Assembly (NCBI GenBank): GCA_025455865.1
Contig: JALOLS010000005.1
Location: 1 to 42,227, forward strand
Source: Thermoleophilia bacterium
GTDB taxonomy: Bacteria > Actinomycetota > Thermoleophilia > Miltoncostaeales > Miltoncostaeaceae
Direction of reading: 5' to 3'
DNA: 42,227 nt
Shown one piece after another: positions 1-42,227 of the stretch. The position numbers were made by a program, and so were the translations under genes. Numbering within the stretch: position 1 is the first letter of the stretch; each line of letters starts with the position of its first letter. The notes under the pieces were generated by a model. The model ran no database searches and was not told where the DNA came from. It saw only the letters and a list, made by a program, of their open reading frames with translations.

Positions 1-86
1 GCGCGGCGTGGGCCCAGATCGCCCAGCAGCGCAAGCCCGAGGTGGCGCGCACCGCGCCCGCCATGGGGCTGAACCTTGTCGGGTGA
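1..86 (+). CDS. 3' end of an unidentified gene upstream of flgN
   Basis: The reading frame is open from the window edge to a TGA at 84-86. The visible C-terminus is 27 residues, begins AAWAQIAQQRKPEV and ends MGLNLVG. It overlaps the TTG start of the flgN-like gene by 11 bases, which implies translational coupling. I do not recognise the family from this tail. It does not look like the usual C-termini of flagellin, FlgK, FlgM or CsrA. Its position suggests another flagellar gene, but that is inference. Confidence 0.5.
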   Translation, partial: AAWAQIAQQRKPEVARTAPAMGLNLVG

Positions 87-435
87 GGACGTCCTCGCCG
101 GTCTGCGGCGCCTGAGCGCGGTGCAGGCGCGCCAGGCCGAGGCGCTCGCCGCCGGCGACGTCGACGCGCTGGACGCCCTCCACCTGGAGCGGGTGCGGCT
201 GCAGGCCGAGACCCCCCGCCCGCGCGACGCGGGCCTCACGGGCGCCGACCTGGCCGAGGCCGAGGCCCTGGTCGAGGCGCTCGCCGCCGGGCAGGAGCGG
301 CTCGTCGCCGCCGCCCGCGCGGTGCGGGACCGCCTGGGCGCCGAGATCGCCGAGCTCGGCCGGGGCCGGGTCGCGGTGGCCGGCTACCGGCCCACCCCGC
401 GCACCCGCGCGGTCCTGGTCGACTCGCGCGGCTGA
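76..435 (+). CDS. flgN: FlgN-like flagellar chaperone
   Basis: The protein is 119 aa, almost entirely alpha-helical and Ala/Glu/Leu-rich, with long heptad-like stretches (residues about 5-50 and 55-95). It ends in a basic segment, AELGRGRVAVAGYRP, resembling the C-terminus of FlgN proteins. FlgN family members are small cytosolic export chaperones for the hook-associated proteins FlgK and FlgL. The immediate neighbour fliS, another late-substrate chaperone, supports the call. The TTG start at 76 gives full length; an in-frame GTG at 121 is the alternative. The assignment rests on helix pattern and context, because the family has little sequence conservation. Confidence 0.65.
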   Translation: MSGEDVLAGLRRLSAVQARQAEALAAGDVDALDALHLERVRLQAETPRPRDAGLTGADLAEAEALVEALAAGQERLVAAARAVRDRLGAEIAELGRGRVAVAGYRPTPRTRAVLVDSRG

Positions 436-451
436 GGGCGGGGCGCTGCCC

Positions 452-479
452 TCAAGCGGGCGCGCCGTGCGGCCGAAGT
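452..479 (+). promoter_or_regulatory. Sigma-28-like promoter before fliS (long-spacer form)
   Basis: TCAAGCGG at 452-459 and GCCGAAGT at 472-479 are separated by 12 bases. This resembles the flagellar sigma-28 pattern TAAA-N15-GCCGATAA, with C at -35 position 2, A for T in the -10, and one extra spacer base. It would start transcription near 486, leaving an 88-base leader before the fliS start chosen here. It belongs to the motif family described in the findings. Confidence 0.4.
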
Positions 480-573
480 CATGGTCACCGGCCCGGACGT
501 GGCGCCGGGGCGCATGGTGCGAGGCGGGACGGATGCCCGCGGACCTGATCCGACGATGAGCGAGGGCCGCCTG

Positions 574-942
574 ATGCAGACCATCCCGTCCGAGGCCGAC
601 ATCCTCTCGGCCCGCCCCGAGGAGCTCACCCTGATGCTCTACGAGGGCGCGGTGCGCTTCGCCCGTGAGGCGGCCGACGCCCGGGCGTCCGGCGACCCCG
701 AGGAGGCCCGGCGCATGGTCGCCCGGGTCGACGCCATCCTGGTCGAGCTCGCCGGCTCGCTGAACCCCGAGGCCGGGGAGCTCTCGGCCAACCTGGGGCG
801 CATCTACGAGTACCTGTCGCGCCGCCTGGCCGTGGCCGACCGGGCGCCCGGCGCGCTCGAGGAGGTCGCCGACCACCTGCAGGGGCTGGCCGACGCCTGG
901 CGCGAGATCGCCCGGCCCGCGGTCGCCGGGGGGGTCCGGTGA
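574..942 (+). CDS. fliS: Flagellin export chaperone FliS
   Basis: The 122-aa protein contains the diagnostic FliS segment RPEELTLMLYEGAVRF near its N-terminus, followed by the helical bundle with conserved SLNPEAGELSANLGRIYEYL. FliS binds the C-terminus of flagellin in the cytosol, prevents premature polymerisation and delivers it to the export gate. I chose ATG 574 because GAGGG at 562-566 sits 7 bases upstream and the length matches the family. An ATG at 556 is possible. An ATG at 481 would add a non-conserved Gly/Arg/Pro-rich leader and would lie within a few bases of the promoter-like element. It overlaps the next gene by 4 bases (GTGA). Confidence 0.88.
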   Translation: MQTIPSEADILSARPEELTLMLYEGAVRFAREAADARASGDPEEARRMVARVDAILVELAGSLNPEAGELSANLGRIYEYLSRRLAVADRAPGALEEVADHLQGLADAWREIARPAVAGGVR

Positions 943-1823
943 CCACCACCGGTGCGCCGGGGGTCCCGGCGGCGTCCGCGCGGCCGACGCTCGCGGAGAT
1001 CAGCGCGGAGGTCGACGAGCTCCCCGCCCCGCCGGTCTCGCTGGCCGCGGTCATCGCCGCCTGCGACGACCCCGACGTCACCGTCGGCCAGCTCGCCCAG
1101 CGCATCCTGCAGGACCAGAACCTCACCGCCTCGATCCTGAAGCTCGCCAACTCGGCCTTCTACGGCCTGTCGCGGCGCATCACGACGGTGACCGAGGCCA
1201 TCGGGCTGCTCGGGTTCTCGACGATCAAGAGCCTGGCCATCTCCAGCCACACCTACCGCCTGCTCAACCGGCCGCTGGACGGCTACGCGATGGCCCAGGG
1301 CGAGATCTGGCGCCACTCCGCCGCCGTGGCGATGACCGCGCGGATGCTCGCGGTCGAGGTGCGCCTGGCCCCGGTGGAGGAGGCCTTCATCGCCGGCCTG
1401 CTGCACGACGTGGGCAAGGTCGTGCTCTCCTCGCACCTGGAGCGGGCGTTCACCTCGGTCGTCGGCCGCTCGCAGGAGCGCCACATGCCCTTCGTCGACG
1501 CCGAGCGCGAGGTGCTCGGCTTCGACCACGCCGAGCTCGGCGCGATGGTCACCCAGCGGTGGAACTTCCCCCCGGAGCTCGTGGAGGCCATCCGCTTCCA
1601 CCACACCCCGGCCGAGGCGGTGCTCCGTCCGCGCCTGTGCCACGTCGTCCACCTGGCCGACGCGGTCTGCGTGATGCTCGGCGTCGGCCTGGGCGTCGAC
1701 GGGCTGGCCTACGAGGTCGACGGCCACGCCTTGAGCTCCCTCGGCTTCGACCGCGGCCGCCTGGAGCGGTTGCTGGACCAGGTCGAGCCGATCGTCTCCG
1801 CGGCCGACTTCAGCCTGGCGTAG
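939..1823 (+). CDS. HDOD domain protein
   Basis: The protein is 294 aa. Residues about 20-220 match an HDOD domain: LPAPPVSLAAVIAACDDP, ILQDQNLTASILKLANSAFYG, then GLLHDVGKVVL with an intact HD pair, which is often degenerate in this family. A variable C-terminal region follows. HDOD proteins are regulatory proteins related to HD phosphohydrolases, often found with chemotaxis, c-di-GMP or motility genes; their biochemical activity is mostly unproven. The GTG start at 939 overlaps the fliS stop, so the two genes are translationally coupled. A role in motility signalling is inferred from context only. Confidence 0.85.
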   Translation: MTTTGAPGVPAASARPTLAEISAEVDELPAPPVSLAAVIAACDDPDVTVGQLAQRILQDQNLTASILKLANSAFYGLSRRITTVTEAIGLLGFSTIKSLAISSHTYRLLNRPLDGYAMAQGEIWRHSAAVAMTARMLAVEVRLAPVEEAFIAGLLHDVGKVVLSSHLERAFTSVVGRSQERHMPFVDAEREVLGFDHAELGAMVTQRWNFPPELVEAIRFHHTPAEAVLRPRLCHVVHLADAVCVMLGVGLGVDGLAYEVDGHALSSLGFDRGRLERLLDQVEPIVSAADFSLA

Positions 1824-1955
1824 CCGCCTTCGCGGCCGCGGGCCCGCCGCGGACCCAGTCCGGGGCCGGAGCGGTTGGGACGGCCTCCGGACGGGCGCAC
1901 GATGGGGGTATGGACGCCCCGCACCGGGGCGCCGACGCGCGGAGGGAGGCCGGCG

Positions 1956-2171
1956 ATGTCGCACATGCGGTTCGAGGTCCGGATCCCCGCCCGCCCGGTG
2001 GTCCGCCCGCCGGCCCGGAGCCTGGCCGAGGCGCACGCGCGCCTGATCGCCGGGGAGGCCGAGGTGCGCCTGGTCAACGAGGGGAGCGGCCGCGTGGCCA
2101 CGCTCGCCCGCGACGGCCACGGAGGCGAGCGCCTGACCGTGGACCGGGCGCGGGCGGCCGGCACGGGCTGA
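1956..2171 (+). CDS. Small hypothetical protein (71 aa)
   Basis: The ORF encodes a 71-residue, charged, Arg-rich soluble protein beginning MSHMRFEVRIPARPVVRP. A strong Shine-Dalgarno run, GGAGGGAGG at 1941-1949, lies 6 bases before ATG 1956. There is no signal peptide or membrane segment. I do not recognise a family. The segment AHARLIAGEAEVRLVNE suggests a short helix followed by a beta hairpin. It lies between the HDOD and amphi-Trp genes, outside the flagellar genes proper. The longer version from 1875 lacks a ribosome binding site. Confidence 0.6.
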   Translation: MSHMRFEVRIPARPVVRPPARSLAEAHARLIAGEAEVRLVNEGSGRVATLARDGHGGERLTVDRARAAGTG

Positions 2172-2232
2172 GCCCGGTCCTCGCGCGGCTACCGTCCCCG
2201 TGGGGCGCCCGGGACCGCGACGAGGAGACCAG

Positions 2233-2460
2233 ATGGCGATCATCGAGATCGAGAGCAGGGAGACCCTGACCCGCGAGGAGGCGGCCGCGCGCCTGCGCAC
2301 CCTGGCCGACGAGCTGGAGCGGCACAACGAGGTCGAGTTCGACTGGGGCGGCAAGCAGCTCACCGTGCGCGTGGCCGACGAGGTGAGCTTCGAGCTGGAG
2401 ATCGAGGTGGGCGAGGACGGCGAGACCGAGCTCGAGATCGAGCTCAAGTGGCGCCACTGA
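2233..2460 (+). CDS. Amphi-Trp domain-containing protein
   Basis: This 75-aa protein matches the amphi-Trp family (TIGR04354) along its whole length. The helix LTREEAAARLRTLADEL is followed by alternating beta strands (VEFDWGGKQLTVRVADEV, then FELEIEVGEDGETELEIEL) and the C-terminal LKW signature. The family is small, widespread in archaea and Actinobacteria, and of unknown function. ATG 2233 is preceded by GAGGAGA at 2222-2228. A long GC hairpin immediately downstream ends this small unit before flgB. Confidence 0.85.
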   Translation: MAIIEIESRETLTREEAAARLRTLADELERHNEVEFDWGGKQLTVRVADEVSFELEIEVGEDGETELEIELKWRH

Positions 2461-2473
2461 CCCGCTGACCGGC

Positions 2474-2506
2474 CGCGGCGGGGGTCGGTCGGCGACCCCC
2501 GCCGCG
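2474..2506 (+). terminator. Strong hairpin after the amphi-Trp gene
   Basis: A perfect 14-bp stem (arms 2474-2487 and 2493-2506) encloses the 5-base loop GTCGG. It begins 13 bases after the amphi-Trp stop codon and is not followed by a T-run, as is common for very GC-rich actinobacterial terminators. It separates the small genes from flgB. Confidence 0.65.
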
Positions 2507-2554
2507 ATGCCCGGCCGCCTGCCGGCCGGATGGCCCGGCGCCCCACCCCGGGCC

Positions 2555-2581
2555 TCAACCCCCCGCGGGGGCGGCCGATCA
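2555..2581 (+). promoter_or_regulatory. Sigma-28-like promoter before flgB
   Basis: TCAACCCC (2555-2562), N11, GCCGATCA (2574-2581) has exact sigma-28 spacing, with the six -10 core bases GCCGAT intact. It lies just after the hairpin at 2474-2506. The predicted start near 2588 would leave only about 5 bases before the flgB ATG. That would exclude the AGGAGG ribosome site at 2581-2586, so the transcript would be nearly leaderless. Confidence 0.5.
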
Positions 2582-2592
2582 GGAGGGTGCAC

Positions 2593-3000
2593 ATGTTCCC
2601 CTTCGACGTCACCACGAGTGCGCTCTCCTCCGCCCTTCGCGGGCTGTCGGCGCGCCACACCGCGCTCGCCCAGAACGTGGCGAACGCGGACACGCCGGCC
2701 TACCGGCGGGTGGACGTCCAGTTCGAGGACGCGCTCGCCGAGGCGATCGCGCAGGACCGGGGAACCGACGGCGGCGCGGGCCTGGACGGCCCGGCGTCGC
2801 TCGGGTCGACGGCCTTCACCGACGCGGTGGAGCCGGAGCTCGGGACCGAGCAGGCCACGGTGATGCGGGTGGACGGCGGCAACGTCGACCCGGACCGCGA
2901 GATGGCCGAGCTCAGCGCCAACCAGCTCCAGTACCAGGCCGTCACGACCCTGCTCGCCAAGCGCCTGGAGGGCCTGAGCTCCGTGATCGCCGGCCGGTGA
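2593..3000 (+). CDS. flgB: Flagellar proximal rod protein FlgB
   Basis: The protein is 135 aa, normal for FlgB. The N-terminal rod signature includes SSALRGLSARHTALAQNVAN followed by ADTPAYRRVDVQFED. The C-terminal helix contains NQLQYQAVTTLLAKRLEGL. FlgB forms the first rod segment above the MS ring, with FliE and FlgC. ATG 2593 has a perfect AGGAGG at 2581-2586. It opens the flgBC-fliEFGHI operon. Confidence 0.95.
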   Translation: MFPFDVTTSALSSALRGLSARHTALAQNVANADTPAYRRVDVQFEDALAEAIAQDRGTDGGAGLDGPASLGSTAFTDAVEPELGTEQATVMRVDGGNVDPDREMAELSANQLQYQAVTTLLAKRLEGLSSVIAGR

Positions 3001-3043
3001 GCGCCCCGCTCGCCGCCTGCGGCCACCGCCCTCCGGGCGCGCA

Positions 3044-3499
3044 GTGAGCATCGCCCAGGCCCTCCAGGTCAGCGCCACCGGCCTCTCCGCCCAGCGGCTG
3101 CGGATGGAGGTCATCGCCTCCAACCTCGCCAACGCCGACTCGACCACCGGCCCCGGGCAGGCCTTCCGCCGCCAGACCGTGGTCATGACCCCGGCCCCCG
3201 CCGGCGGGCAGGAGTTCTCGCTCCGGCGGCCCGCCGCGCTCAGCGGATCGGGGAGCCGCACCGACCTCGCCGGCGTCGCGGTGACCGGCATCGTCGCCGA
3301 CCAGAGCCCCCTGAGGCGGGTCTACCGGCCCGGCGACCCCCTGGCCGACGCCGAGGGCTACGTCACCAAGCCCAACGTGGACACCGTCACCGAGATGGTC
3401 GACATGGTCGCGGCCACGCGGGCCTACCAGGCCAACGTGACCGCGATGGGCGCCGCCAAGCAGATGTTCCAGGACACCCTGAGGATCGCCCGCGCATGA
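3044..3499 (+). CDS. flgC: Flagellar proximal rod protein FlgC
   Basis: The 151-aa protein shows the FlgC N-terminus (ALQVSATGLSAQRLRMEV, then IASNLANADSTTGP) and the characteristic C-terminal half GYVTKPNVDTVTEMVDM followed by RAYQANVTAMGAAKQMF. FlgC stacks onto FlgB in the rod. The GTG start at 3044 begins MSIAQAL, as expected, 43 bases after flgB. Its stop overlaps the fliE start by 4 bases (ATGA). Confidence 0.95.
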   Translation: MSIAQALQVSATGLSAQRLRMEVIASNLANADSTTGPGQAFRRQTVVMTPAPAGGQEFSLRRPAALSGSGSRTDLAGVAVTGIVADQSPLRRVYRPGDPLADAEGYVTKPNVDTVTEMVDMVAATRAYQANVTAMGAAKQMFQDTLRIARA

Positions 3500-3843
3500 G
3501 CCCGCTCCCGCCCATCCAGCCCCTGACCGCGCTGCCCGCCATGCCCGGCGGGCCCGGCGCCATCGACCCGTCCGCGGCCGCCCGCGCGGCCGAGGGCCCC
3601 CGCGGCGTCGAGGGCGCCGCCGGGGTCGGCGGGTTCGGCGACCTGCTCGGCCAGGCCATCGGCCGGCTGAACACCGACCTCGGCACCTCGGCCGCGCTGC
3701 AGCGCGGGGTCGCCACCGGTCAGGTCGACCCCACCGACGCCATCGTGCAGACCCAGATGGCCTCCATCGAGCTCCAGCTCGCGGTGCAGGTGCGCAACAA
3801 GCTCGTGGAGGGCTGGCAGGAGCTCTCCAGGATGTCGGTGTAG
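3496..3843 (+). CDS. fliE: MS-ring/rod junction protein FliE
   Basis: The 115-aa protein has a variable Pro/Gly/Ala-rich N-terminus (residues 1-45) and a conserved C-terminal FliE region: GFGDLLGQAIGRLN, then TDAIVQTQMASIELQLAVQVRNKLVEGWQEL, split here across two helices. FliE joins the FliF MS ring to the rod. It is translationally coupled to flgC and lies 6 bases before fliF. Confidence 0.93.
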   Translation: MSPLPPIQPLTALPAMPGGPGAIDPSAAARAAEGPRGVEGAAGVGGFGDLLGQAIGRLNTDLGTSAALQRGVATGQVDPTDAIVQTQMASIELQLAVQVRNKLVEGWQELSRMSV

Positions 3844-3849
3844 CCGGCC

Positions 3850-5430
3850 ATGGGCGGCCTCTCCCGCGTCGGCGGCTTCTGGAACGGCCTGGGCGGCCCG
3901 AGCCGCCGCCTGCTCATCGCCGGCGTGCTCATCGCCGGGGTGGGCCTCTTCCTGCTCTTCCGCCTGTCGGGCTCGGCGGCCTGGGCCAACCTCGCGAGCG
4001 GCATGACCCCCGAGGACGCCGCCGCGGTCACCCAGAAGCTCCAGAGCCTCGGCGTGAAGTACCAGCTCACCGAGGGCGGGGGCACCGTGCAGGTGCCGGC
4101 CGACAAGGTCGACCAGGCCCGCCTGGACCTCGCGCAGTCCAACCTGCTGGGCGGCGGGGGCGGCGTGGGCTTCGAGATCTTCGACCGCCAGAGCCTCGGC
4201 GCCACCGACTTCACCCAGAAGGTGAACCTGGTGCGGGCCATGGAGGGCGAGCTCGCCCGGACCATCGCCCGCGTCGAGCCGGTCGAGGCGGCGACGGTCA
4301 ACATCGCCATGCCGCAGGAGCGCCTGTTCACCTCCGAGCAGCAGCCGGTGACCGCGAGCGTCCTGCTCAACCTGCGCACCGGCGCCACCCTGGACGCCGG
4401 GCAGGTCAAGGGCGTGACCAACCTGGTCGCGATGTCGGTGCCGGGGCTCAAGCCCGCCAACATCACGATCACCGACGAGAAGGGCAACATCCTGTCCGGG
4501 ACCGGCGCCGACACCGCCGTCGCCGGCGCCAACTCGCGCATGGCCATCGAGGCGTCGTACGAGCGCACCGTGCAGAGCCGCCTGGACGCGATGCTGGCGA
4601 CCATCGTCGGCCCCGGCCTGGCCGTGGCCCAGGTCGACGCCGACCTCGACCTCAACCGCGTCCAGCGCGACTCCGAGACCTACAACCCGCGCTCGGTGAC
4701 CCCCCTCCAGCGCGAGGAGAGCAACGAGCAGATGCAGAGCCAGGGCGGGGCGGCGGCCGGCACCGCCGGGGCCACCGCCAACACCCCGGGCGCCTACCCG
4801 GCGGCCGCGGGGAGCCAGGGCGACACGCGCTACAAGAAGACCACCACCAACGTCCGCAACGGCGTGGACCGCGTGCGCGAGACGATCACCGAGGCCCCGG
4901 GCACGGTCACCCGGCAGTCGATCTCGGTCCAGGTCTCGGACAAGGTCGACGCCGCGATGATCCCCAAGATCCAGAACGCGGTGCAGGCGGCGGTGGGCTT
5001 CAACCCGCAGCGCGACGAGATCAGCGTGCAGTCGATGACCTTCGCCCAGACCGACCCGAGCGCGGCCCCGGCCGGCGCGGGCGCGTCGGCCACCAAGGCC
5101 GGCGAGGCCCCGGCCGCCGGCATGGACGTCATCGGGATGGCCAAGACCGGCGGGGTGATCCTGGGCGTGCTGCTCATGCTCTTCCTGGTCAGCCGCTCGC
5201 TCAAGCGCCGCCAGCGCGGCATCGAGGGCCGGCTCCCGGAGCTGCTCGCCCACGGCCCGGTGCCGGTGGCCGAGCTCGGCGCGGCGACGGCCGGCACGCC
5301 TGAGGAGCGCCGGCGACTGGAGATCGAGCGCAAGAGCTCGCTCCAGGAGCAGATGGAGGACCTCGCCACCAACCGGCCGGAGGACGTCGCCCAGCTCCTG
5401 CGCGGCTGGCTGGTCGAGGGCAAGCACTAG
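3850..5430 (+). CDS. fliF: Flagellar MS-ring protein FliF
   Basis: The protein is 526 aa. A first transmembrane helix at residues about 18-38 (LLIAGVLIAGVGLFLLFRL) is followed by the YscJ/FliF ring-building motifs: NLASGMTPEDAAAVTQKL, KLQSLGVKYQL and ARLDLAQSNLLGGG. After the periplasm-equivalent region, a second membrane helix near residues 430-450 (GVILGVLLMLFLVSRSL) leads to a C-terminal FliG-binding tail, ATNRPEDVAQLLRGWL. FliF is the membrane base on which rod, C-ring and export gate assemble. The ATG start is 6 bases after fliE, and fliG follows 2 bases after the stop. Confidence 0.96.
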   Translation: MGGLSRVGGFWNGLGGPSRRLLIAGVLIAGVGLFLLFRLSGSAAWANLASGMTPEDAAAVTQKLQSLGVKYQLTEGGGTVQVPADKVDQARLDLAQSNLLGGGGGVGFEIFDRQSLGATDFTQKVNLVRAMEGELARTIARVEPVEAATVNIAMPQERLFTSEQQPVTASVLLNLRTGATLDAGQVKGVTNLVAMSVPGLKPANITITDEKGNILSGTGADTAVAGANSRMAIEASYERTVQSRLDAMLATIVGPGLAVAQVDADLDLNRVQRDSETYNPRSVTPLQREESNEQMQSQGGAAAGTAGATANTPGAYPAAAGSQGDTRYKKTTTNVRNGVDRVRETITEAPGTVTRQSISVQVSDKVDAAMIPKIQNAVQAAVGFNPQRDEISVQSMTFAQTDPSAAPAGAGASATKAGEAPAAGMDVIGMAKTGGVILGVLLMLFLVSRSLKRRQRGIEGRLPELLAHGPVPVAELGAATAGTPEERRRLEIERKSSLQEQMEDLATNRPEDVAQLLRGWLVEGKH

Positions 5431-5432
5431 CG

Positions 5433-6434
5433 ATGAGCAAGCTCACCGGGCGTCGCAAGGCCGCGATCCTGCTGGTCAGCCTGGGCCCGGACGCCTCGGC
5501 GTCGGTGTTCCAGCACCTGCGCCAGGAGGAGATCGACGAGCTGACGCTGGAGATCGCGAGCGTCCAGCACGTGCCGCCGGACTCCCGCGAGGAGGTCCTG
5601 CAGGAGTTCTACGAGACCGCCTCAGCGCAGCAGTTCATCTCCGAGGGGGGCCTGGAGTACGCGCGCTCGGTGCTCGAGCGGGCGCTCGGGTCGAGCAAGG
5701 CCGAGGAGGTCATGGCGCGCCTGTCGGGCTCGATCCGGGTGAGCCCGTTCGAGTTCCTGCGCCGCACCGACGCCGCGCAGATCGTCAACGTGGTGGCCAA
5801 CGAGCACCCGCAGACGGTCGCGCTCATCCTGGCCTACCTGCCCCCGCAGCTCGCCGCCCAGGTCATGAGCGCGTTCCCGCCCGAGCAGCAGAGCGAGGTG
5901 GCCATGCGCCTGGCGGTCATGGACCGGACCGCGCCGGAGGTCATCCGGGAGATCGAGCGGGTGCTCGAGAAGCGGCTGTCCAGCGTGCTCAACCAGGACT
6001 TCACCTCGGCCGGCGGGATCAAGGCCCTGGTCGACGTCCTGAACTCGGTGGACCGCTCCACCGAGCGGCGCATCCTCGAGAGCCTCGACGAGCAGAACCC
6101 CGAGCTCGCCGAGGAGGTGCGCAACCTCATGTTCCTGTTCGAGGACATCGTCACCCTCGACGACCGCTCGGTGCAGCTGGTCCTGCGCGAGGTGGACAAC
6201 CGCCAGCTCGCCCTGGCCCTCAAGCGCTCCGACGACGACGTCAAGGAGAAGATCTTCCACAACATGTCCGAGCGCGCCGAGGCCAACGTGCGCGAGGAGC
6301 TCGAGTACATGGGGCCGGTGCGCAACCGCCAGATCGAGGAGGCCCAGCAGGCCATCGTCTCGATCATCCGCAAGCTCGAGGAGGCCGGCCAGATCGTCAT
6401 CTCGCGCGGCGGGGAGGACGAGCTTGTCACGTAG
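5433..6434 (+). CDS. fliG: Flagellar motor switch protein FliG
   Basis: The 333-aa protein has all three FliG domains. The N-terminal part (KLTGRRKAAILLVSLGPD) binds FliF. The middle domain carries the EHPQ motif (VANEHPQTVALILAYLP). The C-terminal torque domain has MFLFEDIVTLDDRSVQLVLRE followed by VDNRQLALALKRSDDDVKEKIF, rich in the charged residues that interact with MotA. It forms the upper C-ring and transmits torque. The stop overlaps fliH by 11 bases. Confidence 0.97.
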   Translation: MSKLTGRRKAAILLVSLGPDASASVFQHLRQEEIDELTLEIASVQHVPPDSREEVLQEFYETASAQQFISEGGLEYARSVLERALGSSKAEEVMARLSGSIRVSPFEFLRRTDAAQIVNVVANEHPQTVALILAYLPPQLAAQVMSAFPPEQQSEVAMRLAVMDRTAPEVIREIERVLEKRLSSVLNQDFTSAGGIKALVDVLNSVDRSTERRILESLDEQNPELAEEVRNLMFLFEDIVTLDDRSVQLVLREVDNRQLALALKRSDDDVKEKIFHNMSERAEANVREELEYMGPVRNRQIEEAQQAIVSIIRKLEEAGQIVISRGGEDELVT

Positions 6435-7116
6435 CCCCGCCCGGCCGCTGCGCGCCCCCGCGGTGGATGAGGCCGGCGCCGTCACGCTCCCCCTGCGGGA
6501 GGTCGTCGGCCGGGTGCCGACCGGCTACCGGGGCGGGGGCCCCGAGCGGCTCATGGAGGCGGCCCAGAACGAGGCCGCGGCGATCATGGCCGAGGCCCAC
6601 GCCGAGCGGGAGCGGGCATGGGCGGTCGGCCACGCCGAGGGCCTGGGGCGCGGGCGCGAGGAGGCCCATGCCGCCGTGCGCGAGGCCCTCGAGGCCCTCG
6701 GGGCGGCCATCGGCGCGGTCGAGGGGAGCGTGCGCGCGATGGAGGAGGAGCTCGCCCCCGAGGTGGCCGCGCTCGCGCTGGAGGTCGCCACCCGGCTGGT
6801 CCGCGCCGAGGTCCACGCCCATCCGGAGCGGGTGATGGACGTGGTGCGCGGGGCGCTCCGGCGGGTGACCGACCGCGAGCGCATCGTCTGCCGGGTGAAC
6901 CCGGAGGACCTCGCCGTCTGCCGGGAGGGCCTCGCCGGCCTGCTCGAGACCACCGGGGGGATCGGCCGGCTGGAGTTCCTCGACGACGCGCGGATCCTGC
7001 GGGGCTCGTGCGTGCTGGAGACGGCCAGCGGGGACGTCGACGCGACCTTCGCCTCGCAGCTCGCCCGGATCCACGAGGCCCTCATGGCCCCGCCGGACGA
7101 GCGGCTGCTCCGGTGA
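6424..7116 (+). CDS. fliH: Flagellar export apparatus stator FliH
   Basis: The 230-aa protein contains the FliH/V-type ATPase E-subunit-like pattern: a long Ala/Glu helix (AAQNEAAAIMAEAHAERERA) with GHAEGLGRGREEAHAAVREA, then a C-terminal domain with VATRLVRAEVHAHPERVMDVV and FLDDARILRGSCVLETASGDVDA. FliH binds FliI and tethers it to the export gate through FliN/FliY. The TTG start at 6424 lies inside the end of fliG, and the gene ends with a GTGA overlap into fliI. Confidence 0.9.
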   Translation: MSRSPARPLRAPAVDEAGAVTLPLREVVGRVPTGYRGGGPERLMEAAQNEAAAIMAEAHAERERAWAVGHAEGLGRGREEAHAAVREALEALGAAIGAVEGSVRAMEEELAPEVAALALEVATRLVRAEVHAHPERVMDVVRGALRRVTDRERIVCRVNPEDLAVCREGLAGLLETTGGIGRLEFLDDARILRGSCVLETASGDVDATFASQLARIHEALMAPPDERLLR

Positions 7117-8522
7117 GCGTCGACCTCGCGCCCTACCGCGAGCGCCTGCGCGACTGCGACCCCTACCGCATGAACGGGCGGGTGGCCGAGCTGATCGGCC
7201 TGGTCGTCGAGGCCCGTGGCCCCGAGGCGAGCGTGGGCGAGCGGTGTGAGATCCAGGTGGGCGGCCGGCGCTGGAAGGTGCCGCCGGTCGACGCCGAGGT
7301 GGTCGGGTTCCGGCACGGGCGCACGCTGCTCATGCCCCTCGGCGAGGCCCGCGGGATCGGCCCCGGGCAGGTGGTGACCGCGAGCGGCGCCACGCTCCGG
7401 GTGGAGGTCGGCGACGGCCTGCTCGGGCGCGTGCTCGACGGCCTGGGGCGGCCGATCGACGGCCGGCCGGCCCCGCCCCCGGAGTCGCGCCGGCCGGTCG
7501 AGGCCGCCGCGCCCGACCCGCTCGGGCGGCCGCCCATCCGCACCGCGCTCTCGCTCGGGGTGCGCGCCATCGACGGCCTCATGCCCTGCGGCAAGGGCCA
7601 GCGCATGGGCATCTTCGCCGGGTCCGGGGTCGGCAAGAGCACGCTCATGGGCATGATGGCCCGGCGCACCGAGGCCGACGTCAACGTGATCGCCCTGGTC
7701 GGCGAGCGCGGCCGGGAGGTGCGGGAGTTCATCGAGCACGACCTCGGCCCCGAGGGCCTCGCCCGCAGCGTGGTGGTGGTCGCGACCTCCGACCAGCCGG
7801 CGCTCGTGCGCATCAAGGCCGCCTTCACGGCCACCGCGATCGCCGAGCACTTCCGTGACCGCGGCAACGACGTGCTCCTGCTCATGGACTCGGTCACCCG
7901 CCTGGCCTACGCCCAGCGGGAGGTGGGGCTCGCGATCGGCGAGCCGCCGGCCACCCGCGGCTACACCCCCTCGGTCTTCGCGATGCTCCCGCGGCTGCTG
8001 GAGCGGGCGGGCACGACCGAGCGGGGCACGATCACCGGCCTCTACACGGTGCTGGTCGAGGGTGACGACATGAACGAGCCGGTCGCCGACGCCGTGCGCG
8101 GCATCCTCGACGGCCACATCGTGCTCTCGCGCGAGCTCGCCCACCGCTTCCACTACCCGGCCATCGACGTGCTGGCCTCGGTCTCGCGGCTCGCCCCCCA
8201 GCTCCTGCCCCGCGACGTGCTGCTCCGGACCGGGCGGGTACGCGAGCTGCTGGCCGCCTACCGGCGGGCCGAGGACCTCATCTCGATCGGCGCCTACGTC
8301 CCCGGGTCCGACCCGGTGGTGGACGAGGCGCGGGCCAAGATGGCCGCCCTCACCGCGTTCCTGCAGCAGACCGTCGAGGAGCCCTACCGCCTGGAGGACA
8401 CCTTCGGCGCGCTGGGGCTCCTGGCCGGCCCCATCGAGGACCCCGCCGGGCCGCCGGCACCCGCCGTCGGGGACGAGGCCTTCGACCCGCTCCCCCCGGG
8501 CACGGAGATCGTCCCGGGCTGA
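7113..8522 (+). CDS. fliI: Flagellar export ATPase FliI
   Basis: The 469-aa protein has a Walker A motif, GSGVGKST (residues about 170-177), preceded by GKGQRMGIFA. Downstream are the GERGREVREF segment, Walker B DVLLLMDSVTRLAYAQREVG, and the FliI/type III signature GEPPATRGYTPSVFAMLPRL. It energises substrate unfolding and entry to the flagellar type III gate. GTG 7113 overlaps the fliH TGA and begins MSVDLAPYRERLRDCDPYR; the frame stays open upstream but that is shadow sequence. fliJ, which normally follows, is displaced by about 6.7 kb. Confidence 0.97.
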   Translation: MSVDLAPYRERLRDCDPYRMNGRVAELIGLVVEARGPEASVGERCEIQVGGRRWKVPPVDAEVVGFRHGRTLLMPLGEARGIGPGQVVTASGATLRVEVGDGLLGRVLDGLGRPIDGRPAPPPESRRPVEAAAPDPLGRPPIRTALSLGVRAIDGLMPCGKGQRMGIFAGSGVGKSTLMGMMARRTEADVNVIALVGERGREVREFIEHDLGPEGLARSVVVVATSDQPALVRIKAAFTATAIAEHFRDRGNDVLLLMDSVTRLAYAQREVGLAIGEPPATRGYTPSVFAMLPRLLERAGTTERGTITGLYTVLVEGDDMNEPVADAVRGILDGHIVLSRELAHRFHYPAIDVLASVSRLAPQLLPRDVLLRTGRVRELLAAYRRAEDLISIGAYVPGSDPVVDEARAKMAALTAFLQQTVEEPYRLEDTFGALGLLAGPIEDPAGPPAPAVGDEAFDPLPPGTEIVPG

Positions 8523-8636
8523 TCCGCCCGCCCGCTGCGGGAAAACCGGCGGAGCCCTTCCGGTGCCCCCGGATGGGGCGCCCCGTGGGCCGTGCAACGC
8601 TCGGGATGCGGGTCCACGCGGTGACGGAGGCGGGTG

Positions 8637-9563
8637 ATGGGCGGTCCTGCCGAGGCGACGAGGCCGGTGCCGGCGACGCGGGCCGCGGTCCGGCACGTGC
8701 TCCTGGTGGCCAACGCGCGCGCGAGCGGGGTCCGGGATCCCGGGCAGGTGCGCGACGTCGCGGCGGTGCTGGGCGAGCAGGGCGCCGGCGTGGAGACGGT
8801 GGTCTGCGCCTCGGAGGAGGACCTCTCGGCGGCCTGGCACCGGGCCGACGGCCGCCGGGTGGTGCTGATGGGCGGGGACGGCAGCGTCCACGCCGCCGCC
8901 AACCTCCCCCCGCCGGCCCCCGAGGTCGCGCTGATCCCGGCCGGCCGCGCCAACAACATCGCCCACTGCCTCGGCATCCCGCTCGCCCCTTCCGCGGCCG
9001 CCCGGCTCGCGGTGCACGGGCCCGCCCGCCCGCTGGACCTCATCGACGCCCGGGGCGGGGGCCGCGTCGTGCGGGGGGTGGAGGGCGCGAGCGCGGGCTT
9101 CCTCGCGCTCGCGCGGGCCCGCTACCACGCCCGCAACTCCGCCGACACCCGCGCCGCCGTGCGGGCGGGCGTGGCCGCCCTCGCCCGCTTCCACCCCCTG
9201 GAGGTCTGGCTGACGCACGACGGCCACGGCGAGGATCTCTGGCTGGCCCAGCTCTTCGTGGCGAACATCGCCTGCTTCGGCACCGGTCTCCGGGTCGCGC
9301 CCTGGGCGGATCCGCGCGACGGGCTGCTGGAGGTGGTCGCGCTCGAGGCCGCCGGCCGGCGGTCGGTGCCGGTCATGCTCGGGCGGCTGCGGCGCGGGCG
9401 CGGCGCGCGGTGTCACGGCATACACGTGTGGCGGGCCCGGGAGGTGCTCGTCGCCACCCGCGGGGCCTCCCCGGTGATGGTCGACACCGACGACATGGGG
9501 ACCGGCCCGGTGGCGCTCGCCGCGCTGCCCGGCGCGCTCCGGCTCGTCGCCCCCGGGCCATGA
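8637..9563 (+). CDS. Diacylglycerol kinase-family (YegS/DgkB-like) lipid kinase
   Basis: The 308-aa protein has the DAGK catalytic fold: an N-terminal strand HVLLVANARASG, the nucleotide-binding GGDGSVHAAAN motif, LIPAGRANNIAHCLGIP, and a C-terminal segment with GLRVAPWADPRDGLLEVVAL. In the family, GGDG and GTGND-like loops bind ATP; here the second loop reads AGRANN. Such kinases phosphorylate diacylglycerol, sphingoid bases or related membrane lipids. ATG 8637 is 6 bases after GGAGG (8626-8630). Its stop overlaps the next ORF by ATGA, so lipid kinase and MFS-PAP2 protein are probably coexpressed. Confidence 0.85.
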   Translation: MGGPAEATRPVPATRAAVRHVLLVANARASGVRDPGQVRDVAAVLGEQGAGVETVVCASEEDLSAAWHRADGRRVVLMGGDGSVHAAANLPPPAPEVALIPAGRANNIAHCLGIPLAPSAAARLAVHGPARPLDLIDARGGGRVVRGVEGASAGFLALARARYHARNSADTRAAVRAGVAALARFHPLEVWLTHDGHGEDLWLAQLFVANIACFGTGLRVAPWADPRDGLLEVVALEAAGRRSVPVMLGRLRRGRGARCHGIHVWRAREVLVATRGASPVMVDTDDMGTGPVALAALPGALRLVAPGP

Positions 9564-12181
9564 GGAGGCCCCAGGCCGGCTCCGGCCCGGCGCTCGCCGG
9601 GCTCACCGCCTTCAGCGCGGCGGCCGTCGGCGCGGGGCTGGGACGCGCCGTGGTCACGAGCTACCTGCCCGTCGCGCTCGCCCGCATCCGCGACGCCCCC
9701 GGCCTGATCGGCACGGTCATGCTGGTGAACGTGGCGGCGGGCCTGGCCGTCCCGCTCTGGATCGGCGCCTGGAGCGACCGGCTCCGGGGGCGGGGGCACG
9801 GGCGCACGGTCCCGTTCGTGCTCGGGGGCAGCCTGGTGACCGCCGCCGGCCTCACCGGGATCGCGCTCGTCGCCGGCACGGGCTACCTCGCGCTCGCGCT
9901 GGCGGCCGCCGTGGCCTACGTGGGGCTGAACGCGGTCACCACCGCCCACCGCGCCCTCATCCCCGACAACTTCGCCGCCGGGGACCGCGCGCGGGCCACG
10001 AGCGCCGAGGAGCTCGCGCTGATGGGGGGCACCCTCGCCGGGGTGGGCGCGGGCGGCCTGCTGGTCGAGACCGCCACCTGGGCCCCCTTCGCCCTCGCCG
10101 CGCTCGCGGTCCCCGTGCTCGCCCTGCCGACGGTCCGGCGCATGCGGCGCCGCGAGGCCCCGCCCGCGGGGCCCGCCCCGCCCCGCCTCCCCCGGGCCTA
10201 CTACCTGCGCGCGGCCACCCGGCCGGGCGTCCGCCTGATCCTCGCCGCCCAGGCGCTCTGGGTGCTGGGCTACGCCGCGCTCCCGGCCTTCTTCGTGCTC
10301 TACGCGGAGCGGGCGCTCGGCCTGCGCCCCTCCGTCGCCGCCGGTCTGATGATCGCCTTCGGGGCGGTCACCGCCCTGGCGATGCTCGCCGCGGGCGCCG
10401 CCCGCGACGAGGGCCGGCACCTGCCCCTGGTCGCGCTCGGCGCGGCCCTGATGGGCGCGGGGCTGATCGGGCTCGCGGCCGCCGCCTCGCCGTGGTCGGC
10501 CGCCCCCGGCCTCCTGGTCGCCGCAGCGGGGTTCGGGGTGGTGTCGACCCTCGGCTTCCCGCTCCTCACGGCGCGCATCCCGGCAGGCGAGGCGGGCGCG
10601 TACACGGCGCTCTACTTCTCGGTGCGGGCCGTGGCCGGCGCGGTGGCCCTGCCGTCGGCGGGGTGGGCCATCGCCCTCACCGGGACCTACCGCGCGCTCC
10701 CCGCGGCGGGCGGGGTGGCCGCCCTGGCCGCGCTGGTGCCGCTCGCCGCCCTCGGGCGCGACGGCCTCCGGGCCTGGCTCGCCCGCCTGGAGCGGCCGCG
10801 GCGCCCGTCGGCCCGCTGGCTGGGCCTGTGGCTCGCCGCCCTGGCCCTCGCGCTGGGACTGGCCCTGGCCCTCGGCCTGCTGGCCGCCGGCACCGCCGTC
10901 GCGCGCCTGGACGCCGCCGGCTACCGGCTGCTGAACGAGCTCGGTCCCGGCTGGCCGGTCATCGACCGGGTCCTCGTCGCCCCGGACTTCCGCAACTACG
11001 CGCTGCTCACGGCCCTGACCGCGGCCGCGGCGTTCGTCTGGCGGCGGTCGGCCGCCATCCGGGCGGTGGTCTGCGTGGTGCTGGCGGGCGCCATCGCGTT
11101 CGGGCTGGTCCGCGCGGCGTGGGCGCTCTGGGATCGGGCCCGCCCGGAGGAGGTCCTGGAGGGCGCGCGCATCGGCGGGCACCTCTGGGCTCCGTACCCG
11201 TCGTTCCCGAGCGGCCATGTCGCCGTGACCACGGCGATGGTCCTGGTCATGGGGCTGCTGTTCCCGCGCCTGCGGCTCCCGCTCTGGGCGTTCGCGGGCG
11301 CGGTCGCCGCCACCCGCGTGATCTTCGGGGCGCACTTCCCCTCCGACGTCGTGGGCGGGCTCCTGGTCGCGGCCGCCGCGGCCTCGGGAGCGTGGGCGCT
11401 CCTTGCCGCCTCGGGCCTCCTTCCCCCCTGGCGCCCGCCGCTCACCCCGCGCCGGTTTGACCTTTCCACCCATCTCCGTCGACAATGCCGGGATACCAGT
11501 GCACGAGCAGGAGGGCAGATGACGCTGCAGATCGGCGCAGAGGCGCCCGACTTCGAGGCGGACACGACGGAGGGCCGGATCCGGTTCCACGAATGGATCG
11601 GCGAGGACTGGGCGGTGCTGTTCTCCCACCCCAAGGACTTCACCCCCATCTGCACGACCGAGCTGGGATACATGGCCCGGATCAAGCCCGAGTTCGACCG
11701 CCGGGGCGTGAAGATCATCGGTCTCTCGGTCGACCCCCTGGACCGCCACCGGGAGTGGGCCGCGGACATCGAGGAGACCCAGGGCACCGCGCCCAACTAC
11801 CCGATCATCGCCGACGCCGACTTCTCCGTGTCCAAGCGGTACGGGATGCTCGCGGCCGAGGTCGAGGGCGACCCGGCCGAGCGCACGCCGGCCGACAACC
11901 AGACGGTCCGGAACGTGTTCGTGATCGGGCCGGACAAGAAGGTGCGGCTGGTCCTCGTCTACCCCATGACGACCGGGCGCAACTTCGACGAGGTGCTGCG
12001 CGTCATCGACTCACTCCAGCTCACGGCGCGGCACAAGGTGGCCACCCCCGCGCAATGGCAGCAGGGCGACGACGTGATCATCGCCGGCTCCGTGTCCGAC
12101 GACCAGGCCCGCGAGATCTGGCCCGAGGGATGGGAGGCCCCCAGGCCCTACATCCGCATCGTCCCCCAGCCGGGGGGCTGA
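9560..12181 (+). CDS. MFS transporter-PAP2 phosphatase fusion, reading in frame into a peroxiredoxin
   Basis: The frame is open from ATG 9560 to TGA 12179-12181 (873 aa) with no stop in between. Residues about 1-410 are an MFS permease of about 12 membrane helices with a cytoplasmic-loop motif WSDRLRGRGHGRTVPF, resembling sugar-type MFS members. Residues about 425-620 are a membrane PAP2 domain: FPSGHVAVTTAMV, then TRVIFGAHFPSDV with both catalytic His. The first PAP2 motif keeps RARP but not the usual upstream Lys. A linker of about 33 residues then runs into the peroxiredoxin at residue 654. Either this is a true three-part protein, or the membrane protein simply lacks its own stop. A separate promoter and ribosome site for the peroxiredoxin argue that it is also made alone. 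Confidence 0.75.
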   Translation: MRRPQAGSGPALAGLTAFSAAAVGAGLGRAVVTSYLPVALARIRDAPGLIGTVMLVNVAAGLAVPLWIGAWSDRLRGRGHGRTVPFVLGGSLVTAAGLTGIALVAGTGYLALALAAAVAYVGLNAVTTAHRALIPDNFAAGDRARATSAEELALMGGTLAGVGAGGLLVETATWAPFALAALAVPVLALPTVRRMRRREAPPAGPAPPRLPRAYYLRAATRPGVRLILAAQALWVLGYAALPAFFVLYAERALGLRPSVAAGLMIAFGAVTALAMLAAGAARDEGRHLPLVALGAALMGAGLIGLAAAASPWSAAPGLLVAAAGFGVVSTLGFPLLTARIPAGEAGAYTALYFSVRAVAGAVALPSAGWAIALTGTYRALPAAGGVAALAALVPLAALGRDGLRAWLARLERPRRPSARWLGLWLAALALALGLALALGLLAAGTAVARLDAAGYRLLNELGPGWPVIDRVLVAPDFRNYALLTALTAAAAFVWRRSAAIRAVVCVVLAGAIAFGLVRAAWALWDRARPEEVLEGARIGGHLWAPYPSFPSGHVAVTTAMVLVMGLLFPRLRLPLWAFAGAVAATRVIFGAHFPSDVVGGLLVAAAAASGAWALLAASGLLPPWRPPLTPRRFDLSTHLRRQCRDTSARAGGQMTLQIGAEAPDFEADTTEGRIRFHEWIGEDWAVLFSHPKDFTPICTTELGYMARIKPEFDRRGVKIIGLSVDPLDRHREWAADIEETQGTAPNYPIIADADFSVSKRYGMLAAEVEGDPAERTPADNQTVRNVFVIGPDKKVRLVLVYPMTTGRNFDEVLRVIDSLQLTARHKVATPAQWQQGDDVIIAGSVSDDQAREIWPEGWEAPRPYIRIVPQPGG
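11457..11486 (+). promoter_or_regulatory. Sigma-70-like promoter for the peroxiredoxin gene
   Basis: TTGACC at 11457-11462 (5 of 6 to TTGACA) and GACAAT at 11481-11486 (4 of 6 to TATAAT) are separated by 18 bases. They precede an AGGAGGG ribosome site at 11509-11515 and ATG 11519. The element lies inside the upstream ORF and suggests independent peroxiredoxin expression. Confidence 0.5.
11519..12181 (+). CDS. 1-Cys peroxiredoxin (AhpC/TSA, Prx6-like)
   Basis: The 220-aa domain has the peroxidatic motif DFTPICTTELG with Cys45 and no other cysteine, defining a 1-Cys enzyme. The Prx6-type C-terminal domain is present: NVFVIGPDKKVRLVLVYP, MTTGRNFDEVLRVIDSLQL and the family ending PYIRIV-PQP. It reduces hydrogen peroxide and organic hydroperoxides in the cytosol using an external thiol. 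ATG 11519 has AGGAGGG 3 bases upstream and its own promoter-like sequence, so I annotate it separately although it is in frame with the MFS-PAP2 ORF. Confidence 0.93.
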   Translation: MTLQIGAEAPDFEADTTEGRIRFHEWIGEDWAVLFSHPKDFTPICTTELGYMARIKPEFDRRGVKIIGLSVDPLDRHREWAADIEETQGTAPNYPIIADADFSVSKRYGMLAAEVEGDPAERTPADNQTVRNVFVIGPDKKVRLVLVYPMTTGRNFDEVLRVIDSLQLTARHKVATPAQWQQGDDVIIAGSVSDDQAREIWPEGWEAPRPYIRIVPQPGG

Positions 12182-12186
12182 GCACC

Positions 12187-12230
12187 GGGGGCGGTCGCGG
12201 GTCACGCCGGCGCGCGTGGCCCGCGCCCCC
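12187..12230. terminator. Bidirectional hairpin between convergent genes
   Basis: Arms GGGGGCG plus GCGGGTCACG (12187-12193, 12197-12206) pair with CGTGGCCCGC plus GCCCCC (12215-12230). One G-U pair, a 3-base bulge and an 8-base loop are present. It fills the 50-base space between the peroxiredoxin stop and the converging glycosyltransferase stop, so it probably terminates both. Confidence 0.65.
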
Positions 12231-12231
12231 C

Positions 12232-12906
12232 TCAGGGCCGCAGCGACGCGCCCACGACCCTGACCGAGTCCCGGACCGCCCGGAAGGCGCTCCGCTCGTC
12301 CCCGTAGATGGCCGGGATGGGCACCCACCCCACCCGGACCCCGCGTCGGAGGCACCGCTTGAGGTGCACGGTCTCGGCCTCGAAGCCGCCTCGGGGGAAC
12401 TCCACATCGTGCAGCGCGGCCCCCGCGAGCAGGCGCATCCCGCACTGGCAGTCACGCACCGGGCGTCCGGTCAGCGCGCCCAGCAGGCCGCTGGCCGCCA
12501 GATTGGCCAGCCGGCGCTCGACCGGCATCCGCCGGAGGTCGCCGAAGCGGTCGCCGACCACCAGGTCCACGCCGGCCCCGGCCGCGGCGATGAACCGCGG
12601 GACGGCGTCGACGGGGTGCTGGCCGTCGCCGTCGACCACCAGCACGGCGTCGGGCGGCCGTGCGCGGGCCAGCAGGTGGTCGATCCCCGCGCGCACGGCG
12701 GTCCCCTTCCCGGCGTTCCGCGGCAGCCGGAGCACCTGCGTGCCGGTGCGGGCCGCCCAGGCGCGGAGCTCGCCGGCGGCCGCCGGCGGCATGCCGTCGT
12801 CCACCACCAGCACCTCGCCCACGTGCCGCCGCAGGCCCTCGACCACCCCGGGCCGCGGTCGCTCGCGGTGGCACGGCACCACGGCCGTCACCCGCGCCGC
12901 CCTCAC
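12232..12906 (-). CDS. Family 2 glycosyltransferase
   Basis: The 224-aa protein begins VTAVVPCHRE, the first strand of a GT2 GT-A fold, with VLVVDDGMP, LPRNAGKGTAVRAGIDHLL and the DxD-type metal/nucleotide motif VVDGDGQHP. The pattern resembles dolichol/undecaprenyl-phosphate mannosyl or glucosyl transferases (GAGVDLVVGDRF, then DCQCGMRLL). It probably transfers a sugar from a nucleotide donor to a lipid carrier or envelope glycan. No membrane segment is visible. The GTG start at 12906 overlaps the stop of the upstream minus-strand phosphatase gene, so the two form an operon. Confidence 0.85.
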   Translation of the reverse strand: MRAARVTAVVPCHRERPRPGVVEGLRRHVGEVLVVDDGMPPAAAGELRAWAARTGTQVLRLPRNAGKGTAVRAGIDHLLARARPPDAVLVVDGDGQHPVDAVPRFIAAAGAGVDLVVGDRFGDLRRMPVERRLANLAASGLLGALTGRPVRDCQCGMRLLAGAALHDVEFPRGGFEAETVHLKRCLRRGVRVGWVPIPAIYGDERSAFRAVRDSVRVVGASLRP

Positions 12907-14642
12907 CGCGCGGGTGCGGGCACCGTCACCCTCAGGCTCATCAGCCGCTCGCCACGCCAGTTCCATCCGGAGAGCTCGACCTCGATCCGTGTGCCGCCCC
13001 GGTCCCGCACCCGCATGGTGCCGAACTGCCCGCTCCCCGGGAGGGCGCCCTCGCTGTAGGGGCCGCCCTTGACGCTCCCGTGGCGGTCGAGGGCGCCGGC
13101 GTGGGCCACCGGGAACCCGCCGGAGCGGGACGCGGAGTAGTCGCTGTGGCTGCCGTCGTCGATCGCGACCATGTGCGCGTCCCCGGCCAGCATGACCAGG
13201 GACACCCCGCTCCGGGCCACGGCGTCGGCGATCTCCCGCCGCTCCGCGGGATAGCCGGGCCAGCCGTCGGCGCCCCGCCTCGCCGGGCCGATCCACGGCA
13301 CGCTGCTCACCAGGACCACCAGCGGGTACCGGCCGCGGGCCGCGCGGATCTCACGGATGAGCCACTCCCGCTGGGCCCTGCCCAGGATCGTGCCGCCCGG
13401 ACCGGACGGGGTCCGCTGTGACCGCAGGTCGGCCACGAGCATCCGCACCCGGCCGAGCGTGAACGCCTGCGCGACCGGGCCGGTGCCGCGGTCCAGCGTG
13501 AGGGGGTGGTGCGGCACGAGCTCGCGGTAGACGGTGAGGGCGGCCTCGCGCGAGGGCGAGGATGCGTCGCCTCCGTCCGGCCCGTAGTCGTGGTCGTCCC
13601 ACATGTACGCGGCCGCGGCGGCGCGGGCCAGGGCCCCCTGCGCGGGCTGCCCGAGGGCGCCGTCGTACTGCTCGCGGAACAGGTCCGGGTCGTTGCGGGA
13701 GATGTCGCCGTAGAAGAGGTCGCCCGTCGTGACGTAGAGGTCCGGGCGCATGGCGCGGATCGCGTCGAACACCGCGCCGTTCGAGCGGGCGCGGGCGCAT
13801 GCGGCGAAGGCGACCAGGACGTCACCCGCCCCGCGGGGCATGGTCCGGAAGGTTCCGCGCAGCCGGTCGGGCACGCCGTCCACCTCCGCCGCGTAGTGGT
13901 GGCGCCGGGCCGGAGCCAGGCCGCGGACCCGGAACGACCAGCTCCGCCCGCCGTCCCCGCTCGCGGCGGGTCCGCGGGCGCGCGCGCCCTCCAGGTCCGC
14001 GGCGGGGGACACCAGCAGGCGGACCCGCGTGGCGGGCTCGCGCAGGCGCACGGTGACGCGGGCCCCGGCGTCGGTCACCGCGCCGGCCCAGAGCCAGCGG
14101 ACCGGGCCGGGGGGCGGCGCCGGCGTCGTCGACTCGGGGTGGGTCGGGCCGTAGGCGTACTCGTACGCGCTCCACGCCGCCACGCCGCCGAGCGCGAGCA
14201 GGCCGGCCAGGCCGGCGGTCAGGACCAGCAGCCAGGCGCGGCGATGCCCGCGGGCCCAGGCGGCGAGCATCTGCAGGACCCCGGGCACCAGGAACGCGGC
14301 GAAGGTGAGGAAGGCCGCCTCCGGCCGGTACTGGAACGCGGCGAGCACGCCGAGCGCCGCCGCGGCGAGCACCATCGTCGCCCCGCCGATGGCGGGGCGC
14401 CGGACGGCGAGGAGCGCGCCCAGCGCGACCACGGCGAGGAGGGCGATCTGGACCCGCTGCTGCAGGGCCACGGAGAGCAGCGGCCCCTCGGGCTGGCCGG
14501 GGATCCCCACCAGGAGCGCAAGGGCCGTGAAGGCGACGATCGCCGCGCCCGCCCACACGAGGCCGACCCGCCGGACGCGGCTCCAGCTCCGGGCCTCGGG
14601 GCCCGCCACGGATGGTGTCGTCGCCACGTGGTCTGCTCCCAT
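12903..14642 (-). CDS. PhoD-like metallophosphatase with N-terminal membrane domain
   Basis: The 579-aa protein starts with four or five hydrophobic helices (residues about 25-165) and continues with an extracytoplasmic PhoD/alkaline phosphatase D-like domain. That domain has a fibronectin-like lead-in and then metal-binding motifs: VTTGDLFYGDISRND, YMWDDHDYGPDGGD and MLAGDAHMVAIDDGSHSDY. PhoD-type enzymes cleave phosphodiesters or phosphomonoesters, such as cell-wall teichoic acid, outside the membrane. ATG 14642 is chosen because the conserved hydrophobic part starts about 20 residues later; a GTG at 14717 would add an Arg/Pro-rich leader. It is transcribed divergently from the CBS gene. 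Confidence 0.85.
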   Translation of the reverse strand: MGADHVATTPSVAGPEARSWSRVRRVGLVWAGAAIVAFTALALLVGIPGQPEGPLLSVALQQRVQIALLAVVALGALLAVRRPAIGGATMVLAAAALGVLAAFQYRPEAAFLTFAAFLVPGVLQMLAAWARGHRRAWLLVLTAGLAGLLALGGVAAWSAYEYAYGPTHPESTTPAPPPGPVRWLWAGAVTDAGARVTVRLREPATRVRLLVSPAADLEGARARGPAASGDGGRSWSFRVRGLAPARRHHYAAEVDGVPDRLRGTFRTMPRGAGDVLVAFAACARARSNGAVFDAIRAMRPDLYVTTGDLFYGDISRNDPDLFREQYDGALGQPAQGALARAAAAAYMWDDHDYGPDGGDASSPSREAALTVYRELVPHHPLTLDRGTGPVAQAFTLGRVRMLVADLRSQRTPSGPGGTILGRAQREWLIREIRAARGRYPLVVLVSSVPWIGPARRGADGWPGYPAERREIADAVARSGVSLVMLAGDAHMVAIDDGSHSDYSASRSGGFPVAHAGALDRHGSVKGGPYSEGALPGSGQFGTMRVRDRGGTRIEVELSGWNWRGERLMSLRVTVPAPAR

Positions 14643-14788
14643 CCCGAGGGTGCCGCACCTCGGCGCGCGACTCGCCCGGCTGGGCACGGGCGGGCGCCAC
14701 TTCGTGCCGGAACGCACGTTGCGCCGACGGCCGGCGCATGAGACACTGCCCGCCTCGACACAAACGGCACAAGAGACGGGGAGACGAG

Positions 14789-15190
14789 ATGCGCGTCCAG
14801 GACGGGATGAGCCCCATCAGCGCCATCGTCGGGCCGGAGCACACGCTCCGCCAGGCGGCGGTGAAGATGGTCCAGAACCGGACCGGCGCGGCCATCGTCA
14901 ACGACGGGAGCCTCCCCGGCCCCGGCGTCATCACCGAGCGGGACCTGCTGCACGCGATCGCCGAGGGCAAGGACCCGGCCGCGGAGCGGGTGGGCGACCA
15001 CATGACCGGCGATCTGATCACCGCGTCGCCCCGCTGGCCGCTGTCGGAGGCGGCCAGCCTGATGGTCAAGCATGGCGTGCGTCACGTGCTGGTCTTCGAC
15101 GACGCCGAGTTGGTGGGGGTCCTGTCCATGCGCGACGTGGTGCGGCTGGCCAACACGGCCGAGTGGACCGCGGCGCTCAGCGTGCGGTAG
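14789..15190 (+). CDS. CBS-domain pair protein
   Basis: The 133-aa protein consists of two CBS motifs only. The first ends GPGVITERDLLHAIAEGKDP and the second follows HMTGDLITASPRWPLSEAAS and ends LVGVLSMRDVVRL. CBS pairs (Bateman modules) sense adenosyl nucleotides such as AMP or ATP, or NAD, and regulate partners. ATG 14789 has GGGGAG at 14778-14783. No partner domain is fused, and a strong hairpin follows, so this is an independent unit. The link to envelope or motility genes is positional only. Confidence 0.88.
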   Translation: MRVQDGMSPISAIVGPEHTLRQAAVKMVQNRTGAAIVNDGSLPGPGVITERDLLHAIAEGKDPAAERVGDHMTGDLITASPRWPLSEAASLMVKHGVRHVLVFDDAELVGVLSMRDVVRLANTAEWTAALSVR

Positions 15191-15201
15191 CGACCCCCGC
15201 C

Positions 15202-15234
15202 CGGCGGCCGGCCCCGGGGGGCGGCCGGCCGCCG
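15202..15234 (+). terminator. Strong hairpin after the CBS gene
   Basis: A perfect 12-bp stem (15202-15213 with 15223-15234) has a 9-base loop and begins 12 bases after the CBS stop codon. It closes the envelope/stress block 18 bases before the sigma-28-like element that precedes fliJ. Confidence 0.65.
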
Positions 15235-15252
15235 ATCATCCCCGCCCCCCGG

Positions 15253-15279
15253 TCAAGGTCGGCGCCGGCCTGCCGATGC
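15253..15279 (+). promoter_or_regulatory. Sigma-28-like promoter before fliJ
   Basis: TCAAGGTC (15253-15260), N11, GCCGATGC (15272-15279). The spacing and -10 core GCCGAT are exact. Transcription would begin at about 15286-15287, at the fliJ GTG, giving a leaderless message. That fits the absence of a ribosome binding site in front of fliJ. Confidence 0.6.
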
Positions 15280-15286
15280 TCTTGTC

Positions 15287-15763
15287 GTGACGGCGCGCTT
15301 CGTCTTCCGCCTCGAGCCGGTGCTCGAGCTGCGCGAACGCCGCGAGGAGCTTGCCCAGGGCGAGCTCGCGCGGGCGATCGGCGCGCTGGCCGCCCAGCAG
15401 GAGGCGGCGATCGCCGCCGAGCGCGAGGTCGAGGCCCGCCTGGCCGCCATGCGCGGCCTCCAGGGCGGGGTGGTGGAGATCGCCCGCCTGCGGGCCGCCC
15501 ACGACGGGCTCCAGCACGCCCGGCGGGTGGCCGACCACGAGCGGCAGGGCGTGGCGCACATGGAGGCCGTGGCCGCCGACCGCCAGGGCGACCTGGTGCG
15601 CGCGAGCCAGGACCGGGAGGCGCTCGCGCGACTGCGCCGCCGCCAGCTCGCCGACCACGAGCAGGAGTCCCGGCGACGGGAGGCCGTGGTCCTGGACGAG
15701 ATCGGCCTGCGCCGCCACATGCGCGCGCGCCTCGGGCCCGTGCCCGGGACGGCGTCGGCATGA
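15287..15763 (+). CDS. fliJ: Flagellar export protein FliJ
   Basis: The 158-aa protein begins with the typical FliJ pattern FVFRLEPVLELRERREE and continues as one long Ala/Arg/Glu coiled coil with no membrane segment. FliJ is the central stalk of the export ATPase and an escort for chaperones. The GTG start at 15287 has no Shine-Dalgarno sequence and lies just at the predicted transcription start. In most genomes fliJ directly follows fliI; here the envelope block intervenes. Its stop overlaps the transglycosylase start (ATGA). Confidence 0.9.
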   Translation: MTARFVFRLEPVLELRERREELAQGELARAIGALAAQQEAAIAAEREVEARLAAMRGLQGGVVEIARLRAAHDGLQHARRVADHERQGVAHMEAVAADRQGDLVRASQDREALARLRRRQLADHEQESRRREAVVLDEIGLRRHMRARLGPVPGTASA

Positions 15764-16479
15764 GCGTCGCCGAGGTCGCCGCCCGCGTGGAGCAGATCCG
15801 GGCGCTGGCCGCCCCGCCGCCGCCGCCGGTCCCGGCCGCCGCCCAGCCGCAGTCCGGGGCCTTCGCCCAGCAGCTGACCCAGGCCCTCGGCGCCCCGGCG
15901 GGGGGGACGCCCGTCGCGTCGCCCGCCCCGTCGCCGAGCACGGCCGGCATGCCGGCCGGCTGGCCGCAGAGCCAGGTCGGCCCCCAGGCGGTGGCGACCC
16001 CGGCCCCGGCCGCGACGGCCCCGGCCCCGGCCATCCCGGCCGCCACGACCCCCGCCGCTCCGGCCGCGGCCGACGGCGCGGTGCCGGCGGAGCTCAGGCC
16101 GCTCATCCAACGGGCCGCCGAGGCCAACGGGATCGAGCCCGCGCTCCTCGCCGCCGTCGCCCGGGCCGAGAGCGACTTCGACCCGCAGACGACCTCGCCC
16201 GCGGGCGCGCAGGGGCTCATGCAGCTCATGCCCGCCACCGCCCGGTCGATGGGCGTGACCGACCCGATGGACCCCGGCCAGAGCCTGATGGGCGGCGCGC
16301 GCTACCTGCGCGGGCTGCTCGACCGGTTCAACGGCGACCGGACCCTGGCGCTGGCCGGCTACAACGCCGGCCCGAACGCCGTGGCCCGGGCCGGCGGGGT
16401 GCCGCCGTACGCGGAGACCCAGGCCTACGTGCCGCGGGTGCTCGGCTACTACGACCACTACCGGGGCGCCGGATCGTGA
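15760..16479 (+). CDS. Flagellum-linked lytic transglycosylase (SLT domain)
   Basis: The 239-aa protein has an N-terminal helix (VAEVAARVEQIRALAAPPPP), an Ala/Pro-rich linker to about residue 110, and a C-terminal SLT domain. The domain shows LLAAVARAESDFDPQTTSP with catalytic Glu137, GAQGLMQLMPATARSMGV, and ALAGYNAGPNAV. It cleaves peptidoglycan to let the rod and hook through the wall, the job FlgJ performs in Proteobacteria. There is no classical signal peptide, so export through the flagellar gate is plausible but inferred. It is coupled to fliJ. Confidence 0.9.
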   Translation: MSVAEVAARVEQIRALAAPPPPPVPAAAQPQSGAFAQQLTQALGAPAGGTPVASPAPSPSTAGMPAGWPQSQVGPQAVATPAPAATAPAPAIPAATTPAAPAAADGAVPAELRPLIQRAAEANGIEPALLAAVARAESDFDPQTTSPAGAQGLMQLMPATARSMGVTDPMDPGQSLMGGARYLRGLLDRFNGDRTLALAGYNAGPNAVARAGGVPPYAETQAYVPRVLGYYDHYRGAGS

Positions 16480-16513
16480 GCGCGCTCCATGACGAGGGGA
16501 AGGTGAGGATGCG

Positions 16514-17737
16514 ATGACCCAGGCACAGCTCGCGCCGCCGGTGGCGGCCGCGGGCCCGGGGACGCCCGTCAGGGCGGGACGCGCGGGGGATGAGCCCGCG
16601 GCGCCCGCGAGGGACGGGACCACCGACTTCCTGGCCGTCCTGGCCGGGCTGGTCGAGACCCTGGCTCCGCCGCCCGCCGAAGGCGCAGACACCGCAGCCG
16701 GACCCGCCCAAGGGGAGCTGCAGCAGGACCCCGCCGCCGACGCCGGCGGGGAGGCAGGGGAGGGCCTCGCGGGCCTCGTCGCGATCATCGCGCCGTCCGG
16801 GCTCGTCGCCCACGCCGGCCGCCACGCCACGGGCACCCCGGCCGAGGCCGCCGCGGGGTCCGCCCCGGTGCGGGGCGACCTGCCGGCCCAGGCCCAGGCC
16901 CCGGCGCACGCCGCGGTGATGGTGCTGGACGCGCCCGAGGCCGCCCCGGCGGGCCCGGGCACCCCGGCGCCCACCCCGCACGCGGCCGTGGTGCGCTTCG
17001 AGATCCGGCTCCCGGCCGAGGCCCCCGCGGTCCCGGCCACCCCGGCGCCCACCCCGGCGCCGGCGGCCCCGGCCGCGGCCGATGTGGACATCGTGGCCCC
17101 GGTCACGCCGCCGGCCACGCCGGCCCCGGCCGCCGATCCGGCCACCGCCGCCCCGGCGCCGGCCCCCGCCGCGCCGGCGACCCCGCCGGCCGCCGCCCCG
17201 GCGCCGGCCGACGACGCGCCCGCCCCGCCGGCGCCCGCCCCGGCCGCCGCGCCGGCCCCGGCCGCCGCCACCGCGCCCGCCCCGGCCCCCGCGGCCGCCG
17301 AGCGGCCGCATGCGCCCCGGGACGTGGCCCAGGACATCGAGATGCGGCTGCGGGTGTGCGTGCGCGACCACGGCCGGGTGCTCAAGCTCTCGCTGCGGCC
17401 CCCGGAGCTCGGGAACCTGCAGATCACCGTGGTCCGCCACGAGGGCACCCTGCAGGCCCAGATCGTCGCCGAGCGGCCCGAGGCCGTGCGGCTGCTCGAG
17501 CGGGCGCTCCCACAGCTGCAGGACCTGCTCACCGACCGCGGTCTCTCCCTCGGCGCGTTCGACGTCGCCTACCGCGACGACCGGCGCGATGCCGGTGCCG
17601 AGCCGGGCGGCCACGCCTGGGGACGGCGGGGCCGCGAGGACGGCGAGCGCGTGGGGCCGGCGGTCGCCGCGCCCGTGCCGGTGACCACCCCGGTCCGCGA
17701 CCAGGCCGGCGCCGACGGCGTCGACCTCCTGGCGTGA
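16514..17737 (+). CDS. fliK: Flagellar hook-length control protein FliK
   Basis: The 407-aa protein has a long low-complexity Ala/Pro region (residues about 150-265) typical of FliK rulers. The conserved C-terminal Flg_hook domain follows: VLKLSLRPPELGNLQITVV, then GTLQAQIVAERPEAVRLLERALPQL and LTDRGLSL. FliK measures hook length and switches FlhB from rod/hook to filament substrates. ATG 16514 is preceded by GGGGAAGGTGAGG. flgD follows 10 bases downstream. Confidence 0.92.
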   Translation: MTQAQLAPPVAAAGPGTPVRAGRAGDEPAAPARDGTTDFLAVLAGLVETLAPPPAEGADTAAGPAQGELQQDPAADAGGEAGEGLAGLVAIIAPSGLVAHAGRHATGTPAEAAAGSAPVRGDLPAQAQAPAHAAVMVLDAPEAAPAGPGTPAPTPHAAVVRFEIRLPAEAPAVPATPAPTPAPAAPAAADVDIVAPVTPPATPAPAADPATAAPAPAPAAPATPPAAAPAPADDAPAPPAPAPAAAPAPAAATAPAPAPAAAERPHAPRDVAQDIEMRLRVCVRDHGRVLKLSLRPPELGNLQITVVRHEGTLQAQIVAERPEAVRLLERALPQLQDLLTDRGLSLGAFDVAYRDDRRDAGAEPGGHAWGRRGREDGERVGPAVAAPVPVTTPVRDQAGADGVDLLA

Positions 17738-17747
17738 GGAGGGGACG

Positions 17748-18176
17748 ATGAGCGACATCCCCCCCGTCACCGGCGCCTACCAGCCGGTCACGAACGACCC
17801 GACCGCGGCCAAGCCGCGCAACGACCCGTTCTCCCAGCAGGGGTTCCTCAACCTGCTGGCCGCGCAGATGCGCAGCCAGAACCCGCTGGAGCCGCTCAAG
17901 GACACCGAGTTCCTGGCCCAGATGGCCCAGTTCCAGACCTATGAGCAGGTGGCCAAGCTCAACCAGGGCATGTCCGCGCTCAACCTGGGCGGCCAGCTCG
18001 GGCAGGGCGCGGCGCTGATCGGTCGCGAGGTCACCTACGTCAAGGACGACGGCACCACGAACACCGGCACGGTGCAGCGCGTGCTGGTCGATCCCCAGAC
18101 GCGCGGGGTCACCGTGGTGGTCGACGGCACGCCCGTCGCCATCGAGCGGGTGGCCGAGATCGGGGCGCAGGGATGA
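17748..18176 (+). CDS. flgD: Flagellar hook capping protein FlgD (short form)
   Basis: The 142-aa protein carries the FlgD N-terminal core: QGFLNLLAAQMRSQNPLEP, then DTEFLAQMAQFQTYEQV. A short beta-rich tail (LIGREVTYVKDDG and TVVVDGTPVAIERV) resembles the FlgD Tudor-like part but lacks the full Ig-like domain of longer FlgD proteins. It is the scaffold cap for FlgE assembly and is discarded afterwards. ATG 17748 has GGAGGGGACG upstream. It overlaps the next gene by 4 bases. Confidence 0.93.
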   Translation: MSDIPPVTGAYQPVTNDPTAAKPRNDPFSQQGFLNLLAAQMRSQNPLEPLKDTEFLAQMAQFQTYEQVAKLNQGMSALNLGGQLGQGAALIGREVTYVKDDGTTNTGTVQRVLVDPQTRGVTVVVDGTPVAIERVAEIGAQG

Positions 18177-18574
18177 GCGACCCCCGCATCCAGGCCGCGG
18201 GCGCGGTCGGCCCGGCCGCCGCCCCCGACGCCGCCCGGGCCGCGCGCCCGGCCGGCGGCCCGGCGCGGCCCGGCGAGTTCGACCGGCTGCTCCGGGCCAA
18301 CCTGGACCCGGCCGCGTCCGAGCCCCTGCGCTGGAGCGCGCACGCCCGGAGCCGGCTGGTCCAGCGCGGCATCCAGGTCACCCCCGAGGTCGTCCAGCGC
18401 CTGGACGGCGCGGTGGCCCGGGCCCAGGCCAAGGGGTCCCGCGAGAGCCTCGTGCTCGTGGACCAGATGGCGTTCGTGGTGAGCGTGCGCAACCGCACGG
18501 TCATCACCGCCGTCGACCAGGCCGGGATGAAGGACCACGTGTTCACCAACATCGACAGCGCGGTGCTCTCCTAG
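18173..18574 (+). CDS. TIGR02530-family flagellar operon protein
   Basis: The 133-aa protein has a disordered N-terminus (residues 1-45) and a conserved C-terminal domain: WSAHARSRLVQRGIQVTPEV, AVARAQAKGSRESLVLVDQM, and VVSVRNRTVITAVDQ ending KDHVFTNIDSAVLS. These match the small family found between flgD and flgE in Firmicutes-type flagellar operons. Its function is not established; a role in hook assembly is inferred from this fixed position. ATG 18173 overlaps the flgD stop. Confidence 0.88.
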   Translation: MSDPRIQAAGAVGPAAAPDAARAARPAGGPARPGEFDRLLRANLDPAASEPLRWSAHARSRLVQRGIQVTPEVVQRLDGAVARAQAKGSRESLVLVDQMAFVVSVRNRTVITAVDQAGMKDHVFTNIDSAVLS

Positions 18575-18656
18575 GCCGCAGGCAACCCCCGGCGGCCGGG
18601 CTGGACCTCATGCGAGGGGGCCCGCCGCCACCATCTCCCGAAAGGACCCTCTCGCC

Positions 18657-19511
18657 ATGATGCGCTCGATGTTCTCCGGGGTCAGCGGCCTGCGGACCCA
18701 CCAGACCATGATGGACGTGCTCTCCTCCAACATCTCCAACGTCAACACGTTCGGCTACAAGAGCCAGCGCACCACCTTCAAGGACGCGCTCACCCAGAAC
18801 CTGGCCGGCGCGGGCGCGCCGACCGCCAACATGGCCGGCACCAACCCGCGCCAGGTCGGCCTGGGCATGACGCTCTCGTCGATCGACAACCTGATGACCC
18901 AGGGCAACGCCCAGAGCACCGGGTCGGTCACCGACGTGATGATCCAGGGCGACGGCTTCTTCCGGCTGGCCCGGGGCACCGACTTCACCGCCGACAACCT
19001 GAACGCCGGCGTGGACGGCTACTTCACCCGCGCGGGCAACTTCACGTTCGACGCCAACGGGTACCTGGTCAACGCGCAGGGCCTCTACGTGGTGGGCTAC
19101 AACACCGCCGGCGCGAACCCCGGCACCCAGCTCATCCGCCTGAAGGTCGACCCGGCGACCACCCAGGCCATCAACGTGGCGGCCAACGGGGCCGTGAGCC
19201 AGATCGACAACGCCGGCACGTCGACCACGATCGGCTTCCTGTCGCTGGCGAAGTTCAACAACTCCTCCGGCCTCGAGCGGGCGGCCGACAACCTGTGGCG
19301 GGTCTCCAACAACTCCGGCGCCCCCATCGCCGGCACCCCGGGCGGCACCGGCCTGGGCCAGGTGGTCCCCGGCGCGCTCGAGATGAGCAACGTCGACCTC
19401 GCGCTCGAGTTCACCAACATGATCATCGCCCAGCGCGGCTTCCAGGCCAACGGCAAGGCCATCACCGCCTCGGACGAGATGCTCCAGGAGCTGGTGAACC
19501 TGAAGCGGTAG
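18657..19511 (+). CDS. flgE: Flagellar hook protein FlgE (short form)
   Basis: The 284-aa protein has the rod/hook N-terminal signature MFSGVSGLRTHQTMMDVL, then NISNVNTFGYKSQRTTFKD. A central FlgE/F/G domain contains VMIQGDGFFRLARG and YFTRAGNFTFDANGYLVNAQG. The C-terminal motif includes ALEMSNVDLALEFTNMIIAQ followed by FQANGKAITASDEMLQELVNLKR. Position after fliK-flgD-TIGR02530 identifies it as hook rather than distal rod. It is short like Bacillus-type FlgE. AAAGGA at 18641-18646 precedes ATG 18657; an ATG directly follows as a second option. Confidence 0.9.
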   Translation: MMRSMFSGVSGLRTHQTMMDVLSSNISNVNTFGYKSQRTTFKDALTQNLAGAGAPTANMAGTNPRQVGLGMTLSSIDNLMTQGNAQSTGSVTDVMIQGDGFFRLARGTDFTADNLNAGVDGYFTRAGNFTFDANGYLVNAQGLYVVGYNTAGANPGTQLIRLKVDPATTQAINVAANGAVSQIDNAGTSTTIGFLSLAKFNNSSGLERAADNLWRVSNNSGAPIAGTPGGTGLGQVVPGALEMSNVDLALEFTNMIIAQRGFQANGKAITASDEMLQELVNLKR

Positions 19512-19533
19512 GCGCCCGCCGCACCGCACGCCC

Positions 19534-19563
19534 CGACGGGCCCCGCCTCGGCGGGGCCCGTCG
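19534..19563 (+). terminator. Hairpin after flgE
   Basis: A perfect 13-bp stem (19534-19546 with 19551-19563) with loop CTCG follows flgE by 22 bases. A short pyrimidine-rich sequence, GTCTTC, comes next. It separates the hook operon from the flbD-mot unit. Confidence 0.7.
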
Positions 19564-19583
19564 CGTCTTCGGAACCCCGTTCC

Positions 19584-19611
19584 TCAGGCGGGCACCCCCC
19601 GGCTCCGATGG
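19584..19611 (+). promoter_or_regulatory. Weak sigma-28-like promoter before flbD
   Basis: TCAGGCGG (19584-19591), N12, TCCGATGG (19604-19611). It has one -35 mismatch, one -10 mismatch and one extra spacer base relative to the strong copies. It follows the flgE hairpin by about 20 bases and would give a leader of about 50 bases before the flbD GTG. Confidence 0.35.
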
Positions 19612-19667
19612 TGTGACTGCCGGCGGCGTGCGTGCCCGCGCGCCGCGCAGGCGGAAAGGACGCCGGA

Positions 19668-19880
19668 GTGATCACCCTGCACAAGCTCCACGGCGAGCGC
19701 CTCGTGCTCAACGCCGAGCTCATCGAGAGCGTCGAGGCGGTGCCCGACACGCTCATCACGCTGGTCAACCACCGCCGGGTGGTGGTCAGCGAGAGCGTGC
19801 AGGACGTGGTCGACGCGGTGGTCCGCTACCGGCGCCGGGTGGCCGCCGCGCCCCTCGTGGCCGCGGTCGTGGCCGAGTAG
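19668..19880 (+). CDS. flbD: FlbD/SwrD-family flagellar protein
   Basis: The 70-aa protein begins with the diagnostic ITLHKLHGERLVLNAELIES, followed by VPDTLITLVNHRRVVVSESV and VVDAVVRYRRR. This Gram-positive-type FlbD (SwrD in Bacillus) lies next to motA/motB and is linked to stator torque; it is unrelated to the Caulobacter response regulator of the same name. GTG 19668 is 7 bases after GGAAAGGA (19653-19660). The longer ATG 19632 form adds a non-conserved basic leader. Confidence 0.9.
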   Translation: MITLHKLHGERLVLNAELIESVEAVPDTLITLVNHRRVVVSESVQDVVDAVVRYRRRVAAAPLVAAVVAE

Positions 19881-19890
19881 GAGCGCGCGC

Positions 19891-20712
19891 ATGGCCGTCC
19901 CCGTCGGGTTCGTCATCGCCTTCATCGGGATCTTCGTCGGGATGATCCTGAAGGGCGGCACCTTCGCCGCCATCATCAGCATCCCGGCGGCCCTCATGGT
20001 GGCCGGGGGCACGTTCGGCGCCTGCGTGGCCTCGTTCAGCCTGAACGAGGTCATCGGCTCGATCAAGGCGATGTTCGGGGTCGCGTTCAAGGAGCGCAAG
20101 GAGCGCCGCCCGGAGCTCATCGACTCGCTGGTGGGCTTCTCGGAGAAGGCCCGCCGCGAGGGCCTCCTGGTGCTGGAGGACGACGCCAAGAACGTCGATG
20201 ACGAGTTCCTGCGCAAGGGCGTGCAGCTGGTCGTCGACGGCACCGACCCGGAGCTGGTGCGCGACATCCTCGAGACCGAGGTCGAGGGGATGGAGACCCG
20301 CCACCGGGTCTACCAGGACATCTACAAGAACGCCGGGGCCTTCGCGCCCACCGTGGGGATCCTGGGCACCGTGCTCTCGCTGGTGTCGGTGCTGCAGCAC
20401 CTGGACAAGCCCAACACCCTCGGCCCGTCCATCTCCGCCGCGTTCCTGGCCACCTTCTACGGCGTCTTCTCGGCCAACATCATCTTCATCCCGGTGCAGA
20501 ACGCGCTGAAGAAGCGCACCCAGCAGGAGGCCGAGGAGCGCACGCTGATGATCGAGGGCATCCTCTCGATCCAGAGCGGCGACAACCCCCGCGTGCTGGC
20601 CCAGAAGCTCAAGAGCTTCCTGCCGCCGGCGCTCCGGACCGGCGAGGACGACGAGGGTGGCGCGGCGCGCGCCGGCGGGGACGAGCGCGAGCGCGAGCGC
20701 GAGGCGGCATAG
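19891..20712 (+). CDS. motA: Flagellar motor stator protein MotA
   Basis: The 273-aa protein has four membrane helices: near residues 3-22, 26-50, 148-170 and 182-204. Between the second and third is a cytoplasmic loop with KARREGLLVLEDDAKNVDDEF, whose charged residues contact FliG. The third-helix motif GAFAPTVGILGTVLSLVSVL contains the conserved prolines/glycines of MotA/TolQ/ExbB channels. The C-terminal tail is highly charged. It forms the ion channel with MotB, whose gene starts 3 bases after the stop. Confidence 0.95.
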   Translation: MAVPVGFVIAFIGIFVGMILKGGTFAAIISIPAALMVAGGTFGACVASFSLNEVIGSIKAMFGVAFKERKERRPELIDSLVGFSEKARREGLLVLEDDAKNVDDEFLRKGVQLVVDGTDPELVRDILETEVEGMETRHRVYQDIYKNAGAFAPTVGILGTVLSLVSVLQHLDKPNTLGPSISAAFLATFYGVFSANIIFIPVQNALKKRTQQEAEERTLMIEGILSIQSGDNPRVLAQKLKSFLPPALRTGEDDEGGAARAGGDEREREREAA

Positions 20713-20715
20713 CCC

Positions 20716-21516
20716 GTGGCTCGCAAGGCGCACCACGAGGAGCACCCCGACGAGCGGTGGCTGATCACCTACGCCGACCTGCTCACCCTGATGTTCGTGC
20801 TGTTCATGGTGCTCTTCAGCGTCGCCAGCGTGAACACCACCAAGTTCGAGCTGCTCAAGAAGAGCCTCTCGGAGGCCTTCTCGTTGACCGACTTCGGTGG
20901 CGGCGGCGCGGCGGTCCTGCCCGAGAAGAGCTCATCGCAGGCGAGCCCGGTGGCCAGCGGCTTCCCGACCATCGCGCCGACCACCAGCCCGCAGGCCTCC
21001 AGCACGCTGCTGGACTCGACCCCGGCGCAGGCCATGGAGAGCGCCCAGCTCGACGAGGCCAAGCGGCGGATCGACGCCGCCGCGACGCGGGCGGGGCTCG
21101 ACGGGGCCATCCGGACGCAGGTGGACCGCCGCGGCCTTGCGGTGCGCCTCATGACCGACGATGTGCTGTTCGAGTCGGGCACCGCGACCCTGAGCGGCGC
21201 CGCGCCGGCGCTGCTCGATCCGATCGCGGCCGCGCTGCGCGGGCTGCCCAACCCGATCCGGGTGGAGGGGCACACCGACGCGCGCCCGATCGCGACGGCG
21301 GCGTTCCCGTCCAACTGGGAGCTCTCCGGCGGCCGGGCCGGCGCGGTGGTGCGTCACCTGGCCGGGCGCGGGGTGCCGCAGGGCCGCATCGAGATGGTGG
21401 GCTACGCCGACACCCGGCCGGTGGGCCCGAACGACACCGACTCCGGCCGCCGGCAGAACCGGCGGGTCGACGTGCTGGTGGAGCGGATCCAGGGCGAGCC
21501 GGGGAGCGGGCCGTGA
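20716..21516 (+). CDS. motB: Flagellar motor stator protein MotB
   Basis: The 266-aa protein has one N-terminal membrane helix containing YADLLTLMFVLFMVLFS, with the essential ion-binding Asp21. A Ser/Thr/Gln-rich plug and linker (residues about 55-110) follow, then an OmpA-type peptidoglycan-binding domain with IRVEGHTDARPI, NWELSGGRAGAVVRHL and GRRQNRRVDVLVE. It anchors the stator to the cell wall. A tyrosine precedes the Asp, a feature of many H+ and Na+ stators, so the ion is not decided. GTG start, 3 bases after motA. Confidence 0.95.
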   Translation: MARKAHHEEHPDERWLITYADLLTLMFVLFMVLFSVASVNTTKFELLKKSLSEAFSLTDFGGGGAAVLPEKSSSQASPVASGFPTIAPTTSPQASSTLLDSTPAQAMESAQLDEAKRRIDAAATRAGLDGAIRTQVDRRGLAVRLMTDDVLFESGTATLSGAAPALLDPIAAALRGLPNPIRVEGHTDARPIATAAFPSNWELSGGRAGAVVRHLAGRGVPQGRIEMVGYADTRPVGPNDTDSGRRQNRRVDVLVERIQGEPGSGP

Positions 21517-21565
21517 CCCGCGCCGCCGCCCCCGTCGTCCGACCACGCCAGGGAGGGCCGTCCGC

Positions 21566-22027
21566 GTGAAGAAGATCCTCGGCAACAAGAAGCTCCTCAT
21601 CATCATCATCCTCGTCCCGGTCATCGCGGCCGTGGTCCTGAAGATGTTCGTGCTCAAGCCGCCGCCGCCGGACGAGAAGAAGCTCGCCAAGACCCCCGGG
21701 CCGGTCTACGCGCTCTCCGAGCCGTTCGTCGTGAACCTGAAGGCCGACGGCGGCACGCCGCACTTCGCGAAGCTCGGCATCGCCCTCCGGGTGAGCGAGC
21801 TCTCGGCCGCCATGGTGCCCCCGGCCGAGGGCGCCGAGGGGGCGGCGATGGAGGAGGAGCCCGAGATCCGCGACATCGTGATCGCCACCGTGTCGAAGCT
21901 GACCCCGGAGCGCCTGCTCTCCGCGCGGGGGCGGACCGAGGTCAAGCACGCCATCCGGCGGCGGGTGAACGAGGACATGGAGCTCAAGATCACCGACGTC
22001 TACTACACCGAGTTCGCGGTGCAGTAG
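21566..22027 (+). CDS. fliL: Flagellar basal body-associated protein FliL
   Basis: The 153-aa protein has a Lys-rich start, one membrane helix (LLIIIILVPVIAAVVLKMFV), and the FliL outer domain: LSEPFVVNLKADGG, FAKLGIALRVSE, RDIVIATVSKLTPERLLS, and the ending ITDVYYTEFAVQ. FliL rings surround and stabilise MotAB stators. GTG 21566 follows GGGAGGG at 21551-21557. Its stop lies within a hairpin shared with the converging minus-strand kinase gene. Confidence 0.93.
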   Translation: MKKILGNKKLLIIIILVPVIAAVVLKMFVLKPPPPDEKKLAKTPGPVYALSEPFVVNLKADGGTPHFAKLGIALRVSELSAAMVPPAEGAEGAAMEEEPEIRDIVIATVSKLTPERLLSARGRTEVKHAIRRRVNEDMELKITDVYYTEFAVQ

Positions 22028-22048
22028 CCACCGGGGCGACGGGGCTAC
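22024..22048. terminator. Shared hairpin overlapping two convergent stop codons
   Basis: GTAGCC plus CCG (22024-22029, 22031-22033) pair with CGG plus GGCTAC (22040-22048), with one bulged A and a 6-base loop. The fliL stop (22025-22027) and the minus-strand kinase stop (22045-22047) are both inside the stem. A compact bidirectional terminator is likely, though no T-run is present. Confidence 0.45.
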
Positions 22049-22452
22049 GCGCCGATCAGCGGCCCGTGCTGCATCTCGATGCGCACGATGGTGCCGCGGC
22101 CGTTGCTCTCGATCTCCATGTGGTCCACCAGTTGGCGGACGATCCACAATCCCCGCCCGCGCCGGTTCAGGGGCGCCGGCGGGTGCGTGCGCGCCACGTC
22201 GACCCACTGGAAGCCGTCGCCGTGGTCGAGCACCTCGATCTCCAGCCGGCCGTCCACCCGGGCGGTCACCACGATCGGCGGCCGGCCGTGCTCCTGGGCG
22301 TTGGCGATCAGCTCGTCCAGGGCGAGGGCCAGGTCGCCGGCCCGGTCGGCGTAGCCGCCCCGCTCGGCCAGCTCCGAGACGGCACGCCGCACGGCGCCGA
22401 TCTCGGCGGGATCTGCGGTCAGGGCCGCCCGGAAGTGCTCGCGGTGCTCCAT
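22045..22452 (-). CDS. RsbW/SpoIIAB-like anti-sigma serine kinase (HATPase_c_2)
   Basis: The 135-aa protein is a single GHKL ATPase domain. The N-box is ALDELIANAQEHG, the G1 box EVLDHGDGFQWV and the G2 box RRGRGLWIVRQLVDHMEI. This is the layout of RsbW/SpoIIAB-type switch kinases, which bind sigma factors and phosphorylate STAS antagonists, and of the many actinobacterial relatives. It sits on the opposite strand between fliL and fliM, the only interruption of the stator-to-switch run. No STAS, PP2C or sigma gene is adjacent, so its partner is unknown. No good ribosome site precedes ATG 22452. Confidence 0.82.
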   Translation of the reverse strand: MEHREHFRAALTADPAEIGAVRRAVSELAERGGYADRAGDLALALDELIANAQEHGRPPIVVTARVDGRLEIEVLDHGDGFQWVDVARTHPPAPLNRRGRGLWIVRQLVDHMEIESNGRGTIVRIEMQHGPLIGA

Positions 22453-22564
22453 GTGGTCACGGGAGGGGCGGACCTCCGGCCCGGACCCCCGGGGAAGCGT
22501 AGGGGAGGCCACCGCGCGGCGCAGCGGCCGTCGGCCGCCGCCACCCCCGGGCATGGTCCGCGCC

Positions 22565-22591
22565 TCAACTTGGCCCCCGCCCGGCCGATGC
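22565..22591 (+). promoter_or_regulatory. Sigma-28-like promoter before fliM
   Basis: TCAACTTG (22565-22572), N11, GCCGATGC (22584-22591). The spacing and -10 core are exact. The predicted start near 22598 leaves a 48-base leader before the fliM TTG. The -10 core also forms an inverted repeat, GCCGAT-GCG-ATCGGC (22584-22598), which could be an operator or coincidence. Confidence 0.6.
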
Positions 22592-22645
22592 GATCGGCGT
22601 AGTGACGCCCGTCCGGCCACGCTCGCCCCGACCCGTGGAGCCACG

Positions 22646-23650
22646 TTGAGCGAGATCCTCTCCCAGGCTGAGATCGACGCCCTCTTGGGCGCGATCAGCC
22701 GCGGCGAGATCGACGCCGGCGAGATGGACTCCGAGTCCGCGCGCCAGGAGGTCAAGAGCTTCGACTTCCACCGGCCGAGCAAGTTCTCGAAGGACCAGAT
22801 CCGGACCATCGAGATGATGCACGAGAGCTTCTGCCGGCTGGCCCAGAACCAGCTGTCGGCGCTCCTGCGCAGCCTGGTGGAGATCAAGGTCGTGTCCGCC
22901 GACCAGGTGAGCTACGAGGAGTTCGTCCGGTCCATGCCGGTGCCGACCCTCATCAACATCGTCCAGATCGAGCCCCTCGAGGGCAACGCGGTCTTCCAGC
23001 TCAACCTGCCGCTGGCCTTCTCGGTCATCGACCGGCTGGTGGGGGGGCCCGGGACCCAGCGGCCCCGCCTGCGCGAGCTCACCGAGATCGAGCACGCGCT
23101 CATGCGCAACGTGACCGAGGTGCTGCTCGCGGCGATCTCCGAGGCGTGGTCGGCCATCGTGCCGGTCACCTTCCGCTTCGTCGGCGCCGAGATGAACCCG
23201 CAGTTCGCCCAGGTGGTCGCGCCCTCGGACATGGTCGTGCTGATCAGCTTCGAGGTCGCCCTCGGCCAGTTCGCCGGCGGGATGATGTCGCTGTGCATCC
23301 CGTACCTGGTGCTCGAGCCGGCCATCGGCAAGTTCAGCGCGCAGAGCTACTTCTCCGGCAACAAGGCGGCCGACATGCCGGGCCTGCCGGAGGACATCGC
23401 CGACGAGCTCGGGCTGGTCGGCGTGCCCGTGGCGATCGAGCTCGGCGACACCGAGCTCATGGTGACCGACCTCCTGGCCCTCGACGTGGGCGACGTGGTG
23501 CCCCTCGAGGTGCCGGTCGGCGCCGACGTCACCCTGACCGTCGGCGGCACCCGTGCGTACACCGCCCAGCCGGGCACCCGGGGCAAGCGCCTCGCGGTGC
23601 AGGTGACCGGGCGGATCCCTGACGACGTCGCGGAAGGGGCGTTGGCGTGA
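22646..23650 (+). CDS. fliM: Flagellar motor switch protein FliM
   Basis: The 334-aa protein starts with the CheY-P-binding peptide LSQAEIDALLGAI. A CheC-like middle domain (KDQIRTIEMMHESFCRLAQN, VGGPGTQRPRLRELTEIE) contacts FliG. The C-terminal SpoA domain (ELGDTELMVTDLLALDVGDVV) contacts FliY/FliN. It forms the body of the C-ring and receives the chemotaxis signal. TTG 22646 is 5 bases after GGAG; the upstream open frame is shadow sequence. It overlaps fliY by 4 bases. Confidence 0.96.
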   Translation: MSEILSQAEIDALLGAISRGEIDAGEMDSESARQEVKSFDFHRPSKFSKDQIRTIEMMHESFCRLAQNQLSALLRSLVEIKVVSADQVSYEEFVRSMPVPTLINIVQIEPLEGNAVFQLNLPLAFSVIDRLVGGPGTQRPRLRELTEIEHALMRNVTEVLLAAISEAWSAIVPVTFRFVGAEMNPQFAQVVAPSDMVVLISFEVALGQFAGGMMSLCIPYLVLEPAIGKFSAQSYFSGNKAADMPGLPEDIADELGLVGVPVAIELGDTELMVTDLLALDVGDVVPLEVPVGADVTLTVGGTRAYTAQPGTRGKRLAVQVTGRIPDDVAEGALA

Positions 23651-24876
23651 GCGGTGAGGGCGGCCTCAGCCAGGAAGAGATCGACGCCCTGCTGGCGTCG
23701 GCGGCGGCGGGCGGCGTGCCCGGGGCCGGTCCCGGCGCCGAGGCGGGGGCCGACCCCGACGCGTCGGCGGCGGCGCTCACCCCGGATGAGTCCGACGCGG
23801 TCGGGGAGATCGGCAACATCTGCATGTCGAGCGCGGCCACCGTGCTGTCCATGCTGCTCAACCAGCAGGTGACCATCACGACCCCCACGGTCGAGCTGGT
23901 GAGCGTGGAGAGCCTCAAGGCCGACCTCGACCACCGCCCGGCGACCTCGGTGCGGGTCGAGTACACCGAGGGGGTCGACGGGGCCACGGTGTTCCTGCTC
24001 CCCGCGGGCGACGCCGCGGTGGTGGCCGACCTGATGATGGGCGGCCCGGGCACCGACGCCGGCGAGGACCTCGACGAGATGCACCTGTCGGCGGTCAGCG
24101 AGGCGATGAACCAGATGATGGGCAACGCCTCCACCGCCCTCGCCCAGATGATCGGGCGGCGCATCGACATCTCCGCCCCCGACGTCGCGCTGCTCGACCT
24201 CGACCAGGAGGAGATCGACCTCGGCGTCCCGGCCGGCCACGACATGGTGCGGGTGCGGTTCGACCTGGCCGTCGGCGACCTCCTGCACTCCAAGCTCATG
24301 CAGCTCATGCCGGTGGACTTCGCGCGGACCCTGGCCCAGGGGCTGCTCGGGACCGGCTTCGCCGGCGAGCCGGAGGCCCTCGCGCCGCCGGAGGTCGGCC
24401 CGCCGCCGTCGCTCGAGCCCGCCCCGCTGGCCGACGCCCTGGCCGCCACGGCGGCCACGCTGGCGCCCGACCCGCCCGCCATCCCCGAGCTCGAGGCCGT
24501 GGCGCTGCCGCCGCCGGCGCCGTCGGCGGCCCCCGCCGGGCCGCCCCCGATGGTGCAGCCGGTCGCCTTCCCGTCGCTCGCCGACGGGCCGACGCTGCCG
24601 GGCGGCACCGACATCACGATGCTCCTGGACGTGCCCCTGCGGGTGACCGTGGAGCTCGGCCGCACGCGCATGAAGATCCGCGACGTGCTCTCGCTGGTCC
24701 CCGGCTCCATCGTCGAGCTCGAGAAGCTCGCCGGCGAGCCGGTGGACATCCTCGTGAACGGCAAGGAGATCGCGCGCGGCGAGGTCGTGGTGATCGACGA
24801 GGAGTTCGGCGTGCGGATCACCGACATCGCCAGCCGCGCCAAGCGGCTCAAGAAGCTCGGGACCGAGGTCGCCTGA
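23647..24876 (+). CDS. fliY: Switch phosphatase FliY (CheC-like domain plus FliN/SpoA domain)
   Basis: The 409-aa protein has an N-terminal CheY-binding-like peptide, LSQEEIDALLASA, and a CheC-type domain carrying both phosphatase motifs: EIGNICMSSAATVLSMLLN with P further on, and EAMNQMMGNASTALAQMI ending ISAP. A Pro/Ala linker of about 90 residues follows, then a C-terminal SpoA/FliN domain (LLDVPLRVTVELGRTRMKI, LSLVPGSIVELEKLAGEP). FliY sits in the lower C-ring and removes phosphate from CheY-P in place of CheZ. GTG start overlapping fliM. No separate fliN is present. Confidence 0.95.
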   Translation: MSGEGGLSQEEIDALLASAAAGGVPGAGPGAEAGADPDASAAALTPDESDAVGEIGNICMSSAATVLSMLLNQQVTITTPTVELVSVESLKADLDHRPATSVRVEYTEGVDGATVFLLPAGDAAVVADLMMGGPGTDAGEDLDEMHLSAVSEAMNQMMGNASTALAQMIGRRIDISAPDVALLDLDQEEIDLGVPAGHDMVRVRFDLAVGDLLHSKLMQLMPVDFARTLAQGLLGTGFAGEPEALAPPEVGPPPSLEPAPLADALAATAATLAPDPPAIPELEAVALPPPAPSAAPAGPPPMVQPVAFPSLADGPTLPGGTDITMLLDVPLRVTVELGRTRMKIRDVLSLVPGSIVELEKLAGEPVDILVNGKEIARGEVVVIDEEFGVRITDIASRAKRLKKLGTEVA

Positions 24877-24899
24877 TGGCGTCCTGCCCGTCCGGGGGA

Positions 24900-24926
24900 T
24901 CAAGCGGGGTGGCCCGCTGCCGATAC
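24900..24926 (+). promoter_or_regulatory. Sigma-28-like promoter before cheY
   Basis: TCAAGCGG (24900-24907), N11, GCCGATAC (24919-24926). The spacing is exact and the -10 matches seven of the eight GCCGATAA bases, the best of the set. It lies 23 bases after the fliY stop and gives a leader of about 40 bases before cheY, which contains a GAG-rich ribosome site. Confidence 0.65.
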
Positions 24927-24972
24927 CCCCGGAGAACTGACCTGACCCCCGCGAGCTGAGGTCGCCCACGTC

Positions 24973-25332
24973 ATGCCCACGGTGCTGATCGCAGACGACG
25001 CCGCGTTCATGCGGATGATGATCAAGAAGATCCTGACCGAGGCCGGGTACGAGATCGCCGGCGAGGCCGAGAACGGCAGCGTGGCCGTGGCCAAGTACCG
25101 GGAGCTGCGTCCGGACCTCACCACGATGGACATCACGATGCCGGAGATGGACGGGATCGCGGCCCTCAAGGAGATCCGCTCCCTCGACCCCAACGCCCGC
25201 GTGGTGATGTGCTCGGCCATGGGCCAGCAGACGATGGTGATCGAGAGCATCCAGGCCGGGGCGCGCGACTTCATCGTGAAGCCGTTCCAGCCCGACCGGG
25301 TCCTCGAGGCCATCCAGAAGGCCCTCTCCTAG
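24973..25332 (+). CDS. cheY: Chemotaxis response regulator CheY
   Basis: The 119-aa single receiver domain has the acidic pair Asp8-Asp9 (LIADDAAFMR), the phosphoacceptor Asp53 in TTMDITMPEMDG, the switch Ser in VVMCSAMGQ and the conserved Lys in FIVKPFQPD. CheY-P from CheA binds FliM/FliY to change motor state. It resembles Bacillus-type CheY. It lies inside the switch/export operon, between fliY and fliO, as in Firmicutes. Confidence 0.96.
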   Translation: MPTVLIADDAAFMRMMIKKILTEAGYEIAGEAENGSVAVAKYRELRPDLTTMDITMPEMDGIAALKEIRSLDPNARVVMCSAMGQQTMVIESIQAGARDFIVKPFQPDRVLEAIQKALS

Positions 25333-25340
25333 GCCGTCTG

Positions 25341-25916
25341 ATGGCCGCCCGCCCCCAGCGGAGCGCGATGGCGCGCCTCGCCGGCGTGGCCATCGCGGTC
25401 GCGGCCCTCCCGCAGGCGGCGCTCGCGGCCGCCGCCGACCCCGAGTCGCAGCCGATCCCCCCGGGGTCGTCCGCGCCGGGTGACGTCGGCGACTCCGCGG
25501 GCGGGGGCCTCCTGCGGATGGGGATCGGCCTGGCCGCCGTGGTCGCGCTGGTCCTCGGCGTGTGGTGGGTCATGAAGCGCATGCAGCGGCGGCGGTACCC
25601 CGAGCTGGACGCCCGGGCCGCCTCGCTGATCGACGTGATGGCCACGGCCCCCCTCGGGCCCGGGCGCACCCTGCACCTGGTGCGGCTGGGCGACGAGATC
25701 GTGATGGTCGGCGCGACCGACCACTCCATCACCCCGGTCGCCTCGCTCACCCCCGAGCAGGCGGCCCGCCTCTCCCTGAGCCTCGGCGCGCCGGATGCGC
25801 GCGGGGCGCACGACCCCGCGGCCGCCGCCCGGCCCGGCGTGGGGACGCGCGCGCCTGCGTACACAGGCGGCCCGTCCCTCGTCGAACGGCTCAGGGCGAT
25901 GACCGCCCGGCGCTGA
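25341..25916 (+). CDS. fliO: Flagellar export protein FliO/FliZ
   Basis: The 191-aa protein has an N-terminal signal-like helix ending ALAAAAD, a short linker, a membrane helix (MGIGLAAVVALVLGVWWVMK, residues about 56-76) and the FliO cytoplasmic domain with MATAPLGPGRTLHLVRLGDE followed by IVMVGATDHSITPVASL. FliO assists assembly of the FliPQR export gate. ATG 25341 is 8 bases after the cheY stop. The family is poorly conserved, but the position before fliP makes the call firm. Confidence 0.88.
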   Translation: MAARPQRSAMARLAGVAIAVAALPQAALAAAADPESQPIPPGSSAPGDVGDSAGGGLLRMGIGLAAVVALVLGVWWVMKRMQRRRYPELDARAASLIDVMATAPLGPGRTLHLVRLGDEIVMVGATDHSITPVASLTPEQAARLSLSLGAPDARGAHDPAAAARPGVGTRAPAYTGGPSLVERLRAMTARR

Positions 25917-25987
25917 CCACCGGGCGCCCGGTGGGCGCACCCCCCGGCGGCGCGGCGGCCCTGCCCACGCTGCGCGAGCGGATCGCC

Positions 25988-26776
25988 ATGGCGCTCCCGC
26001 CCCCGGCGCGCACGCGCCGCGGGCGCATCGGCCTGGCCCTGCTGCTCGGCGGCCCCTTCGCGGTGGCGCTCGGGGCCCTGGCGTGGCCGGCCCTCTCCTG
26101 GGCGGCGCCGGGCATCGCGGTGAGCGTCGACGGCGGGGAGGGCGGCGGGGTCTCGACCAGCCTGCAGCTGCTGGTCCTGCTCACCCTGCTCACCCTGCTG
26201 CCCTCGCTGGTCCTCATGATGACCAGCTTCACCCGCATCATCATCGTGCTCGGCTTCGTGCGCAACGCGCTCTCCACGCCGACGATGCCCCCGAACCAGA
26301 TCCTGGTCGGGATCGCGCTGTTCCTGTCGTTCTTCGTGATGGCCCCGACCTTCACCCAGATCAACGACACGGCGATCCAGCCGCTGATCGAGAAGAAGAT
26401 CGACGAGAAGCAGGCGCTCAAGCGGGCCGAGATCCCCCTGCGCGACTTCATGTTCGACCAGGTCGACCAGTCGGACCTCGCGATGTTCACCGACCTCGCC
26501 AAGCAGCCGCGCCCCGAGGTGCGGGCCGACGTGCCGACCTACGTGCTGGTGCCGGCGTTCGTGCTGTCGGAGCTCAAGACCGCGTTCGAGATCGGGTTCA
26601 TGATCCTCATCCCGTTCCTGATCATCGACATGGTCATCGCCTCGACCCTGATGAGCATGGGCATGGTGATGCTGCCCCCGGTGGTCATCTCCCTGCCGTT
26701 CAAGATCCTCCTGTTCGTGCTGGTGGACGGCTGGACCCTGATCTCGGAGTCCGTGGTCAAGGGCTTCTTCACCTAG
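25988..26776 (+). CDS. fliP: Flagellar type III export gate protein FliP
   Basis: The 262-aa protein has a basic start and cleavable signal peptide (RTRRGR, then a hydrophobic run ending ALSWA before APG). FliP signatures follow: LTLLPSLVLMMTSFTRIIIV, FVMAPTFTQINDTAIQPL and YVLVPAFVLSELKTAFEIGF. It forms the helical FliP5Q4R1 export channel. I use ATG 25988 because it places the signal peptide at the N-terminus. GTG 25931 would add 19 residues without a good ribosome site. Confidence 0.93.
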   Translation: MALPPPARTRRGRIGLALLLGGPFAVALGALAWPALSWAAPGIAVSVDGGEGGGVSTSLQLLVLLTLLTLLPSLVLMMTSFTRIIIVLGFVRNALSTPTMPPNQILVGIALFLSFFVMAPTFTQINDTAIQPLIEKKIDEKQALKRAEIPLRDFMFDQVDQSDLAMFTDLAKQPRPEVRADVPTYVLVPAFVLSELKTAFEIGFMILIPFLIIDMVIASTLMSMGMVMLPPVVISLPFKILLFVLVDGWTLISESVVKGFFT

Positions 26777-26788
26777 CCGGGGCGAGGC

Positions 26789-27058
26789 GTGGACCAGTCA
26801 CAGGTCATCGAGATCGCCACCCGCGCCACCTGGGTCGCGCTGCAGGTGTCGCTGCCCATCCTCGGGGTGACCCTGGTCGTCGGCCTGATCGTGTCGATCT
26901 TCCAGGCGGTCACCCAGCTGCAGGAGCCGACCCTCACGTTCATCCCGAAGATCCTCGCCACCGTGCTGGTGCTGGTGCTGGCCGGGCCGTGGATGCTCAA
27001 CACGCTGCTCGGCTTCACCACGGAGCTCTTCCGCGGCATCGCCGGCGTCGGCAACTGA
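26789..27058 (+). CDS. fliQ: Flagellar type III export gate protein FliQ
   Basis: The 89-aa protein has two membrane hairpin helices. The conserved core is SLPILGVTLVVGLIVSIFQA, then VTQLQEPTLTFIPKILATVL, matching FliQ along its length. FliQ wraps FliPR in the export gate. The GTG start at 26789 gives MDQSQVIEIA. It lies 12 bases after fliP and 4 bases before fliR. Confidence 0.95.
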   Translation: MDQSQVIEIATRATWVALQVSLPILGVTLVVGLIVSIFQAVTQLQEPTLTFIPKILATVLVLVLAGPWMLNTLLGFTTELFRGIAGVGN

Positions 27059-27062
27059 CGCG

Positions 27063-27848
27063 ATGGAGGGGCTGCTCGAGCAGATCGCCCCGATGGCCCT
27101 GGTCTTCGCGCTGATGACCATCCGCCTCGGGGCGATGATGGCCTCGGCGCCGGTGTTCAGCGCCCGCACCGTCCCGGTCCGGGTCAAGGGCGCCCTGGTG
27201 GTGCTGCTGGCGGTGGTCTCGCTGCCCATGGTGGCCGGGTCGGCCGGGACGCCGCCCGCCGACGTCGTGTCCTTCGCGCTGCTCGCGGTGAAGGAGGCGA
27301 TCATCGGGGTGGCCTTCGGCCTGGTCGCCCAGATGCTCTTCGCCGCCGTCCAGATGGCCGGCGCGCTCATCGACCTGCAGGCCGGGTTCGCGATCTCGCA
27401 GGTCGTCGACCCGGCCAGCGGCACCTCGGTCACCGTGCTGGGAAAGTTCTACAACCTCGTCGCGATCTCGGCCTTCCTGGCCATCGGGGGGGCGCAGTGG
27501 CTGGTGGCCGGCATCGTGCGGAGCTTCGAGCTGGTGCCGCCGCTGGCGACCCCGGACCTCGGCGCGGTGGTGCAGGGGGTCCTCGCGCAGGCCGACGACA
27601 TCGTGCTGGTGGCCGTGCAGATCGGCGCCCCGATCCTGGTCGCGCTGTTCGTGGCCGACGTCGCCCTCGGGATCGTCGCCCGCTCGGTGCCCCAGATGAA
27701 CGTCTTCATCGTCGGCCTCCCGCTCAAGGTGGGGATCGCCCTGGTCGGCACCGCGATCCTGCTGCCGACCACCGTCGCCTACATCGACGAGCTGAGCGGG
27801 CGGATGCTGAGCGACCTCTCGGCGATCCTGCGGGCGGCCGGCGGGTGA
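27063..27848 (+). CDS. fliR: Flagellar type III export gate protein FliR
   Basis: The 261-aa integral membrane protein has about six hydrophobic segments. FliR hallmarks are RLGAMMASAPVFSARTVPVR, QMLFAAVQMAGALIDLQAGF and PQMNVFIVGLPLKVGIALVG. It completes the FliPQR gate. It ends the fliM-to-fliR run; cheB begins 67 bases later, with no strong hairpin or promoter between them. Confidence 0.95.
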   Translation: MEGLLEQIAPMALVFALMTIRLGAMMASAPVFSARTVPVRVKGALVVLLAVVSLPMVAGSAGTPPADVVSFALLAVKEAIIGVAFGLVAQMLFAAVQMAGALIDLQAGFAISQVVDPASGTSVTVLGKFYNLVAISAFLAIGGAQWLVAGIVRSFELVPPLATPDLGAVVQGVLAQADDIVLVAVQIGAPILVALFVADVALGIVARSVPQMNVFIVGLPLKVGIALVGTAILLPTTVAYIDELSGRMLSDLSAILRAAGG

Positions 27849-27915
27849 GCGCGCCGGGCTCGCCCGCCCCCGCCCCGGTAGCCTCCCGCCTCGTGTCCCG
27901 GCCCCCCATCCGCCC

Positions 27916-28965
27916 GTGACCGGGCCACCCGTCCGCGCGCTGGTCTGCGACGACTCGGTGCTGATGCGCCGCATCGTCACCGACCTCCTGACCAGCGGCG
28001 GGGTGGAGGTGGTGGGCACCGCGCGGGACGGCAGCGAGCTGGTCGCGCGGGTCGAGGAGCTCCGGCCGGACGTGGTGACCCTGGACGTCGAGATGCCCGG
28101 CGTGGACGGCATCGCCGCACTCCGGCAGCTCATGCGGGCCTGCCCGACCCCGGTGGTCATGCTCTCCTCGCTCACCGGCACCGGCACCCGGGCGACGGTC
28201 CAGGCGCTCGCCGCCGGCGCCGTGGACGCGCTCCAGAAGCCCCCGATGCGCGTCGAGCGCGCGGCCTGGGAGGCGATCCGCGACGAGCTCGTCGACCGGG
28301 TGCGCGCGGCCGCCGCCGCCCGGGTCGGCACCCCCGGCCAGGCCACCGCGCCGGCCGCGCCGCCGGCCGCCCTCGCCGCCCGGGCCCGCTCGGCGACCGC
28401 CCCGCTGGTGGTCATCGCCACCTCCACCGGTGGCCCCCGGGCGCTGCACGCGGTGGTGCCGCAGCTCCCGTCGCCGCTCGGGGTCGGGGTCCTGATCGTC
28501 CAGCACATGCCCCAGGGCTTCACCCGCGCCCTGGCCGAGCGCCTCGATCAGGCCTCGGCGCTGACCGTGCGGGAGGCCGCGGACGGTGACGAGATCCGGC
28601 CCGACACCGCGCTCATCGCCCCCGGGGGGCTGCACCTCGAGGTGGCCGGGCCCGGCCGGGTGCGCCTGTCGGACGCCCCGCCGGTGGGGGCGCTCCGGCC
28701 CCGGGCCGACATCACCCTGGCCACCGCCGCGACGGCCTACGGCCGGCGGGTCCTCGGGGTGGTGCTCACCGGCATGGGCAACGACGCCGAGGCCGGGGCC
28801 CGCGACGTGAAGGCGGCCGGCGGTCGCGTGCTGACCGAGGACGAGTCGACCTGCGTGATCTACGGCATGCCGCGGGCGGTGGAGAAGGCGGGCCTCGCCG
28901 ACGCCGTCGTGCCGCTGGACGTCATGCCCCTCGCGATCACCGAGGCGGTCGCGCGGGGCTCCTGA
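27916..28965 (+). CDS. cheB: Chemotaxis methylesterase/deamidase CheB
   Basis: The 349-aa protein has an N-terminal receiver (CDDSVLMRRIV, phosphoacceptor Asp57 in VTLDVEMPGVDG), a Pro/Ala linker, and a C-terminal CheB methylesterase domain. That domain carries the catalytic Ser in IATSTGGPRAL, the His in IVQHMPQGFT and the Asp in TGMGNDAEAG. It removes methyl groups from receptor glutamates when phosphorylated by CheA. GTG start at 27916. It forms an adaptation pair with cheR downstream. Confidence 0.97.
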   Translation: MTGPPVRALVCDDSVLMRRIVTDLLTSGGVEVVGTARDGSELVARVEELRPDVVTLDVEMPGVDGIAALRQLMRACPTPVVMLSSLTGTGTRATVQALAAGAVDALQKPPMRVERAAWEAIRDELVDRVRAAAAARVGTPGQATAPAAPPAALAARARSATAPLVVIATSTGGPRALHAVVPQLPSPLGVGVLIVQHMPQGFTRALAERLDQASALTVREAADGDEIRPDTALIAPGGLHLEVAGPGRVRLSDAPPVGALRPRADITLATAATAYGRRVLGVVLTGMGNDAEAGARDVKAAGGRVLTEDESTCVIYGMPRAVEKAGLADAVVPLDVMPLAITEAVARGS

Positions 28966-28973
28966 CCCGGGGC

Positions 28974-29001
28974 TCATCCACGGCGCCGCGGGTGCCGAAG
29001 G
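28974..29001 (+). promoter_or_regulatory. Doubtful sigma-28-like element before cheR
   Basis: TCATCCAC (28974-28981), N12, GCCGAAGG (28994-29001). It has one -35 and one -10 mismatch and the longer spacer. The apparent -10 overlaps GAAGGA (28997-29002), which also looks like the cheR ribosome site. It is therefore a leaderless promoter or merely a Shine-Dalgarno sequence. Confidence 0.22.
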
Positions 29002-29008
29002 ATGGGCC

Positions 29009-29932
29009 ATGGCCACCGAATCCGCACCCCGCCCGGCCCGCGCTCCCGCACGGAGCGCCGCCGGCCCCGCCCGCCCGCCGACCCGGCGCCCGCCCGCCGC
29101 CGCGCCCCCGCCGGCGCCCCGCGCCCGCTCCGCCCCCGCCCCCGGGGCCGACTACGAGCGCTTCTGCGCCGGGGTCAAGGCCCTGACCGGGATCGCCCTC
29201 GAGCACTACCGGGCCGGCCAGATGGAGCGGCGGCTGCGCACCTTCGGCGGCCGGCATGAGTGCGCGGACCTCGACGAGCTGCTCGCGCTGATCCGGCGCG
29301 ACGCCGACGTCAAGGACAAGTTCCTCGACCACATGACCATCAACGTCTCCGAGCTCTTCCGCAACCCGGAGCGCTTCGAGGAGCTCGAGCGGCGGTGGCT
29401 GCCGGAGCTCCAGCGCACCGGGCGCGGCGGGCTCAAGGTCTGGAGCGCGGGCTGCTCCTACGGCGCGGAGCCCTATTCGCTCGCGGTCCTGCTGCAGGAG
29501 CTCACCTCCGGGACGCCCGGCCAGGTACTCGCCAGCGACCTCGACGCGGTCATCCTCGCCCGCGCCCGGCGTGGCCGCTTCGGCGATCAGGACCTCAAGA
29601 ACGTGACCCCGGCCCGGGTGGCGAAGTGGTTCCGCCGCGAGGACGCCGACGGCCAGGCGGCCTGGCAGGTGTCGGAGCGGCTCAAGGCGATGGTGCGCTT
29701 CCGGCAGCACAACCTGCTGACCGACCGCTACCCCGACGGGCTCGACCTGATCGCCTGCCGCAACGTGGTCATCTACTTCACCGACGAGGCGAAGGACGAG
29801 ATCTACCGGCGGTTCCTGGCCGCGCTGCGGCCCGGCGGCATGCTCTTCGTGGGCTCCACCGAGCGGGTCAACGGCGCCGAGGCCATGGGCTGGGAGCGGG
29901 CCGGCTCCTTCTTCTACCGCCGGCCGGGCTGA
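29009..29932 (+). CDS. cheR: Chemotaxis receptor methyltransferase CheR
   Basis: The 307-aa protein has an unusual Pro/Ala/Arg-rich disordered N-terminus of about 45 residues. The CheR helical domain (FCAGVKALTGIALEHYRAGQ) and the SAM methyltransferase domain follow, with TINVSELFRNPERFEELE, KVWSAGCSYGAEPYSLAVLL, LASDLDAVILARAR and LIACRNVVIYFTDEAKDEIY. It methylates receptor glutamates. ATG 29009 follows GAAGGA by 6 bases. It converges on the yyaC-like gene, with 3 bases between the stops. Confidence 0.96.
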   Translation: MATESAPRPARAPARSAAGPARPPTRRPPAAAPPPAPRARSAPAPGADYERFCAGVKALTGIALEHYRAGQMERRLRTFGGRHECADLDELLALIRRDADVKDKFLDHMTINVSELFRNPERFEELERRWLPELQRTGRGGLKVWSAGCSYGAEPYSLAVLLQELTSGTPGQVLASDLDAVILARARRGRFGDQDLKNVTPARVAKWFRREDADGQAAWQVSERLKAMVRFRQHNLLTDRYPDGLDLIACRNVVIYFTDEAKDEIYRRFLAALRPGGMLFVGSTERVNGAEAMGWERAGSFFYRRPG

Positions 29933-29935
29933 CGG

Positions 29936-30541
29936 TCAGGCCGCCCGGGCCTCCTCGGCGGCCCGGCGGGCGGCGGTGAGGAGCCCGTGGTCCTGGCGGG
30001 CCCGGCGCAGGCCCCACCAGCAGGCGACCCCGATGAGGTCCGCCAGGCCCTGCACGAGCCACAGGCGCGTGCTCTGGAGCACCTGGGCCTCGAGCAGCCC
30101 GGTGGCGATGTTGACCGTCGCGGTCACCGAGAGGTCGCCGATCTCCGGGAGGTCCTTGCCGACCCCCTGGCCCGGCCGCAGGCCGCCGTCGCGCATGCGG
30201 ACCGCGCCGACGCTGGCCATCGGGCCGAGCGCGGCGTCGACCGCCACCACGACCGGGCGCTCGTCCGCGCCCAGGACCGGCCCCAGCCGATCGGCCAGGT
30301 TCAGCGCGTGGAGGGGGTCCTCCAGCGTGCCGACGACCTCCTCGGTGGCGCAGCCGAGGCGCACGAGCTTCTGGCCGACCAACGGGCCGAGCGCGTCGCC
30401 GGTGGATCGGTCGGTGCCGATGCAGGCGAACACCACGCCGCGCTCGGGCCCCCCGCGCACGAGCAGCTCATGGTGCACCGCGGCCGACAGGCGGGCCAGC
30501 CCGGCGGGGTCGTCCTTGGGGATGACGAGCGGCTGCTCCAC
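29936..30541 (-). CDS. yyaC: YyaC-like putative sporulation protease
   Basis: The 201-aa protein matches Bacillus YyaC (TIGR02841): FACIGTDRSTGDALGPLVGQ, VGTLEDPLHALNLAD, VAVDAALGPMASVGAV, GQGVGKDLPEIGDLSVTATV, and LQSTRLWLVQGLADLI. The family has a fold related to Gpr and hydrogenase-maturation proteases and is associated with sporulation, but its substrate is unknown. GTG 30541 is the only reasonable start. AGGAG abuts it, so the true initiation site is uncertain. It is divergent from cheA and its 5' end lies next to the cheA promoter-like element. Confidence 0.85.
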   Translation of the reverse strand: MEQPLVIPKDDPAGLARLSAAVHHELLVRGGPERGVVFACIGTDRSTGDALGPLVGQKLVRLGCATEEVVGTLEDPLHALNLADRLGPVLGADERPVVVAVDAALGPMASVGAVRMRDGGLRPGQGVGKDLPEIGDLSVTATVNIATGLLEAQVLQSTRLWLVQGLADLIGVACWWGLRRARQDHGLLTAARRAAEEARAA

Positions 30542-30544
30542 TCC

Positions 30545-30571
30545 TAAAGCCTTCCGGTGGGGGGCCGATGG
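30545..30571 (+). promoter_or_regulatory. Sigma-28-like promoter before cheA
   Basis: TAAAGCCT (30545-30552), N11, GCCGATGG (30564-30571). This is the only copy with the canonical TAAA -35, and its spacing and GCCGAT are exact. The predicted start near 30578 gives a leader of about 167 bases to cheA. It abuts the start of the divergent yyaC-like gene. Confidence 0.65.
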
Positions 30572-30586
30572 GGGGTCCGTGGAGAA

Positions 30587-30614
30587 ACTATGGCCCGTCC
30601 GGGGCGGGGGGCAA
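30587..30614 (-). promoter_or_regulatory. Sigma-70-like promoter for the yyaC-like gene
   Basis: Read on the minus strand, TTGCCC (30614-30609) and CATAGT (30592-30587) are separated by 16 bases. The match is 4 of 6 at each box. It would start near 30580, about 40 bases before the yyaC-like GTG. Confidence 0.35.
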
Positions 30615-30636
30615 CCCCCCAGACGTTCAGTCTTTT
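30606..30636 (+). promoter_or_regulatory. Tandem hairpins and T-run in the cheA leader
   Basis: GGGGGG-CAA-CCCCCC (30606-30620) is followed directly by AGAC-GTTCA-GTCT (30621-30633) and a TTTT at 30633-30636. It lies between the sigma-28-like promoter and cheA. It could be an attenuator or a terminator for transcription entering from the promoter region. The second stem is only 4 bp, so this is tentative. Confidence 0.3.
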
Positions 30637-30744
30637 CCCACTTCCGTGCGGCCCCGCCGGGGTGGGGGCGGCCGGAGCCGGGGTGCGCCGGAGGCGCGCC
30701 CGACCCTGTCACCCGCCGCGTCCGGTCGTAAGGGGGTTCGGCCC

Positions 30745-32796
30745 GTGGACCTGTCCGAGTACCTCAGCCTCTTCCTCGACGAGAGCCGGGAGAACCTGCA
30801 GACGCTGAACGCGTCGCTGCTGGACCTGGAGCGCGACCCGCAGGACCCGGAGGCCCTGCAGGTCATCTTCCGCGTCGCGCACTCCCTCAAGGGGATGAGC
30901 GCGACGATGGGCTTCGACCGCATGGCGAAGCTCACCCACCGCATGGAGGAGGTCCTGTCGGCGCTTCGTGACGGTGAGGCGCCGGTCACGACCGACACCG
31001 TCGACACGCTGTTCGCCTGCCTGGACCTGCTGGAGGCGATGGTCAACGACATCGCCGACGGCGCCGGCGAGCGGACCGACACCGCCGCGATCATGGCCCG
31101 CCTGGACGCCTGCGTGACCGGCGCCGCCGCGCCCGCCCCGGCCGACGCCGCGCCGCCGCCGCCGCCCACGGCCGACGACGGGGGCTTCTCCGACTACGAG
31201 CGCGTGGTGGTGGCCGACGCCCGCGAGGCCGGCCGCGGGGTGTTCCGCGTGGCCGTGAGCCTGCGCGAGGACTGCATGCTGCGCGCCGCCCGGGCGTACA
31301 TGGTGATCGCCGAGATGGAGCGGGCCGGGGAGATCATCAAGGCCGACCCGCCCCGGGAGCGGATCGAGCACGAGGAGTTCGGCCTGGCCTTCACGCTCTG
31401 GGTGGTCACCGACCTCCCGGCCGGCGAGATCGAGGCCGCCGTGTCCCGGGTGAGCGAGGTCGAGGCCTGCGAGGTGGGGGTGGCCGGCGGCTCGGAGCCC
31501 GCCCCCGCCCCGCCCGCGGAGCCGGTGGCCGAGACCCCGGCCGCGCCGCCGCCGGCCGCCGCGTCCCCCGGGCCGGCCGACGCGCCGGCCCACGAGGACC
31601 ACCCGGCCCCGGGCCACCGCAAGCCGCGCCAGCAGAACACCGTGCGGGTGGGCACCGACCGGCTCGACTCGCTCATGAACCTGATGGGCGAGATGGTCAT
31701 CCAGCGCACGCGGCTCACCCAGCTTGCGGCCGACCACGACCTGCCGGACCTCCGCACGACGGTGGAGGAGGTCACCCGGGTCACCAACGACCTGCAGAAC
31801 CTGGTCATGCAGGTGCGCATGATGCCGGTGGAGACGGTGTTCATGCGCTTCCCGCGCATGGTCCGCGACCTGGCCCAGTCGCTCGGCAAGCACCTGGACC
31901 TGGTGATCACCGGGGAGGACACCGAGCTGGACCGGACGGTCATCGACGAGCTCGGCGACCCGCTGGTCCACATGCTCCGCAACGCCGTGGACCACGGCCT
32001 GGAGACCCCCGAGGAGCGCCGGGCGGCCGGCAAGCCCGAGACCGGCACGGTGCGCCTGTCGGCCCGGCACGAGGGCTCGAGCGTGGTCATCGAGGTCGAG
32101 GAGGACGGCCGGGGCATCGACCCGGCGAGGATCCGCGACGTCGCGGTCGCCAAGGGCGTGCTCGCCCGCGAGGACGCCGACCAGCTCACCGACCAGGAGG
32201 CGGTCGACCTCATCTTCGCCCCGGGCCTGTCCACCGCGAAGGTGGCCACCGACGTCTCCGGGCGCGGGGTCGGCATGGACGCGGTGCGCACCAAGATCAA
32301 CGGCCTGAACGGCACGGTCGAGATCCACTCCGAGCTCGGGGCCGGGAGCCGGTTCGTCATCCGGCTGCCGCTCACCCTGGCGATCATCCAGGCCCTCCTG
32401 GTGCGCTCGGCGGGGGAGACCTACGCCCTCCCGCTCGAGGCGATCGACGAGACGGTCGTGGTGCGCCGCGAGGAGACCCGCCCGGTGAACGGGCGCGAGT
32501 GCATGGTCCTGCGCGACCGGGTCGTCCCGCTGGTGCGCCTGCGCGAGCAGCTCGCGCTCGCCGGCGAGGACGACCAGGGCGACGCCCTCCCGGTGGTCGT
32601 GGTGCGCAGCGGCGGCACCCGCCTGGGGGTGGTGGTGGACCACCTCGTCGGCCAGCAGGACATCGTGATCAAGCACCTGCCCTCGTTCCTGGGCGACGTG
32701 GTCGGCGTGGCCGGGGCGACGATCCTCGGCGACGGCCGGGTGGCGCTCATCGTCGACGTCGGCAGCCTCTCCCAGCCGCGCGGGGTGATGCTGTGA
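30745..32796 (+). CDS. cheA: Chemotaxis histidine kinase CheA
   Basis: The 683-aa protein has P1 Hpt with phosphorylated His46 (VAHSLKGMSATMGF) and a P2-like CheY-binding segment (residues about 150-255). After a Pro/Ala linker come P3 dimerisation (VRVGTDRLDSLMNLMGEMVI), the P4 GHKL kinase (NAVDHGLETPEERRAAGKPE, EEDGRGIDPARI, SGRGVGMDAVRTKI) and the P5 CheW-like domain (ALLVRSAGETYALPLEAIDE). It phosphorylates CheY and CheB. GTG 30745 follows AAGGGGG. cheC overlaps its stop. No cheW is present in the window. Confidence 0.97.
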   Translation: MDLSEYLSLFLDESRENLQTLNASLLDLERDPQDPEALQVIFRVAHSLKGMSATMGFDRMAKLTHRMEEVLSALRDGEAPVTTDTVDTLFACLDLLEAMVNDIADGAGERTDTAAIMARLDACVTGAAAPAPADAAPPPPPTADDGGFSDYERVVVADAREAGRGVFRVAVSLREDCMLRAARAYMVIAEMERAGEIIKADPPRERIEHEEFGLAFTLWVVTDLPAGEIEAAVSRVSEVEACEVGVAGGSEPAPAPPAEPVAETPAAPPPAAASPGPADAPAHEDHPAPGHRKPRQQNTVRVGTDRLDSLMNLMGEMVIQRTRLTQLAADHDLPDLRTTVEEVTRVTNDLQNLVMQVRMMPVETVFMRFPRMVRDLAQSLGKHLDLVITGEDTELDRTVIDELGDPLVHMLRNAVDHGLETPEERRAAGKPETGTVRLSARHEGSSVVIEVEEDGRGIDPARIRDVAVAKGVLAREDADQLTDQEAVDLIFAPGLSTAKVATDVSGRGVGMDAVRTKINGLNGTVEIHSELGAGSRFVIRLPLTLAIIQALLVRSAGETYALPLEAIDETVVVRREETRPVNGRECMVLRDRVVPLVRLREQLALAGEDDQGDALPVVVVRSGGTRLGVVVDHLVGQQDIVIKHLPSFLGDVVGVAGATILGDGRVALIVDVGSLSQPRGVML

Positions 32797-33458
32797 CCCT
32801 GCGGGCCGACGGCGCCGGGCCCACCTCGGTGTCGGTGTCGATGGACGACCTGAACGCGCTCGAGCTGGACGCGCTGCGGGAGGTCGGCAACATCGGCGCC
32901 GGCCGGGCGGCGACGAGCCTCTCGGAGATGATCGGCCGCCCGATCGGCATGCAGGTGCCGGCGGTGAAGCTGCTCCCGCTCGACGCGGTGGCCGACGAGG
33001 TGGGCGGCCCCGACGCCCTGGTCGTCGCGGTCCACCTGCGGGTGGCCGGCGACGCCGAGGGCCACATCCTGTTCGTGATGCCCCCGGAGACCGGCCACAC
33101 CCTGGTCGAGCCCATGCTGATGGGCATGGACCCCGGCGAGCGCGACGCCGCCGGCTTCGGCGACATGGAGCGCTCGGCCCTGCAGGAGGTGGGGAACATC
33201 CTCACCTCGGCCTACCTGATCGCCATGACCCAGATGACCGGCCTGCACATGGAGCCCACCCCGCCGGCGATCGGCATCGACATGGCCGGGAGCCTGCTGG
33301 CCGAGGTGCTGTGCGAGGTGGCCCTCACCGGCGACTACGCGCTGCTCATCGAGACCGCGTTCGACGACGTGGGCGACGAGGTGCCCGGCGCCTTCGTCTT
33401 CATCCCGACCCCCGAGGCGCTGGGGCGGGTCCTGACCGGGCTCGGGCTCTCCCGATGA
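32793..33458 (+). CDS. cheC: CheY-P phosphatase CheC
   Basis: The 221-aa protein has two CheC active-site repeats: ALREVGNIGAGRAATSLSEM with a following P in MQVPAV, and ALQEVGNILTSAYLIAMTQM with P in EPTPPA. CheC dephosphorylates CheY-P and binds CheD to form a feedback loop. The GTG start at 32793 overlaps the cheA stop; an ATG at 32839 (MDDLNALELDALRE) is an alternative that begins at the conserved part. cheD overlaps its 3' end. Confidence 0.95.
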   Translation: MTLRADGAGPTSVSVSMDDLNALELDALREVGNIGAGRAATSLSEMIGRPIGMQVPAVKLLPLDAVADEVGGPDALVVAVHLRVAGDAEGHILFVMPPETGHTLVEPMLMGMDPGERDAAGFGDMERSALQEVGNILTSAYLIAMTQMTGLHMEPTPPAIGIDMAGSLLAEVLCEVALTGDYALLIETAFDDVGDEVPGAFVFIPTPEALGRVLTGLGLSR

Positions 33459-33985
33459 CCCCCACGCTCGCCCCGCCCGGCGCCGCCCGGCGGTCGTCCG
33501 GCCCCGCGGCGAGCATCAAGGTCGGCCTGGGCCAGCTCGCGGTGACCCGCGACCCGGGCGACGTGCTGGCCGCGATCGGCCTGGGCTCGTGCATCGGGCT
33601 CGCCGCGGTCGACCTGCGGGCCGGGGTGGCGGGCATGGCCCACGTGATGCTGCCGGAGTCGGCCATCGCCAAGGAGGTCGTGCAGCCCGGGAAGTTCGCC
33701 GACACCGCCGTCCCGGCGCTCGTCGAGGCCATGGTCCGGCTGGGCGCCGAGCCCGGGCGGCTGGTGGTCAAGATGGCCGGGGGCGCCCAGATGTTCCAGG
33801 GCCAGGGCGGCGTGCTGAACATCGGCATGCGCAACGCCATCGCGGTGCGGGCCGCGCTCAAGTCCGCGGGCCTGCGCCTGCGGGCGGCCGACACCGGCGG
33901 GACCGTCGGGCGCACCCTGGACCTCGTGGTGGCGACCGGGCGCATGACCGTCCGGGCCATCGGCCAGGAGCTCCAGGAGCTCTAA
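33455..33985 (+). CDS. cheD: Receptor deamidase CheD
   Basis: The 176-aa protein has the CheD catalytic Cys46 in LGSCIGLAAVD and His63 in GMAHVMLPES. Conserved KMAGGAQMF and NIGMRNAIAVRAAL follow, with ADTGGTVGRTLDL near the C-terminus. It deamidates receptor glutamines and binds CheC. ATG 33455 overlaps the cheC stop. Its TAA is immediately followed by the palindromic element at 33986. Confidence 0.95.
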   Translation: MTPTLAPPGAARRSSGPAASIKVGLGQLAVTRDPGDVLAAIGLGSCIGLAAVDLRAGVAGMAHVMLPESAIAKEVVQPGKFADTAVPALVEAMVRLGAEPGRLVVKMAGGAQMFQGQGGVLNIGMRNAIAVRAALKSAGLRLRAADTGGTVGRTLDLVVATGRMTVRAIGQELQEL

Positions 33986-34147
33986 GGGCCTGTCCACAGA
34001 GTCGACCCGCCACCCGTCGGCTGCATCGCGGCGCACCTCGGCACCCTCGGAATCACATGTACCACCAGTACATGTGACGTCCTCGAGGTCACCGATCTGC
34101 TGGCGATTCGCTCCCCGGGAGGCGGGTCTTGGTTCATGGACAGGCCC
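33986..34147. mobile_element. MITE-like imperfect palindrome with 11-bp terminal inverted repeats
   Basis: The left end GGGCCTGTCCA (33986-33996) is the exact reverse complement of the right end TGGACAGGCCC (34137-34147). The two roughly 75-base arms are imperfectly complementary throughout; for example, GACCCGCC on the left matches GGCGGGTC on the right. They meet at a perfect 10-bp hairpin, TCACATGTAC-CACCA-GTACATGTGA (34053-34077). The centre is AT-richer than the surroundings. It abuts the cheD stop codon, and no coding potential or clear target duplication was found. A MITE or decayed insertion-sequence remnant is most likely; a long terminator is the alternative. Confidence 0.55.
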
Positions 34148-34225
34148 CAAGCGTCCCGTCGGCTGCCCGGGCACCGGGCGGCGGGGTCTGCCAGCGTGCG
34201 CGTCCCCGTCCCGAGGAGCGCCCGA

Positions 34226-35398
34226 GTGTCATCAACCGCCCGCGCCGGCGCCCGCCCCGCCCGGCGGGCCCGCCCCGCCGGGGCCCAGAGCGCCGAGGCC
34301 CTCGTCCGCGAGCTGTTCGGCCTGGCCGGCGTGCGGATCGGCGGCTCCGGGCCCGGGGACATCGTGGTGCACGACCCCCGCTTCTACGCCCGGCTGGTCC
34401 GCCACGCCTCGCTCGGGCTGGGCGAGTCCTACATGGACGCCTGGTGGGACTCAGACGCCGTCGACGTGCTGATCGAGAAGCTGGTGCGCGCCGGGCTCCG
34501 CGAGCGCATCCGCGGCGGCGCGCGGCTTCGCCTGATGGCGGCGCGGGCCTTCCTGCTCAACCTGCAGTCGCCCGCCCGCGCCCGGCGCGCGGTGGCCGCC
34601 CACTACGACATCGGCAACGACCTGTACACGCGGATGCTCGACCCGCGGATGGTCTACACCTGCGCCTACTGGCGCGACGCGGACACCCTGGCGGCGGCCC
34701 AGGAGGCCAAGCTGGAGCTGGTGTGCCGCAAGCTGGGCCTGGAGCCCGGCATGCGGGTGCTGGACCTGGGCTGCGGCTGGGGCGGCTTCGCCGCCTGGGC
34801 GGCCGAGCGCCACGGCTGCTCGGTGGTCGGGGTCACCCTCTCGCGCGAGCAGCATGAGCTCGGCCGGCGCATGTGGGGCCACCTGGACGTGGACCTGCGC
34901 CTGGCGGACTACCGCGCGGTGCGCGGCACCTTCGACCGGGTGGTCTCCATCGGGATGATGGAGCACGTGGGGCCCCGCAACCACCGGACGATGATGGAGG
35001 TGGTGCGCCGGTCCCTGGGGCCGGAGGGGGTTGCGCTGGTCCACACGATCGCGAGCAACGTGACCCGCCGTCACACCACGCCCTTCGTGCAGCGCTACGT
35101 GTTCCCCGACGCCGTCTCGCCGTCCCTCGCGCAGATCGGCCGGGCGGTCGACGGGCTGCTGGTCCTTGAGGACCTCCAGAACATCGGGCCCGACTACGAC
35201 CGCACGCTCATGGCCTGGTGGGAGAACGTGGAGGCGGCCCGGGGCGACCTGCCGGCGCGCTACGACGAGCGCTTCCTGCGGATGTGGCGGTTCTACCTGC
35301 AGGGCGCGGCCGGCATGGCCCGGGCGCGCGACGGGCAGCTCTTCCAGATGGTGCTCACCATCCCCGGGCGCGCCCAGCCCCCCTGCCGGGTGAGCTGA
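34226..35398 (+). CDS. Cyclopropane-fatty-acid-synthase family methyltransferase
   Basis: The 390-aa protein has the CFA family layout: ESYMDAWWDSDAVDVLIEKL, YDIGNDLYTRMLDPRMVYTC, the SAM-binding MRVLDLGCGWGGFAAWAAE, GVTLSREQHELGRR, IGMMEHVGPRNHRTMMEVV, and the C-terminal FYLQGAAGMARARDGQLFQM. CFA synthases add a methylene from SAM to unsaturated membrane lipids. GTG 34226 is 7 bases after GAGGAG (34213-34218). An ATG at 34136 lies in the palindromic element and would add a non-conserved basic leader. It is not a motility gene by family and interrupts che and flh genes. Confidence 0.9.
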   Translation: MSSTARAGARPARRARPAGAQSAEALVRELFGLAGVRIGGSGPGDIVVHDPRFYARLVRHASLGLGESYMDAWWDSDAVDVLIEKLVRAGLRERIRGGARLRLMAARAFLLNLQSPARARRAVAAHYDIGNDLYTRMLDPRMVYTCAYWRDADTLAAAQEAKLELVCRKLGLEPGMRVLDLGCGWGGFAAWAAERHGCSVVGVTLSREQHELGRRMWGHLDVDLRLADYRAVRGTFDRVVSIGMMEHVGPRNHRTMMEVVRRSLGPEGVALVHTIASNVTRRHTTPFVQRYVFPDAVSPSLAQIGRAVDGLLVLEDLQNIGPDYDRTLMAWWENVEAARGDLPARYDERFLRMWRFYLQGAAGMARARDGQLFQMVLTIPGRAQPPCRVS

Positions 35399-35438
35399 CT
35401 CGGGACGCCGGCCTCGCCGGGCACGGCGGGCGGGCGGC

Positions 35439-35466
35439 TCAACCCGGGCCGGTCCGCGGTCGATGT
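35439..35466 (+). promoter_or_regulatory. Sigma-28-like promoter before flhB (long-spacer form)
   Basis: TCAACCCG (35439-35446), N12, GTCGATGT (35459-35466). The -35 TCAA is intact, the -10 has one core mismatch, and the spacer is one base longer than the strong copies. It would give a leader of about 41 bases before flhB. Confidence 0.38.
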
Positions 35467-35513
35467 GAGGGCGTGACCGCGCCCCGGGACGGGGTGCGAG
35501 AGCCCACGGCGCC

Positions 35514-36617
35514 ATGGACGGCGCGACTCGGGAGACCGGGCCCCGCCTCGTGTCCAAGAGCGACCGCACCGAGAAGGCCACCCCCAAGAAGCGCGACGAG
35601 GCGCGCAAGCGGGGGCAGGTCGCGCGCAGCCAGGAGGTCAACGTCGCCCTCTCGCTGCTCGCCGCCTTCGGCGTGCTGGCGGCCCTCGGCGCCGGGCTGG
35701 TGGCGACCTTCAGCACGATCATGGCCTCGGGCCTGGCCTCGGCGGGGGACGGCCCGGGGCTCACCCCCCCCGACGCCTTCACCCGCCTCATGGACGCGGT
35801 GTGGACGATCCTCCGGGTCACCGCGCCGTTCGCGATCACCGGGGCGCTGGTCGGCGTGCTCGCGTCGGCCCTGCAGGTCAAGCCGGGGATCACCACCGAG
35901 GTCCTGAAGCCGCGGTTCTCGGTCATCAACCCCATCAAGGGGTTCCCGCGGCTGTTCTCGCTGCGGTCCGGCGTCCAGCTCGTGCGCGACGTCATCAAGG
36001 TCACGGTCATCGGCGCGGTCGCCTACGTGACGGTGAGCTCCGGCATGGACGAGATCGGGCGCCTGACCGGCGCGGGGCCGGGGGAGATCCTCTCGGTGAC
36101 CGCCGGCCTGGTCCTGCGCATCGGATTCGCCGTGGCCGCGGCCTACGTGGTGATCGCCATCGCCGACCTGCTCTTCCAGCGGTGGCAGTTCGAGCGCGAC
36201 CTGCGCATGACCAAGGACGAGGTCAAGCGGGAGGCCAAGGAGGCGGACATCAGCCCCGAGGTCAAGGGGCAGCTCAAGCGCCGCCAGCGCGACATGGCGA
36301 CCCGGCGGATGATGGCCGACGTCCCCCAGGCGGACGTGGTCATCACCAACCCGACCCACTACGCGGTGGCGCTCCGCTACGCGCGGGCGCTGCCGGCGCC
36401 CCGGGTGGTCGCCAAGGGGGCCGACCGGGTGGCCCTGCGCATCCGCGAGGTGGCCACCGAGCACGGCATCGCGATCCACGAGGACCCGCCGCTCGCCCGG
36501 TCGCTGTACGCGGCGGTCGAGGTCGGCGGGTACGTGCCCGAGGACGCCTTCGCCGCGGTGGCCGAGGTGCTCGCCTACGTCTACCGCGCGACCGGGCGCG
36601 AGCCCGCGGCGGCCTAG
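35514..36617 (+). CDS. flhB: Flagellar export switch protein FlhB
   Basis: The 367-aa protein begins KSDRTEKATPKKRDEARKRG, has four membrane helices, and carries the autocleavage motif NPTH at residues 279-282 (VITNPTHYAVALRY). The C-terminal domain contains VVAKGADRVALRIREVATEH and EDPPLARSLYAAVEVG. Cleavage after Asn279 permits the change from hook to filament substrates under FliK control. GTG 35550 is an alternative start that would remove a 12-residue leader. flhA follows 12 bases later. Confidence 0.95.
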   Translation: MDGATRETGPRLVSKSDRTEKATPKKRDEARKRGQVARSQEVNVALSLLAAFGVLAALGAGLVATFSTIMASGLASAGDGPGLTPPDAFTRLMDAVWTILRVTAPFAITGALVGVLASALQVKPGITTEVLKPRFSVINPIKGFPRLFSLRSGVQLVRDVIKVTVIGAVAYVTVSSGMDEIGRLTGAGPGEILSVTAGLVLRIGFAVAAAYVVIAIADLLFQRWQFERDLRMTKDEVKREAKEADISPEVKGQLKRRQRDMATRRMMADVPQADVVITNPTHYAVALRYARALPAPRVVAKGADRVALRIREVATEHGIAIHEDPPLARSLYAAVEVGGYVPEDAFAAVAEVLAYVYRATGREPAAA

Positions 36618-36629
36618 GGCCCCTCGCCG

Positions 36630-38744
36630 ATGACGACCAACCTGGCATCGGCCGAGCTCAAGCCGGGCGCCCCGAGCTTCGTCGGCAAGCTGCTCGGCCA
36701 CGGCGACCTGCTCATCGCCGGCCTGGTGGTGGGGATCGTCGTGATGATGGTCGTCCCGCTCCCCAAGCCGCTGCTGGACGTCCTGCTCACGCTGAACATC
36801 TCGGCGGCGCTCGCGGTGCTGATGGCGACCTTCTACACGAAGGAGCCGCTGCAGTTCTCGATCTTCCCCAGCCTGCTCCTGGTCGCGACCCTGTTCCGGC
36901 TGGCGCTGAACATCTCGAGCACCCGGCTGATCCTGCTCGACGGCGACGCCGGCGAGGTCATCGAGGCGTTCGGCAACTTCGTGGTCGGCGGCAACGTGGT
37001 CGTCGGCCTCATCGTCTTCATGATCCTCATCGTGATCCAGTTCGTGGTCATCACGAACGGCGCCGGGCGCGTGGCCGAGGTCGCCGCGCGGTTCACCCTC
37101 GACGCCATGCCCGGCAAGCAGATGGCGATCGACGCCGACCTCAACGCCGGCACGATCACCGACGAGGAGGCTCGCCGCCGCCGCGAGTCGATCAGCAAGG
37201 AGGCGGACTTCTACGGGGCGATGGACGGCGCCTCGAAGTTCGTCAAGGGCGACGCCATCGCCGCGGTGCTCATCGTGGCCATCAACCTGGTCGGCGGCCT
37301 GGCGATCGGGATCTTCCAGCAGGGCATGAGCGTCGGCGAGGCGGCCCACCACTTCTCGCTCCTGACCGTGGGCGAGGGCCTGGTCGCCCAGATCCCCGCC
37401 CTGCTCATCTCCACCGCGACCGGCATCATCGTCACCCGGGCGGCGGGGGAGTCCAACCTCGGCACCGACCTGACCCGCCAGATCGTCGCCCAGCCCCGGG
37501 CGCTCATGATCACCGGCGTCGTGGTCGTGGGGCTCGGGCTCATGCCCGGGCTGCCCAAGATCCCGTTCTTCCTGATCGGCGGCGTGGTCATCGCGCTGGC
37601 CGTCGCCCTGCGCAACGGCGAGAAGAAGGAGCAGCAGGCGGCCGAGGTGGCCGAGTCCACCGAGCTCGCCACCCGCCCGCGCGAGCCGGAGAACGTGGCC
37701 GCGCTGCTCCCCCTGGACCCGCTCGAGCTCGAGATCGGCTACGGGCTCATCCCGCTGGTGGACGAGAGCGACGGCGGCGACCTGCTGGCCCGCGTGGCGA
37801 TGGTGCGCCGCCAGATGGCCACCGAGCTCGGTCTCTCGCTCGCGCCGATCCGCCTGCGCGACAACATCCAGCTCGCCTCGCACGAGTACGCGGTGAAGAT
37901 CCGCGGGGTGGAGGTGGCCCGCGGCGCCCTGGAGCCCGGACAGCTCCTGGCCATGAACCCGGGCACGGCGACCGCGCCGCTCGACGGCCTGCCCACCACC
38001 GAGCCCGCCTTCGGGCTGCCGGCGGTGTGGATCGGCGAGGCGCAGCGCGAGCAGGCCGAGGTCGCCGGCTACACGGTGGTCGACTCGGCCTCGCTCATCG
38101 TCACGCACCTGTCGGAGGTCATCCGCCACCACGCCGCCGACCTGCTGGGCCGCCAGGACACCCGGGCGCTCCTCGACGGGCTCAAGGAGCGGATGCCCGC
38201 CGCGGTGGAGGAGCTGGTGCCCGACCTGATGAGCGTGGGCGAGGTCCACCGGGTGCTGCAGTCGCTCCTGCGCGAGGCGGTCCCGATCCGCGACCTGGTC
38301 ACCGTGCTGGAGACCCTGGGCGACAAGGCCCGGGTCACCAAGGACACCGGCCTGCTCGCCGAGTACTGCCGCCAGGCGCTCGCCCGGGCCATCTGCGTGC
38401 GCTTCATCGACGCCGACGAGACGCTCCGCGCGGTCACCCTCGACCCGACGATCGACCGGGAGATCGCCGAGTCGGTGGCCCGCACCGAGGACGGCGGCAC
38501 GGCCATCGCCATGGACCCGGCGCGCGCGTCGGCCGTGCTCGACGCCCTGGTCGCCGAGGTCAACCGGGTGACCGGGCTCGGCCACCAGGCCGTGGTGCTG
38601 TGCTCGGGCGCCTGCCGGCGGCACCTCAAGGCCCTCTCCAGCCACGCCCTGCCCACGCTGACCGTCCTCTCCTACAACGAGATCCTCCCCACGGTGAGGA
38701 TCGAGCCGATCGGCCTGGTCACGCTGGCCCAGGTCCCCGCATGA
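36630..38744 (+). CDS. flhA: Flagellar export gate protein FlhA
   Basis: The 704-aa protein has about eight N-terminal membrane helices. The FHIPEP-type segment spans roughly residues 90-190 (PSLLLVATLFRLALNISSTR, ITNGAGRVAEVAARFTLDAM, PGKQMAIDADLNAG). The cytoplasmic FlhAC domain includes LELEIGYGLIPLVD, RRQMATELGLSLAPIRLRDN and VLSYNEILPTVRIEPIG. FlhAC forms the nonameric docking ring for chaperone-substrate complexes. ATG 36630 is 12 bases after flhB. Confidence 0.97.
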   Translation: MTTNLASAELKPGAPSFVGKLLGHGDLLIAGLVVGIVVMMVVPLPKPLLDVLLTLNISAALAVLMATFYTKEPLQFSIFPSLLLVATLFRLALNISSTRLILLDGDAGEVIEAFGNFVVGGNVVVGLIVFMILIVIQFVVITNGAGRVAEVAARFTLDAMPGKQMAIDADLNAGTITDEEARRRRESISKEADFYGAMDGASKFVKGDAIAAVLIVAINLVGGLAIGIFQQGMSVGEAAHHFSLLTVGEGLVAQIPALLISTATGIIVTRAAGESNLGTDLTRQIVAQPRALMITGVVVVGLGLMPGLPKIPFFLIGGVVIALAVALRNGEKKEQQAAEVAESTELATRPREPENVAALLPLDPLELEIGYGLIPLVDESDGGDLLARVAMVRRQMATELGLSLAPIRLRDNIQLASHEYAVKIRGVEVARGALEPGQLLAMNPGTATAPLDGLPTTEPAFGLPAVWIGEAQREQAEVAGYTVVDSASLIVTHLSEVIRHHAADLLGRQDTRALLDGLKERMPAAVEELVPDLMSVGEVHRVLQSLLREAVPIRDLVTVLETLGDKARVTKDTGLLAEYCRQALARAICVRFIDADETLRAVTLDPTIDREIAESVARTEDGGTAIAMDPARASAVLDALVAEVNRVTGLGHQAVVLCSGACRRHLKALSSHALPTLTVLSYNEILPTVRIEPIGLVTLAQVPA

Positions 38745-38769
38745 CGACCCCGACGCCCAGGAGCCACCG

Positions 38770-40149
38770 ATGCAGGTGAGGCAGTTCACCGGCGCGACCA
38801 TCGACGAGGTCCTGCCGAAGATCCGCGAGGAGCTCGGCGAGGACGCGCTCATCCTCCAGACCAAGCGCGTCGTGCGCGGGGGGATCGGTGGGTTCTTCGG
38901 CCGTGAGGGCATCGAGGTCACCGCCGCCGAGGGGCCGTCGCACGAGGAGCTCGCGACGCTGAACGCCGAGGCCGCCGCCCCGGTCCCGGCCGCCGCCGAG
39001 GAGGACGAGCCGCCGTTCGCGCGGGCGCTCGCGGCCCGGCTGCAGGCCGCCGCCGAGGCCGAGGCCGGGCTCCCCGCGCCGGCCGAGGCCGGCCCGGGCA
39101 CCTACGCCCCGCCCCGCGGGGCCCCGGCGCCGTTCGCCGCCGGCGGCGACGAGCGGACCCAGGCCATCGCGGCCGCCGCCCGGGCCGCGGTCCGCGAGGC
39201 CGCCGACCGGGCCGCCGACCCGCTCGCCGCGGCCCGCGCCGCCGTCCGCCCGGCCGTCGCCGGCCGCAGCGCGGCCACCGTGCCGGCGCCCGGGGGCTTC
39301 GCCCCGGGGCTCCCGGCCGGGCCCACGCCCGCCCCGGCCGAGCCCGCCCCGGCGCCGCCCGCCACCCCCGCGGCCGCCCGGCTGCCCGCCGCCCTGCGCG
39401 GGGTGCGGGCCGAGCTCGCCGCCGCCGGCATCCACCCGCGCTACCTGGACCCGATGCTCACGGCGGTGGCCCGCCAGGCCCTGCCGTTCGCGGGCGAGGG
39501 CGAGGATCCGCGCGAGGTCGTGCGCGAGTGGCTCTCCGAGCACCTGCCGGTGGCCCGCGACGCCCGGCCGCGCGGCAAGGGCCACACCGTCGTCCTGGTC
39601 GGCCAGACCGGCGTGGGCAAGTCGACGACCGCGGTCAAGCTCGCCGCCCGCCACCGCGACGCCGGCCAGGAGGTCGCCCTTGTCGCGGCCGGGCCCGGGC
39701 CGCACGACACCCTGCGCGCGCTCGCCGCCCGCCAGGGCATCGAGGTGGTCGACGCCCCCGACGCCGCCGCCCTCGCCGCGGCCCGGGAGGCCCTCGCCGC
39801 CCGCGATCTGGTGGTGGTCGACACCGCCGGCCGCTCGCACCTGTGCCTGGAGGAGATGGAGGCGCTGCGGGACCTGCTGGGCCCGGCCCGGGCCGAGGAG
39901 GTGCACCTGGTCGTGCCGGTGGCCGTGCCCCTGGACGACGTGGGCGACATGGCCCGCCGGTTCCGGATGGCCGGGGTCAACCGGGTGACCATGACCAAGC
40001 TCGACGAGACCGGCCACCACGGCAACCTGGTCAACGTGCCGATGCGCCTCGGCAAGCCGCTCGCCTACCTGGCCGACGGGGCCGGCGTCCCCGGCGCCCT
40101 CGTCCCGGCCCGGGCGCGGCGCATCGCCGGCCGGCTGCTGGCCGGCTGA
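38770..40149 (+). CDS. flhF: SRP-type GTPase FlhF
   Basis: The 459-aa protein has an N-terminal B domain (MQVRQFTGATIDEVLPKIRE, ALILQTKRVVRGGIGGFFGR), a long Ala/Pro linker (residues about 75-200), and an NG domain. The NG domain has P-loop VGQTGVGKSTTAVKLAARH near residue 278, DTAGRSHLCLEEM and TKLDETGHHGNLVNV. FlhF sets flagellar number and position, normally with the ATPase FlhG. No flhG lies downstream here; a PilZ gene follows instead. ATG 38770 is 25 bases after flhA. Confidence 0.95.
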   Translation: MQVRQFTGATIDEVLPKIREELGEDALILQTKRVVRGGIGGFFGREGIEVTAAEGPSHEELATLNAEAAAPVPAAAEEDEPPFARALAARLQAAAEAEAGLPAPAEAGPGTYAPPRGAPAPFAAGGDERTQAIAAAARAAVREAADRAADPLAAARAAVRPAVAGRSAATVPAPGGFAPGLPAGPTPAPAEPAPAPPATPAAARLPAALRGVRAELAAAGIHPRYLDPMLTAVARQALPFAGEGEDPREVVREWLSEHLPVARDARPRGKGHTVVLVGQTGVGKSTTAVKLAARHRDAGQEVALVAAGPGPHDTLRALAARQGIEVVDAPDAAALAAAREALAARDLVVVDTAGRSHLCLEEMEALRDLLGPARAEEVHLVVPVAVPLDDVGDMARRFRMAGVNRVTMTKLDETGHHGNLVNVPMRLGKPLAYLADGAGVPGALVPARARRIAGRLLAG

Positions 40150-40156
40150 GGCCCGG

Positions 40157-40873
40157 GTGACCCGCCCCCGCCCCCGGCGCCTTCCGCCCGCCTGCCCGCT
40201 CCCCCCGGCGGGGGGCGAGGTCTGGCTGGACGACCTGCCCGGCGGGCCGCTCGGCACCACGGTGATCGAGGTGTCCGGGGACGCGGCCCTGCTCGAGCGC
40301 CCGCGCCTGGGCGGGGCGCCGGCGCCCCTGGACCCCGGCCGGCGCGTGGTCGTGAGCTACCGCCTGCGCGACGTGCCGTGCGAGGTGACCGCGGAGGTCC
40401 AGGCGCCCGCGGACGGGCCGGTGCGGCTGCGGTTCACCGGCGATCCCATCCGGCTGCAGCGCCGGCAGGCCGTGCGGGTGCCGGTGCAGCTCATGGTCCA
40501 CGCCGAGCCCGACGTCGTGCCCCTGAACCGCCCCGGCGCCGACCTCGCGGCGCTCGGCGGCATCACCGAGAACCTCTCGGCCACCGGGGTGATGCTGCGC
40601 CTGGACCGCAGCCTGGCGAGCGGGACGCGGGCGTCCCTGGCGATCGAGTGCGGCGGGCGCACCGGCAGCGTTCACGTGACCGGCCGGGTCGTCCGATGCC
40701 ATGAGGGAGGGACCTCCGGCCGGGGCCGCGCGCGGCCGTACCGGGTGGCCTTCGCCTTCCTCGACCTCGAGCGGGCCCAGGAGGACCGCCTCGTGCACTA
40801 CCTCTTCGAGCGCCAGCGCGAGCTCCGCCACCGTGACCTCGAGCACGGCCGCGTCCGGGATCCGGAGCGCTGA
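40157..40873 (+). CDS. PilZ-domain (YcgR-like) c-di-GMP receptor
   Basis: The 238-aa protein has a YcgR-N-like beta domain (residues about 20-95: VVVSYRLRDVPCEVTAEV) and a C-terminal PilZ domain. Both c-di-GMP motifs are present: arginines in QRRQAVRVPV and ITENLSATGVMLRLD for the (D/N)xSxxG part. YcgR proteins slow the flagellar motor on c-di-GMP binding. GTG 40157 lies 7 bases after flhF. The next gene overlaps its stop by 1 base. Linkage to flhF supports a motility role. Confidence 0.87.
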   Translation: MTRPRPRRLPPACPLPPAGGEVWLDDLPGGPLGTTVIEVSGDAALLERPRLGGAPAPLDPGRRVVVSYRLRDVPCEVTAEVQAPADGPVRLRFTGDPIRLQRRQAVRVPVQLMVHAEPDVVPLNRPGADLAALGGITENLSATGVMLRLDRSLASGTRASLAIECGGRTGSVHVTGRVVRCHEGGTSGRGRARPYRVAFAFLDLERAQEDRLVHYLFERQRELRHRDLEHGRVRDPER

Positions 40874-41205
40874 TGGCCAAGCCGGGCGACAAGGGACGGG
40901 ACCGGGGCGCGGCGGCGAAGGACGCGGCGGCCGGCCCGAGCGCGGTCGCGGTGTGGGCCGGGCGGGCCCGCGCGATCGGCGCCCTCATCGGCTTCGCGGT
41001 CGCGTTCTGGGTGAGCCGTCGCGCGGGCATCGGGACCACCGACGCGGCGCTGCGGGGCCTGCTCGGCGCGGTCGCGTTCTCGCTGGTCACCTGGTTCGCG
41101 GCGCTCCTGGTCATCGGTGGCCTGGTCCGCACCGCCGCCATGCGTCCGGCCCCGCCCGAGGCGCCCGCGCCCCCGGCCGGGGCGGGCACGCCGGTGGGCG
41201 GGTAG
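40873..41205 (+). CDS. Uncharacterised small membrane protein (110 aa)
   Basis: I do not recognise the family. The N-terminus is charged (Lys/Asp/Arg/Gly, residues 1-25). Two hydrophobic helices follow at about 31-47 (ARAIGALIGFAVAFWV) and 61-86 (LLGAVAFSLVTWFAALLVIG), then a Pro/Ala-rich tail. ATG 40873 overlaps the last base of the PilZ stop. Tight packing with flhF and pilZ suggests one operon and a membrane role near the motor or export system. This is inference. Confidence 0.72.
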   Translation: MAKPGDKGRDRGAAAKDAAAGPSAVAVWAGRARAIGALIGFAVAFWVSRRAGIGTTDAALRGLLGAVAFSLVTWFAALLVIGGLVRTAAMRPAPPEAPAPPAGAGTPVGG

Positions 41206-41219
41206 CGGGAGCCTGACCC

Positions 41220-41513
41220 GTGCCGCCGCGTCCCATCGACGGGCTCCAGCAGGCCGCCACCGACCAGGCGACCCGCATCGCCCAGATCGCCGAGCAGCGC
41301 CACCTGCAGGCCGAGCTCATCGCGGCGGCCCACCAGCGCGCCGACCGCGACCGGGCCGGCCGGGTCCAGGACCCGGCGCGCTCCTCGCGCGGCGACCTGC
41401 GCCTGCCCGGCGAGGGCGAGCCCCACGAGGGGCGCGGCCGCCGCCGGCGGCGTGAGGATCCGCCCCCGGAGGACGACGGGCCCACGGGGCGCACGCTGGA
41501 CGTGACCGCCTGA
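41220..41513 (+). CDS. Uncharacterised charged soluble protein (97 aa)
   Basis: The 97-aa product has an N-terminal helix (IDGLQQAATDQATRIAQIAE, continuing QRHLQAELIAAAHQ) and a C-terminal half made mostly of Arg, Glu, Asp, Gly and Pro, likely disordered. The helix is heptad-like and could be a short coiled coil. There are no membrane segments or cysteines. The GTG start at 41220 is 14 bases after the membrane protein gene, and the stop overlaps the next ATG by 1 base. The family is not recognised. Confidence 0.7.
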   Translation: MPPRPIDGLQQAATDQATRIAQIAEQRHLQAELIAAAHQRADRDRAGRVQDPARSSRGDLRLPGEGEPHEGRGRRRRREDPPPEDDGPTGRTLDVTA

Positions 41514-42058
41514 TGGCCACCGCCCCGGCCCCGGGCTACCTCGTCGTGCGGGTGGACGACGCCGGCACCTACACCGGCGGCCTCATGGTCACCGACGAGC
41601 ACGGCCTGCCGCTGGACTTCCGCTACACCGACCCGGTCACCCCGACCCGCCTGCAGCGCGCCCTCTACGGCGGGGTGCTCGACCGCTACCTGCGCACCGA
41701 GGTCGTGCTGCGCACGCTGGTCGGGGCCCTCGAGCGGCGGCCCACCCTCATCCTCACCGAGGACGAGGCGATGCTGGACGCCGAGGCCGCCGGGGTGCCG
41801 GTGGCCCTGGTCAGCCCCGCGAACGTGGCGCCGATCGGCGTCCCGGGGACCCGCCAGGACGACCCCTCGGGCGCCATCGTGCTCCAGGTGGCCGACGACG
41901 AGTCGCCGCTGCGCCTGCGGGTGGACCCCGGCGACGGCCCCACCCGGGACCGGGTCGCCGAGGACCTGGTGCGCCTGGGGCGCGGCATGCAGGTGCGCGA
42001 GCCGGCCGAGCGGGTCCACCAGGCCCTGGACCTGATCGCCGCCGGGGAGGCCGACTAG
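41513..42058 (+). CDS. Conserved-looking uncharacterised protein (181 aa)
   Basis: The 181-aa soluble protein has a distinctive N-terminal part: GYLVVRVDDAGTYTGGLMVT, then DEHGLPLDFRYTDPVTPTRL and QRALYGGVLDRYLRTEVVL. A middle segment, RPTLILTEDEAMLDAEAAGVP, and an acidic C-terminal domain follow. The pattern suggests an alpha/beta fold with a conserved RYT-P motif, but I cannot name a function. ATG 41513 overlaps the previous stop by 1 base, and the next ORF begins 3 bases after its TAG. It is probably part of the flhF-pilZ operon. Confidence 0.75.
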   Translation: MATAPAPGYLVVRVDDAGTYTGGLMVTDEHGLPLDFRYTDPVTPTRLQRALYGGVLDRYLRTEVVLRTLVGALERRPTLILTEDEAMLDAEAAGVPVALVSPANVAPIGVPGTRQDDPSGAIVLQVADDESPLRLRVDPGDGPTRDRVAEDLVRLGRGMQVREPAERVHQALDLIAAGEAD

Positions 42059-42061
42059 CCG

Positions 42062-42227
42062 GTGGCGGTGGCGCTCCCCCGGGAGCTCCTGCGGGTGCTC
42101 GACCGCCTGGCCGGGCGCCGGGCCGCGCACGCCGTGCCCCCGCCGTGCACCGGCACCCACGCCGTGCCGCCGGCCCGGGTGGCCGCCGGCGCCCTCGCCG
42201 CGATCGCCGCGCCGCCCGCCGCCCGGG
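42062..42227 (+). CDS. 5' part of an unidentified gene, cut by the window edge
   Basis: A GTG at 42062 opens a frame that stays open to the window end (55 codons). It starts MAVALPRELLRVLDRLAGRR and continues with Ala/Pro-rich sequence. It begins 3 bases after the preceding gene, consistent with an operon continuing beyond the window. There is too little sequence for a family assignment. Confidence 0.55.
   Translation, partial: MAVALPRELLRVLDRLAGRRAAHAVPPPCTGTHAVPPARVAAGALAAIAAPPAAR

Follow-up and report, generated by a model that had tools for sequence, protein, structure and literature searches.

The window analyzed here, the whole stretch of DNA under study, is a single complete contig of 42,227 nucleotides (G000:C135:1-42227; 75% GC) from a Thermoleophilia bacterium assembly of 186 contigs. 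It harbors a flagellar gene cluster in which several gene names (e.g., FliS, FlgB, MotA, and CheD) are our assumptions from reading by eye. The features relevant to this study are as follows.

16514..17737, forward strand: fliK, with a product ending in GVDLLA (PF02120, E 2.8e-17; tail)
35514..36617, forward strand: flhB, export gate (clusters with FlhB frames of relatives; NPTH self-cleavage site present)
36630..38744, forward strand: flhA (PF00771, E 1.8e-273, at G000:C135:36735-38696)
38770..40149, forward strand: flhF, SRP-type GTPase (PF00448 SRP54, E 2.5e-24, above the cut-off)
40157..40873, forward strand: PilZ protein (PF07238, E 1.3e-16, 61.2 bits versus a cut-off of 22.5; RxxxR and NxSxxG)
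40873..41205, forward strand: orf3, small membrane protein of 110 aa (11-member alignment; hydropathy)
41220..41513, forward strand: orf4, small charged protein of 97 aa ending in LDVTA (composition; tail statistics)
41496..41510, forward strand: codons of the FliK-like C-terminal tail LDVTA of orf4 (read from the frame; tail statistics)
41513..42058, forward strand: orf5, soluble protein of 181 aa with a predicted EndoV-like (RNase H) fold (model and alignment)
42062..42227 (window end), forward strand: first 55 residues of orf6, GTG start, partner of orf5 (BLASTP; synteny)

The product of flhF, which adjoins flhA, matches TIGR03499 FlhF as its top NCBIfam family (E 6.5e-37, 128 bits; cut-off, 174). 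The PilZ protein scores 14.9 bits against the YcgR-type N-terminal domain PF12945 (cut-off, 23), and we take its RxxxR and NxSxxG motifs to be those of a c-di-GMP receptor. A preliminary description of this DNA had noted four tightly packed frames downstream of flhF and pilZ, the last of them truncated, and both points hold. A gap of 7 bases separates flhF from the PilZ gene, which overlaps orf3 by 1 base (TGATG); orf3 and orf4 are 14 bases apart, orf4 and orf5 overlap by 1 base, and orf5 and orf6 are separated by 3 bases. Because the window is the whole contig and ends there, orf6 is cut. In GC content by codon position, the complete frames follow the same pattern as the flagellar genes. Their description as uncharacterized was also borne out, as Pfam and NCBIfam scans (E up to 1) returned nothing meaningful for orf3 to orf6 and no literature on these genes was found among open-access papers. 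The same description had remarked that they occupy the position expected for flhG, and indeed no MinD/ParA-type gene lies in the slot after flhF: no Pfam match to a MinD/ParA P-loop domain was detected in orf3 to orf6, and the PF01656 matches found in 12/12 genomes are all located elsewhere, except for weak ones within flhF itself. PF01656 is too general a family to name an FlhG from these matches.

Several other features of the cluster can be recorded. A nonflagellar block (8667-15190) interrupts it between the apparent fliI and fliJ genes, and encodes a diacylglycerol-kinase type protein, an 873-aa MFS-PAP2-peroxiredoxin frame, a glycosyltransferase, a PhoD-like protein, and a CBS protein. 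A small HATPase_c_2 protein (PF13581, E 7.4e-21), anti-sigma-type by family, is encoded on the opposite strand at 22045-22452, just before fliM. A gene for a protein of DUF1256, the family of a spore-protease-like protein (29936-30541; PF06866, E 3.1e-39), is also found on the opposite strand, within the chemotaxis part of the cluster. A cyclopropane-synthase-type methyltransferase gene (34226-35398; PF02353, E 4.2e-77) lies between a cheD-like gene and flhB.

The arrangement of the genes following flhF was compared among relatives, in whose loci genes were called with a simple custom script. Clustering of the fetched loci yielded 11 members for orf3 and 11 for orf5, beyond chance. The order flhF-(pilZ)-orf3 is maintained in 13/13 Thermoleophilia-class loci in which the contig extends beyond flhF, and the full order in this class is flhF-(pilZ)-orf3-orf4-orf5-orf6, an exception being one genome (G048), in which orf4-orf5-orf6 is found on contig C60 together with fliK, and flhF is found on contig C44. 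In the family of the window, the gene after orf6 encodes an L,D-transpeptidase of the YkuD family that carries a PG_binding_4 domain (L013, 6384-7397, and equivalents); this transpeptidase cluster is present in 8/8 loci that show orf6 there, with Pfam run on the L013 copy. Outside the class the surroundings differ. A part of the Armatimonadota harbors the order orf4-orf5-orf6 followed by a DUF6115-like gene, with orf5 two genes ahead of it, and in Vampirovibrionales a FliA-like sigma gene is followed by orf5 and orf6 and then mostly by kinase-like and regulator-like genes. In Armatimonadota without orf5, genes for a small membrane protein and for a sigma factor come straight after flhF in L127 and L129, with one extra gene after flhF in L126 and L130; L133 and L134 have PilZ after flhF, and in L128 the genes are those for FlhA, PilZ, a small protein, and the sigma factor. 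In L127, L128, and L129, a small protein encoded after the sigma gene ends in HLIDEVA, HVLDVRV, or HIIDETA. In the Bacillota, a similar small protein is encoded between sigD and swrB. The differing neighborhoods thus point to a shared flagellar region after flhF in which orf5-orf6 is one option. The fixed linkage to flhF that had been assumed therefore applies within the Thermoleophilia class (flhF-(pilZ)-orf3 in 13/13), but not to orf4-orf5-orf6 of G048 or to the Vampirovibrionales and the part of the Armatimonadota described above.

The PilZ gene is a variable component of this region, being present between flhF and orf3 in 8/13 loci and absent in 5 (L021, L022, L025, L041, and L043). The preliminary description had considered that the genes might act in c-di-GMP control together with the PilZ receptor. 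The PilZ gene of the window is adjacent and retains both motifs, but in the loci of Armatimonadota and Vampirovibrionales orf5 has no PilZ match next to it. As PilZ is not a fixed member of the module, a role of orf3 to orf6 in c-di-GMP control appears extremely improbable, and this part of the earlier proposal finds little support.

The homologs of orf5 fall into two classes. Among 47 distinct loci, 35 belong to a flagellar class and 12 to a second class, where distinct loci were tallied by hand since several positions had been retrieved more than once. Flagellar-class orf5 is followed by orf6 in 33/35 distinct loci, and the remaining two (the window and L045) end with their contig. Second-class orf5 is the gene directly before an SNF2 helicase gene in 11/12 loci (L056 to L058, L135 to L141, L143, and L144), with L058 at a contig end. 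Members of the second class were found in Planctomycetaceae, in other Actinomycetota, and in some Armatimonadota, partly in genomes without FlhA. In the orf5 tree, a weakly supported branch (73/60) separates its sequences from the others. This class may represent a separate two-gene system.

Matches to orf6 were found beside orf5 in 44/44 cases, although in two a single short called frame intervenes; for L042 and L047 to L049, the orf6 frame that was called comprises the C-terminal part alone. The piece of orf6 in the window is identical to the orf6 of L014 at 14/27 residues (BLASTP; 52%, E 1e-5), a comparison that covers 27 residues only. A structural model of orf6 is good only at about residues 106 to 201, and among PDB chains it found no convincing counterpart (Foldseek best E, 0.12; VIA best Z, 3.6); the absence of a convincing PDB match does not show a new fold.

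The flagellar link of the module is strong. Among 61 genomes of relatives, including that of the window, a genome search found orf5 in 11 and FlhA (PF00771) in 14, and all 11 orf5 genomes are among the 14; these and the following FlhA counts leave out G221, G304, and G418. The three FlhA-positive relatives without orf5 are G002 and G013, whose contigs end in flhF, and G050, in which an orf4-like gene and then a flagellin-like one come after flhF-orf3. In Armatimonadota, an orf5 match is present in 20/121 genomes, of which 13 are strong (E 3.1e-65 or better) and 7 are weaker. A PF00771 match is found in all 13 genomes with a strong (flagellar-class) match and in 5/7 of those with a weaker one, compared with 74/121 overall, that of G436 being a sub-cut-off FlhA fragment only. 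In Vampirovibrionia, all 14 orf5 genomes (14/97) are among the 69 with PF00771, and all are among the 17 whose best PF00771 match is 849 bits or higher. For loci from a named collection, 24/25 genomes have a PF00771 match, 23 of them above the cut-off. Some genomes were handled apart in the orf5 counts: G060 has a partial match (residues 56 to 118), G536 and G554 matched over the first 39 residues only and were later assigned to the SNF2 class, and G524 is unclassified because its orf5 was missed by the gene caller. Fisher values for these co-occurrences overstate the case, as genomes within a clade are not independent, and a PF00771 match is not proof of a flagellum, as this family also includes injectisome proteins. 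The suggestion that the genes form an accessory module of the flagellum is supported by these data, orf5 being confined among relatives to FlhA-positive genomes (11/11). Homologs mainly in nonflagellated genomes or away from flhF were to count against it; the flagellar class proved FlhA positive wherever tested, but some of its loci do lie away from flhF. Our results indicate that the genes after flhF belong to a conserved flagellar gene module.

The product of orf3 had been described as a two-helix membrane protein of 110 aa. One helix (residues 63 to 81) exceeds the hydropathy threshold; the second is weak, although two are seen in some relatives. The protein resembles the small membrane proteins encoded after flhF or PilZ in orf5-negative Armatimonadota in size and place, but the profile probability is only 2.3%, which does not establish homology. 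The position of orf3 raises the main rival to the reading that we favor below. The module may place or count flagella via FlhF, with orf3 and the following proteins recruiting FlhF in the manner of gammaproteobacterial FipA. FipA recruits FlhF and is itself a membrane protein, with its gene located behind the flhA-flhF-flhG-fliA-che operon (PMC11620751). The presence of orf3 after flhF, with or without PilZ, in every one of the 13 continuing loci fits such a role, as does the gene after orf6 in the Armatimonadota locus L049, whose product matches DUF6115 above the cut-off and DUF2802, the FipA domain, below it. However, Pfam detects neither DUF2802 nor DUF6115 in orf3, whose clear helix is central and not N-terminal, and in Vampirovibrionales orf5-orf6 are found beside fliA, away from flhF. 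We regard the FlhF-positioning reading as rather unlikely.

The location beside a sigma gene brings up another possibility, namely, that the module controls late flagellar gene expression via the flagellar sigma factor. Orf5 directly follows a gene with sigma regions 2, 3, and 4 in Vampirovibrionales, often overlapping it, and is succeeded there by orf6 and by kinase-like and response-regulator-like genes. The close spacing of flhF, a small membrane protein gene, and a sigma gene in orf5-negative Armatimonadota points in the same direction. In the window, orf3 to orf6 have no sigma gene as a neighbor and no FlgM-like feature was seen, and we consider this role distinctly unlikely.

The most prominent feature of orf4 is its C terminus. 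The protein, probably disordered judging from its composition, can barely be aligned outside a C-terminal [LIV]-D-x-x-A tail, and the Asp of this tail is the single invariant column in an alignment of 15 copies. We examined 28 loci for a small frame that closes with [LIV]-D-x-x-[AV] no more than 36 bases from the orf5 start. Such a frame is present in 13/13 Thermoleophilia and 5/11 Armatimonadota loci, and the other 10 loci, none of them from Thermoleophilia, are without it; no orf4 was found beside orf5 in the Vampirovibrionales loci or in 6/11 Armatimonadota loci. A strict form of the tail, [LIV]D[LIVA]x[AVI], terminates 18 of 677 distinct complete proteins from the window and fetched loci, comprising 16 orf4-type proteins, the FliK of the window, and one 343-aa protein in L120. 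The same pattern has a frequency of 0.001 in internal five-residue windows; it was drawn up after the tails had been inspected, and the orf4 copies are related by descent. Among 24 complete FliK tails (that of L103 is cut by a contig end and left out), position -4 is D in 15, S in 5, N in 3, and W in 1, and 12/24 fit the strict pattern. The orf4 and FliK tails do not vary together, since orf4 retains its D in at least six genomes in which FliK has none (G048, G437, G438, G439, G443, and G445). No Pfam match to the Flg_hook domain PF02120 was detected in orf4 from the window, L049, or L043, and the L128 copy gave only an unrelated sub-cut-off match.

The last five residues of FliK are reported to act on FlhB and to flip the export switch (PMC13344023). 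Caulobacter FliK ends in LDIRI; loss of this tail removes the effect of FliK overexpression on motility, and the Lon-dependent degradation of FliK stops when the last five residues are absent (PMC8545394). This raises the possibility that the orf4 tail is a protease signal, in which case orf4 would be a timing protein with a short lifetime or would serve as a Lon decoy. The tail is of the same sequence kind as the LDIRI needed for degradation (PMC8545394). By analogy with Caulobacter such a function is conceivable, but we consider it unlikely. It is not exclusive of a switch function, since the same residues also serve the latter in FliK.

A structural model of orf5 was obtained with AlphaFold at high confidence (mean pLDDT, 93.7; pTM, 0.89). 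The top-scoring structures in the PDB are those of Endonuclease V proteins (Foldseek E, 6.5e-6), with a VIA Z of 14.6 over 167 aligned residues (rmsd, 3.0) for the mouse enzyme (5aoy); behind them rank a functionally uncharacterized protein of Archaeoglobus fulgidus and Piwi proteins. Sequence comparisons gave no comparable signal. No PF04493 match was obtained for orf5 of the window (Pfam E up to 1) or for the L056 and L046 copies, a sequence search for solved relatives returned nothing credible (best E, 0.56), and hhalign gave probabilities of 0.3% against one EndoV and 18% over 25 columns against two others. As the profile comparison is not significant, the relationship to EndoV is one of fold comparison. 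Among 27 orf5 sequences, acids are conserved at positions 35 (27/27), 84 (24/27), and 163 (27/27), and the RYT-P motif noted previously corresponds to a conserved F-x-x-T-x-P stretch located where strand 3 ends (residues 36 to 41). In strand 1 (residues 7 to 14), no column is acidic in 60% or more of these sequences, and an EndoV-type active site is therefore unlikely. An invariant Tyr (Y52) is located near what we take, by eye, to be the position of the EndoV glutamate. A different metal site is possible.

These features bear on whether orf5 is an active DNA or RNA nuclease that is merely encoded in flagellar operons. The modeled fold, the three conserved acids, and the occurrence of the sister class beside an SNF2 helicase in 11/12 loci are compatible with this. 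The strand 1 result, the invariant Y52, and the lack of a PF04493 match argue against it, and we consider nuclease activity very unlikely. With no conserved acid in strand 1, orf5 is probably not an Endonuclease V nuclease.

The flagellar export switch is usually explained by FliK and FlhB. We tentatively favor the reading, plausible although short of probable, that orf3 to orf6 constitute an accessory module of flagellar export in which orf4 uses its FliK-like tail. In the mechanism that we infer, orf4 would present this tail to the partner of the FliK tail, the C-terminal domain of FlhB, and would thereby delay, prime, or reset the hook-to-filament export switch. The EndoV-like orf5 together with orf6 would form a protein-binding scaffold and not a nuclease, and orf3 would bring the module to the membrane, next to FlhB, FlhA, and FlhF. 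Against this reading, orf4 and orf5 are separable: an orf4-like gene occurs without orf5 in G050, and orf5 was found without orf4 in other loci. A more specific version, which we consider doubtful, would have orf4 as a second, ruler-free tail protein that carries the FliK switch tail in trans on FlhB, with orf5, its EndoV fold turned to protein binding, and orf6 reading or holding the tail and reporting the state of the switch. A small conserved protein with only the working end of FliK would allow a direct test of that end without the ruler, and an EndoV-fold protein with flagellar and helicase-linked classes would provide a clean case of a nuclease-like fold being reused.

Comparison with known systems reveals partial likenesses. 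Orf5 resembles Endonuclease V (PF04493) in its predicted fold, but it lacks both a PF04493 match and a conserved strand 1 acid, has a Tyr near the Glu position as judged by eye, and is found in a flagellar context. As in the cases of FipA (DUF2802) and SwrB, small membrane-linked genes stand at the end of the flhA-flhF cluster, and the Armatimonadota carry a DUF6115/DUF2802-like gene after orf6; orf3, however, has no such domain, and the window contains no such gene before its end. Orf4 can also be likened to HrpB2 of the Xanthomonas type III secretion system, a small protein whose C terminus matters and which binds the FlhB paralog HrcU (PMC3052322), although HrpB2 belongs to a pathogenicity secretion system and not to a flagellum. 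Finally, orf4-type proteins differ from FliK in their size (42 to 104 aa), in having no ruler part, and in the absence of PF02120 in those scanned, but orf4 shares with FliK a tail of the [LIV]-D-hydrophobic-x-A kind at the free carboxyl end and a place in the same flagellar cluster.
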